Source of the DNA: Liolophura sinensis
Taxonomy: Eukaryota; Mollusca; Polyplacophora; Chitonida; Chitonidae
Length of the DNA stretch: 64,000 nt
NCBI RefSeq assembly: GCF_032854445.1
Contig: NC_088306.1
Span: 22,169,764 to 22,233,763 of the forward strand
Reading direction: 5' to 3'
Each line of letters opens with the position of its first letter. Position 1 is the stretch's first letter. Shown here one piece after another: positions 1 to 64,000 of the stretch. The notes under the pieces were generated by a model that was given only the letters and a program-made list of their open reading frames with translations, did not search any database and had not been told where the DNA came from. Made by a program: the position numbers and the translations under genes.

Positions 1-424
1 AGCTTATGATGTACCTGTGGCTTACTATGTAACTTTTTATTGCATTTGTTCAGTGTTGTAGGTTTGTCCAAAAAAAAAAAATAATTCGTTATTGTGAAAG
101 ATGTATCTTCCTAATTAGTACAAGTATTACGCCATGTAGTCATTATTATTCTGAGGCTCTAATAATGTATGACCTAAAGATCAACTAAAAATTTCCTGTC
201 TTGTGTTTTTCAGTGTTTTCATCTACCTTAATTCCTCAACCTTTTCACAGTTGAAAATTTAATTTGATTTTGGAGAGAAAACTGCATTAGTTGGGCTGGT
301 CAATTTTAGAGCTTCACTAAAAGTATAATTTTACCAGTGTACACAGGATATTGCCTCCAGAATGCGTTTGAATTCTAACATTTTTCAAACATGCGAGAAG
401 TTTGGAGAACTACAGGAAAAACAT

Positions 425-525
425 TCATTTATTTTTTTTATTTGATCGGCGTTTTACGCCGTACTCAAGAAAGTTTCACTTACACCCACAACCATCCTCA
501 CGTTGCTGACAGACCTACAGGAATA
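425..525 (-). repeat. SINE tail fragment (CGTATAAGTG/GAGTACGGCG type), reverse
   Basis: Contains GGCGTTTTACGCCGTACTCA, the reverse complement of the common tail used by the type-1 SINEs in this window, plus a decayed copy of the adjoining body (GTTGCTGACAGACCT). Confidence 0.7.
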
Positions 526-1229
526 ACAGTGTAAAAGTACTGATTTGCAACGTTGAATAACTAAACCTATGGTACAATGAATTACGAGAAGGATTTTGTA
601 CTTGGTGGTATTATATACAGAGCAATTGGCCTTAGTATATAATAATGTACATACTGAGTTTACGCAAACAGATTACAGTTAATGGCCTCCCTTTTTATTC
701 AACCATTTTGTATGTTCACCTAGTCTTATTATAAGCATATTATTATCGGCAATTCTAAGTGTAGACTGAAAAAAGTATATTTTTCTGTGAAGCGTTGATG
801 TTGACAAACTTGGCAGAACAGAAGTTATTGGCATATTTGATAAATTAGGGTGGGTAAATTTGCATTTATAGTCATGCTTTAAATAACCCTGTGAAAAGGT
901 TGAAGAAATAGGCTACTTTGACTTGTATTCACAATGTCATTCTCTCTAAAAATCCCCGGACTATAGAATGTACTCAGTGTACATGTATATATTGTCACCC
1001 TTCTGAAAATTCTGACCGCTCTTTGCATTTGCCATCATTGGCAATCTGAATGGAATAAGTTTATTTCTGAAGTTTAGAATAGAATATACCGCATTGTAGA
1101 AAAATTTTCTTTGTTTGGCTTTGTCTCATAATAATGATGTAGTTGATTGTATGTAACCATCTAACACACAACGGCATGTCTGTCTGATTCCATAACCTGA
1201 TGGTACAGTGCCGAGTGCTCATTTTGCAG

Positions 1230-1361
1230 GAAGACCATTGGTTCTGGCAGTGCTCGAGAGGAAAGACGGGGCGTAGGAACGACGTCTCAGTATCGACGGA
1301 CATCATCCGATGTTCAGCCAGGGAGAGCTGGACGTGCTGCGAATGCTGACAGTCACAGAAA
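1230..1361 (+). CDS. LRCH: LRCH exon: basic Ser/Arg-rich linker
   Basis: The acceptor TTTTGCAG and donor GTAAGT flank an open frame that starts with one base finishing a codon and ends with two bases of the next. It reads KTIGSGSAREERRGVG followed by a Ser/Arg-rich stretch ending ADSHR. The phase-2 end pairs exactly with the next exon to make an Asn codon. No domain is recognisable, as expected for the poorly conserved linker between the LRRs and the CH domain. The other two frames are stopped or unlike protein. Confidence 0.7.
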
Positions 1362-4300
1362 GTAAGTAGTAGTTGACACCCAGGTGTAATTGGCGTGTTA
1401 GGTTGTACACGATGGTTTGTGTTATGAAGACTTTGAATGCTTGGAAACTAAAAAGTTTTGAAGAACTTAAGTGTTTGTTTTGAAGCTTTTTTAAAGATAC
1501 ACTAATTTCTTAGGCAAACTTTTTCCATTGGTGTTCTTAATGGAAACGTCCAGCGCAGCGCAATGACCCAGGAACCTCTCCCCAATGCAGTCACTGTGAG
1601 TTCAAGTCCAGCTCATGCTGGAAATTCTGTCCTGCCATAAGTGGGAAGGTCTTCCAGCAACCTGCGGATGGTCGTCGGTTTCCCCAGGGCACAGCCTGGT
1701 TTCTTTCCACTATAATACTGGTCATCATCGTATAAGTAAAATATTCTTGAGTACGTCATAAAACAGCAGTCAGTTAAATAAAGAAGTAGAATAACTAACC
1801 TGCCCTTCAGAATATCTTCAAGACTTCATTTCAAGCAAAATCTTTCTGTAACACAAAATCCAATTCTCATTTGACACAATGCAAAAAACAACAACTGTTA
1901 ACATCTTTTTATTCCTAAGGTGATAACTACTTGTATTCTGTCCGGTTGGATAAGCATCCTGTAACTCCAATCAGATACATAAATAGATAAACTGAGATGA
2001 TCACATTTGTCTTTATATCAGTATTTGTATGTTACTTCATTACCGCAGTGGTGTCTCAGAAGAGAAGGTGAAGTCTGCAGGCCCCAGCCCTGCCAGTTCT
2101 GTCTCCTCCATAGCCTCTAACCCCAGGAGTACCTCTAGTCCCCGTCATGCCCCCACCGTCAGGAAGGTGCCCATTGAGGACCGCCGTACCGCTTCCACGG
2201 CATCTCCAGTCACGCGGCGCACCAAGGCTGCGACCTCCACGACAAACACAACCACCAAAGCACGTAGCACCACTTCCACGATTGCCAGTAGGTCTCGAAC
2301 CACAGGAACCGCTGGTGGACGAATGGGAACCACGAAGCAAGTCAATCACATGACCCCGGTAAGTTGACTCGTGTTTTTGGACTAGGCGTATCTAACATTT
2401 TGTTGAACGCCAGGTTTGAAGATTTTCGCCTGCTTTTTATTTGTGGAAAATTTGGTTGAGAATGCCATTTGTGGTATTTCTGAATGTAGATTTTTAATAT
2501 TAAAACCTTTGAGAATTGTTTGGTTTGTCTTGTTTTAAAAAGTTGGATTTATGGCATCTGTGCCGTCAGCTGATCTACAAAAGTACATGCCGTTCTTTAA
2601 ACTATATTTGTAATTTATTGCGGATCGTGTCCGAAGGTTTCATTATTTCGTGATGTCATATTTGAAGGACTTACATGTAGAATGGAGGTCTCATTATTAA
2701 CAGACTTACTTCTAGTTGAGATAAGTCACATTTATGGGAGGTGTTTTGCCATATTGCATCATGTTTGATCTTTCCTATTTTCATGTCTACCTGTACACAT
2801 AACCTGTAATCTGAAATTGTCTGGATGCTTTTAATTCTACTAATGCTATTGTAACCAGACAACTACTCCGTAACCATGGTAACAGCTTCAGCCATCTAAT
2901 GCTTGATAAAACATTCAATCATAACCATATTCATTGTTTTTGCAAGCATCTTCTGTTCTTCACACCTTTGTGAAAAAGTAAACTCAATCCTTGTCAAGCT
3001 GATTCTAATAAAAACACATTGATTGTCAGTCATTGGTCATCAGAGATCATGAGCTACTCCAGTTTCTAACATTTCCCTGTTTACACCTAAAAGAGAATGT
3101 GTACAGGTTTGATCAACCGTTGGAACATTCCTTGATATTATCACACTTTTCAGGATCTAGCTTTCTTCTCACATCTCCATTCAGGTAGCTTTACATAATC
3201 AGTGAAAGGTACATGAGCTTTGATCTCCCAGCCGCCATTATTCACAGGCTCGTGCTGTCAGTTTCTTTTGACATGCATGTATGGCCTGAATTTACCACTA
3301 TTAAGAATGAGAGAGAGTCACAGTCAACAGATTCCAAGCTGATACTGAGCTCTTCATTTCCATAAATTTGCAACCAGAGCACTAATTGACGGCTTACTGT
3401 TGTATGAAGAACAATAATATTTACTCTGAGCCCCAGCAGTTGCATAGGGACGGTGCATTTACACATGAATATATTATACGTCAGTCTCCCCTTGAAATGG
3501 TTGTCTTTGAAAAACAGGATTTTGCAGTCATTTGTCATTGTTTCAGTTGGCGATATTATCTTTGATGTTTTAGGTAGTTGCATTTATTTCCCTTTTGACT
3601 TGGTTACTGGTGCAATTACCGCTCCAGTTACCTATATGATAAGGTGAATCTTTCGTTCAGTCTGTCAGTCAGTGAGTCAGAAAATGAGCGGTTTGTTTTG
3701 AAGGAGGAGGAGTTTCGCATGCGGCATGAAGCGGTTGTTGGTCATCAGCGGACGCAGACGCAAATATTACGTCAGCGTCTGGAAGACGAGAAGAATAAAA
3801 TATTACAGGCCCAAAAGGAGGCTGCCCGAGAGACCGTGCTTAATTTCATTTCCAAGGTGGGACGCTGATCGTTGTGTAGATGTCGTGTTACGCATGAGTT
3901 AGTAGTTGTCCCCCCTTTACACATAAGCCGTTAGCTTCTATATTATTCGTTCCTCATTTACTCATTTTATAGTTCATTGTGCAAGTCTTCCAGTACATGT
4001 GCACTTATCTCTCTGTTCTGTTCTCACACTATTTAGTTTCACTGTACTGATGGTTTCATATTGTCCTGATTGTTTTTTCTAGGTTACATTATGCATTGTC
4101 TTACAAAGTCATTGTTGTTGTTGTTGTTTTTTTTATATTCCTATTGTTTTCATTAGATTTCCCTTTGTTTATCATAGGCCTGTATATTAACCCACCTCTG
4201 CCCTCCAATTTTTATCTCTGTTGTTGCTTATTCATTCTATCACTGTTTCTCACTATTCTGTTTTTCCACTTTATTGTGTTGGACTCGGCATTCTTGTAAT

Positions 4301-7300
4301 GCCTGTACATATCAGCATCAGCTACATGTAGCTCTGTTTGCTTCATAATATTATCATTAATTTTAGCAGGTGTATTTTTATGATGAACATGATTTTCACA
4401 TCCATAAACTTGCTTTTTCCTACTTTGGTAGATACATTTGACATAGGTCTATATCTATGGCCTTGGGATGATCACACATTCGTTTCCATATTTCCGTGCT
4501 GCTGTCACCATCCTGATTGGTCACTTTGTGTTTAGTGCACATGTACACATGGCAGGGGGACAGTTGTCCAAACTGTCGGGTCATGCTACTCTTTAAGATG
4601 CCTACAAGTGCTTCATTAGCTATGATTGTGAGCACCTCTTACATTGCATTCAAAGATTTTGTAAGGGGATCATTGGTGGTTTCAAGTTAGTATCAAATGC
4701 TGCTTGAATAACAGTCAGATAGAGTGGAGTTGTGATAAAATGCATTACACCTGTAAATGTTTGGCCTGTAATTATTCACTTTTAGAAGCACGTGCCTCGA
4801 AATAATGCTTTTGATGCCAACACTCAAATTTTTCTCATAAGAAATTAATTTCACACACACAAAAAAAGAAGAAATCTTATGTAGCCCCATAAGGTGGATG
4901 AATCAATCAGAATGTGTCACTTGGAAAAAAGGTGAAACTTTATGTGAAAATTTAATATATATTTTTATTTGTTCATTGTGCATTCTGTAATTTCATATCT
5001 ATTAACTGTGTTATACTTCTACCTACTAACGGTTCATTGATCTGTTGGATCATCTTAAGTATCGGGAAGAAAAGTAAATAGTATAGATCCCATTGAAAGT
5101 GTTACTGGACCATTATCAGGTTAGGTTTGAAAAAGAGATTTCTCCATGCATAATCAGCATTATGTTGTATGCTGCATTAAATATTTCTGACGTGGTGTGA
5201 CCAGGCTTAATTTTAAATGTTGTTTAAAAATGTGAAAAGTGGTGAATATATCGGGGTGGGGGTGGGACGTTATTAAATGTCATGGATGAAAATGTGGGAT
5301 GCTTGAGACAGTATAGACTCTAGATTATGTGTTAGCTATTAGTTGTTGCATATCCATAGTGTAATAAATGCATGCAGGTAATTAGTATGTGATGCACATA
5401 CAGTTAGGCTGATTTACAGAATGTAAGAAAGGCTGGTGTGATGAATTGTGATTTACAGAATTTAAGAAAGGATGGTGTGATAAATTGGGACGGTTAAACA
5501 AAAAAAAAAAAAAAAAAAAAAAAAGAAAGAAGCTAGGATGTCTTGGCAGCCAAGCAATATGAAACTGTTAGGTAACCAGAGGTAATTCAAGAAAACAGTT
5601 CTGTGCCCTTAGCTGGTCAGTGGGTGAAAGGTGCGGAGTTCTAGGGCATATGGGAAGGAGAATTAGCGCAGATTCACATGCTGTAATTCTCACCTACATC
5701 AGGCATTACCCATTCCGTATGTTTTGGCACGACTCCATGGAGCATACTAATCAAATCATTTGGGTTGAGCAGACACATGAGTTAACCAAGTACCTTTTTT
5801 TAGTTCTGTGTCTTTAGTTTTAATGGGGATGTCTGCATGAATAAACTGCACAGAGAGTTGCCTAGCAGTGCAGGAAGAGGTTGAAGTTTTAGGGTATATA
5901 GGGTACTGTGTTTGACGTAAACATTTCGTTCATGACTGGGTTACTCATTTTACCTGATTTCGAGAGTTCTAGTGATCTTAAAAGGTGTTTTCAGTTTTAT
6001 TTTGTTGGTTGCGTGTTATCCTAATGGAAAAAAAAATGTTTCAGTTCTAAAATTGATAGTTTATTATTTCATTTGCCGCTGAAACTAGCAGAAGTGAACT
6101 TTGGGGGATGGGGGTGGAACTTTTAAGGCAAGTAGAGTAGGCTGGGATGAGTCATGCCATGTTCAGAACAGCTGTCTGTGCTGTCTGTGGCTAGTCTGTT
6201 AGACTCCATCTCACCACAGCCACCAGCATGTTCTCCTGTGCATCCAGATACATATACTTTGTAACTGCTGATAAGTATACAACTCCATAAATAATCCTCA
6301 TTTGGGCAGAGGTGCAGTATACATAGAAAGTCCATATGGTTTGTGAGTTCATGTTGAGGAAATGTCATAAATTGCATGTGACTGATTGAACACACTGGCT
6401 GAAGTCTGCTTCTCCAACCCAAACCAGTAAGCGTTATGTGCACTTCTTCATGATTTTATGCCACAAAATTGCTCATGTACACAATTTGTTTGACTCTTTG
6501 TTTATACCATCTCGGGTTTTATGATGGTTTAGTATGAGGTAAGTTTAAAGCAGCCATCCTTCACAGAAAGATTACAAATTTTCAAAAATAGCATATTTAG
6601 AGGCAAAGAAAAGTACATAAAAACATTACTTTTGTTGCAGAAACTGAGTTTTCCTACATTCTAAATTGACATCAAAATGTCTTTCTAACATGTACACTAG
6701 AATCAGGCAGAATGAAGGACATTTTTAGATACAATAATTGTATTCACTCTGTAGCATCATCCTGGAAACTGCTCAATGATCAAGAGGCTGGGTTTTGTGA
6801 AAAACACTATATCACGCTGTCGGGCTCACAGAAACTTTTAAACAATAACAATTTAAATGAAATTTTAAGCGACACAGATGTCAGATAACAGACTTGCTGA
6901 AGATAATAGTGCATGGATGCTGTGATGCATGTCTTGTACAGGTTGATATAAAATGCATGATGAAAACATGGTGGAGTGGATAATATTAATATTAATAATA
7001 ATAATAATAACAACAACAATGAGGGGTGGAAGAATGAGGGTGCATGCCCCACCTTTTCATCATTACGCTCCAAAAAGATCACCTGTGCGGCAATATTTGA
7101 AATCTGGGTGCATACAGACTTATTCTTATTCAAACTGTAAATTCAACTTTTCAACACTTAATGTAACTGATGCACCAGAACCATGTTATTTAGAAGTGAA
7201 AACTTCATTAGAGAATAAATTGACGACCGACTCCTGAAATTTGTGAAGATTATAAGTTGAACTATATTTAGTGCAATCGTCTGGAAATTTGTTAAATTTG

Positions 7301-10300
7301 AAGCGGTTAATTGACCCGGAAAACCGCTGCCTACCTTCTTGTGCTTATACATGTGTACATGTTTCTACCTGTCTGTATCTATGCACCCATAGCTTTGTGT
7401 GCTAAAGCTGTCTGTCTGCTGACTACTTCAGGATGTATATATGTGTGTGTATATATATATATACGCGTAGTTTCAGATGCCAGGTATTTTTATCAGCCGT
7501 TTTTAGTGGGTGTGTTTTGAGAATTAAACGAGGAAGCGTCTTATAGCTTTTACAAGGCAAGGCGATGCCGTCTTGCACACATCCTATTTTTAAATTTGTT
7601 TTTCAGGTCAAGCAGAAGGTTGTCTTAGAACTGAGTGTTTTTTGGGGAGAGCCAACTCTAAAATTACAACCACAGCTATTGAGGAAGCTCTGTATTTTGC
7701 AGTGGCTTGAGCCTCCTACATGAACATGTGTAAATAATCTACGAAATATTTACCTATTGTGTGAAGTAAGGAATTTCCCCTGGATATAGCTTCCTATGAA
7801 CTGGGTGGGGTGGTAAACTTGATTACAGACAGATTGCGAGTTCTCCAAACTAGACTATATTGACCGTGTTTTTTAACCCCTAACTATGGGATTTTTTCAG
7901 AGGAGTGTTTTCAATGGAGATGACGGCAAGCACACGGGTAGAAATAACTTCACCGGGGCTGGCACCAGGAACCGTCAAGGTAAGTCAGTTGTGGCACCGC
8001 CTGATGTCCTGTGTCTTAACTTTGTTCATACTGTAACATTCCATGGTTGCCCTGAAATAACCAGGAGTGGTTTAAAAGCAGGCATGTGTATGCCTGTGCC
8101 TTAGGCTGTTGTGTGAAGCAGTCATTTGTTTGCGCCTCACACACGACAGCATAAGCTGAACACATTCGTCGTCATGGTAAATGCACTTCACACAACACTT
8201 GAACAACTGTGTAAAAACAGGCCCCCCGTTCCTCTAAAGGCAGAAAGAGCAAGAGCAATTGGTCATGGTGAAACCTCTGATTTTTTCACATTGATTCGCT
8301 GATATGAAAGGACAGATGAACTCAACCGTTTTTTTTTGTTTGTTTTCTGCCTTTCTTGGCAGCCCATTCTGATTATGTAAAAATATGATTTATTTGTATG
8401 GCAGGAATTCTGTGGTTGTTCACATGGAAGCAGATATTATGTAGAGCTAAATGAAGAAGGGTTTGTGTGTATGGAAGTATGTGTCGGTCAGAGTACTATC
8501 CCCTGGCCTGTGTACTGCTGTCAGTCTTCCGTGTAACTGTCATATCTGTTATCATTTACAGTGAAGGGGAAATAACTAAATCTTTTGTAATAAAAAGACC
8601 AGTAAAAATTATATTCAGAAGTGCCTTTGGTTATTTTCTTACATTTTTTTTTGTACTGAATTAAAAGCAGTTAAATTCTTGAATTACAGCATGGGGTATA
8701 TGTGCACTAAATACTTTTGCAACACTTTTGTCACTCCAAACTTAGTTTTTAATGTTGATCTACATGTAGCTCCTTGATGTGCTTGAAATCCTGTGTTATA
8801 TACAAGTAAAATGCAGGGACAATTTGTTCCAAAAGTCATGAAAGTGAAACTGGAAGTATAAGACCCCGGTGCTGCCTCACTGACATTCATCAATATCATT
8901 ATGGTTCCTCCCACCATATTGCTGGCTGCCATTGTATAAGTGAAATATTAAATATCATTATGGTCCGTGAGAGCGGTACATTGTTGAATGGTTAAAATAT
9001 TTGGTCTTTCAGCCACCAAGACTAGCAAAGTGCAGGTTCAATCCTGGCCTTTGACAGGGGATTTTTTGTTTATCCCTCCTGCTGTGACTATTCATGGAAC
9101 CATGATGTGGTTGACGACGCATATGTGGGCACATTCTATAATTTTTTGAAGACTACTTGTCTGTCCCCAAAGTGGTGTTCATATCTGCACAGGCCTCATT
9201 GAAAAGTTTGTCAGTAGACTGCTAAAAAATTGGTGGTTTATCCCCGGGCACTGTCGCTTTCCTGCTCCATCAATAATACTGACTACCGTCGTAGTAGTCA
9301 AAACTTTTTCAGTATGACATTAAACAACAGTCAGATATAGCAGTAAATCAATATCATTATGGCCTGCATTGCCCACCCTACATTACTGATGATACACTTT
9401 TTGCTGTTGTCACAGTGTTGACATCAGACGCTATCAAGATGCTGGAGGATTACAAGGATGGTAATCCTAACTACACCATCCGACGTCAGCAGGAGCACGC
9501 CAGGGAGGAGATTGAACAGCTGGACATGCTACGCAATGTAAATATCGCAAAGATAATATTAACAGATACATGAAGCATTTTGTTCCCGTTCCTTGGTATA
9601 TGTATGTAGTTCAGGGATGTGTCCTGACGTGTAAATGTGCAACAGAAATTCTCAGTCTTGTTTTTGGGATAGGTAAAAATGGCTTTAAACTTGTTTTTCA
9701 CATTTTCGAAAAATTCCAAACTTTTATGGAAAATATGTGTATGATAAAGGAGTAATTTTAAGACATAAAATTCCCCCTAAATCTTTTGGGCATAATTTTT
9801 TTTTTTTCCCCACATGAATTAAACCATAATTTTCATTTTGGATGAAGATTTTTCATGGATTCTTTAAGCAGTGACATGTTTTAATCTGACAAGATGTTGT
9901 TACACCAGCTTGTGATGAGTGAATCTTGCACTGTGGCACAGTGACCATGATGGCACAGTGACCATGATGGCACCGTGACCATGATGGCACCATCCTCTGC
10001 ATATGGTCTGTTTAATCAAGGTCTTTCCTATAGTTGGTGAATTGTCAAACTTTGATGCATGGCTTTGCTCTAGTTGGCAAAATCGGAATGGTGTGATTTT
10101 GGCCAGGGTTGAATTTAGTTCACTGTAATAAGTGCATATGGAAGTGAAACTCCCATGTACAAGTAGAAGATTTTGACAATGGGAAAAGTGCTGGACTTGA
10201 AGTGACATTGTGGTACTGATTATCCCGAAAGATCTCGTAACTTGATTGCTTTTCTGACTCACTCCTCTTAGGATATACGTGTGGATTTGTTTCCACAGCT

Positions 10301-13300
10301 CAGATTAGCTGAAGCGGTGGTAACTGAGTGGACAACGTGCTTGTGTTCCGATTTCTGGGTGATGCACCCATGGGGTGGGTTCAGTCTTATCCTCAGTGCA
10401 CACAGATTTTACCCAATTCCTGCTGGTTTGATTTTTAACCTGATGTTTTTGGTGAAAACCATTATGGTCTTCCATGAAGTTTTCTGAAAATCACTTGCCA
10501 TGCACCAGTGTGAAGTGGTGTCAGAAGTGGCAGTTTGTACTAACTTGGGTGTCAGAAGTGGCAGTTTGTACTAAACTGGGTGTCAGAAGTGGCAGTTTGT
10601 ACTAAACTGACTAAGCTTGTATCTAGGTAAACTAAGTTTACTTGAAGAAACTCCAGCCATTAAATTGACCTTCTACATGTAAAATTTCAATGGCAGTAAA
10701 AACAATTAAATGAATAAAGAAATAAAATACATTTACTCGTTACAGTGGAATAACTTTGACTGACTTGTTGTTTTTTTTTTTGTTTTTTTTGTTTTTGCCT
10801 TACAGCACATTGAATCTCGACTCAAGGTGAAACTCCCGGACAACCTGTCTGACGCTTTACGGGATGGGGTTGTACTCTGTCACTTAGCCAATCAGATTCG
10901 GCCGCGATCCGTGGCCAGTATTCATGTCCCTTCCCCTGCTGTGGTGAGTTTGTAAACCAGATTATATTTAAAGGATATATGGAATGCTCGGTTTTATTTC
11001 TATTTAGTATCTATTTCAGGATGTGGTGTAACGTATAAAATACAAAAGTGCTCCTTGGCTTTCTTCTTGAGATGTAATAATGGCTTCAAACTACAAATTT
11101 CCTAATGTCCCAGCACTTAGTCCAGAAATCAGGTGAACCACTGTGGTGATGTCAACGATGATGGCTGTCGATGATGATTGATGACATCATTTCCAAATTT
11201 TCTCAACAACGGATGGAAAAAATGCATAAAATGCAGAGGTTATTAAGAAATAGAAAATATGCCTCCAAAAAAAATTTTTTTTTGCATACTTTTCTACATT
11301 TTCCTTTATTTTAAAATACCTTTTCACATGTCATGGCTAAACTTTTATCAGGGTGAAGGTTTACTCTCATATTTATTTTTTCCCGCTTTACAAAGTTACA
11401 CATCCAAAGCTTTGTAGCCTATTGTTTGTCCCTGTCTGTCTGATGACATTTTGTGATCAAACTGTTCAAGTATTATTCATGCCGCGGTGTTCTATTCAAC
11501 TTTGTCCCAAAGCACCACTGAGCAGGAACAGGTACTCCCATGTGTGATGTCCATGTCGGGTGTCTGCAGATTTGCCAGTGAGGCACTATATGTGAAATGT
11601 GATCCTAGGTAAAAACGTACGTTCAGGTGCAAAAATGTTGTAGGGATGACAGCCATATCCTTAAGCAGGGAATTCTGATCACAGATATATATTATCATTT
11701 ATGCCTTGTGTCTTTCTTCAGTTCATGCTGGCTTCCTCGTGTGTGGGAAAGTCTGCCACCAATCTGCTAATGGTTGTGGGTTTTCCCCCGGCTGTCTCCA
11801 GTTTCCTTCCACGATGATGTCGCAAATAATTAATTTCCTTCAAGCAAAGTTATTTAACTTTAAACCATCGATTCTGAATAGTTTGAATTATGATATCTCT
11901 TCTGTGTATGGCTCGCTAGCAGTTTTGATGTCACTTTTGTGTGTGCATTGTTTAAAGTTGATTGCCGTTCTCTTTTTTACAGCCAAAACTTACACTAGCA
12001 AAATGCCGCCGCAATGTTGAAAACTTTCTCGAGGCATGTCGGAAGATAGGCGTCGGCAACGTAAGTACAAAAGTGAAGTTCACACGATGTTGTCATGTTG
12101 ATGGATGTTGTCATTCATGTCTCATACAAAACTATTATTCAGAAGGTGAAAACTTCACTCCATGGGACATTTGCATCGAATAGAGCCTCATTATTCATGG
12201 TTTAGGTTTTAGGGTCAGAGTGCAGTTTATTAAGGTTTGTTCATAATTTTCACAGAGATGACATTGAAACTTTCCAGAGTGAACAGAAGTTCGCACCTCA
12301 TTTGTCAAATGATCGCTGCTGTGATGTAAGACAGATTACTTTTTGAGGCGTAAAAACTATGAGGAGTGTGACTGTGCCCTAAAGTATGCAGTGTGTAGGT
12401 AACTATTTTCTAGTCATAATGTAGAAAGACGTCACATCCTTCAGTGAGAGTTGTAGACATGTCTGGAGATCTCAAATGAAGTCAGTGTTTTTCAGCTTAG
12501 GTAAAATATGCATATTTGATGGAATTTACCTAATCTGTCTTGTTTAACGTGTACATGTACTTCGTTAGTGAATGTTTTATTGCCTTGGAATGGCTTAGAA
12601 TTCAAAAAAATAAAACTTTTATCCTAGGCTTTTTAAATCTGTACGTGAAGTAAAATCTGTCTTTAAAGTAGTTGTTAAGCTTCTTTATGCCAGTTTGACT
12701 TTGAGACTTGTTGTGAGCCATTTTAGAGTTCCCACCTAAGTGCAACTTTTTGGCCATGTACAGTGCCCTTCAGGCTTATGGTATTAAAGTAGTTGTTAAC
12801 CCTCTTTTTGCCAGTTTAACCTTGAAACTTGTTGTGAGCCATTATAGAGGTCCCACCTAAGTGCAACTTTTTGGCCACGTACAGTGCCCTTCAGGCTTAT
12901 GGTATTAAAGTAGTTGTCAACCCTCTTTTTGCCAGTTTAACCTTGAAACTTGTTGTGAGCCGTTTTAGAGGTCCCACCTAAGTGCAACTTTTTGGCCATG
13001 TACAGTGCCCTTCAGGCTGTATGGTATTAAAGTAGTTGTCAACCCTCTTTTTGCCAGTTTAACCTTGAAACTTGTTGTGAGCCATTATAGAGGTCCCACC
13101 TAAGTGCAACTTCCTTTTTAAAAGAGGTACCTCAAAGGAGGTAATTTGGTGCAATCATATTGTCTTAGTTATCAGATGGGATGATTGGTTGATGGTTAGT
13201 TTCTGTTGTAATTGGCTACATTTTTTATATAAACTCCATGATAATGGTTCACAAAGGTTTGTTTCTTGTGCTCTGCTCACCCAAACCATGTATTGTATGT

Positions 13301-16300
13301 GGAAATACTCATACTAGTTTGATAGCAGTCAGCAATATTGCTAGTAAAGAAATCTCACTTCAGTGTATTATGCATGCAGGTCATAAGACAAGTGTAACTC
13401 CTGAAGCAGCTCCAAATTTGGATAACATTTATGAAGTTTGATCATTGATATATAGTTGTACAAGTTATATGTTATGGTATGTGCTATTAGCTGTGTATGG
13501 ATTTGTCTTCCTGGATTTGTTCACCGTCGCTCGAGACATTTTTTGTCATAACTGATGTAGTTTTCTTAGCGTGTGAAGGTACCGATACACATACAAATGT
13601 CTGTGCATTAGCAGATGTTGGGAAGATTTTCCAGCGTCAGAAGGGGCCATAGTGAACATCAGCACTCATAGGGAGACTATATCTGACTGCTGTGTGACAG
13701 TATAACTAACTTCTGACTGGAAAATGGCTGTTGTATGGCTGTCAGGTCTCTGAGGACCAGACTGGCTAATTCTCTTTGGTACAGACACAGTTTGTTTTGG
13801 GCTTGTCCTGAGTGCTGCCTGGTTGCTAATTGAACAGGGGAATCATGGTAGCTGTATTGCAGTGCCAGTGTGATATGTGATCAGTAAAATGTCAAACCAG
13901 GCTGTGCTAGCCTAGTATTGATGGATGGAATACATGGTATTTACATTTGTGTGTGCAGGTCAAAATCAGCATTTCCAGGTGATGGTTCAGCTCTTTTTTT
14001 TTTGTAACATGGAAATTGTTACCACTGCAGTGGTAAATGAAAATGGTACTTGTTACTGCTTTAACAGCGTTCAGCACTGAGAGGTTAGAAAATGACTGGT
14101 CAGCTCAGTGTTGGTATAATGTGACTGGGTGGGGTGTCATATTTGGTGTCTTTGGCATGGTGGTGGCAGCGCTTTGGTGGCGTGTATATGTACAGTATAC
14201 AATATATGTGCATACTCCAAATGACTCCTCATTGTCACATGGCTGAGTAATTGTTAAGTATGATGTAAAACCTCAAGCATACATACATGTACATAAAGGG
14301 AAATTGTACATTCCTGTGATCATGTCAGTGTTCATGCTCTGTCCAGTTTCCTCCCACCATAATGCTGGCCGCCGTCGTATAAGTGGACTTATGCTTGAGT
14401 ATGGCGTAAAACACCAATCAGATAAATAAATCAATGTCCCTGGGCCCTTGATCAAGAACATAAGCTGTCAGTAGGGCCATTAATACTAGACACTGGTCCT
14501 TGTCATCTTTAATAAATTTGGAACAAAGATTGGAACATGTTCAGGTTGAGCAAATTTCATTGGAAGATCTGCGAAAGAACCATGCGATGCCTTTCTGAGT
14601 GTATCTTGGTTTTATGTGTTTTTTTAATAGCTTATGCAGGATGTTTTTAGCCATGTACAGTGCCCTTGAGGCTGTATTGTGTGCTGGTTAACACATTAAC
14701 AGGCCGGTGATTTATTCTTAGCACTGTCCCCCCCCACCCCCACCCCCCCTCATAAGCCTGTATCTGCATAACCGACTTCCATTGTAAATGTGAAATACAC
14801 TAAGGCCAATCAAATGAATGAATAAATTTATAACCTAGGTAGACCTAGCTCAGTTGGTTAGCGTGCTAGTGCAGCATAATGACCCAGGAGCCTCTCGCCA
14901 ATGCGGTAGCTGTGAGTTCAAGTCCAGCTCATGCTGGCTTCCTCTCCGGCTATACGTGGGAAGGTCTGTCAGCAAACTGTGGATAGTCGTGGGTTTCCCC
15001 CGGGCTCTGCCCGGTTTCCACCCAACATAATGCTGGTCGCCATCATATGAGTGAAATATTCAACACCAATCAAATAAATATATAAATAATCTCTTAGACC
15101 TATGTATGAATGGAACAAAGGGTGACTCGGAAATACATGAAATATACGAGAGGAAACAGCTAGTGTGGTCATAGTGTATGTGAAGGTAGAGCTTTATATG
15201 ACTGTTAGAAAATGTCTGAGTATTATATAACTATGACGATTATAGTAGATAAACGACATCTATAAATAAATGGTTTCCTTTACGTGAGCACAGTTGGCTT
15301 GTCATGTTTACTGTTTTACAGCTTCACATTACACAGGCTATTTGTTAAGGTAATACCATACTCTGTGATATAGCCAGAGGTATAACGCAGCCTTTAGTCC
15401 AGCATAATGAGGACCTGTTCATTCCAAGGCTGATTTGATCTGTAACACACACGCTAATTATGTAACTTGGCATTTGTACGTGAATACAACCAGAATCTTC
15501 TAACCTTTACATCTAATAAATATTAAACAAACTGCTCAGTCCTATACGCAGAAAAGCTCAGTTTTTAGCCCACATTTTAATACAAGTGAGAACTTTTTTG
15601 TGTACTATAGACATACATCTACATTTGGAGGCCTCCGTGGCCTAGTGGTCAGTGTGGTAGCGCAGCACAGTGACCCTGGAACCTCTCACCCTTGCGTTCA
15701 CTGTGAGTCTAGCTCATGCTGGCTTTCTCTCAGGCTGCACGTGGTGGCTGGTTTGGTTTCCTCCCACCATAATGCTGGCCGCTGTTCTAGAAGTGAAATA
15801 TTCTTGAGTACAGTGTAAAATTTCAATCAGACGTAATACGCAGTTTTCAAGGTATGCCATTATGACGACAGAATGACGTCCTGGTGCAAAATGACGTCAC
15901 CACTTTACGGCACAGTAGGGCTACTTGCCTATCTTTCAACATGGCAGTGATGGTGGTTAGATCAAAGTACTGGCAGAACATTTTTTGCGCAATATTGGGA
16001 ACGCAAATTCACCCCTGAACACAATTCAGAAGATTGTTCTAGTCCTTTCAGTTAGTTCTCCATATTATATATGCCACCCCATGTTAAAATTACCAGATTG
16101 GCCCTACTGTGCCGTAAAGTAACGACGTCACACTGTTGTCGTAACTTCATATCTCAAAACATGCGTATTGTGTGTGAATGATAATATTTTCATACAAGTT
16201 ACATGGACCCAGGAGCCTCTCACCAATACAGTCGCTGTGAGTTCAAGACCAGCTCTTGGTGGCTTTCTTTCCGGCTATACTTGGGAAGATCTGTCAACAA

Positions 16301-19300
16301 CCTGCTGATGGTCATGGGTTTCCCCCAGGCTATGCCCCCACCATAATGGGTGGTTTTCCCCCACCATAATGCTGGCAGCCGTCATATAAGTGAAGTCAAA
16401 TACGGCGTAAAACACCAATCAAATAAATAAAATACAAGTTACATGTACCAATGATGTAGTGCTGAAATCAGTTAACATTTAACAGGCAACTTCGACCTGA
16501 AGGTTGCAGAGCTAGTAATCAACTCACACATCATTCGTGCATCATAGACTTCTGAAGAGAATAATAATTTTTTAGTACTGCCCCACATGGTGTTTTACTT
16601 TCAGCCATGAATTCTCTTCATTGTGGACCTGTGCCATGTTGGCACATGTTCCATTAAGAATAGAATGTAATGCTTTATTTCACCTGCATACGGTGAGGTT
16701 AATATGATGGTCTTATCCAATCAGCTGAAGTACATGTATATACCTGTAGTTGATCACTGCTAATATAGAATGATATCTACCATTATCCGCAACACACCAA
16801 CAGTCTTCATGCATACCCCTGCATTATTAACCAATATAACATACCCGCTTTACATATGTGCATGCTACACATGTATGCTGTATAGATTCTCTGCTGTTAT
16901 GTGTAAATTTGCTGCTACTACAATTAATTAACTTCAATTTTAACCAACCTATTAACTGATTGGATATTTCTTGTGTTTAATGTTTCAATAGCAGTAATCT
17001 TTGTCAGTGTATATAATAGCTTGCTTGTGGAGGTTGTTGTAACATACAGTGTAGCTCTGGTTAGCTTACATTTACAGGAAAGGAAACCATAGTGTGGTGA
17101 AGAATTCAAGTAGACTTCATGAAGACTCTTGATGAAAATTCCAGAAGTGTAGAACTTTTAGATGTAAAATTTTAGAAGTGTAAGAAGTGTGTGAAGGAAA
17201 TTTCTAAAAAAAACAACATTTTGTTGTAAGTATGTGAAAGTGTTCTAATGTAAAATTTAAAAAGTGTAATAAGTCTTATTTGGTGTAAAACTCTGAAAGG
17301 GTTAAAACTGTAATTGTATGATGTAAAATTTCAGTAAGGTCTGAAGATGTTTCATAAAAAATTTTGGGAGGAAAAGTAAAAAGAGATAGTGGGTGATTAA
17401 AGGAGATTAGAAGATTAAGCTCAAAGCATGGCAGAATTTATTTCAAATGAATATTATTTTTGAAGTTTGACTTAATTGGAGTTACTACTATTACTTACTG
17501 AATGAGTACATGTTGTCAGGTATTTGTGTTTAGGGCTGTCTGAATGGCTGTAGCCTGGTTGTGACGTGCTTCCGTTTGGTCTCTCGTTGCAGGAGGCCTT
17601 GTGTGCATGTGACGACGTTGTGGAAGCATTACGTCCCTCCCGCGTGGCCCAAACTGTCCGCCATTTAGTCCAATTCCCGCGACTAACCGCTGCCGATTAC
17701 GCCATTGCCAACCTCTGTCTGCTTCTATTTATAGCCACTTGTGTCTTCCTCTGTGCTAGACCACCTACACTCCACTAACCTCTTAACCAATCAGCTGCCT
17801 TTAACCAAGTCACCTGACAGGTCACATGTCTGAGCGAACTAATCAAAGGAAAACTTTCAAGTTTAAGCATATGCAAATGAAGTGTGATTCCCATGAACCC
17901 CTGAGGACCAGATTCTATAAACCAGTTGGCTAACAGGTCACATGACTACCCCAACAAATCCAGGAGAGTGGTGCTCACTACAAGCCAACATACGTCTTGA
18001 AACTTATCACTGAATGAGAAACTTTGTGACTTGTTGACTGCCGAGTGTTGAAAAACTCTTATGCTGAAAGAAAATGAGACTGAATCTCCTTGCTCAAAGC
18101 ATGCGTGATATATTATGAATGCAAACTTGATCTAGCCAGTGGATGTTTACCAGCTTTGTATTTTGAACATGTAGCATGTCTAGTGTTTGGCTAAGTTATA
18201 TCCTCTTGCATGTTTGATTAATATGGATCAATATTCTGTGTGTACACATAGTAGTTACACAAATTCAAGACAAGCCGAAGAGAGTTCAGTCTATATTTGG
18301 GTCTTGCGTAACGTGTTGTAAATTATGTCACTTCTCTGGCTTGGCCCTCAGCATAATGAGGTAGTCTCCAAGGACTGGTAATCTAAGTGTCCGTATACTG
18401 TGTCAGACTATGTTTGATGCTGTGTTACATGCAAGACTAGGTACAGGGGACTGGCTATAGCTACAAGGAATACTATATTGACATTCCTCAAAATCACACC
18501 ATAGTGGCTAGCGTGCTAGCGCAGCACAATGACCCAGAGACCTCTTACCTCAGCCACCTCAGACTGGCTTCCTCTCAGGTCGGGAATGTCTTGCAGCAAC
18601 CTGCGAATGACCGTGGTTTTGTTACATTTCCTTTCCACATAAAGCTGGCTGCTGTTTTTTAAGTGAAATTAGCATAAAACTCCAATCAGAGAAATAATGT
18701 ATAATGAAATCAAAAGCAAACAGACAAACTAGTTATTATGTATGTGTGGAGTCTACCAGCTGTCAGACAATGTTACAATCATGTTGAGACGGCCATTAGC
18801 TGTCATCTTTGGTGGCATTTACACAGGGTATTAGAAATATGCAAGTAATTTGCGTTACCTCAAACATGCATTTATGCTGATAAGAAAAACAGGGTTTTAT
18901 GTTGATGACTTTGGTATTTGACGTAAATTTACAGCTGAGACATGTCTGCAGATGTGTAGTAGACACACAAAGGCACAGACTAAGGTGTTCTGTGAACATG
19001 GTAAAATGTTTGTGATTCATTTCAGGTCATGAAATGGGTAAGCTTTTGATCATATCAGAACACATGTTAACTGTAATGGTCTTATTACATGTAATGTCTC
19101 CTGAATGATCCATTAGAAGCAGTTGTATGTGTAGAGCAATGATGTTGCTTCTGACCAACTCCTAACAATACACAGCTTTCAGCAGTGACAATCAGGAAAT
19201 TCACCCATTTTGAGGCAACGAATGAGCTTCAACTCCATGGGTACAATATTATGTGCTATTCTTCATAAACAGTGCACTTGTACCCATGTACAATTATTTC

Positions 19301-22300
19301 ATTGACAAAAAAGATTGTCATTACCCGTAATTGATTGTATTATCTAATATGTTATGTATTATTTTATCAGAGCAGAATGGGCTCACAAAAATACATTTAC
19401 GTGTGTATTGTCCATGTTTCTTTGTCTTTGTGGCGTAATAGTGCATGTGAAAAAAGGGAAGGATTGAAGGATTATATTGCGTATATGCACTGTAATTATT
19501 TAACCTTTTCGCATGTTTCCAGGGTGTTTACTCAGGAAAATTCGGAAGGCATTATTCTGTGATGACTTATGAAATTATACTTTTCATGAAGCCCTCAAAC
19601 TGGGTAATCCACCCAATGTAGTTTTGGCTCCAAAGTCAAATTACAAACGTGCATAAATTGCACTGAAATTTGCTTTTTTTTTTATATGCAAAAGGGTTGA
19701 GGAATTAGAGTATGTTGAAGAAGTAAGGTGATAGATGTTGGTGTAAGAGGCAGTTGTGTAAGCTGTAATAGATGTAGGTGTGGAAAACCTTTACAGTTCC
19801 AATGTGTGAAAGCTTCCTTTAACTGTGCCTGTATGTATTACTGTGTGTGTGTATAAAGGGTTGACTAAGAACTGTACTGTGGACGGCAATTGGGACCATA
19901 AAGAAAGTTTTGGGGTACTTCATATCATGAATGAACTGTATGTGTACCTGGAATGAAGGCAAATAAGGGGACTCTATAAGCCCTGTATGCATATACATGT
20001 ATGCAGGCTGGTGGGCCAGTTTTATGAAATGTGGCGTGACTTATTATATATTACATTATTCAGCGTAGCTTCAGGCCAAATCTGAAATGACCTGCTACCT
20101 GTTTCATCGAACCTGCTACCGTTTTCATCCGACCTGCTACCTTTTTCATCCGACCTGCTACCTTTTTCATCCGACCTGGTACATATTTGCAAACACTGAT
20201 TTCACAGGAGTATGCTTATATTCCCTAAATGCTCATTTGAAGGTGCTTTAATTTCAGTACTTACAGTACTTTTTATTCTCAAAGTTTTGCTGCAGGAAAT
20301 TTTTTTTTGTAACACTGACAAAAGAGTACTTTTCCAGAGTACTTTTTTCAAAACTGTTTTGAATTGAAAGTTTGAGTTTCAAGCCATTTCGTCTACTTTC
20401 GACAGAGTTATGGCCAGTTTTGGTCCGTGACAGTTTTCGGGGCTTTCTTCTTCAAAACACATTCTGTTGAATTGGTCAGGAATTTCCTGTTTTTGGACAA
20501 TTCTTTCAAATCAGTTCTTCATATTGAATTGAAACTTTTCAGATTAACCTATAGTTTTGTGTCTTTCAATTTATGGCTCTTTCTGTTCTGTTTTGGACAC
20601 TTGTTTGTAAATAATTTGTCATAATAGAATTGAAACTTGGTACATGGCTACACTATCATAACTTACACAGTTCAAGTTCGAATTTCATGCCATTTGGTTT
20701 ATTTTCTTTAAAATTATGGCTGCATCTTTTCCCCTGTTTGTGGACTTCTTTTTAAGCAGTTCCAAACGGAACAAAAAGGCTTGAATTGATTGGAACATGA
20801 AATTGTATAAGAATGTTTTAATTTTGAAGCTCTGTGTGATCGCTAGACTTATGTGATAGATATATTAATGTGCCCGTAGTTTTGCTCAAGAGGTGCCAAG
20901 TTTTAAAAGTGAAGTATATTTTATTTTAAGTTAAGGCATTTGTGACGAGGGAATGTACAGGATAAATTTTTCACCTGAAAAACGTTGCAACAGGTGTAAC
21001 GTTAAGATGTCCATGTACCAGGAAGTTGTGGTTTTATGACAAGTTAATACCATTTTTCCAATTTTCATGATAGCTGAATCTGTTAAAGGTCTGATAATGC
21101 ACAGGGAATTTAAATAATTTAAGTTTAATACGTTATTCCTTTGCATGCATAGTACGTGTCATATAAGGTTTGCGAAAATGTAGTTCACACTGAAGCCGTT
21201 ATAGTACTATAGTATTGTATTATTCATAATAAAATATGTAAATGCGTATTTATAATGTGATTGCTGCATGCTATGCTAGGTGACTGGCATACTGAAGGGA
21301 GTATAAAGAGAGGCTGGTGTCCTGTTGAAATCCTCACATTCCATCAGAACAGTGATGTAATGAATCAAGGGGAAAAGTTATGAAAAATAACAATGAAAAC
21401 AGAAAAATAAATGAACAGAAAAAGAGCATATGATGACAATAGAGAGAGAACTACTTACAAAGTGTGCTGTATTTATGATATACATAATGATAAATTTATG
21501 TCCAATTTGTTTCTAATGATTTTTATGTGATAAAATGTAGTTTGAAGCTGCATTTATATTAATTTTGATGTAAAATTACCTCTGATAACTCCATGCAGAC
21601 ATGTAATACAGTAGCATTGCTGACGTATTAGCTATGGTGAAATGTAACGGCAGACATGCAGCACATTACATTTATCATGTTTGCGGACATTTAGAAGAAT
21701 TAACTGATCAGCAAATATACCAAGTTATCTGTTACGGATTTACTGTTTTATTTATCTGAAAATGTGGAATTCTTTCCTTGTCGAATTTTTAGTTTATCTG
21801 GTTCAGAGAGGACCAGTGAGCATTGCGTCATGTGAAAGGTTCGTACATGTAGGTGAAATGCACTAAAAGTGTGTTTAAAGTCGAACTGCATGTGGGAAAG
21901 CTTTGTCAGCAGATTGATTAAGTCAGGTGGTTTTCGCTTAAGGCACTCTGGTTTTCTCCACCCTTAAAACTAATAATCATCGTATTGAGTGAAAAATCTT
22001 AGAGTATGGCATTCAACAAATATCATACAGTTAAGTAAAATAGGCTTAAAGCGTTGATGAATGATTGGCTGAAAAGTAAACATACACTGTAAATAAAGAT
22101 TGTTTTGTTCGGAGCAGTGTACGAATAAGTTCCAGACATTTAACTCGATTGAACGATAATTTAATTGGATTGAACGATAATTGTTCAGTTCGGACAATCA
22201 CTGTTTTTGTGATTATGTGGCAGATTTACAGCTAGAGCATGAATTAGAAGCCTGTTTTCTTAAAACACTTGCGTGTAGTTAACAGGATATATTCCAACAC

Positions 22301-25300
22301 GGCAAGAGTCAACAGCTGTCAACAAAACAGGCATCCCCCACTGGTCAGGACAGCACTCTACTGTAAATGGTGGAAATGACGTAATTTACCCATTACATAG
22401 CTGCACATTTTGCTTGAATCTGAACTGAAAGTTTGTTAACCTGAGAATGGTGTCTGAAGGTTTGGTTTGATGATATTATAGACCTACCAGGGGGAAAATG
22501 TTTAAAAGTTCAAGCAACAAAGGTACTTTTTTGTAATACTTATTTGCCTCTAAAAATGCTCTTTTATTAACCATATTTAAAGATACATTTATGAAGCTGG
22601 TTTGCTCCACGTCTTCCAAGAATGGAAAAATGAAAACAAAACAAAACAAACAAAAAATAACGGTTACAGTATGTATTCAATCCAAATAGTGAAATGCTTT
22701 CTAATTATGTAAATTTGTGCCATTTCATTACTAGGTAAGAAATCATTTACTTTTTTTTTTGTCAAAGAAATTTAGAATTTTAGTCTTGCTTTGTTTACTT
22801 TTATGTGTTCTTAATGATCAGATTAAGTGTAGAAGAAAAAAGATGCTTAAACCAATAGTCAAATAAATAAACTGATAGAGTTTGATTTTACAGATAATTG
22901 GATTGTAAAATAACATAAAGAAGTTTTATTTTTTCTCTAGGTGTTTATGTTCGTGATATTACCTGAAGCATTTAATATTCCAGTTTATATTTTATCTTGT
23001 TAAAAAATAAATTTTAGCCTCTTGTTTATTTATTTTTTTTTTATCTATATTTTTTTACTAATGCCAAAGGTTTTTGGTGAAATCTTATTTTTTTATTTGC
23101 ATTATGATTCTCAAACTGTTCAAAATACTCAGTGTAATGTTATGTCATGTACGTAGGTACATGTTGAGGTCTGTCATGTTTGATTCTTACTTTCCAGTTT
23201 GTTGCATTAATTATTTTTGCATTAATTAGTAATTTATCATGTGAGATAAGAATTTGATTGCATGGGTTATGGAAAAAGAGACCATTGAAAAGCCATGCTT
23301 GATAAGATGTTCATGGTATATTTTGTGTGTTTTGGCCACTGTACTTCTAATATAATGCAGAAGGGCATTGCCACAATTCGTTAGAAATATGGAAGATCAC
23401 TATGCCATGACTATAGAAAGTGCATTTCGCATACCACAATGTGGAAATTGAGAATTTTTTTTTCCAGTACATGTATGTTGAATTTAAAATTGTATATTTT
23501 GTTTGTTAAATAATAATTAATTTTTCATTTGAACAACACAAAATACTGAATTCTCAGAGACTTGAGGTTTACAGTAAAACAATATGCATGTACATCTCAG
23601 TTTTTAAATGTATACTTTTCAGATGTAGTTGCAGTGTACTTATTGGTCAACAATTTTGTTATGCAAAGTGCAAAAATCTCCAGTTATATATGACGTTCAT
23701 ATAGAACAGGAAAGGCACATGACAACTGCGATGGTGATAAATTTGCCAAATATAACCTGAGTACAAACTTTCGTGGTTTTTCTAGCAAGAAAGATATGAA
23801 AGAATTTACGTGGAACAGTAATCCCTTGGATGGGTGAGAGCTCCATAAATGGTTAAATACTTCATTGAAAAGCCACTTTCATTATAGCCTCTGATATTTT
23901 AGTATCCACTCTTCTGAATCGTGGATTTGAATGGTGAATTTTGGGTATTAATAATGCTATAGTATTACTATACTGTGCTGTGTTGAAGTCTCAGGCGACA
24001 AAGAGCCACACTGTGGTTGTTGCTGTCACAAGCTGTATTGTAGTCCATGGCAACAAATACTAAAGTCTGCTGTGTGCTGTACAGTTGGGCAGTCTTGTTC
24101 TGTGTTCAAATTTTAGGCAACGATACTATGCTCATAATTAAATTGGCTAGGTTGAAGTCTCCTGTAAGAAATGTAAATATGTGTAGCTTTTACTCTAGTG
24201 TGTTACAGGCAGGCTATGTTGTATTATGTTGAAGTCTCAGGCAACAAAGTACTCTGCCACACACTGTATTGTGCTGTGGTGAAGCTGATGTTGACGTCAC
24301 AGGCAACAGATAATGATATTCAGTACTCTGTCTCAAACTATATTGGGCTGTGATGAAGTCTCTTGAAAAACAAAATACAAATAGCTACACTCTGATGTGT
24401 TTACAGTTTGACAATATTGTGATGTGGTGTAGTCTCAAGCTACGTGCTCAAGGCTAGACTGTGTTTTGGTGAAGTCACAGGTTATATTATTGTTGCAGCC
24501 TCAAGCAAGTAACCTGTTCTTTTCATTTTGTTGCAGCCTTTGGCAATAAAGAGCTGCATTGTGCGTTTTTATGTAGTCTTAGGCAACAAAGAACTATTCT
24601 GTAGTCTGTTGCACACTAAGGTTGTGTTGTGGTTTGTTGCAGTCTGAGGCAACAGGGGGCTAACTGACTATTCACAAGCGCTTGCAAGATGATCATATGT
24701 TATTATATGTATGATTAAATCATGTTACTTTGCTGTATACATGTAGCTGTAAATGGTTTATAAAGGCATATTCCGTGAACTGGTTATGGTTTACAGTAAT
24801 ACCACACTATAGCCACTGTACCAGATAGATGGAGTGTTCATTGTGATATTTTCATTGTGATACCTGAATTCTGTAAAAATTTGTGCATTTATTTCAGTTT
24901 CAAGTTTGCATGTATTCTCTGCAACACACAGATTTGTTTTCTTGTACAATCCAAATTCTAAATATAAATACTTGTTATATTGAGCTTTAATGCTTCAGGC
25001 TGATAATAAATTTATTGAAAGAACAGGACTGTTGTACCTTGTATTACTTGTGTCTGTTAGTCATTTTATATTGAACCAGAAACTGCATGTCATTGGCTTG
25101 GGGTCAATTTCAAGACTTCAGTTCCTTGTTGGTTTTGGAAGTTATCTTAATATTTTTTAAGAATTGTTTTGTGATACCATCTTCCTTTATTCCTGAAGAG
25201 TATATGAGACTCAGTACCTGTACTTCACTGACATTTATGTATAAGCTCGCCTTACAAAGCAAGGAGAGGTATTGTGAGAGGGGGATGAGATACTGTCTGT

Positions 25301-26616
25301 GGCGGTGGCAGTGTCCAATCTGGTTAAAGTTTAGGCCAATCATAAGGTTGCAGTGACCACACATCGTACACAGATAGCTAATCGATAATGATTTACATCA
25401 GCAGGGAGAGGTATTGTGAGAGGGGGATGAGATACTGTCTGTGGCGGTGGCAGTGTCCAGTCTGGTTAAAGTTTAGGCCAATCATAAGGTTGCAGTGACC
25501 ACACATCGTGCACAGATAGCTAATCGATAATGATTTACATCAGCAGGGAGAGGTATTGTGAGAGGGGGATGAGATACTGTCTGTGGCGGTGGCAGTGTCC
25601 AGTCTGGTTAAAGTTTTAGGCCAATCATAAGGTTGTAGTGACCACACATCGTACACTGATAGCCAATCGATAATGATTTACATCAGGGATTTGGACCAAG
25701 GAAGTCTTTTACCTCATAGCTCAATATATTGTTCAGGTGTTCATAAAGTTGTAGTTGCCTCCCATTGTACATGGATTGCCAAATGCGGTTCACGATTTGT
25801 GTATCGAAGACCTCTGTGGTAAAGTTGAGCCCTGACTCCCCAGGGTGGCTTTACCACCACAGTGATTTACAACTCCATAACATACGAAGTCACAGCTTGG
25901 CAAGCTTTATTCATACGATAAACAGTCATAGTTGTGACAGTCTAATAATATTGGTATTTCTTGTTGATTTGATGGCAAGATCTTAACACTACATAATTAG
26001 ATGATAATATCTTTCTTTGACACTGTCAGTCATTCTACTTTTTTTTGGGTTTAGAAGTCAATATTTGAATGTATCACATGACTCGATCATTACCAATCAG
26101 ACGAGCTATGTTGTTGTGTGAATATGTGTCCGATTCCCAAGATGGAAATCTAATTAAAACACTAAAATAAGTGTCATATAAAGACCATGATTACAACAAT
26201 GCATTACAATTTGAAATTTTAAAACAATAAGTATTTTACAGTTTGTAAGATTGTAAATTTTTACACACAAGTAAATCATGAAATAGGATAATCACCTGTA
26301 TTGTTTAGAGTTTTAGCAGAGTGAGGCAACGAAATGTCTTGAAATATTGTGGGGCCTTTAGAGATAAATATAGCTCTCAGAATGAAAAAAAAAATGTTTA
26401 ACTTTCGGCCATTTATAATTGACACAAAAATGTTAAAATTAATACACTTTTTAAAGTAGCAAAAAATAACAAGAGCATTTGTTTTTTTTCTATATATTTC
26501 AGGAACAGATCTGTTCAGCTCACGACATTTTGGAGGAGAAAGGAATCTTACGTCTGGTGATAACTGTGGGCTCATTGGTAGCCATTTCCACCAATCCCAA
26601 ACAGTCCGCAGTCTGA
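1230..26616 (+). CDS. LRCH: LRCH family protein (leucine-rich repeat and calponin-homology domain), 3' part, spliced
   Basis: Spliced gene entering the window from the left, so the N-terminal leucine-rich repeats are not seen. Coding exons I support: 1230-1361, 2049-2358, about 3677-3856, 7901-7979, 9416-9537, 10806-10943, 11983-12060, then either 17593-17778 or 26503-26616. Wherever I can fix both ends the phases join correctly. In order the protein shows a basic Ser/Thr-rich linker, a charged helical stretch, a predicted helix with EQAREEIEQL-like character (ARETVLNF, then AREEIEQLDMLRN), and a single CH domain at the C-terminus with the family hallmarks DALRDGVVLCHLANQIRPRS and AKCRRNVENFLEACRKIGV. 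LRCH proteins are cytoskeleton- or membrane-associated scaffolds: fly and human members act with septin/actin and DOCK proteins, and vertebrate LRCH4 is membrane-anchored (established knowledge). Family assignment is strong. One splice boundary (the acceptor near 3677) is uncertain and an extra small exon between 2358 and 7901 cannot be excluded. Confidence 0.9.
1550..1785 (+). repeat. Type-1 SINE, nearly complete, in LRCH intron
   Basis: Has the type-1 order: GCGCAATGACCCAGGA, box-B-like GAGTTCAAGTCCAGCTCA, GGAAGGTCTTCCAGCAACCT, GTATAAGTAAAATATTCTTG and an A-rich end. The box-A portion is lost. Confidence 0.8.
2049..2358 (+). CDS. LRCH: LRCH exon: low-complexity Ser/Thr/Pro/Arg linker
   Basis: Acceptor ACCGCAG, donor GGTAAGT, 310 nt, phase 2 in and phase 0 out. 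The frame opens GVSEEKVKSAGPSPASS and is then rich in Thr, Ser, Ala and Arg (TTNTTTKARSTTSTIASRSR) with net positive charge, so it is probably disordered. The exon is more GC-rich than its introns. The opposite strand is also open over most of this exon, but that is a composition artefact. Confidence 0.75.
3677..3856 (+). CDS. LRCH: LRCH exon: charged helical (coiled-coil-like) segment
   Basis: The frame reads SENERFVLKEEEFRMRHEAV, then a Gln/Arg/Glu-rich stretch (LRQRLEDEKNKILQAQKEAA) ending RETVLNFISK before the donor GTGGGA. Its heptad-like charge pattern suggests a long helix or short coiled coil just N-terminal to the CH region. The 3' end is clear. The 5' end is not: several AGs (3660, 3668, 3672, 3676, 3680) occur in the CAGTCAGTGAGTCAG run. 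Only the one at 3676 gives phase 0 with the preceding exon, and it is a weak GAG acceptor. A different acceptor plus an unseen small exon is possible. Confidence 0.7.
7901..7979 (+). CDS. LRCH: LRCH exon: short linker exon
   Basis: A 79-nt exon with a good acceptor (GGGATTTTTTCAG) and donor (AAGGTAAGT). It encodes RSVFNGDDGKHTGRNNFTGA and GTRNRQ, phase 0 in and phase 1 out. Its length is not a multiple of three and its end phase fits the next exon, so it should be constitutive when included as read. No domain. Confidence 0.65.
8905..9345 (+). repeat. SINE fragments, one tRNA-headed and diverged
   Basis: A type-1 tail (CCTCCCACCATATTGCTGGC, GTATAAGTGAAATATT) at 8905-8955 is followed from about 8965 by a diverged element with a box-B-like GGTTCAATCCTGG and an end near 9345 (CTGACTACCGTCGTAGTAGT). 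Related end sequence recurs near 40570 and, weakly, near 34630. Confidence 0.55.
9416..9537 (+). CDS. LRCH: LRCH exon: helix preceding the CH domain
   Basis: Acceptor TTGTCACAG, donor GTAAAT, phase 1 in and phase 0 out. It encodes VLTSDAIKMLEDYKDGNPNY then TIRRQQEHAREEIEQLDMLR and N. The YTIRRQ...AREEIEQL stretch is a conserved LRCH element directly before the CH domain. Well supported. Confidence 0.88.
9941..9993 (+). repeat. 17-bp minisatellite, 3 copies
   Basis: GTGACCATGATGGCACA-type units start at 9941, 9958 and 9975, inside an LRCH intron. Confidence 0.85.
10517..10609 (+). repeat. 31-bp tandem repeat, 3 copies
   Basis: Units starting GGTGTCAGAAGTGGCAGTTT begin at 10517, 10548 and 10579, just upstream of the first CH exon. 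Confidence 0.88.
10806..10943 (+). CDS. LRCH: LRCH exon: first half of the calponin-homology domain
   Basis: Acceptor preceded by a long T-rich tract (TTTTTGCCTTACAG), donor GTGAGT, exactly 46 codons, phase 0 at both ends. It reads HIESRLKVKLPDNLSDALRD, then GVVLCHLANQIRPRSVASIH and VPSPAV. The DGVVLCxLAN core is the signature of type-3-like CH domains in the LRCH family. Single CH domains of this kind are usually scaffolding modules rather than strong actin binders (known for the family). Confidence 0.93.
11717..11830 (+). repeat. Type-1 SINE fragment, diverged
   Basis: Recognisable by CAGTTCATGCTGGCTTCCTC, GTGGGAAAGTCTGCC and TTTCCTTCCACGATGATG. Lies about 150 bp before a CH-domain exon. 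Confidence 0.65.
11983..12060 (+). CDS. LRCH: LRCH exon: central CH-domain helix, last common exon
   Basis: 26 codons, phase 0 at both ends, acceptor CTCTTTTTTACAG and donor GTAAGT. It reads PKLTLAKCRRNVENFLEACR then KIGVGN. Both downstream terminal exons begin in phase 0 (GAG and GAA), so either can follow it directly. Confidence 0.93.
12663..13115 (+). repeat. 121-bp tandem repeat, about 3.7 copies
   Basis: TTAAAGTAGTTGT starts at 12663, 12784, 12905 and 13027. Each unit carries CCACCTAAGTGCAACTTTTT and GTACAGTGCCCTTCAGGCT. A stray piece of the same unit lies at about 14647-14678 (CCATGTACAGTGCCCTTGAG). Confidence 0.92.
14055..14285 (+). repeat. Type-2 SINE, head-truncated
   Basis: Shows the type-2 body (CAGCACTGAGAGGTTAGAAA, GTATAATGTGACTGGGTGGG, TTTGGTGTCTTTGGCATGG) and the type-2 end GTTAAGTATGATGTAAAACC TCAAGCA. 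A 69-codon ORF over it is repeat sequence. Confidence 0.8.
14335..14435 (+). repeat. Type-1 SINE 3' fragment
   Basis: TTTCCTCCCACCATAATGCT, GCCGTCGTATAAGTG and GGCGTAAAACACCAATCAGA with AAATAAAT end. Sits directly after the type-2 SINE. Confidence 0.8.
14841..15090 (+). repeat. Type-1 SINE, full length
   Basis: Begins with the box-A-like GACCTAGCTCAGTTGGTTAG, has box-B-like TGAGTTCAAGTCCAGCTCAT, the body GGAAGGTCTGTCAGCAA and an AAATAAATAT-type end. Part of the usual tail (TTGAGTACGGCG) is deleted. Confidence 0.88.
15627..15835 (+). repeat. Type-1 SINE with internal deletion
   Basis: The head GCCTCCGTGGCCTAGTGGTC is a good tRNA box A. The centre (the GGAAGGTCTGTCAGCAACCT part) is missing and the tail GCTGTTCTAGAAGTGAAATA remains. 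Confidence 0.85.
15836..16168. mobile_element. MITE-like palindromic element with CRE-like motifs in its arms
   Basis: The arms at 15836-15925 and about 16095-16168 are inverted copies: ATACGCAGTTTTCAAGG against the complement of CTCAAAACATGCGTAT, then matched ACGACAnnnnTGACGTC and CTTTACGGCACAGTAGGGC blocks. About 170 bp lie between the arms and no coding frame is seen. It abuts the tail of the SINE to its left. No clear target-site duplication beyond a possible TA. Confidence 0.75.
16200..16435 (+). repeat. Type-1 SINE, head-truncated
   Basis: Starts at GACCCAGGAGCCTCTCACCA and runs to GGCGTAAAACACCAATCAAA TAAATAAA. A short segment (CCACCATAATGG) near 16335 is locally duplicated. Confidence 0.85.
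17593..17778 (+). CDS. LRCH: LRCH alternative terminal exon A: CH end plus membrane-anchor-like C-terminus
   Basis: Acceptor TCTCGTTGCAG, 61 codons then TAA. It encodes EALCACDDVVEALRPSRVAQ then TVRHLVQFPRLTAADYA, followed by a hydrophobic run INLCLLLFIATCVFLCAR-like (actual: AIANLCLLLFIATCVFLCAR) and PPTLH. The hydrophobic run of about 17-18 residues flanked by Asp/Tyr before and Arg after looks like a C-terminal single-pass or tail anchor. Vertebrate LRCH3/LRCH4 isoforms also end in a membrane segment (established), which supports this being real. The first AATAAA I see downstream is at about 21228. Confidence 0.88.
   Translation, partial: EALCACDDVVEALRPSRVAQTVRHLVQFPRLTAADYAIANLCLLLFIATCVFLCARPPTLH
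18505..18705 (+). repeat. Type-1 SINE, strongly diverged
   Basis: GGCTAGCGTGCTAGCGCAGC, ATGACCCAGAGACCTCTTAC and a decayed tail (AGCATAAAACTCCAATCAGA). Confidence 0.65.
20090..20185 (+). repeat. 21-bp minisatellite, about 5 copies
   Basis: ACCTGCTACCTTTTTCATCC-type units start at 20090, 20111, 20132, 20153 and 20174. Confidence 0.88.
21228..21233 (+). terminator. Candidate poly(A) signal for the exon-A isoform
   Basis: The first AATAAA I find after the exon-A stop codon, about 3.4 kb downstream. Position only. Confidence 0.2.
21895..22050 (+). repeat. Diverged SINE fragment
   Basis: TGGGAAAGCTTTGTCAGCAG, CTCTGGTTTTCTCCACCC and AGAGTATGGCATTCAACAAA keep the order of the SINE bodies elsewhere in the window at low identity. 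Confidence 0.45.
23980..24660 (+). repeat. Degenerate long-unit repeat in LRCH intron
   Basis: The words GAAGTCTCAGGC(A/G)ACAAAG and GCTGTGTTG/GCTGTGGTGAAG recur about every 100-130 bp in diverged form. It looks like an old tandem array. Confidence 0.5.
25262..25687 (+). repeat. 142-bp tandem repeat, 3 copies
   Basis: GAGAGGTATTGTGAGAGGGG starts at about 25264, 25406 and 25548. The copies are nearly identical, which implies recent expansion. It lies about 0.8 kb before terminal exon B. ORFs over it are repeat artefacts. Confidence 0.93.
26503..26616 (+). CDS. LRCH: LRCH alternative terminal exon B: CH end, no membrane segment
   Basis: A long T-rich tract and TATATATTTCAG acceptor, 37 codons then TGA. 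It encodes EQICSAHDILEEKGILRLVI then TVGSLVAISTNPKQSAV. The (E)xICxxxDILEEKG pattern is the classical CH-domain end of LRCH1/LRCH3-type proteins, followed by a short polar tail. It lies 8.7 kb beyond terminal exon A and also starts in phase 0. Confidence 0.9.
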   Translation, partial: EQICSAHDILEEKGILRLVITVGSLVAISTNPKQSAV

Positions 26617-29459
26617 CTAGTGTGGGCGGAGCTGCTAGGGGGCGTGGCCTCCATTATCATCATGTTTGTTCTTTTGGTGACAGCCTCAGAACACATGGGG
26701 CTTAATCCTTACTGGTGACCCATGGCAACACAGGTGTAGCGCATTTCTACCTTCAAAGAGTGAAGAGCTTCAAGAAAATATGCTTTCTGACATATTGTAC
26801 CTCCAAGTGCAAAAGATCTACAAGTTCTACAAAATCTATCTCCCGAGCCTGAAGAGCAACTAGGAAGTTGTACCTCCCAGAACAGAAATTCTACTGGCAA
26901 GAGTTCAGACACCACTGTGTCCACTTTGTTAATCAGAAGAGGTGCACTGTACAATTATTTTTGGGGAAAAAATGTGATAATCATGCAAGATTACTTAGAG
27001 AAGTTAGTGCATAAAAATCCTGTGCAGTTACCTTTAACTTTGTTTTAGTTTAAAGTTTTGTTTTTGTATGAAATTTGATTTTTCAAGAAAGGTGAGTACT
27101 CATTAACTCTAACTACTGTCACAAGATCATATCGGCTGTTCGTAAAATGTGCTCTGATATATAGAGGTATTTCTCAACTCACACACATGTTCACTTGATC
27201 AAAATGTTTACTGTAAAAATTATCTGAATGTTGCGAAACTTTCAGAAATGACGCTTGTGTTTTAACCAGTTTGTGAATGCCTCTATTTCTGAAACCGATT
27301 TCCTCTGAAACACTCTGGAACTAAGGAGGGGCCAGCATTTTCAGAGACATATGAAAGTCCCGCACAAAAACTGGTTATTGACAATATTATTTATGTATGC
27401 GCATAATGTTAAGACGTAATAATGAATGATCCTGGTGACGGACCTTGGATTGGAAGTGTCATTGTTTTGAAAACTGTATTGATAAGGCTTGATATAAAGG
27501 TACACAAACCTTTCCTGAAATTGGTGGATTTGTTTGAAAACACAAAATTGGTATTGCTCAGATTTCATCTCTGTTATTGTGAAAGAAGAACCTGGTCGTT
27601 AATCTTTCATTGAATGTTACAAAGGTTTCACGCAAAGGTAAGCGAATATTGCCTTTGCGATATTGTTTTCATATGTTTGTACTAAAAAAAACTGGCACAC
27701 AGAGCAGTTGCCATAAACATTCTTCTTCTTGCTCACAATTAGTCAGATTTTCCAGTGTGTCCATTTAGAATTTGATGCTTAGAGAAAAGCTCATGTTCAA
27801 GACGTAGAGTGCGGTATTAAAGACGGACAATTCCTCTTAAGAATGTGAGCATATCTTTGTGGATATTTTGTGCCAGCTTTGGTAGGTGAAAAACTTGTAT
27901 GCATGCCTTGGTATTTTAATTGTTCACATTCTAACTGGTTGATTTACATGTACTTTATACCTGTACATATATTCACTCTACAGGTGTTGTTTTGTTTAAA
28001 ATATTTGCTGTCTGTTTTATTATTTCTTTTTTTTTTTAGAATTTTGTTTTGAATTTTCTTATTTTTATGTTTTTCTGAGGATATAATGTTGTTGTATAAA
28101 CTGTAAATGTTTATTTGTTTTTATTCCTTTTTTGTTTCCTGTTTTTTTGTGGGTTTATTATTTTTTTTTGCTCTCATCTGATTAAATCCGAGTTAGTTTT
28201 CGTTATGTTAATTTAAATAAAATCATTTTTTTTTCAGCTCTAAAATTGAGTAACCTTTTTTCTGCCTTTATACTGGTAGATTACAGAGTATCTGTTCTAC
28301 ATTTCCACACACTTTAAAAATGAATTTATTCAGCCTCCTGCTTCAAAATGCAACTTACATGTATGTTAAATTCTTTAGCATAGACATTGTTTATTTTCTC
28401 GCTACCTTTCCGCATGTAGCATATGGGCCAACATTATTTTGTAGGATGTTCTAAAACAAACTTACACCACATTTACAGTGTTGAAAACATAGTTCTTAGA
28501 AATTCTTTGACAGTGTTTCTTGGAACTTGGTACTTCTCCCTTTTAATTATGTAATTAGCACCAAAAAAGACCTAATGTAAACCTTTTCTTGCACCACATC
28601 TAGATACATTTATATTAGAATATGAGGTTTTCTTTGGTTATAATTTTGTGAAAATTGATGAAGTTGAGATTTACAGGTACTCATGTAACTTCACCAAAGA
28701 ACACTTTTTAAAATGTATGGACATAAGGTGTTGTTCTGATTACCTTGCTAGACACAGAAGTCTTCTACTAGCCACTTTGAAAGGAGTAAATTTTTTCATC
28801 AACATCTAAGCTGATTAGAATTCACAGTTTTTCCTGTATAGGCCAAATCACAGTCCTAACTCTCTGTTGATTTCTCAAAATTACCAAGACGTAGGAGATA
28901 GCAATGTGTTCAGGACTTCAGGCTTAGGATTACCCCCAGCTGGTTTATGCTGATGTGCTATGTGTGCGACTGGTACTGTGATTTGGCTCATGTCAGACTT
29001 ATATGTTGCCATGGGATACAGAGGTTATACATGATATGATAATTGCAAAGCACAAAGGAACCACAATATTTAGCAGCCCGCCTTGATATTGAGACACCTT
29101 CTTTCATGTGGGTATCACAAAGATGTCTCTCTGTTTCTGGAAAGTTTACCAAAGTGGCGTGAAGTTTTGATCATTCACTCATTTACATGCAAGATGCGGA
29201 TTAAGACTGCTTATTCAGAGATTTTTGAAAATTAAATCTAAATTTTGGCAGGTGTCATTAAACATTAAACATTAAACTCACCGATACAAGGGTACAAAAA
29301 CGTATGCAGTGCTTGACCGTAACATAAATGAGGTTTGTATCAGAGGACTAGAGTAATGTTTCATTTGTACATAAAACCATTGTGTCATCAGAAATACCTG
29401 CAGTGTTAATAACTAAGATGTACGAAGAAAAAATCATGTCAGCTCAAGAACTGAAGTAC
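26617..29459. other. Presumed LRCH 3' UTR, then featureless AT-rich DNA
   Basis: After the exon-B stop there is likely 3' UTR up to the AATAAA at 28216. The rest is AT-rich with T runs and no supportable exon or repeat. Confidence 0.4.
28216..28221 (+). terminator. Candidate poly(A) signal for the exon-B isoform
   Basis: An AATAAA hexamer about 1.6 kb after the stop codon of terminal exon B, followed by T-rich sequence. Position only; AT-rich DNA makes chance hexamers common. Confidence 0.25.
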
Positions 29460-29471
29460 TTGATGCATCAT

Positions 29472-29737
29472 GGGGACCTCCATGGCTCAGGTGGTTAGCA
29501 CGCTAGGGCAGTGTAATGACCCAGGAGCCTCTCACCAATACGGTTGCTGTGAGTTCAAGTCCAGCTCATGCTGGCTTCCTCTCCGGCCATACGTGGGAAG
29601 GTCTACAGCAACCAGCGGATGGTTGTGGGTTTCCACCAGGCTCTGCCCGGTTTCCTCCCACCATAATGCTGGCCGCCGTCGTATGAGTGAAATAATCTTG
29701 AGTACGGCGTAAAACACCAGTCAAATAAAGAAATGAA
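29472..29737 (+). repeat. Type-1 SINE, complete, with 12-bp target-site duplication
   Basis: The element is flanked by the perfect direct repeat TTGATGCATCAT at 29460-29471 and 29738-29749. It has box A (GGCTCAGGTGGTTAGC), box B (GAGTTCAAGTCCAGC), body and the full tail GAGTACGGCGTAAAACACCA. This 266-bp copy is the best reference for the family here. Confidence 0.95.
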
Positions 29738-29749
29738 TTGATGCATCAT

Positions 29750-32700
29750 AACCTGTAACGGTTCGACTGTGTGCTTATAAACAAAATGCTGTGTTTAACG
29801 GCCAGTTTCATGGAACTGGCATCGACCTTAAACACTGTCGTATGTTAAATTGTGTTGGAAATGCTACGCAGTATACATATAGATTATTTTGAATAATTAT
29901 TGTGGATATCTTTCCATGCAGACCATGATTTTAGTAAGCAGTTATTGTATAAACCATTTTAAATGTTTTTACTCGTGTCCAAAAATTCACTGGAAGTAAG
30001 CCCTTTGTGTTGTGGTAGTTTCTATATTGGGACTGTTTCGATTAATATATACATGTATTGATGTTGCAAGAAAAGTGTACCATTGCGTTCAATATGTATG
30101 AAAGCAGTCGTGTATAGGCGTGTATGGTACCAAGCTAGAGATGTATTGCTATAGTCCGTGTTCCATTGGAGTACTGTGTATCTGGGATGCCTCGTACTTC
30201 ATACAATACACGTGTTCTATGCATGCTTTATGTTTGTTTGACATGTTAGAATAAGCCAAGGTACTGACACAATTCTTTGTTCGATGCCAGATTTTTGACT
30301 ACCATTAAGAGTTTTCTTCATGTTGTCTGGATAAAAATGTTTACACATCTAGCAGTTTTTCTTCGTTTCCCTATGCACACTTTCACCTCCACCTTTTCCA
30401 CCACAAATTTACTCTCCCACCACAAATTTAAACCCCCACTACGCGTGTACAGACGGTATTCTATGTTTCACACCCACACTAGCACAAATTCTCTGACTTT
30501 CTTGAAACTAAATTATCCGTGATGTACCAGGAGAAAGGCATGGTTGATTAGAATTTAAATTTCAGTGAAATTGGTTATAAAATTTTGGTCGTCATCACTT
30601 TTTTCTAATCCGAATATTAACATCGCCCTGCAATCTGAGACTCTTGCCTTACTTCATTGGTTAATACTCGGTGTATCCATTTTCTTCAAAACTTCTGCAA
30701 AGATTGTGATAGTTATCTTTAATACACATGCAAAGGTGGCCGTTTTTGTTACGTTGCAAAACACTTTCAACATTCTTTCACATTCTTTCACAAATCTTTC
30801 ACATTCTAACAGTACCCATATCTCACTTACGCTTACACAACTTATATTTATACCTACCACCCATTTTAGTTCCAAAAGTTGCTCGCTGATTGCAGCATGT
30901 TAGAGAGCATGGGTTTAGCGTTAACAAGTCATGTAAATATGTAAAACTAATTAAAACCCGCAAGAACATAGGTGTATATATAAGTTTATAGTGTGGTTGA
31001 CCAGTAGGATAACTGTGTACCATATAATATCTGCGCTGTACATTTTAGAGCACGTGTTTATATATTTATTAATAATAATGATTGCATTGAGTGTGAACTG
31101 CTGGATTGGCTAGACGATGTGCTTGAACGTAACCCTAGCACCAGTGGTATGTGGATATGAATTTTTCAGAACACTGTTAATTCACGTAAATTCAAATACA
31201 ATGTATTTTAACCATTATGCAAGCAAATTTTTTTAACCGCTAGTTTAGCATTGTAACTGGTAATACATCAATAACTTTTGTGAAAACTGAAGTGTAACAT
31301 ATGCTCGGTCACACGTGATATATAGATGCATTCGTTTGCATTAGAAACAAAAAAATCATTCTGAAAATTGAAAGAATTAAATACTAGTATCCTGTGACAA
31401 GGTGGAGTCGAATATAGATACTGGGTTGCAATTCTTTAAGTAGGCGATAAGGTATAACACTCGGTGAACGAAAGACAATAATTTTCCGAGACTGGTGCTA
31501 TTATATTTCTTTGTATGAGCTGTACAATCGAAAAATGTAAATAGTTCGCGTGTGCGTGTTTTTTTGTCTGTGCAGGATGACAATACTCAAATACTTTGGT
31601 CACGCAGTTTTTCTGCGTGCGTGTCGCAGGCGTTTAATTGCATGGATTTTGACGAAAAAATGTAAATAATTGGTGTATTAAATGTGCGCAGTCCATGGTA
31701 TAGTTAACGTTCTGATAAGAACATGTTAGTTTTTGTATTTTCGGCTGAGAAAACTACATTGGGTTAATGAGTAGCAGAATTTTTTTTAAAGCCTCAAATA
31801 AATAAACGTTTTTCAAGTTTAAAGCTCTTACATTTTTTAAATGCAAGTTTACGAAAGGTTGAGTCTAAGCAGTGCATTATAACCACTGAGTACGGCGTAA
31901 AACCCCGATCAAATAAATAAATGGATAAATAAATGTAACCACATGGAAGTATAAAATGGATGTCCCGAAAAGAGATTCGCCACATTGTCTGTCTTAAATA
32001 TATGGTAAATATTGCTATATCCGCCAGTTACGTGCCGAATGCAAATAAGGAAGCTGAATATCCAATGGTAGTCGACCATGCGCGCGTGGATCTGCCATAC
32101 CAATACCAGTCACATTATGTTACTTGAATCATCAGTCATTCCATGTATCATGAATTATTCTTGTTTTGCTTGATAGTAGGCACTAGTCTTCGCTTTCATC
32201 GTGGCGGAGCATATTGGTTTTGAGCCAACATAAGATATCATATACTGTTCCCTGACAAAGACTTAGATATCCAAAGCTTTAAGCACATTTTTCAGCTTGA
32301 TTTTACTCTGTCTATTGTATATTAATAAATATCGAAGGATCCATATCTTGGGTGCTATATATAGCCAAATAATTTCTAGATGCTTTATGTATTAAAGGTT
32401 CACGTACAACTTTTGATAGTTTCATCTACAACTCCCATTCTTAAAGACGCAAAGGACGCTTATTTTGGGCACAAACTGGTAAACTCAGGACAGTCCTTCT
32501 TATCCCATGCGTGGTCAGGTCTCCATGGCAACCATGGTGCTGTGGAAACCTTGCGAAGGGCGTATGTTTACGATCAAACCAATTCGATCCTCCCATCAAC
32601 CCCGCACACAAATACTCGAGCCAAAATGTGTTGATTGGGACAAGAGACAAAGAAAATGTGGCATCCACCTTTTTTCTTCTTTTTTTAACCGTTTGTTGTA

Positions 32701-33686
32701 ATCACTTACATTTAATATCTAACATTTCCCCCCACCCTCTTCCATCCGATCCCCTAAAATGTGCAATGCAACCAACAAGTTCAACCGTTTGTCACTAAAT
32801 GTTTGATGTATGCGTATATACAGCCCCTTGAGCAGTACTATATACGTAATTCATGCGATGGAGCATGGTCTTGCCCATATTATTTTTTATGATATTTATG
32901 TAAATGTGCATTTCATAATTCATGTTTCATACGAGCTTTTTTTTCTTCTTTACCACCATACAAGCTGTATACATAGGGGTAAAGTAGAACAGATCCACTT
33001 TATTATAATAATATATACGTCGGTAGTTGATCTCCGCTGATTTTGAGTATATGTACATTGAAGGCACAGTATATATGCCTGCATGTTGTCTGTTATTTTT
33101 GTATAGAATTGCCTTCAATTAGTGTATTACATCCCCATCCCCCATTCCCACCCCCACCTGTTTGTGTTAAGAGTTACCGCCTGTCACAGTGTACCCCACA
33201 ACCCCGCCCCCATTTTCTTATACATCCCTTGTACATGCCCTCCCTTCATTTGCCATCGGTCAGATTTAGTACGATATGTTTGTTTATTTCTGACCCTGCT
33301 GAACGTGTATATTAGCTATATAGCGGCTAAAGTAACAGCTGATGTGTCTGCAATAAAGAAGTACTTCTGGACAGACGTAATTGTGTTTTTCTTTGTAAAT
33401 TTCCGGATCTTCCGGATCCTGAAGTTCAGTGGATATACTTCCCTTTTAAGCGCCAATATAATCCGTCACACTTGTATATAAAACTAACCAGTTCAATGAG
33501 TCAACGAGCGAAAAGTGACCTGAAGTATATGAATGAATTTCACGCATGCTAAGAATTGTTTCTCGAGCAAGTCCAATAACACTGGGACATTAAGGTGATA
33601 GGTTCGAATCCAGCTGTTGCGGGTTCCATCAGCTGGAAAACTGTTGTTCACTGTAATTTATTTCAATCGGTCTTCAACACTACTGC
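29750..33686. other. Intergenic AT-rich stretch
   Basis: No exon recognised. It contains a type-1 SINE tail fragment at 31885-31925 (GAGTACGGCGTAAAACCCCG), a CACATTCTTT-type short repeat near 30770-30810 and CCACCCCCA-rich patches near 33130-33240. Confidence 0.5.
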
Positions 33687-33759
33687 CCTGGGGTGACCGA
33701 ATGGTCAGGTCATCCATCTCTTGTATAGGTGGTCCACGCATATTTAGATTCGAATTGCG

Positions 33760-33960
33760 GCCTCCGTGGCCAAGGGAATTAGCGTGGCAGCCCGGCGCAA
33801 TGGCCCAGGAGCTTATCACCAATGCAGTCGGTGAGTTTGAAGTCCAGCTCATGCTGTCTTCCTCTCCAGCCGTAAGTGGGAAGGTCTATGCTGGCCGCCG
33901 TCGTGTAAGTAAAATATACTTGAGTACGGCGTAAACGCCAATCAAATAAACAAATAAATT
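33760..33960 (+). repeat. Type-1 SINE with internal deletion
   Basis: GCGGCCTCCGTGGCCAAGGG head, GAAGTCCAGCTCATGCTG, then directly GCTGGCCGCCGTCGTGTAAG and the tail. A second box-B-like motif (GGTTCGAATCCAGC) just upstream at about 33601 may be a remnant of another head. Confidence 0.8.
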
Positions 33961-34045
33961 AAATCCGAAGGGGTCCGGCCTATCAGCTGCCAAACTGACA
34001 GCTTTGAAACCTCTTCGGCATGGCTCTCAGCAGTTTTAAAAACTC

Positions 34046-34311
34046 GTTGTTCAAAAATTGTATTAAATGTTAAACCCAGCCTTGGTCTAATACAAAACCA
34101 AATGCACCCTAGGGTTTTAACTGCTGATATTCTTTGGAATGACTGGGCCCTGCAGCCCATAGTCTGGGCTGGTTGTTCAAAAGTGTATTAAAAATTAAGC
34201 CAGCCTTAATTCTTAACACCAGTTTTGGGTCTAATACAAAAACCAACTGAACCCTAGTCCAGACTAAAGTTAATACATTTTGGAATAACTGAACCCTGCA
34301 GCCGATAGTCA
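34046..34311 (+). repeat. Diverged tandem duplication, two copies of about 126-140 bp
   Basis: GTTGTTCAAAA...GTATTAAA starts at 34046 and 34172. Both copies contain GGTCTAATACAAAA and end GAATAACTG/GAATGACTG with CCCTGCAGCC. Shared order at moderate identity. Confidence 0.8.
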
Positions 34312-36030
34312 CAGGTCTTGTACACCTATATCGTTAAATGCCGGTCAGTGCGTCTCAGTACTATTGGTATATCACTGCATTGTTACATCAGATGATAAGC
34401 CATACATGTGCGACTAGGTAGATGGTAGACTACCTAGTCCGCTCTCACTGCCTGTCGGGCGCTTGTGACAATAAACGGCTGGCGACGCTCGTGTGGCCGT
34501 GTGCGTATTTAACGGAAGTTGGATGACCACATGTCTTTCACCAGTATATTGTGTGCTATCTGCATGTCACATGTGGACAAATCCGTCAGTAATTTGCCAA
34601 GGATTGGTGGCTTATCTCGGGTACTGTGGTTTACTGGGTTCATTAAAGTGACCGTGATCGTGTCCAGTGAAAAAAATTCATGAGTATGGCTTTAAACTAC
34701 TTGCTGACTAACGGTGTCGCAGACTAGCTACACTAAAGGTCTAAATCGAAGGAGAACATAGTGGTACATAGCTTTTGGGCCGCTGTGTTACAGGTGGGAA
34801 GGGATTTTGTGAAGACATCATTTTGCTCCATATATTCACGCCTTTGTGATGCTTACGAGACGCTGCAAATAAACAGTACAGTCCATGGGCCAGACATGCT
34901 ATTGGTACCACCTGAGGTGGTCAAACCTAATTGGTACTAATATGTTTGTAAGATCAGCTTGAAGTAAATTAAGACATGATAGCCTTTCTGCAATGATAGC
35001 TTTATCACACAGTTTGAGAAAATCAAAATCACCTTATACGGCGCAAATTACAATAAGGAAAGAAAACGTCAATATATCGTGGACTCTCAGTTAAATATTC
35101 GGTTGACTTGTACATTTACAATGTAATATTTGCAAGGTTTTCAGTTAGGTTGATAACAGTTTATCAACAGTTTATACGCCCAGCTGTGTACTTCTTTTGT
35201 TGACACCCATTATTACGGCGAGTTAAGGTAGATTAGCTCAGGTAAGTAAACGTGCGTGTCATTTCCTTAGCTGCGATCTACAACTGCAAAGTCAGGGCAA
35301 ACCTTTGATCAAATTTGTTGACTTTCCATCAAAAATACCGGTAATCGAAAGTTCCGCCAAACATTAATACTCTTTGCAGTGTGTTAATGTCTGCTTTGAA
35401 GTTAGACAAAAAAGAGAGGAAAAACACTAAGAAGTGTATGTCAGGCGAAATACGATTTTTTTTTCTTTTCAAATTTTTACAACCGAGTAAATTGCCTTTA
35501 AACACTGAGGGGCATTTCCTGACCATATTGTGACCAGATTTTGACAGATGTTAGACTGTTGAACTAATACATTAAAATGCACAGGCATACTTGTTTAAAG
35601 TCATGCATTAAATGAATGCATTAAATGAATAGACCTTAAAGCAAATTATTTCTTAATGGACATATCATTCCTTGATGAAGACACGGCTATGCAAATGAAG
35701 CAGCCAGGCATAATCCATTGTTTTTGATGATTACTGAATCCTTGATATCGCGAGAAGATTGGGTTCATGGAACATTCTACAACAAGCCGTGGGCATCAGT
35801 CAAAAGGACTTAAACATGAACAAGTTTCAAAAACATGAATGATATTTCAGTAACATTCTCACCATGACAAAGACTTGACTGTATTAAGGATGATTTGTAG
35901 ATTTTCTAGGGATACATCAAATACCCCCAGGACGTTTCAGCAAAAACGTTGTTTAATAGATCCCAAGTTGAAACTGCGCACACAGTAAAGCAGATCGCAC
36001 TCCGCTATTTGTCCGCTTTTTCAAATTCTA
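34312..36030. other. Intergenic stretch with little structure
   Basis: Only a weak SINE-like body near 34540-34720 (ACATGTGGACAAATCCGTCA, TTCATGAGTATGGCTTTAAA). No exon recognised. Confidence 0.4.
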
Positions 36031-36046
36031 GGCCTACCCAGTGCAG

Positions 36047-36130
36047 TTAAGAAAAACCACGCGAGATCTGAGAAGACTGACCCGAACGTTTTCAACGATT
36101 TTTCAACCACTTTACTACGCGAGAGGAAGA
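36047..36130 (+). pseudogene. Relic of a duplicated N-terminal exon of the Gfo/Idh-type gene
   Basis: After a possible acceptor (CAAATTCTAG) the frame reads TTRDLRRLTRTFSTIFQPLY, aligning in register with NTRDLRKHTRMFSNTPRLYQ of the intact gene at about 43607. The DNA word CGAGATCTGAGAA is shared. The stretch runs into a type-3 SINE and no NAD-binding motif follows, so it cannot be functional as seen. Homology is moderate (short alignment). Confidence 0.5.
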
Positions 36131-36131
36131 G

Positions 36132-36490
36132 TGGGTGAGTGTGTGCTTGGGGTTTAACGTCGTGCTTGAAAACTTTTTTCAGCTGTTCTTATGAGGACGA
36201 AGGAGTCCTTCGAGTGCATGTATGTGTAATGTGCCTCCTTGTTGCAGGACGGATTTCCACCGCTCTTTTATCTAGTGCTGCTTCACTGAGACGACTTACC
36301 GAAGGCAAGTAAGCTACCCAACCTAAGCCATTATACTGATACGGATCAACCAGTCGTTGCACTTTCTCTTTACTGCGAAAAAGCTACAACTTCCCTCTTA
36401 TAAGGCCTCAAATATGACCCGACCCAGGACTGACCCTGCATCTACCTCTCCCTCAATCTCTAATTCTAGTCAAAGTGGGTTATAGTGTCT
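36132..36490 (-). repeat. Type-3 SINE, reverse
   Basis: Reads leftward: the end GTTAAACCCCAAGC-type at 36148-36165, body GGACGGATTTCCACCGCTCT and CGAAGGCAAGTAAGC (as on +), and a decayed tRNA head near 36480. The boundary to the head is unclear. Confidence 0.75.
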
Positions 36491-36619
36491 TCACTGCTTT
36501 GTATATACTGGAATATTTGTAACGATGGTTGTCTGTCAGTGAATGTAAAGTAGCATGCTTTAAGCTCATTGTATTCTGCGTGTAGTCGCATTAATATATG
36601 TGGAGAAATAAAGGCCTGC

Positions 36620-36778
36620 TAATATTTATTTATTTAATTCATTGGTGTTTTACGCCGTACTCAAGAATATTTCATTCATGAGGCGACGACGGCCAGCAGT
36701 TATGGTGGGAGGAAAAACGGGCGAAGCCCGGAGTAAACCCAGGACCATCCGCAGGTTGCTGGAAAATAGGCCAGCTAA
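36620..36778 (-). repeat. Type-1 SINE 3' part, reverse
   Basis: TATTTATTTA, GTGTTTTACGCCGTACTCAA, then the reverse body GGTGGGAGGAAAAACGGGCG and CCATCCGCAGGTTGCTGG. Truncated at its 5' end. Confidence 0.85.
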
Positions 36779-36789
36779 TAGGGGAGCGC

Positions 36790-37356
36790 AGTTATTACAT
36801 GTGTCTATATTGGTATGCTTCTATGTTGTTGATGCATCACATAACGTTATTAATCAGAAATTATAGAAAACCATTCAACATCCCAAGAATGATGACATGG
36901 ACAGAATTCTAATATTTATGAAATGAAGGCCTGTCTTTTTTTTAGGTGTTGGAAGAAGACTTTCTAACATTCAGTTAATTTGACAAAGATTTTAAAATTT
37001 CTATTGGATGTAATATAAACAAACCAACACGAAATCATTCTCGCTTAAAATATTTCATCCCTAAACTGAAATAATCAGCTTTGCCTTTGCATTCACGTTT
37101 TCAAGGCAAATTCATATCTGGAGAACTGTGGTCAAAACAGTTTGGGCCCGAATCGCAATTGTACGAGAAAAGGTACGCCCAGTAGTTTTGATTAAGCATA
37201 TTTTTATGTATGAGTTCCAAATTTTTCGTTCCCATGGTAGTGATGCCCAATCCCTATATATGAGGATCAATATGGGCCAAAATCGGGTTTTGCGCTAGAG
37301 CCAGTGTTTCACTGACATAGATATGACATATATGGTTGAATTTAATGTGTTTGTAG
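36790..37356. other. Unique spacer between the duplicated-gene relics
   Basis: I see none of the internal exons of the oxidoreductase here, and no repeat I recognise. Confidence 0.4.
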
Positions 37357-37481
37357 TGAAGGCGTTGCCACATGTCACAAAGTTGAAGTGCATTTTGACC
37401 GGACTGATGGTGGAGGCAGCAGTGGAATCTTACAAACAAAGCCAAGCCATCAACTTCCCGGAATTTCTATTGAATGAATGA
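37357..37481 (+). pseudogene. Duplicated last exon of the Gfo/Idh-type gene, cut by a SINE
   Basis: About 90% identical to the functional last exon at 52478. It keeps an AG acceptor (GTGTTTGTAG) and the same phase, and reads VKALPHVTKLKCILTGLMVE then AAVESYKQSQAINFPEFL without a stop. It then enters a type-2 SINE and stops at LNE. The original end resumes after the SINE at 37802 (GAATTTCTATCGAACAGAGC). About 13 native C-terminal residues are replaced. No matching upstream coding exons except the weak relic near 36.05 kb, so probably a dead partial copy. Confidence 0.8.
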
Positions 37482-37801
37482 ATGAATGCTTGGTGTTTAA
37501 CGTCGTACCTGTACATATATTGTGTTTTTTTGTGGCTTGGGGAGCCCATGCCGCCAAAATGCTGCCGCCATGCATTAAAGTATCATGCCAAAGAAGCCAA
37601 ACATGACACCCCACACAGTCACATTAAACTGACACCGGACCAACCTGTCCTGTTTCCTTGCTCTAACCTCTCAGTGCTGAGCTCCAAGCGAGGCAGCAGC
37701 AAGTACCATTTTTAAAGTCTTCGGTATGACCTCACCCGAGTTTGACCTCGGGTCTTCCGACTTTGAGGCGGGCACTCTAACCATTAGGCCACAAAAGCGT
37801 T
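37471..37801 (-). repeat. Type-2 SINE inserted in the duplicated exon, 10-bp target-site duplication
   Basis: Flanked by GAATTTCTAT at 37461-37470 and 37802-37811. On the reverse strand it has a tRNA-like head (GTGGCCTAATGGTTAGAGTG, box B GAGGTCAAACTCGGG), body GAGAGGTTAGAGCAAGGAAA, and an end of TTAAACACCAAGCATTCATT repeats of ATTC. Confidence 0.92.
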
Positions 37802-37974
37802 GAATTTCTATCGAACAGAGCAGTCTCAAGCTCGGGTTTTCAGGTTACATGAAAAGCAGTTCCAACGACCAATTCTTGAGTATTGAACAAGAATGAAAGG
37901 GACACATATAATTTGACTTTTCGGAATATTCGTCTTGCGATATGGGCGTCTGCTCAACTGTGAAATCAAGACAT

Positions 37975-38052
37975 TATTGCTCCATAATATACTGGCCGAT
38001 AAGTGAAATATTCTTGAGTACAACGTAAAACACCTATCAAATAAAATAAATA
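37975..38052 (+). repeat. Type-1 SINE tail fragment
   Basis: CGATAAGTGAAATATTCTTG, AGTACAACGTAAAACACC and an A-rich AAATAAAATAAAT end. Confidence 0.75.
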
Positions 38053-38247
38053 ACAAAGGCGTGAATCAAGAATGGTCTAGCTTATTAATTGTAAGAAAAG
38101 GTGAATAATGTTTAAATCACTTTCCGTTTAAAGGATGTCTGACTCAGTCAAGGTATATTGATAAAATATACTTGTTTAATCCATACTGTCATAGACGTGT
38201 GATAATATGATATGATGTAGGCCTACGTCTATATGTTGTATTATGGC

Positions 38248-38577
38248 AAGTGAGTGAGTGACTGCTTGGGGTTTAACGTCGTGCTCAACAATTTTTCAGT
38301 CATATGACGACGAAGTAATCCTTAGGGTGTATGTAATGTACCTCCTTGTTGCAGGACGGATTTCCACCGCTCTTTTATCTAGTGCTGCTTCAATGAGACG
38401 GCTTACCGAAGGCAAGTCAGACGCCCCGCCCGAGCCATTATACTGATATGGATCAACCACTGGTTGCACTATCCCTTTCATGCTGAACGCCAAGCGAGGA
38501 AGTTACAGCTGCCTCTTTTAAAGTCTTAGGTGTGACTCGACCCAGGATTGATTCTGGATCTACTGCTCCCGAAGCGG
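38248..38577 (-). repeat. Type-3 SINE, complete, 11-bp target-site duplication
   Basis: Flanked by TGTATTATGGC at 38237-38247 and 38578-38588. On + it starts at the tail side (GGGGTTTAACGTCGTGCTCA), then GGACGGATTTCCACCGCTCT, CCATTATACTGATATGGATC, GCCAAGCGAGGAAGTTACAG and the head. The 62-65 codon ORFs inside are repeat sequence. Confidence 0.9.
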
Positions 38578-38816
38578 TGTATTATGGCGAAGAAATCGTG
38601 ATGCTTAACACTACTGACCTCCAATTTCAAAGTTGGCAATGTTTGTTCACTCTTTCTATGGAAGCCGAACAAGGCTATAACAAAACCACAGCATCAGCTC
38701 AAGTACTGGCTGTTATATTGCCTCCTAACCTCTTCCATCTAGTTTCTACTGGTGTCGGAGGCGGGGGACGGCGATTTGTTGTGAAGTCGCGATGATCGAC
38801 TTATCCGACCTGTATA

Positions 38817-38927
38817 TATAGTTCACAGTTTACGATCTCTGTGTCGGCAACAAACTTTTACCACCTAACTAAATAACTACGTGATAGGGTTTGGTGCCGA
38901 CATAGAGATCATGAACTGTGAACTGGA
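38817..38927. repeat. Hairpin-forming inverted repeat, about 35-nt arms
   Basis: The left arm AGTTCACAGTTTACGATCTC TGTGTCGGC and the right arm GCCGACATAGAGATCATGAA CTGTGAAC are near-complementary with a loop of about 33 nt. No coding potential. Confidence 0.7.
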
Positions 38928-39302
38928 CCATGATCTAGAGTGGGCGTGTCACTTCAGGGACTTCCTCTTCTGACCGGATTGAACCTGTGCGCCACGAAGA
39001 CAGAGTGCGACTGAACTACTTCGTCAAAAGTCGGTGAGACGCACTCGTTGTGAACTTTACCCTTTGGCTTGTTGACGCTTCGTACTTCTACACTGGGTTA
39101 TTTATGCAGCTCACTGATAACTTAAATCTGCCGTAGATTTCTGCTGACAGAATTACCTATATTTATATGTCATAAATTAAAACTTGTCGCATGTATACTA
39201 CCTAATTCACATGTACGTGTACTATGTTGTTCGTTATTTTGTGTTTTTGTATTATTTGTATTTAAGTTTGACTGCTATGGACTCATACTGGAGGCTTAAA
39301 GA

Positions 39303-39842
39303 CTTTAAAATGGTTGCTTCCTGGCTTGAGAGGTTAGAGCAAGGCAATGGGACTGGCTGACCCTCTCTCAGTATAATATGTCCCGGTATACCAGACATGA
39401 CACCTTATACACTTATACATATCTGTTAATTTTCCAGAAAGCCTGTTGTCTGAGTGATGCTTGAATGTAATCTGATATTGCAACATATTATTCTGTTAAA
39501 TATGACAGACATATCTTTCAATTAATTCAACATAAAGATATTCTGTTAGACTAATAGTATACATGTATATACTGTTGTGTTATAACAACAGCTGAAAATA
39601 CATTCTGGCATCATTCACACAACAGCCTTTCTGTCAAAATTAACAGATTAATTGCTTGAGTGTATAGAGTGTCATGTCTGGTGTCTCCGGTATGATATTT
39701 TAGTGGCGGCAGTACTTTGGCGGCATGGACTCGCCTGGGAAGACACAGCATATGTACACACGCCTAATGATTCCTGGTCGTCATATGACCGAAAAATTGT
39801 TAAGTAAGACCTAAAATCCCAAGCATACGCACATACATACAT
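39303..39842 (+). repeat. Type-2 SINE split by a MITE-like element
   Basis: The SINE body TGAGAGGTTAGAGCAAGGCA to TCAGTATAAT lies at about 39327-39380. Its continuation GGTGTCTCCGGTATGATATT to the type-2 end AAAATTGTTAAGTAAGACCT is at about 39676-39835. The palindromic element at 39404-39663 sits between. Confidence 0.8.
39404..39663. mobile_element. MITE-like element, copy 1 (CTGTTAATTTT family)
   Basis: Inverted arms: ATCTGTTAATTTTCCAGAAA with GTTGTCTGAGTGATGC at the left, complementary to GCATCATTCACACAACAGCC and AAAATTAACAGATTAATT at the right. A second copy lies at 56671-56931. No ORF inside, so non-autonomous. Confidence 0.82.
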
Positions 39843-40009
39843 TGGCCTCGGTTTGTGTTACATATGAAAGGTCCGTTTGCAACGATTGCAAACTGTTAAG
39901 CACAAAGCAAGAGCAGAGCTAGATGTATTTAGACGTATAATAGCTGTTTAGATATACATAGTTACCCAACAGCAATTACGTATCTGCTGATATAGTGTTT
40001 GACACAGTT

Positions 40010-40098
40010 TCTTCCCACCATAATGCTGACCGCCCTCGTGTAAGTGCAATAATCGGAGTGCGGTGTAAAACTCCTATTAAATAAATAATAAATAGCAT
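40010..40098 (+). repeat. Type-1 SINE tail fragment
   Basis: TTCTTCCCACCATAATGCTG, CGTGTAAGTGCAATAATC and GGTGTAAAACTCC with an AAATAAATAA end. Confidence 0.75.
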
Positions 40099-41030
40099 GA
40101 AGTCTGGATGAAGATGGATGGCAGAGAAACTACCGATAGTTTTCTATGCATCGGGCATAACACCTGTCATAGACACCTAAAAACACCTCGGAAATTGTAG
40201 ACTCGGGTTCAGTCCGTTAGGTCCAAGAAATTACAACGTTGCCAGTTTTATTTCTTTCATGCACTCACATTTTGCACGATGAGAAAATTTTCCCACATAT
40301 ACTAAACTGCGCTTATGCAGGCTGTGCAGTTTGTATTCATTCCTGGCTTTGTTAGTCATCAGACTATTTGTGGGCAGACTGGTTACGTAATACTCATATT
40401 TTTAATAAAAACAATGATCAGACCAGCTTGGCCCCAAATTGCCAGGCAGAAGATACCCACTAATCAGGAAAAAACAGGTATACTGATCATTAAAGTGTCA
40501 ATTTATAATTGCAATCTGACCTACTAAAGCGTTATTTCTGTGATTTCTTCGATCACTATATTTTCCTCCATCAACAGATCTGACTACCGTCATATTAGTG
40601 GAAAAGCCTGGAGTACGCAGCCACACAAATCAAATAATTAAATTAGACTCTTACACACCAATTAAAATTGGTAGAAGACATGGGATGTCAATTAAAAAGC
40701 CTTTAAAATCTGCTAGTCACACGCACTGCTCATATCGTTGTAAATAAGCTTTTGCTGTCCAGGATATGGTATAAGAATTAATGTACATTCTCATTACAGA
40801 TGTACTGTAGGGAACCAACCAATTTCAGGAGGACCGTAAACAGGTTTGTACTGGTAAATGTAGGTCAATTCACGGTTGTATGTGCAACTGCATTGCCCCG
40901 TCGTTTATTTAGAGCGGTAAGTAAGCTTAGTCAGAGCCAAGAAGTTGATTTCAGCGTTTTTGTTTCACGCTACACTGACGTGAGAAGTAGCAGGGTGAAG
41001 ACCTACAACGTCACGGGTACACGCTGGCAT

Positions 41031-41084
41031 ATGAAGATGGCCCCCTTTCGGCAGATTGTACGTTGGCTAACGGGACATTGCGAG
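41031..41084 (+). CDS. Candidate 5' coding exon of the Gfo/Idh-type oxidoreductase
   Basis: An open frame with two nearby ATGs (41031, and 41037 in the good context AAGATGG) reads MKMAPFRQIVRWLTGHCE and ends in phase 0 at a strong donor (GAGGTAAGT). The acceptor at 43573 is also phase 0 for the oxidoreductase frame. The resulting basic, hydrophobic N-terminus could be a targeting peptide. The open frame extends upstream to about 40800 without a recognisable protein, and an AG (TCATTACAG) lies just before 40800. No transcript evidence, so tentative. Confidence 0.35.
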
Positions 41085-41277
41085 GTAAGTCTGATTTACT
41101 GTATATTCCAAAACAACTGTATGTATAGTTAGAATGATCTATTTTCACAACTTTAATTTGTCTGGGTTCACATAATTATAAGCGTATCCTTATCAATCCA
41201 CATTTTCTAAATAATGTGGAGGCCTACATCTTTTAAGGCATTCAATGTCGTACTGACCCCATGGAAAATGCAAGCTT

Positions 41278-41341
<64 letters not shown>
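41278..41341 (+). repeat. (CT)n microsatellite
   Basis: About 60 bp of uninterrupted CT dinucleotide. Confidence 0.97.
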
Positions 41342-41342
<1 letters not shown>

Positions 41343-41539
41343 CATTTTAGACGTTTAGATGTCTAAATGCGTAGATGTGTAAATATTGATTTCTAACGTG
41401 TACTTTTACCTAAATAATCTAAAGATATAGCAATGCTTATAATTAGTCCGATTGGTTTCTGCAATACCTCAGATTTGTCACCGCATGAGGTTGTTACATA
41501 GTTTTGTGTAATAACCACTTCGAAAGTTCCGTCAAACAC

Positions 41540-42015
41540 CAAGTGCCGTCTATTATGATCTAATAATCGTAACTATACAACACTAACTGCCGTCTATTAT
41601 GATCTAATAATTGTGACTATATAAGACTAAGTGCCTTCTATTATTCTCTAATAATAGTAAATATATAAGACTAAGTGCCGTCTATTATTCTCTAATAATC
41701 GTAACTGTATAAGACTAAGTGACCTCTGTTATGATCTAATGATCGTGACTATAAAAGACTAAGTGCCGTCTGTTATGATCTAATAATCGTAAATGTATAA
41801 GACTAGGTGCCGTCTATTATGATCTAATAATCGTAACTATACAACACTAACTGTCGTCTATTATGATTTAATAATCGTAACTATATAAAACTAAGTGCCG
41901 TCCATTATGATCTAATAATCGTAATTATATAAGACTAAGTGCCGTCTATTATTCTCTAATAATCGTACTATATAAGACTAACTGCCGTCTATTATGATCT
42001 AATAATCATAACTAC
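41540..42015 (+). repeat. 44-bp minisatellite, about 11 copies
   Basis: CCGTCTATTATGATCTAATA-type units start at 41546, 41590, 41634, 41678 and so on at a 44-bp spacing, each carrying AATCGTAACTATATAAGACT. Each unit holds an internal near-palindrome (TATTATGATCTAATAAT). Confidence 0.93.
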
Positions 42016-42837
42016 GTACCTCTCCAATTCAAAAATGCAGGATGTCGCTATCAACATGTTGCATATAACGGTTCTCCCTTAACTATTTCCCCGTACACAG
42101 CATAACGTTCTCTGCACTGCAGAAAGGCATCAGTACTCCTTCAAACGCCTTCATTCTGGATTTCTTATATTCTACATGGACTACCGTAGTACGCCTGTTA
42201 GCGGATATGGACATAGCGTTCAGGGCCTGTGGCGATATGAGTCATAGTTGTATATGACTTCCAAAGCGTGACTGATGCCTGAACCAAAACTCGATCTGGA
42301 GACTATTGACGGGCTGTGGAGTTTTAGTCTCGATGCTGTAGTCAAATACATTACAAATACGAAATTTGATTCGGAGATCATTCCTACAATATCGACTCTC
42401 TTCCATGCATCATTTAAAACTGACTACCGGGTTTATTTACTGTGTATATATTTACTCATTACATATTCATTTGGGAATATAGTGTGTTTTCCGTGGTTTT
42501 AGAAATGGGTCTTTATCTACATAAAATGTCCTTTAATGGTCGACGCTAGCGAGAGCTACAATATAATTAAATGCGTACGGCATAAATAGTAAAACCAGAG
42601 CAGCGACGACATGTGATAGCTGGCAAATGGTCACACGAAACCCGTGAGATACGGCCTCTTGCCAATTACATCAGCCTCGGTTCTGTTGTAACTGTTCATG
42701 TAAATGCATAAATAGTAGCAATTTACACACCCCATAGCACCATGGCTTGAGCAGAATTGGGTAAAAAATGAAGTGATGTTAATTGCAATTTATTAGACGT
42801 CACTGGTCTAGAATTACTCAATACTCTGTGTTGTAAT

Positions 42838-42912
42838 CACATTTAAAACAGAATCACATTTAAAACAGAATCACATTTAAAAATGCAAAGGGATTCCATT
42901 GTTTTAATGTGA
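42838..42912. repeat. Short tandem repeat plus inverted copy
   Basis: AATCACATTTAAAACAG occurs three times in a row and its complement (GTTTTAATGTGATTT) follows at 42900-42914, giving a potential stem. Confidence 0.75.
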
Positions 42913-43198
42913 TTTAATAAGACTGTCGGACTTCACGGTAAGATACACACAGTACTACACAATTTTAACCCTTGTGGTTCTGTACAGCAGCTGCAGTTTT
43001 ACGATCAACTTGAACGAAACTTAATGAATCAATTTTCTTGGCCTGGTGCATCACCCCGGCTTTCCTCCTATATATCAGCTTCTCAAATGGAGCCACAAAA
43101 GAGACAACGTCATTGTGATAAAATGTTATAAGATGGCTTACAGTTGTATTGATGAAAGCAGGTCCGCGCAAGGCCACCGCTGGTGTGCCCACGCGTGT

Positions 43199-43520
43199 TC
43201 CACAGGCTCCAAGGTCAAGCTTGTCTAGTGGTGGCAATGATGCAAAGCGAGCTTTGAGAGCGGCACATGCGCTGTAAGGAGTATGGGGGCTAAGCCTAAA
43301 CAATCCTATGTGCACCCCACAGGCTCCAAAGTTCAAGCTTGTCTAGTGGTGGCAGTGATGTAAAGCGAGCATTGAGATCTGCACAGGTGGTGTAAGGAGT
43401 ATGGGGGCTAAGCCTAAACAATCTTATGTGCATTCCACAGGCTCCAAAGTTCAAGCTAGTCTAGTGGTGGCAATGATGTAAAGCGAGCTTTGAGAGCAGC
43501 ACATGCGCTGTAAGGAGTAG
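43199..43520 (+). repeat. 117/118-bp tandem repeat, about 2.8 copies
   Basis: CACAGGCTCC starts at 43201, 43318 and 43436. Units share AGCGAGCTTTGAGAGC, GTAAGGAGTATGGGGGCTAA and GCCTAAACAATC. The array ends about 50 bp before the acceptor of the first conserved oxidoreductase exon. ORFs of 60-123 codons here are repeat artefacts. Confidence 0.92.
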
Positions 43521-43573
43521 GACCAGATGAACCGATTTTTTTTTATATTTTAACGTCATGCTCTCTCTTCCAG

Positions 43574-43890
43574 AGTTTCGGCCGACCATGTAAAGCGGGA
43601 AATACACGAGATCTGAGAAAACATACACGGATGTTTTCAAACACTCCCCGCCTGTACCAGAAGTTTGGCCAGACATCGTCAAAATCTCGCCAACATTCGG
43701 TTGGTGTGATCGGCGCAGGCAGAATTGCTTCAAGTGTCCACATACCGAATATTCTAAACAATCACCGGCTACAGCTGCGCTGGATTGTGGAGAACAACCC
43801 GGAAGCGATAAAGCCTTTACAGGACAAGTTGTACCTCGATATCCCATTCTATACCTCAGATCATACAAAATCTCTCCTGGATGACCCAAG
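43574..43890 (+). CDS. Oxidoreductase exon: N-terminus and NAD-binding loop
   Basis: Acceptor CTCTCTCTTCCAG, donor AAGGTATAC, ends in phase 2. It encodes SFGRPCKAGNTRDLRKHTR before MFSNTPRLYQKFGQTSSKSR, then QHSVGVIGAGRIASSVHIPN and on to SLLDDP. If transcription starts within this region the 43631 ATG is the start. If an upstream exon exists the 19 codons before it are coding too. Confidence 0.85.
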
Positions 43891-46800
43891 GTATACATTG
43901 TTCAAGTTTTGGCGTTTACTGGCAATACAGCTTGGTTTAATCTGATTATTCTCACTTTCTGTTACGGTATTAAACAACCACATCCTGATGGCATGTGCTG
44001 GGCATTACTTAATTCTTCAGCCTCGTACATTGGCGTTATGGAGTGAGTTAGTGCGGATTAACGTGGTACTTAACAATTTTTCTGTCATATGGCGACGAAG
44101 GAGTCCTTCAAATGCATGTACGTGTAATGGGCCTCCTTGTTGCAGGACGGATTTCCACCGCTCTTTTATCAAGTCACTGAGACGACTTACCGAAGGCAAG
44201 TAAGTTGCCCTGCCCGAGCCATTATACTGATATGGGTCAACCGGTCATTGCACTATCCTCTTCATGCTGAACGCCAAGCGAGGAAGTTACAACTTCCTCT
44301 TTTAAAGTCTTATGTGTGACCCGAACCAGAAATGACCCTGGATCTACAGCCCCCGAAGCGGACGCTCTACCAACTGTGCTGTCGTGGCCGGTCATTGGCG
44401 TTATGGATGCAGAAGTTTCCACAGCCTTGTACCTTGCCACTTTGCATATGTACAGTTCTTATCTTGCAGTATGTTGATTTGTTTGCAGGGAGGTGTAACT
44501 TGTAATACGTTTCGACGCCTTAGCTTGAAGAGTTTTTCACTAATACTACTTACTTTTATTGTATATGTTGTCTACTTCCTATGTAGACCGCATGTTAAAG
44601 GCAAAGACAACACTAAAATGAAGTATGCATCAGATGAAAGACAATTAAAACAGGAAAAATAACTGGATTTATTTTTTTTTACAATTTGTTTGACCTAGTA
44701 AAATGCATTTGAATATTTTATTCTATGGCGGCCTTTTTTCACCACAATGCTACCAGTGATGCCACACAAGGGTTTTGCTACTTAGACTGCTACATTACAT
44801 CATTTAAAATGCATATACATGTATATCTATGAATGCATTCGTTGATTTGACCTTGAAACAAATTATTTCAGGCAGAAAGTATAATTGATACTTTCTGGGT
44901 CACAACAGACTATCGTAGAATCTGATCTTTTAACAAAATTTTACTTGGGTAGAAAACTTCTAAAAAGAGTAAATCCAACTATTTTCCTGGACAGTTTTTA
45001 ACGGGTCTTTCATCTGATATATACTTCAATCTAGAGTGGTCTTTACGGAACGGAAGAGGACTAAATTGATGAGGCAGATCACTGTATGAAACTTCAGGAT
45101 ATCCTTTATGCCGACCACTGTTTTGTTGTAGCCTCTCAGCTGTGTTTATCTTCACCCCAACACCGACTCACTATGATATCATCTTGTCTTCTCTTCACAA
45201 AGGTATGCAAGTTAAAAACATTAAATAGATGTTGACATAAAAGATAGAATGTAGAAATCCATTGTCTTCATATGACTCCTTCATAATTATTTACTTTCTT
45301 ACCCGTTCATATATGTGCCTCCTACGGGTTTACGTGTCCTGGTGGTTAGTGTGCTGGCGCAGCACACTGACTCAAAAGTCTCTCACCACTTTTATCATTG
45401 TGAGTGCAAGCCCTTGTCCTGAGATCACAAAGCGATCTTAGACTTAAGTCAAAAATTCAAATCACGTAAAATTTTATTATTTCCTATGTAACATTGTCAA
45501 AATATTGCTTGACAATGTAAAATCTGGGTAAGTTATTATGAAACAAATTTCTGCTAAAACAACGAAAATGAGCATACCAAATTCAATGACCGAAATTTTG
45601 ACTTCTAAGTGTAAGGCAGTTTCAGATGCGGGCTTACAGATGCGCAGCAACCTGCGGATGGTCGAGTGTTCCCAAGGCTCTGCCTGGTTTCCTTCGACCA
45701 TAATGACGCTGGCCGTCGTCGTATGAGTGAAATAGGCTATATTTAAGCATGGTGTAAAACTCAAATAAAAAAATAAATAAATGCGTGTGCTTTTAGTCAC
45801 ACTCGCTTAGTTCGTTCCAAAGTACGTATAAAATAAATTTTTATAAAAATCAGTGGATCGAAATGTATTGATATATTTGATTTGTAGTCTTTATACTTAA
45901 GAATGTCTCACCTTTAGGACAGCGATCGGGTTTATGGAAGTAGGAAACCTGAATGTTTGACGCACTTTCCCACGAGTGATGAACATACGACTGCACGAAT
46001 GTTCCCACAATTATTGTTAACGACACCGACGAACAATAAAAGCTGGAGAAAACTAAAAATTCACTGTCCAAAAATAGAAGACGCGAGACTAGCACCTGAT
46101 CACTGATCCACATCTCTCGGCAATTCAGACAAAATAATTGTAAGCTGTGGAAGCAATAGCAGGACATCTTCAGCGCCTCGCGACCCGACGACGGTGCGAA
46201 TTGTACCGTTCTTGGGCTTCTGGTCTCGAGCCGTGAAGCACCAGGTATGAGGTGAGGAGACGAGGACGGTGCCAATTGTGATCGACCCGTAACACGAGAG
46301 CGGTACCATTCGCACGCGACTGGCGCGAGGCGCGAGGCGCGGGACGAGACATCCCCATTAATAGGTTTCCATAGTAAACTCATATGCACAGTTATTATGA
46401 CTTAGGCTAAACATAAAACATCGAAAATATATTTCTTAGGTAAAGCCGTGTTTACGGAGAAACCGACGGCGGAGAAACTGACGGAGATCTCCACACTTTA
46501 CGACACAGCGGCGAGGCTAGAGCTCCCCTTGCTGACCGGATATATGAGGTGACAGCATTGATTATGTCCATGTTACGCTGAGATGTATTTCACAAAGTCA
46601 GATCTGAGAAATGAAGAATTTTGTCCTCTGAGTTCATACATTGGAATACTTAACAAGTTGCTAAGAAAGATGAATATAAAAAGTTGAATACCTTGGACCA
46701 TGAACTTCATGTAAATATCAAAGTTGGTTTTTAATTTTTTACTTAACTAAAAATGGCTTTGTGGAATGGGCCCGAAATCTTGAGTATTTATTTATTTATT

Positions 46801-49800
46801 TATTAAAATGAAAATACTTATGAATATTTCAATTATACAACGGCGGTCAATATTAATATATGGTGGGAAGAGCAGGGGCAAACCCACGGTCATCCACAGA
46901 TTACTGGCGGATCTTCTCACGTACGACCAAAGAGGAACAGGTCTTAAATAACTAAATATATATGTATACAAAGTCCTGTTATTCACAAAAATGATTTTGA
47001 CTTAAATACTGGTCGTACGAAGACCCCGTTTTCGACAGCAAACATTTTCTCGTTTGAATAATACATGTATGTATTCATAGACAAGGAAGTAGATTTTGTG
47101 AACATTTTAGAGGCAAAGGCAATGTTGTGTTTAAAAAAACAAAGACAGAAAACCTCATATTTCCAATATGTATAGGACAACACCTGTCAATGTACCAAAA
47201 ACGTCATAACTCCAAGATGTATAGGACAACACCTGTTAATGTACCAATACTTAAATGTTCATATCAAGTAAAAGCGAATATATATTCGTAGTAGACTGTT
47301 TATTCTGCCTTTTGGTATTGTTTATCGATGGTAGGTCATATCTGGCTCAGTTGTGGAAACTTTCTTGTTATACTGCAGCCTTCAGCCCCTTATCCACGAG
47401 GTTCTTCTCCACCAATCATTTGAGAGTTGACTGATGGTCATTACAATCTCATTACAACCTCATTACATATGATATATACATAATGTTTTCTTTATTGCTT
47501 TTAGACGTTTTGATGCAGCGTTTCAAGACATCTACGACATGTTAGTACAAGGTCAGTTAGGGAAACTTCACATTTGCAAGGTCACATCACGGGACTCGCC
47601 CAAACCGTCATATGAACTCCTGAGAACTATGGGTGAGTCACACTCTCTCCACGACAGACCATTCGAATCTATCGGCCAGATGTTGAAAGACACTTGGTTT
47701 TGTAACACAAGTGAAAATTGACGTAATCCCGGGTCCCGTAATCCCAATCAACAAAAACGTGAGAGAAAAATACCTTGGTAAACGAGTATAGTAGTTTTTT
47801 TCATTAACATTCACATAACTTACACAAATACAGGTTGTCAACGGCCGATTCTTACATTTCCAAAGGAGTAAACCATAATGCAGTAAACCTGGCGCCATCG
47901 CTCGCCCAAAAGTGGACCATAAATAGAGTCGATCTCTATCAACGAATTTGGTTAACATTTGGCCCGTATTTGCCCCCACCCCTCCCCCCTATCTTCGTTT
48001 ATTCACAGTAACTTTATAACAACAACATGTTACGGTTTCCAGCGGCCTTTCTTCATTATGTTAATTAACAATCTTTATCACATTTGCGAACTGTTTCAGC
48101 AGAGGTACAGGTAGTAGCATGATCATATGTAGGTGAGACAAAGCGACACTCCGGCCAGCTATCTGCTCGCATGGAAGAGCGTTTGTTCAATTTTGATTAG
48201 CCTAGCGAGTGAATACCGCGTAAACGCGGTTAAAGAGGGGTAGACCTGATGTCCAGGCCTGGTGTAGTCAACCAGGCGTTCAAGTGAGGCAGCAGTCTAC
48301 ACACATGGGCATTGATGTGTTGTTTTGTTGTTGTTGTTCACAAGAAGATACCCTCTACCGTGATACTACTGAAACAATGCTCTAGGTGACGCTTAACCCA
48401 AAGCAGTAAAGAGATAAATCCAGGTTCAACAAAGCATCATTACCTTTGTTGTTTAACTTCACTCTTAAAGTAAGAAAGAGTCTCTTTGAAAACTTTTCTT
48501 TTGTTTACAAAAATGTCAATCAAAATTGTTTAAATTGTTTTTCTCACAGGTTATAGAAGGTTTTCTGTCTATAATTCATCTCACAGATCGAACGGGATGT
48601 AACATACTGAGTGACATGGCTGTGCACGACTTTGATTTCATGTCCTGGATCATGCAAGGCACAGCTCCTGAATCCATCTATGTCGTCACGCATGCGCACG
48701 ACCCCATCATGGCGGAAATAGGTCAGCCTGACGTCAGCAGCGTCATCATGAAGTACCCGGATGGTTCGGTTGCCATTCTGGACTCCAGTCGGGAATCTTG
48801 TTATGGTTACGACAACAGAGTTGAGGTGAGCCTGTTAAGCTATAGACATTTTTCTCACCGTTTGTAAACTCAAAGTAAGTTCACACAATCATCGAAATAT
48901 GCTAAAGAAGGCGTCTAGAACTCGGTATACACAGAAGCTTAAAAGAAGACAAATAATTTAACTTTAGTTATTTCAGAAGAGGGGTGGAAACGGACCAAAA
49001 TGACAACAGATATTTTCTTCCGACGTAACCCCATAAATCAACTTTTAAATTTAAAATTCTTATATGCCATGTTGGAGAAACCGGAAACACTATGGCGCGT
49101 CCCTCATGCCTCTTGATCCTGGCTAAAAGGCAAAAATGGTTCGATGACGTTAAAATTGACTTTAGAATGACTAAGTTTACTTTGAACTAAGATGTTGATT
49201 ATGCAACATGACAAAGGTAAAAAAAGATCTATACTGATTTCATTCATTCGTCTAGATCATTCCTTGCGTCTTTTCAACGTTCATGGAAAATATTGACTGT
49301 TCCTCTTTGTATGATTCGGTCCTGATTTGGTACTTTATATACTTTCTCTACTTGATCTGGGGAGTTTAATTTCATTGGTTGGTTATATACGAAGGTCTGT
49401 TTGGATGCATGCACATTTGGTCTAGTGTTGTCTTTTCTTTAAAGACGGGACTCAACACAACTCACTCGATCGTGCGCAACTGGTCTCGTTTGTCCATGAC
49501 CATCTAACTTCAGGATTGAACTGCACACACGTGATGAGCTCAGCTGAGTCGCGTACGTTGTTATTCCGCATCAACCAGAACTTACAACCCGACGAAACGG
49601 TTGAATGGAGTGGAATTGGTTCTGAAGCTGTCGTATATGCCGAGCTTAAAACTTACCTGGATACGGCGCGAGGAGGAACCCGTCATAACTTTCGTATATT
49701 CACTCAACTCAGTGCGATGAGTTGAGCTAAGTTGAGATGCTCCAAGCTCTCCTGAATTCTGGGCATAAGAACATATGTTTTCCCTCTCTTGTTTTTTATT

Positions 49801-50972
49801 ACAATGGGAAAGACAATGAACTTGATGCTGTCTTTTGAGAAAAGTTTTCGTCCTGTGATTAACAATTTTTTTCTTATTCTTTTCTGGGCAAAATTTTAAT
49901 AATAATAAAAAACAACCTTTCCAAGAGAAACACATTCATAGTTTCAATTTTATATACACTTCAACTGGGTCTATTATGCTGTTGAGTAACTCACATGCGC
50001 TCGGGCTTTTAATGAATCGGCCGAGATTTCTGTTTTCAGCTGTTCGGATCTCATGGTATGGCCACACTGGAGAACCCTCGGCAGAGTTTCGCCACCAAGA
50101 ACTTTGACATCGGCGCCCTGCAAAAGCCCCTGATGCATTCTTTCCCTCAGAGATACCGAGAAGCCTACCAGAATGAAATTGATCATTTTGTTGATTGCAT
50201 GGAAGGTAAGTAAATTGGGTTCATGTACATATTTGGTGAGGGTCATAGCCGTGATGACCTCTTCGGTGGCCTAATGGTTAAAACCTCCTCCTAGAAATCG
50301 GGAGACCGGGGTTCAATCCCGGGGCACGTCATACCAAAGCCTTTAAAATGGTTGTTGCTGCCTCGCTTGGCGCTAAGCACAGAGAGGTTCAAGCAAGGAA
50401 ACAACATTATTTGGCCTGGTGTCAGTATAATGTGATTGAGTGGGGTGTTCTGTCTGGTGTCTTCGGCATGATACTTCGTTTGCGTCAGCACTTTGTCGGC
50501 AAGGACCCGCCCTGCCACAAGAAGGCACTGTATATAGACAAACCTAATGACTCCTCATCGTCATATGACTGAAAAACTGTTAAGTACGACGTTAAACCCC
50601 AAGCATTTATTCATTCATAGCCGAGATGCTTGTCTTTCCATTGCTAAGATACATGGGTTGGTTCAACACCAGCCCCGGACAGCAAATATCCGTGATTCGC
50701 GTTAAGCTTTGATGGAAAACGAAAGCTTGATGGTTTGAACTCAGCATAAAAGTTGAGATTACCTCAGAAAACATTTGCAATAGTCTGGCTGTTTTTTGGA
50801 TTACTGGGATTGCTCGTAGTCTTGCATTTGTATTGTAAGACCACCGAATACAAACGTAACAGCCACAGCAGGATGACAGGATTGCAAACTTAAAACTACA
50901 AGACCAACGAATGTCGCCTTGGTTTCATTGGTTTCAACAAATTGCTTATAATAAAACTGAATTAAGTGGGAG

Positions 50973-51064
<92 letters not shown>

Positions 51065-52632
51065 ACTTGCTCGTTATGGTTAGGTCGTCTAATAAATCGT
51101 AATCGGGGGCCCTCGTGGCTTAGTCGGTTAGCGCGCTAACGCAGCGTAATGACCCAGGAGCCTCTCACCAATGCGGTCGCTGTGAGTTCAAGTCCAGCTC
51201 ATGTTGGCTTCCTCTCCGGCTGTAAGTGGGAAGGTCTATCAGCAACCTGCGGATGATCGTGGGTGCTGGCCGCCGTCGTATAAGTGAAATATTCTTGAGT
51301 ACGCCGTAAAACACCAATCAAATAAATAAATAAATGAATCGTAATCAGTATGTCTATATTTGTTTTAATTCTGCTTAAGCCATCGTAGTAGGGAGCGTGT
51401 ATTTATTTATTTATTTGATTGGTATTTTACCCCGTACTCAAGAATATTTCACTTATACGACGGCGACCAGCATTGTGGTGGGAGGAAGCCGGGTAGAGCC
51501 CGGGGGAAACCCAGGACCGGTTGCTGGCAGACCTTCCCACATACGAGGGAGCGTGTAAGCTGCTATACTATTTAAGCATTTAAATGAAGAGTTAGAATAA
51601 AACTCTAATGATGGGAATTTACGAGAGGCCGGTTATCACCTGTTACGTGTGAGCATTTGCCAACTTTTGTTATGGCTGTTCTGGTTTTACTCTCCTTCCT
51701 GTAGTCTTTTTTTATTAATCACATGTTGTGTAAAACAATTCAGTCTAATATGCAATATTTTTTTTGGCAATGGGCGTATTTGTTGTCACGAATCATTAGC
51801 ATCAGGGATGGAAACGAAAGGCGTATTGGAATCACTCTCCTCGTCTTGATCCCGTACAAGAACGAGGTTTCGAAAATTTAAGACGATATCTCTGTTCGCG
51901 AACGAGATTTTCCCTCCCCATTTCTCCCGGGTTGGAAAGGGGTTTAGAAAGAAAGATATTGATGTAAAGCGTTCTCCGTGCTCTTTTTGCAGTCGTTTGC
52001 ATTCGTTTCAGAAGATACAAACACAGTGCACTGGGCTTACACATTAATTTTGGTTGGAATACAGCTCAAGGCAGTAACTATAAGTCTCCATGTAGGCAGT
52101 GTTATCACCGGTCTCAAGATGTATTCGTGTAGTCTGGTTCACGGATGTTGAATCAAGGGGGATAACTCAGGTGGCACAATCTGGCATAATCAATAAAACT
52201 GTCGTTTTAATAGGTGGGAATTATTTCCTGTCGTTTTCAATGTGGTCTTTCGCATTACTGAATAATTTTTCATTTATATAAAGGTGTTAAGTTTTTAATT
52301 GAAAGAAATCATAATGCCCGAGATAAACCACCGAGAATTGGCGCTTAATGACGAACTCCCACGTGTGACGTACACACATGTACAGTATAATGGTGGCGAA
52401 ACTAGTGATCTTCAACGAACGCACGAAGAATATTGCTATGGATTAAATGGTAAAACGTTGTTCCATTATTTCTGTAGGTAAGGCATCTCCACGTGTCACA
52501 AAAGAGGACTGCGTTTTGACCGGACTGATGGTGGAGGCAGCAGTGGAATCTTACAAACAAAACCAAGCCATCAACTTCCCGGAATTTCTATCAAACAGAG
52601 CAACATTGATATCTCGTCATCAGGTGGCGTAA
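43574..52632 (+). CDS. Gfo/Idh/MocA-family NAD(P)-dependent oxidoreductase, inositol 2-dehydrogenase-like, spliced
   Basis: Coding exons: 43574-43890 (ATG at 43631), 45132-45202, 46440-46548, 47505-47632, 48587-48825, 50040-50205, 52478-52632. From 43631 this is 1128 nt including the stop (375 residues), with every junction phase-consistent. The N-terminal Rossmann fold carries VGVIGAGRIASSVH (GxGxxx dinucleotide-binding loop), then FTPTPTHYDIILSSLHKGKA and the EKP motif (FTEKPTAEKL). The C-terminal domain has LSDMAVHDFDFMSW, whose Asp and His four residues apart match the catalytic pair of inositol dehydrogenases with the EKP lysine as third member. DSSRESCYGYDNRVEV, then GSHGMATLEN also match. 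The likely reaction is NAD-dependent oxidation of a polyol or sugar such as myo-inositol; the true substrate is not shown. Upstream of the ATG the frame is open to an acceptor at 43573, so the real N-terminus may be longer. Confidence 0.88.
44043..44392 (-). repeat. Type-3 SINE, complete, 15-bp target-site duplication
   Basis: Flanked by CATTGGCGTTATGGA at 44028-44042 and 44393-44407. On the reverse strand the head has box A (GCACAGTTGGTAGAGCGTCC) and a box-B-like GGTTCGGGTC. The far end is TTAATCC-type after TGACAGAAAAATTGTTAAGT. This 350-bp copy is the best type-3 reference in the window; it lies in the first conserved intron of the oxidoreductase. Confidence 0.93.
45132..45202 (+). CDS. 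Oxidoreductase exon: Rossmann strand with TPTPTH motif
   Basis: Acceptor TTTGTTGTAG and donor AAGGTATGC. Reads SLSAVFIFTPTPTHYDIILS then SLHK. The (I)xTPTxxH pattern at this place is a family hallmark. Only the acceptor at 45131 gives the right phase (2 in, 1 out). Only 71 nt, so easily missed. Confidence 0.88.
45325..45785 (+). repeat. Type-1 SINE with its centre replaced by about 215 bp
   Basis: The head GTGTCCTGGTGGTTAGTGTG to TGAGTGCAAGCCC lies at 45333-45413 and the body/tail from GCAGCAACCTGCGGATGGTC at about 45644. The interposed segment carries imperfect inverted ends (CTTAGACTTAAGTCAAAA and TTTTGACTTCTAAG) and may be a small MITE. Confidence 0.7.
46150..46350. other. GC-rich block with an inverted repeat in an oxidoreductase intron
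   Basis: Markedly more GC-rich than its surroundings, with CpG-rich words (GGCGCGAGGCGCGAGGCGCG at about 46322) and inverted GGTGCGAATTGTACCG / CGGTACCATTCGCACG about 90 bp apart. Reverse-strand ORFs here look like composition effects. Confidence 0.5.
46440..46548 (+). CDS. Oxidoreductase exon: EKP catalytic-lysine motif
   Basis: Acceptor ATATTTCTTAG, donor GAGGTGACA, phase 1 in and 2 out. Encodes GKAVFTEKPTAEKLTEISTL then YDTAARLELPLLTGYM. The EKP lysine is the conserved active-site residue of the family. Confidence 0.92.
46785..46950 (-). repeat. Type-1 SINE, reverse, diverged
   Basis: TATTTATTTATTTATT start, TACAACGGCGGTCAATATTA, GTGGGAAGAGCAGGGGCAAA, CCACGGTCATCCACAGATTA and CTTCTCACGTACGACC keep the reverse body order. 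Confidence 0.75.
47505..47632 (+). CDS. Oxidoreductase exon: start of the C-terminal domain
   Basis: Acceptor TATTGCTTTTAG, donor GGGTGAGTC. Reads RRFDAAFQDIYDMLVQGQLG then KLHICKVTSRDSPKPSYELL and RTM. RRFD...G.LG is typical for this family directly after the EKP segment. Confidence 0.92.
48587..48825 (+). CDS. Oxidoreductase exon: catalytic Asp/His (SDMAVHD)
   Basis: Phase 1 in selects the acceptor at 48586 (ATTCATCTCACAG) over the one at 48549, although both are AGs after pyrimidine tracts. Reads DRTGCNILSDMAVHDFDFMS, then WIMQGTAPESIYVVTHAHDP and on to NRVE. Donor GAGGTGAGC, phase 0. Using the earlier acceptor would break phase with the preceding exon. Confidence 0.9.
50040..50205 (+). 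CDS. Oxidoreductase exon: C-terminal domain
   Basis: Acceptor CTGTTTTCAG, donor GAAGGTAAG, phase 0 in and 1 out. Reads LFGSHGMATLENPRQSFATK, then NFDIGALQKPLMHSFPQRYR and EAYQNEIDHFVDCME. The RY.EAY..E...F position is conserved in the family. Confidence 0.93.
50257..50614 (+). repeat. Type-2 SINE, complete, with target-site duplication
   Basis: Flanked by TCATAGCCG(T/A)GATG at 50243-50256 and 50615-50628 (one mismatch). The tRNA-like head has box A GGTGGCCTAATGGTTAAAAC and box B GGGGTTCAATCCCGG. The end is GTTAAGTACGACGTTAAACC CCAAGCATTTATTCAT. Confidence 0.93.
50978..51062 (+). repeat. (TA)n microsatellite
   Basis: About 84 bp of TA dinucleotide in the last intron of the oxidoreductase. 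Confidence 0.97.
51105..51336 (+). repeat. Type-1 SINE, 10-bp target-site duplication, short internal deletion
   Basis: Flanked by AATCGTAATC at 51095-51104 and 51337-51346. Head CCCTCGTGGCTTAGTCGGTT, box B GAGTTCAAGTCCAGC. The segment with the TTTCCTCCCACC part is deleted between GATCGTGGG and TGCTGGCCG. Confidence 0.93.
51402..51545 (-). repeat. 5'-truncated type-1 SINE, reverse, 12-bp target-site duplication
   Basis: Flanked by AGGGAGCGTGTA at 51390-51401 and 51546-51557. Runs from TTTATTTATTTATTTGATTG through CGTACTCAAGAATATTTCAC to GACCTTCCCACATACG, so it stops before the head. Confidence 0.92.
52478..52632 (+). CDS. Oxidoreductase last exon
   Basis: Acceptor TATTTCTGTAG, phase 1 in. 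Reads GKASPRVTKEDCVLTGLMVE, then AAVESYKQNQAINFPEFLSN and RATLISRHQVA before TAA. The near-identical broken copy at 37357 helps confirm both the acceptor and the frame. Confidence 0.94.
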
Positions 52633-54470
52633 ACAGCTGGGCTACCTCCCCTTGTTCATATCGCCATGCCGAACGCTTCCAAGAGGTTATTCTCACGTGA
52701 GACGTTCCCCAGAACCTTAAGGCGCTGCACAGCATTTTGCGGTTTTTATTCTTCGAAATAATATGTTTTTATTTAATTTGAATTAAGGAATGGAGAATTC
52801 CAGTAAACCTAGCTGCAGATAACCTGTTCGACATAGAGACATTCATCTTAAACTTGTTTGACCTGCATGGATATTCATCTTGAACTATAGGTGTTTGACA
52901 TGCAGGGATGTTCATCTTAAGCTGTATGTGTTTGATCAGCAGGCATTTTTATGGGTCTTATAGTTAGAATCGCCAAAGGCCCATTATAGAGGCATGCAAA
53001 AAAAAAAAAAAAAATTGCCGGAAGTAGTTTCACCCAAGTACGCCGTTTTAGTGCGCTTAACGAAATAGACCGTGTGTTGTGGTCAAATATTAGCTTCTTT
53101 GCGTGATGTTTTCTTCGTTGTTTTCTTGGGATTTATATGTAATGATTATGCAGTGAATAGAAATTGTAATTGCGTTTGGAGTCGTGCTTTCATTTATTAT
53201 CCTTTTAATTTACGTCGCGAAAGGTTATCGAATGCGCTTGCGCTGTTTTGAAGGTCGTGACGGTAAATGTCAAATAGGCCTCCTGGTACCTTGACTGGCT
53301 GTGGTAGCGTACGTAGCGAAAAAAATTTACATAATCTTGTAAAGTTACCTACATGGGTATATTTAAAAGTTATCAGACGGCAGATATGCCCTTTGACCTT
53401 GACCCCTTGGGTCCCTGCCCACTAGTTGATCTCCCCAACCACGTGAATGCCAACATACTTATTATGCTTTTTCATGGAATTTTGTGGAATGGGCTCTTAA
53501 TTACATTTGCTGTGTGATGAACATTCGGATATAATTCTGAAGAAGATCGAAAAAGGTTGGGCAGATTAGCTAGTTGCGAGTGTGTGTGTTTTTTATACTC
53601 ATTTGGATGTTCACAGCGTTGGCCAGTCGTGGGCCTCGTGGGTATTATGTTGGGCCTCGTGGGTACTCTGTCCAGTAGGCGATCTCTTTTGTCTACGTGA
53701 TGGCACCAAGTCATTATGCAATTAAAGGTTTACCAGCACCCGCAATTGCTGAGAAGTACGTACAATGTAAGTGTTGGGAGATTTGATTGTTAAAGTTTAC
53801 ATGAACAGTTGTCCATAAATTAATAGATATCGCAAACTAACATTGTTTATATTAGTCATAACTTCGAAAGCCTTAGTTTTTGACTCGTGCGTGTGGCCAT
53901 AGTCTTGATGAACTCAGTGTTCAAATTTGAAACAGACTTGTTCAAGATTGCGGATAGCCCTCGAACTCGAGAAGACATGCACAGTTCTGTATTTGAAGTT
54001 TCATACATTTAAATGATTTACCATGCTGACGGATGACGATTTGTTTTAAAAACCGAGAAATACTGTACTGTTTTCCTTCCTTGTCATAATTTTGAAAGAA
54101 CATTTTTTTTTAATTTCTCTTGCGAATCTTCTCTGGTGGTTATGTCCCTTGATGTAAGTGTTGCAATCAGTGAACCAGAGGTTGAAACCAGTGAGCTGTT
54201 GCTAGGAAAAAAAAATTGTAGATGTTTTTTTTTATGTTCTTGATGACGAGGAGTTAAAAGAATAGCAATAGACCCACTTCACAGCCATTGAGCTCTAGCT
54301 AACGTATTTAAGCTGCAGATATTTGAACAGAACGCACGTTCAGCTTAAGGTGCAGGTGCTTGAGTTGTATGGGTATACAGCATAAGCTGTATTTGTTTCA
54401 CCTGCAGGTTATTTCACCTGCATGGACATTCATCTTCAGCTGTAGATGTTTATTCATTGCACAGATAGAC
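52633..54470. other. 3' flank of the oxidoreductase gene and intergenic DNA
   Basis: An A-run at 52997-53013 and a short duplication GGGCCTCGTGGGTA near 53631 and 53654. No exon, SINE or clear poly(A) signal recognised. Confidence 0.4.
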
Positions 54471-54474
54471 AGCC

Positions 54475-54915
54475 TAAGCTAATGGGATTTGACCCCAGCT
54501 TATTGGTGCTCCCAGCTAACGGGTGACCCCAGCTTATTGGTGCTCCCAGTTTACGGGTGGTCCCAACTTACATGTAACCCCAACTTACGAGTGACCCCAG
54601 CTTACTGATGACCCAAACTTACGGTGAGCTCAGCTTTAGGGTTACCCCAGCTTATTGGTGACCCAAGATTACGGGTGACCCCGGCTTATGGGTGACCCCG
54701 GTTTATTGATGACCTAAGCGCATGGTGACCTCAGCTTACAGGTGACCCCAGTTTGCAGGTGAGCCCAACTTACTACAACCTCAGCTTACTGATAACCCCA
54801 GCTTCCTTTTGATGCAGTTAACTGATGTCCCCAAGTTACAGATGAACACAGCTAACTGACGAAACGAGCTAACGGGTGACACCCTATTTGGTGATCCCAG
54901 CTTACGGGTGAACAT
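54475..54915 (+). repeat. About 18-bp degenerate satellite (GGTGACCCCAGCTTA type)
   Basis: Roughly 20-25 diverged units of GGTGACCCCAGCTTAC(G/T), often alternating with GGTGCTCCCAG. It is preceded by looser CAGCTGTAGATGTTT-type repeats from about 54300. Confidence 0.85.
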
Positions 54916-55239
54916 ATATGATATGTATTAAGAGGCACGTGATCTCAGGGAAAAGTGAGTTGAAATAAGTCAAACATAGTTCTTTGTGAAGGATGTATAT
55001 TACGGATGGACTGCTGATATTGCTTGATAGTAGTATGTTTACAGCATGGGATCGTTGCTAATTAATCAAAAAGCTCAAGTGCTGTGAAAATAAGAATTTC
55101 AGGGGAAGACACAATTTCATGTTTCTACCAGCTTCAACCGACTGTGCCGCGGATATTATAAAGTTGCATAATTTGTGTCCGACATTGCCCTAAACAGCCG
55201 CATATTTAATGACCATTTATTAATTTATATAATAATTAA

Positions 55240-55386
55240 TATTGGTAGGAAGGTCTGTCAGCAACCTGAGGATGATCGTGTATTCCCCAGGGTTTCCTCC
55301 CACCACTATGATCGCAGCCGTTGTATGGGTAAAATATTCTTGAGTACGGCGTATGACACCAACGAAATAAATAAAAGAAATAAATA
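55240..55386 (+). repeat. Type-1 SINE 3' half
   Basis: GGAAGGTCTGTCAGCAACCT through CCTCCCACCACTATGATCGC to TTGAGTACGGCGTATGACAC and AAATAAATAAAAG. Confidence 0.85.
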
Positions 55387-55491
55387 ATTATGTTAGGGCC
55401 GTACAAAAGAGTATTTTAATTCTACAACGGCGGTGAGAGCATTTGTGGTGAACATGACATGGGAAGGGCAGAACACGGACCAAAGCATTAT

Positions 55492-55768
55492 TTATTTAAT
55501 CATTTGTTCATTATAACGTCATACTCCCGAATTTTTCACTTATACGATGACGGTCTGTTTAATGGATGAACCAAAACACCTGGGGTAAGCCACCGACATA
55601 CAGATACGCATTCCATATTGTGATAGAAGACAAGAGGTCTTCAGCAAACCACATCAATCGCCCGGTAAGGGCTGGTGAATTAACAAATGCTTTGTCCAAG
55701 GCCGGGTTCGAACCGGCACAGCCCCTAACCTATCGCCTTAACCACTCCACCACGGCCCACTCGCGTGT
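55492..55768 (-). repeat. SINE with a tRNA-Ser/Leu-like head and a type-1 tail, reverse
   Basis: On the reverse strand it starts GTGGGCCGTGGTGGAGTGGT TAAGGCGA, has a perfect box B (GGTTCGAACCC), then a body unlike type 1, and ends with CGTATAAGTGAAAAATTCGG GAGTATGACGTTATAATG. The 70-codon ORF over it is not a gene. Confidence 0.8.
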
Positions 55769-55779
55769 ATTTATATAAT

Positions 55780-56070
55780 TTTCTGTTTAACTATATGATT
55801 TGTGTTTTACGCTGTACTCAAGATATTTCACTTATTTACATCTATATATCTAGTAGGCCTATGTTTTTCTTATATGACAGCAGTCAAGATTATAGGTGGC
55901 AGAGACCTACCAGCAAACTACGGATGGTCGTGAGCATTCCCCGGGCTCTGCCCGGTTTCCTCTCGTATAATGTATGTATTCCTCCCCATAATGCTGGCCG
56001 CCGTCGTATAAGTGAAATATTCTTGAGTACGGCGAAAAACACCAATCAAATAAATAAATAAAATAAATCC
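55780..56070. repeat. Two type-1 SINE fragments in opposite orientations
   Basis: A reverse tail at about 55798-55835 (TTTTACGCTGTACTCAAG) is followed by a forward 3' half at 55892-56068 (CGGATGGTCGTGAGCATTCC, ATAATGCTGGCCGCCGTCGT, CAATCAAATAAATAAATAAA). Confidence 0.82.
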
Positions 56071-56104
56071 AAGGTGGCGGATATGATCTCAAGGAACGGA
56101 AAGA

Positions 56105-56240
56105 AAGCATTATTTATTTATTTATCTGATATCTTTTACGATACAAATACGATAGCGGTCAGTAATGTGGGTGGTAGAAACCGGATTGCTCGGGGTAAAC
56201 TACCAACCTTTGTCAAGTTACTGACAGACCTGCGCACAGT
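56105..56240 (-). repeat. Type-1 SINE, reverse, diverged
   Basis: TATTTATTTATTTATCTGAT, TACGATAGCGGTCAGTAATG, GGTAGAAACCGGATTGCTCG and TTACTGACAGACCTGCG keep the reverse order. Confidence 0.65.
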
Positions 56241-56670
56241 ATTACAACTGAGAAGAATATTCATGAGGTTGCCTTTTCGTTGAAGTCATTTTTATGCAAA
56301 TCTTTGTACCCACTATACCCTGACACGAGAGCCAAGAGTACTTCTGCCATTTTCCAAGCACTTAAATTTGTCAAGTTCAACTCAAAATCGATACACTGAC
56401 ACACACTGAAAACACAGCGCAAACATAGAAGTTGGTGAATTCTTTTAAATATAAGGTTTTAAAGATATGAGACAAACATATATATAACATTTGTGAGTGG
56501 TAAAGACGTATTGTGGTCAGGGCAATATTATCAGTCTGTGGTTTGTCGACCGATAAACTTGTTTTCATACATGTACTTAGCACCTGTCATTGTTGTCATT
56601 GTTTTATGTCACTTTGGATTCCTCCGGGGATGGAGGGAAGTTGGTGGAAACGCTTGGCAAACAAGTTTTC

Positions 56671-56931
56671 ACACTCAGAAAAACTAATCTGTTAATTTTA
56701 GCAGAAAGTCTGTTGTCTGAATGATGCTAGAATGTATTCTTCTATTGCAGCAGATCGTTCTGTTAAAAATAACACACATATTCTATTAAACATTCATAAA
56801 CGTTCTCTTAGACTAACACGTTATTACGATGAATATGACAGAATGATATGTTATAATAACAGAGTAGATTCTAGCATCACACTCGGACAACAGACTTTCT
56901 CTTAAAATTAACAGATTAATTTTTTGAGTGC
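56671..56931. mobile_element. MITE-like element, copy 2 (CTGTTAATTTT family)
   Basis: Arms: CACTCAGAAAAACTAATCTG TTAATTTTAGCAGAAAG at the left against CTTTCTCTTAAAATTAACAG ATTAATTTTTTGAGTG at the right, extending inward to TGATGCTAGAAT / ATTCTAGCATCA. Palindromic arms of about 65-70 bp, no coding capacity. Target-site duplication not resolved. Confidence 0.85.
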
Positions 56932-57065
56932 AGCTCTATGCAATAAAAAGTTCAAATATATTTAACTAGATGCAAAATAACAGTGCTCACTAACCTATAA
57001 TGTCAGAATTATGGATTAATGCCTCTGAAGTGAGCAATGTTCATGCAGTTGTTGAAACTGCACCG

Positions 57066-57303
57066 ATATCGGTGGATGCTTTTCTGACTCTGCAGTGGGT
57101 ACCGGTGCATGCTTTTTCTGGCTCTGGAGTGGGTACCGGTGCATGCTTTTTCTGACTCTGCAGTAGGTACCGGTGCATGCTTTTTCTGACTCTGCAGTGG
57201 GTACCGGTGCATGCTTTTTCTGGCTCTGGAGTGGATACCGGTGCATGCTTTTTCTGGCTCTGGAGTGGGCACCGGTGTATGCTTTTTCTGACTCTGGAGT
57301 TGA
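57066..57303 (+). repeat. 34-bp minisatellite, about 7 copies
   Basis: CCGGTGCATGCTTTTTCTG starts at 57102, 57136, 57170, 57204, 57238 and 57272. The unit lacks stop codons in several frames, so long ORFs appear on both strands. Because 34 is not a multiple of 3, each ORF cycles through three peptide repeats. Confidence 0.95.
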
Positions 57304-57309
57304 CTCAAA

Positions 57310-58565
57310 CACATGTTTGTTTACTTCTATTTGTAGCTTTTTATTGTCTTTGCTATTCTCTGATTGTAGCGTGCTTGTTTTCTTTTTACTCTCTATTGTG
57401 TATATACAGCCTGATTTTTTTTTATGCTGCGTATATATATACCGAAGTACAGAATAACAAACATGATACTTCAGTTTTCGCAAATTAACCAGGAATTTCA
57501 CCTGTGCTGTTTTTTTTATATCATTTTTTATATCACTGTGTACTGTGGAAACATGTGCACAACATAATTTGTCCTCAACATCGATTGTACGTGTTCACTG
57601 TAAGAATTGCATGCATTGTTTAACACGCTTACAAGTGGCGATGGGTGATTTTATTTTTTAGTGTATAGACGGCTTGTGAAGTTGAGTCCACAAGGTCTTT
57701 ATTTTGGAATGTACTAAATACAACCCATGATCATCCGCATGTTAAACGATGACTAACACTGAGGGTTGAGAGCAACGTCAGTGAACTTTTTCACTGAAGC
57801 CGGATTTTGCATGATGGGAGATTCGCAGACGGGTTACACAAGTGGGTGCAGTACAATAAGCCGTTGTCCTCTGTCATGCTGCTATACTTGAGTACTACCA
57901 TCGTGTTTTATTAGCGCACATACACTCACATATGCGACAAAAGAAAACAAGAAGTTCATAGCATTGGATCCCTATGTTACATACAGAAAGGCGTTTTTGT
58001 GCCGCTGAAGGCAAGTTTGGACACTACTTACTTAGGTATGTATATATGTATGTATTTCTTCAATTTTACTATTTCGTCCGTCAAGCAGATATATATATAT
58101 ATATAATTTGACACCCGGTCACTTTCTGTTTTACTCGCGCAGACACGGCAGAGAAAGTATAAAACACACAAGTGTGCTTTATGGCGAGTATAGAACTACA
58201 CTTTGTACGTATTCACATTTTACGTACCGGTATGCTGTGAAGAACTTTATGGTGTCAATAGTTATTTTCTCGTGTTCTATGTGACCTTAACTCGGACTCG
58301 ACTCTATGTCGCCTTCGTGTTTCCCCGTATAAGGAGTTCCCTTGAACGGTTACGTTATGCTAACAAATTTCAAATTTGAATCGGACGATCCTGCATGTAG
58401 TGATCACACCTTGGCGCAAGCACATTATGGAATGCAATCTCGTCATGCAGATTCTATCAGCCGGTTGACCGATCGGCCGTGTGGTCGTTAATTTATGTCG
58501 TTCTGTAGAATGGTAAAACAAATTTCTCTTCATGAATTTGTTCGCTCTCAATCGGAGACATATCT
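57310..58565. other. Intergenic AT-rich stretch
   Basis: A (TA) run near 58087-58106 and otherwise nothing I can support. Confidence 0.4.
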
Positions 58566-58569
58566 TACA

Positions 58570-58765
58570 CGCGCTGTGAGTTCAAGTCCAGCTCATACTG
58601 GCTTCCTCTGCGGTAAGTGGGAAGTCTTCCAGAAACCTGCGGATGGTCGTGGGTTTCCCCCCGGGCTCTGCCCGGTTTCCTCCCACCATAATGCTGGCCT
58701 CCGTCGTATAAGTGAAATATTCTTGAGTACGGCGTAAAACACCAATCAAATAAATCAAATCCTAT
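58570..58765 (+). repeat. Type-1 SINE, head-truncated
   Basis: CGCTGTGAGTTCAAGTCCAG through CGGATGGTCGTGGGTTTCCC to GAGTACGGCGTAAAACACCA ATCAAATAAAT. Close to the consensus. Confidence 0.9.
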
Positions 58766-59960
58766 ATGGTTTTGTGAAGTTGAAAGTTCCTATCAACTAA
58801 ATCCGGTGTAAAATGTCAAAAAGAAGCCTAGAACAAGATCCAATGATTCTAATTGTTATGCTAGCTGAAATATACTATGTGCATAGATGTACCTTGTTAT
58901 AATGTATGTAACTGTTTATAAAGTGTAGCGTGCTTGTTGGAGTAAGCTGTCTAATGACTCCTGTTGCAGGTTCACAAGTTTTATATGTTAATGGAGTATT
59001 AAACATGTTTGTCTTTCGATCTCTAAGTTTATGAGGCCCTGATGACAATAACCAGTCCACAAAGCTACAGTGCGCAGTCTGCTTTGTGTTGAACTTAATT
59101 GTCTTTCAACAGTGTGGTATGGGATGTCTGTACGTCACACGTGGGAAAGTTGGTTAGCCACGTACCAAAAGTCGGTGGTTTAGATTGGATACTCCGGGTT
59201 CTATCGGGTGGGCATCAAAAATGGGCCGTACTTTGATGATGCATTGCTCCATTATCCTTTGTTCAAACCCTTTCAAACTTTAGACGTTAAAATCGCATAA
59301 TTTTGTTAATATACTGACCAATTTTCAAGGTCATAGCTTGAGTAGTCTGTACAGGATTAAAATGAAAAGATAGCCTCAAAAACGCAGGTTCCAGTGACCC
59401 ACATGCTCGGAACATGTGTTTTTTACTCTATTTTGATTTTGGTCTCATGAACCGAAATCTTAAAGGATGAAATTTGGTCAGTATACTTAAGACATAATGG
59501 CTTTTGAGTGTGTAAATTTTAAGAAGCTGATGTAAGAGGGTTTCGGAGATATTCAGTGTCAAAGTGAGGTCCATTTTCTTATGCCCACCCGATGTAGGCA
59601 TATAAAACTAAGTTCAAAAAGGTAGGCCGTGAAACAACACTCAAATACGGATATAAATTAGGGGAATCTCACGTTCGAATCCTGCAGCGTCCAAAGCATA
59701 CATCGACTGCGGCTTCAAGTGAGAGAGTTTGTAAGGTTCCTGGTTCCTCCAGTGGTATCCCGCGGGATATCCCTAATTTTTCTTCCCATATATGAACCTG
59801 GTAGCCTAACGTAGATATTCTTGAATAAAACGTACAATACACAAAATACAAAGGAATATAAGTAAATTATCGGTATTTATAAGAGAGTGAAGTTAATTCA
59901 ACTCTCCAGGCCTAAATTCGCCAAAATATGGCTGAATACTGCTGACTTGGCGTTAAGCAC
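58766..59960. other. Intergenic DNA with decayed SINE remnants
   Basis: Weak SINE-like pieces near 59130-59210 (CACACGTGGGAAAGTTGG) and 59670-59840 (box-B-like CGTTCGAATCCTGCAGC, GTAGATATTCTTGAATAAAA). No exon recognised. Confidence 0.4.
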
Positions 59961-59971
59961 TAAACAGCCAT

Positions 59972-60150
59972 TGACTGCTGTTTTATGCCGCTCTCAAGAA
60001 TATACAAACTTATACAAACAGCGGCAAGCACTATGGTGGGGGAAATAAAAATGGACAGAGCGCGGGGAAAACCCATGACCACCTGCAGGCTGTTGGCAAT
60101 CTTTCTTACGTGCGGCCGGAGAGGAAGCCAGCATGAGCTGGACGATAAAA
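59972..60150 (-). repeat. Type-1 SINE, reverse
   Basis: TGTTTTATGCCGCTCTCAAG, CAAGCACTATGGTGGGGGAA, GACCACCTGCAGGCTGTTGG and GAAGCCAGCATGAGCTGGAC in reverse order. Confidence 0.8.
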
Positions 60151-61009
60151 AGTGATGCTCTAGGCCTACATACATGTACATACATGTATGGAAATTTATT
60201 CATTTGTGCATAATACTTTGAGAACCATGGATAAAACAACAGGCAGCTAACTATCCCAATAAAGAGCACACCATTGCACAAATGTTACATGGTTTACTTT
60301 CTGCTTGATAACTGCATTCAGAGTTCTAATTTTGCACCCCGAATATTGAAGTATGCAAAACACATCTTTCAAAACTTCTGCCAATACATAGATATTTCCA
60401 AATATTCTCAAAATTTCGTTTTTGAAAAGTTCGAATTCTAAATTGAATAAATTAATTTGGAATAACGTTCCAATATACAAATTGTACACCATAGTTAAAA
60501 TGATGGGATTTGAAAATTTGTCAAAGAAAATGAAAACTAAGCCACGATACCCCAGAGATACCAATGAACTCGATAAAGTACGTAATTTACGGATTTTTCT
60601 TATGGTGGGGGATCCTTCACATGTTAGGATGGCTGGCTTTATTTATTGAAACAGTGTTTCAAGGTCAGTTATAGGTGTTCCTTTATTCAGTTAGATGTCA
60701 GAGAAGTGTAGGAAGAAATAGGAACAATACGACGAATGAGCGGTCCAAAGCTGCGATGTAATGCGCATTTCAAAATGCAACACGTGATCAAGAAGAAAAT
60801 GTATGTACACCATCTCCAACAACAACAACCAAAAAGGAAAGAAAAGTCATCAACAACGCCATCCTCTCATACCGGGCTGTTCGTAGTAGCTAAAAAGTGT
60901 CAAGAAATGAAAAATAGCCAACGTGTTTTTTTTTTGTTTTTGAATACGTATTTGATGCCAGATGCATTCTAGTGTTTTTCTGTGCATTTGTATTGTTATA
61001 TTTAATCAT

Positions 61010-61262
61010 GTATTTATTCGATCGGTTTTTTACGCCGTATTCAAGAGTATTTAATTTATGCGGCGGCGACCAGCATTATGATGGGAGGAAGTCGGATAGA
61101 TCCTGAAGGGAACCCACGACAATCTGCTGTTTGTTGCAAGACCTTCCTACTTATGATTGGCGAGGAAGCCAGCATGAGCTGGACGTAAACTTACAGAGAC
61201 CGCATTGGTGACAAATTTCCGAGTTATTGCTCCGCGCTGGCATGCACGGAGGCCACTGTATT
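61010..61262 (-). repeat. Type-1 SINE, reverse, near full length
   Basis: From TGTATTTATTCGATCGGTTT and TACGCCGTATTCAAGAG through GAGGAAGCCAGCATGAGCTG to the head remnant GCACGGAGGCCACTG. Confidence 0.85.
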
Positions 61263-62534
61263 ACAAGGCTATGCGACAGAACTAGAGGGACAAAGGCCTA
61301 TTTATTTGGTCATGTGCGCCTTTTTATTGTCATGGGATAGTTAGTCTGGGGCTATATGTGAGTCATGAAAATTACGAACTTGACGATATGCAAACGAAAA
61401 CAAAGGGAGCACTGAAGTAATCGTTTGTGTAGACTATACATGTATAGAAACAGATTCATTATGAGTGATTTGTGAATGAATGTCCGACATTCACATACCG
61501 CTCGTAGCCCACGAATGGGCGTTCCAAGTGGTAAGTCCTTATGGTGGGAGGAAATCGGGCAGAGACCCTAGCCCCATATAATTAAATGCAATTAGCTACG
61601 ACTAGGATGAGGAAGTGTCAAGTTCCGTTTCTGAGAAATCAACAAGAACTAATGACGATAGAAACTGCTTGCTTAAGGGAGAGAGTCTTAAGTGATGCAT
61701 GGATGGACTAAGAATCAACAGGTTACATACAGAACTAAGTGAGGGACAGAGCTAAAGAGAGGTACAGAGAACTGCGTCTTCTTAACCTAGGCATAGTTTC
61801 TTCTCTGGGCACACGCCAATGTGGCGTATTTACATACCAGTATTTTTACAGGTTGTCTTGAACCACATACTATGAGGTAACTGTCTTCTGACCGAACAGT
61901 GATCTGCTGTTCCTGCATGTAGACGTCTATAGAGCAGCTCGATCAGGATAAGTTATTACGCTAGTGGACGAGAAGCTAAAGAAGGATCAGTTAGGTTCGC
62001 CCCCTCACATGACACGATCAGGCGCATATAGGAGAGGGGACTGGGGACAGTCGATGTCTGGTTCAACTGTAGATGTATGTACAGTGTGAATAACCCTTTT
62101 GCAAGAAAAAAACCCCACAAAATAATGGATCTGAAAGGAAGGTATTCGAGACCGGGCACTTCATTTGTACTGGGCAACGGCAAGCAGACGACGAGATGAA
62201 AAATAACATGGGGAGGCATAGAGGATTGAACAACACGGACAATATACATGGAAGTACGACTGGTAATATCCATAAATTATAGTATGAAAAACAACTGATC
62301 AATGTGCACAGCATATATAAATTGTGAACATGACCTGGTTTTGGACTTATGAAGACATGAGTTCTTTTGTTAACTGCCAGGTTATTTAGACTATGTTTTC
62401 AGAGCCTTGGCGCGAGCAAAACGGCAAATGCCCGGATGTCTGCGGCCTCGAATTTTTATACATACCTCGTGAAGCAGTGAAGCCTGAAAAGTTAAATAGC
62501 CCATTGACGAAATGCTCACACGAAACGGGTGTAT

Positions 62535-62705
62535 ATACTAAAGCATATTTCATTATGGAGGGAGGAAACCGAAGAGAGCACGGGGGAAGCTCACGACCAT
62601 TCGCAGGTTGCTGACAGACCATGAGCTGAACTCACAACGATAAGCGTTAATGAGAGTCTCCTGGGGCCGTGCCCCCGCGCTGGCACGCTTATCACGTCGT
62701 TTTCT
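62535..62705 (-). repeat. Type-1 SINE, reverse, with deletions
   Basis: CATTATGGAGGGAGGAAACC, GACCATTCGCAGGTTGCTGA, GAGCTGAACTCACAACG and the head GCGCTGGCACGCTTATC. Confidence 0.75.
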
Positions 62706-63239
62706 GATTTGTATATACAGGCTATATGTCGGGGTAGAAGCTACCCTGAAGAGAAGAGCTGTGACCTACTCTAACCCTGTTCTCCTTGGCTGGGTTTGTA
62801 CACATGCCCATGCTTTGTAACTTGTTACTGGGACCTTCACATAATTTCACTCCCGTGTATGTGACGAATTTACATATCAATACTTCCACAGGATGTTCTG
62901 AACTTCATACAGGTAGACTTGTTCTCCCTGAATACGGCTTCTGTGTTCTGTCGAAAGCGTCTGTAGTCACTTTTTTTTGCAAATTGTCCGCAGCGTTAAC
63001 TTAGATGTCTATGTTCGTGTTCCAAGCTAAGGTATACCTGATATTCTTGAGGGACTACGTATCTCTGCCTAATTAAATAGATTAATCAAAGCTTTTTTTT
63101 TCTGTTGTAATAAAGCCACGTCAGGGAACCATCGACGTTGACTGATCATGGTGTTAGACTTTTAGGATGTACGACAGTGGTTAACTGGATACGTCATTTC
63201 TTCTTGGAGGCTTGTTAATGGACCTTTGTCATGAACCTA

Positions 63240-63480
63240 CGTTAATACCGGTTAAATCTGATGTGCAGCGCTTGTTATGGACGTTTGTAACAAGAATATA
63301 CGCTCATGTGCAACGTTTATGATGGACGATTCATTCATGACCCTTGATAGCACAAATCATTGGTCATAATATTAACACCGACCAACTGACGCTGATATGC
63401 AACATTTATCCTAGATCTTTGTTAACACCCATTCATTCGGATGTGTAACGCTTGCCAACCTTTGACCTTTCGCGTCAGTA
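63240..63480 (+). repeat. Degenerate repeat upstream of the CABIT-like gene
   Basis: GATGTGCAGCG/CATGTGCAACG/GATATGCAAC and TTATGGACGTTTGT/TGATGGACGATTC/CCTAGATCTTTGTTAACA recur loosely every 65-75 bp. Confidence 0.4.
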
Positions 63481-63543
63481 TGTGACGTTTTAAGTGATAT
63501 TTGAACGCCTAACGCTAATCATAAAAAGCGAATCTGTGACACA

Positions 63544-64000
63544 ATGACAGAAAAAGGGAACGAAAGGACGCTAGAGTGGAGTAGTATGGATGATCCGTAC
63601 AGTATCCAGCGGATACAAGATGAGGTGGGCTTACCCATTCTGGTACATGTACTGGAAGGGATCTACAGCGTGACAGAGTCCGGTACTTTCTCCGGCGGGG
63701 ACTACCTCAAACTGCACGGATGCGAAACCTTGGAGAAAGTGGTCGCTTACCCGACCCAAGAGGAAAACGGGAAATTTACCAAGTATTACAGCAGGTGGAA
63801 CACCCCGCTTGAAATACCGTTGGATTATAGGGTGAAGGCGAGAGTGATTCCAAAGCACGGAGAAAATCGCGTGTACCCTGCTGTTGAGCTCCTTGTGGAA
63901 GACTTTCCAAGATACGTCCAGGTGGGCGTGACCATTGCGGGCAAAGAAAAGTCGGGAGCTAGTGTGCCCATTGTCTGTGGCTCTGTACTGGAGCTTTTGA
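63544..64000 (+). CDS. CABIT-domain-like protein, N-terminal part (runs off the window)
   Basis: Open frame of 152 codons to the window edge. The ATG at 63544 has A at -3 and an in-frame TGA upstream at 63502, so it is a good start. It reads MTEKGNERTLEWSSMDDPYS, then IQRIQDEVGLPILVHVLEGI, SGGDYLKLHG with KVVAYP, PLEIPLDYRVKARVIP, and YPAVELLVEDFPRYVQV. The order LPxxxxVxEG - GDxLKLHG - (V)VA - xIPLDYxxKxxxxP - YPxVxxLxxDFPxYVxV resembles the CABIT module of THEMIS and GAREM adaptor proteins, which act in receptor signalling. The assignment is by pattern memory only. The exon is GC-richer than the flanking DNA and has no intron in the visible part. Confidence 0.6.
   Translation, partial: MTEKGNERTLEWSSMDDPYSIQRIQDEVGLPILVHVLEGIYSVTESGTFSGGDYLKLHGCETLEKVVAYPTQEENGKFTKYYSRWNTPLEIPLDYRVKARVIPKHGENRVYPAVELLVEDFPRYVQVGVTIAGKEKSGASVPIVCGSVLELL

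Follow-up and report, generated by a model that had tools for sequence, protein, structure and literature searches.

The LRCH gene of the chiton Liolophura sinensis, a gene for a scaffold protein of the cytoskeleton, probably encodes two proteins through the use of one or other of two last coding exons, A and B, with the A form tail-anchored and the B form free. The exons, their reading frames and splice-site dinucleotides, the homology between A and B, the longer calponin-homology (CH) match that either exon gives and the hydrophobicity of the end of A can all be read directly from the DNA. These last exons lie in a window of 64,000 nucleotides on contig C12 (22,169,764–22,233,763), within the 609 Mb genome; positions below are those of the window unless a contig is named, and the features of the gene are collected in Table 1.

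Table 1. Positions of LRCH coding features within the window
Feature	Position	Strand	Description
LRCH exon 5′ of the CH domain	9416–9537	+	Contains NPNYTIRRQQEHAREEIEQLDMLRN; ends assigned by splice-site sequence; frame and flanks read
CH exon	10806–10943	+	46 codons; begins and ends in phase 0; tblastn E 3e-14 with a human LRCH1 query
Last common CH exon	11983–12060	+	26 codons; phase 0 end before gtaagt; tblastn E 2.5e-8; sole site found genome-wide
Alternative last coding exon A	17593–17778	+	CH domain end, hydrophobic C-terminal segment and stop; follows ttgcag; 61 residues
Codons of the hydrophobic 19-mer	17701–17757	+	AIANLCLLLFIATCVFLCA, then six residues and stop; Kyte-Doolittle mean 2.54
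Alternative last coding exon B	26503–26616	+	CH domain end, short polar tail ending KQSAV and stop; follows tttcag; genome-wide match here only

The LRCH gene and its common exons

With a C-terminal CH domain, and an N-terminal leucine-rich repeat (LRR) region upstream on the same strand, the gene has the architecture of the LRCH family. The LRR exons lie upstream of the window on the + strand (stretch L011; best tblastn E 1e-14), as does the first exon (stretch L012; E 2e-4), both located with a human LRCH1 query, and LRR and CH exons are presumably joined in one message. The start codon is likely to be the ATG at C12:22,134,625, approximately 35.1 kb 5′ of the window; from there to the last base of exon B the distance is 61.8 kb. 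Within the window, the same query matched positions 9463–9534 of the exon 5′ of the CH domain with an E of 0.11, which is weak by itself. The last common exon translates as PKLTLAKCRRNVENFLEACRKIGVGN and is 87.5% identical to the human LRCH1 query over 24 residues (tblastn); it conforms to the stretch PKL[ST].AKCRRNVENFL.ACRK, which is typical of the CH domain in this family.

LRCH appears to be single-copy, since a search of the whole 609 Mb with the last common exon and exon B as query returned two matches, which were those two exons only. This is provisional, as a Pfam CH search of the genome gave 31 matches with the LRCH exons not among them, and single-exon searches here can therefore miss true exons. 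No LRCH relatives were confirmed among the pattern stretches scanned in viral contigs and genome contigs (84 and 595, respectively), an absence to be expected for an animal gene.

Other features of the window include a downstream gene on the + strand, with GFO/IDH/MocA-type oxidoreductase exons at 43640–43900 and 48544–48834 (Pfam PF01408, 24.2 bits against a cut-off of 24; PF22725, 50 bits against a cut-off of 27). Minisatellites precede exon A (12663–13112; period 121, 3.7 copies, 95% matches) and exon B (25258–25686; period 142, 3.0 copies, 97% matches). Across 12061–30000, a dispersed repeat of ~240 bases occurs at 14345–14430, 14852–15087, 15643–15829, 16206–16431, 18502–18698 and 29489–29733, with a core like GGTTTCCTCCCACCATAATGCTGGCCGCCGTC...GCGTAAAACACCAATCAAATAAATAAA; one of the copies follows exon A. 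The repeat resembles a SINE of a kind known from molluscs. A likeness to pentatricopeptide proteins, raised by a search of solved structures with the common exon plus B, came from two repeat-driven matches only and was rejected as chance.

Two homologous last coding exons

The initial annotation placed the phase 0 end of the last common exon at 12060 and described two further exons downstream, each with an acceptor, a phase 0 start and a stop. These coordinates proved correct to the base, and the reading frames and AG sites agree with the description of both exons. A and B are each preceded by a pyrimidine-rich stretch and cag, and both continue in phase 0; exon B translates as EQICSAHDILEEKGILRLVITVGSLVAISTNPKQSAV before its stop, and its tail is short and polar, as had been claimed. 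Both stand out as G+C-rich islands (A 0.53, B 0.47) in surroundings of 0.29–0.40, as do the neighbouring CH exons, with the G+C content of A set against 0.31 and 0.39 in the ~500 bases on either side.

The first 28 codons of A and B align ungapped from the splice junction, with nine of the 28 residues identical. When B was used as query, exon A scored 36 and ranked first among the remaining 785 AG sites of the + strand after which 28 codons stay open; the next scored 10, the mean of all 786 was −26 (sd 13), and the best of 758 sites on the − strand reached 21. The converse query with A placed exon B first, again at 36, with the next site at 8 and the − strand best at 11 of 758. When the 28 aligned residues were shuffled 100,000 times, the alignment score was matched once; when whole exons were shuffled, the local alignment score was reached in 19 and 9 of 20,000 cases. 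The common part alone has a Pfam CH score of 41.3 bits, and adding A brings it to 47.6, adding B to 48.4 (cut-off 26). In the PDB, chains of calponin and Vav align with the last-exon part of either construct.

As their alignment starts at the junction and both extend the CH match, A and B look like duplicates of the last CH exon that have since diverged, homologous and of the same phase as duplicated exons are, and neither form appears from its sequence to lose the CH domain. The pair proposed in the initial annotation, two alternative terminal exons of which one carries a membrane segment, is still the best reading, but A is more than a tail added after the CH domain.

Hydrophobic segment and predicted topology

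The hydrophobic tail attributed to exon A is present, with a Kyte-Doolittle mean of 2.54 over its best 19 residues, whereas the best 19-mer of exon B reaches 1.36 and overlaps the CH end. In a control set of AG-started frames of 40–80 codons, 10 of 750 (~1.3%) reached 2.5, so the hydrophobic run alone is modest evidence, and the homology between A and B is the stronger. The end of exon A is nonetheless likely to be a membrane anchor, because the run lies at the end of a coding exon and C-terminal membrane segments are reported for vertebrate LRCH1 and LRCH4 in a review (PMC7536344).

The segment lies six residues before the stop, the placement of a tail anchor, in a scan that took in the two ends of the protein. 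The first-exon product, from the likely start codon, reads MATSYAGGQSPTTFSKTLERVF... / MATSYAGGQSPTTFSKTLERVFEDAQ..., and a Kyte-Doolittle scan of this exon found no signal-like stretch (maximum 19-mer mean 0.17). With a C-terminal anchor and a first exon that is not signal-like, the A form would be a tail-anchored protein with its LRR and CH domains in the cytosol, and an outside-facing LRR/CH for this form looks unlikely.

Processing signals and alternative readings of exon A

Of the four acceptors that were scored, the one before exon A is the weakest, with a pyrimidine share of 0.75, a value reached with a pyrimidine before the AG by 2.6% of 3,555 AG sites; that of exon B is better, at 0.8125, which 0.9% of AG sites reach. 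Neither AATAAA nor ATTAAA occurs within 3.4 kb after exon A, the first AATAAA being at 21228, and rarer poly(A) variants are found there, for example TATAAA at 17916; exon B is followed by ATTAAA at 27816 and AATAAA at 28216. From exon A to ~2 kb on, the best donor-like site scores 3.4 (19038, 1.3 kb past the stop), and the two scored donors of the LRCH gene, at 4.1 and 5.5, both lie above it. Past the stop of exon B there are strong donor-like sites at 27092 (score 8.3; 0.5 kb) and 27638 (7.2; 1.0 kb), in a window where 11 of 4,350 GT sites score 6 or more; they perhaps mark an intron within the 3′ UTR.

The weaker acceptor of A and the 3.4 kb without a canonical poly(A) signal would suit a reading in which only B works and A is an old duplicate of the last CH exon, in decay or seldom used, as would the slightly higher Pfam CH score of B (48.4 vs 47.6 bits) and its closer match to a vertebrate soluble LRCH3 tail (12 vs 10 of 26 residues identical). 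This is unlikely, given that A has kept an open frame with a stop, an exon-like G+C content and CH-like residues, and that a hydrophobic segment would be an unexpected gain for a copy in decay. That the hydrophobic end of A is instead a chance feature and no anchor, leaving both forms soluble, draws on the ~1.3% of similar-length AG-started frames that are about as hydrophobic, but the run occupies the extreme C-terminal end of a coding exon, the position reported for the membrane isoforms of vertebrate LRCH1 and LRCH4 (PMC7536344), and we regard this reading as improbable.

The position of A upstream of B, with no canonical poly(A) signal nearby, could also be that of a poison exon, included before B so that messages carrying its stop are degraded and the level of LRCH is set in this way. 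This explanation is very unlikely. That A is an internal exon is countered by the shortage of good donors shortly downstream of it: the site at 19038 falls below the two scored donors of the gene, and GTRAG is absent between 17593 and 18600. A poison exon would, moreover, require neither a CH end nor a membrane segment. Two alternative last exons, one of them encoding a likely membrane anchor, is the reading that we prefer.

Comparison with other LRCH genes

Ungapped comparison with the soluble tail of vertebrate LRCH3 gave 12 of 26 identical residues for exon B and 10 of 26 for exon A, scores that 0 of 20,000 shuffles reached in either case. For the membrane tails of vertebrate LRCH1 and LRCH4, the scores of exon A were reached by 1,703 and 1,594 of 20,000 shuffles, and those of exon B by 390 and 396. 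By these ungapped scores the membrane tails resemble A no more than B, and MAFFT introduces gaps into them; that A is orthologous to these vertebrate tails is therefore not established. With the LRCH1 query, tblastn gave no match to A or B up to an E of 10. An ancient A/B pair shared with vertebrates is thus no more than possible. The human LRCH3 tail ends in SAV, as does the B form (KQSAV, 26599–26613), whose S-x-V terminus makes it a candidate class I PDZ ligand.

The initial annotation held that vertebrate LRCH paralogues differ in having a membrane segment; such differences exist, but the statement is incomplete, as isoforms of single genes differ too according to the review (PMC7536344). 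There, a putative membrane segment is given for two of three human LRCH1 isoforms and for the longest human and mouse LRCH4 isoforms, and the longest isoform of human LRCH3 is predicted to have one. Vertebrate LRCH1, LRCH3 and LRCH4 (PMC7536344) resemble what is proposed for the chiton gene, in that one gene with LRR and CH domains gives products with and without a putative membrane segment at the C-terminus. The review infers that the LRR and CH domains of the membrane forms lie outside the cell, in contrast to the chiton A form, in which the apparent absence of a signal-like segment argues for the cytosol. Skipping of an LRCH3 exon between LRR and CH, described in PMC5481333, is a different event from the choice of a last exon.

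Drosophila dLRCH is likewise a single invertebrate LRCH with N-terminal LRR and C-terminal CH (PMC2923620). The main text of that paper has no occurrence of words beginning isoform, splic or transmembrane, so that it does not discuss a second last exon in such terms. Mutually exclusive exons that arose by tandem duplication (for example PMC9013439) are like A and B in being homologous and of the same phase, with one of them used, as is proposed for A and B, and unlike them in that A and B are both terminal with their own stop and one copy adds a membrane segment. A literature search found nothing on LRCH with an alternative last exon, and LRCH combined with tail-anchored matched a plasmid name only.

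Proposed mechanism and outlook

In the arrangement that we favour, the exon ending at 12060 would be spliced either to A or to B, leaving the LRR and CH parts the same in both products. In the A form, the C-terminal segment would anchor the scaffold at a membrane with LRR and CH facing the cytosol, and the B form would be free, cytosolic or cortical; as both copies carry their own stop, the choice of poly(A) site may take part. The use of both junctions, the insertion of the A form into a membrane, its topology and the function of the pair are what we infer. The pair is of a kind already known from vertebrate LRCH isoforms, and what is new here is its instance in a single gene, the homology between exons A and B, and the topology prediction. 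It is possible, if rather doubtful, that the duplication of the last CH exon is ancient, pre-dating the split between vertebrates and protostomes, and has been kept since, with an anchored form that faces the cytosol, contrary to the outside-facing orientation inferred for vertebrates.

The review (PMC7536344) counts among the open questions what distinguishes LRCH forms that have the membrane segment from those that lack it, and which membrane is their site of action. In the chiton gene, each form would be tied to its own last exon, so that each could be removed separately, and with no signal-like stretch apparent at the N-terminus, the orientation of the anchored form becomes a simple test.
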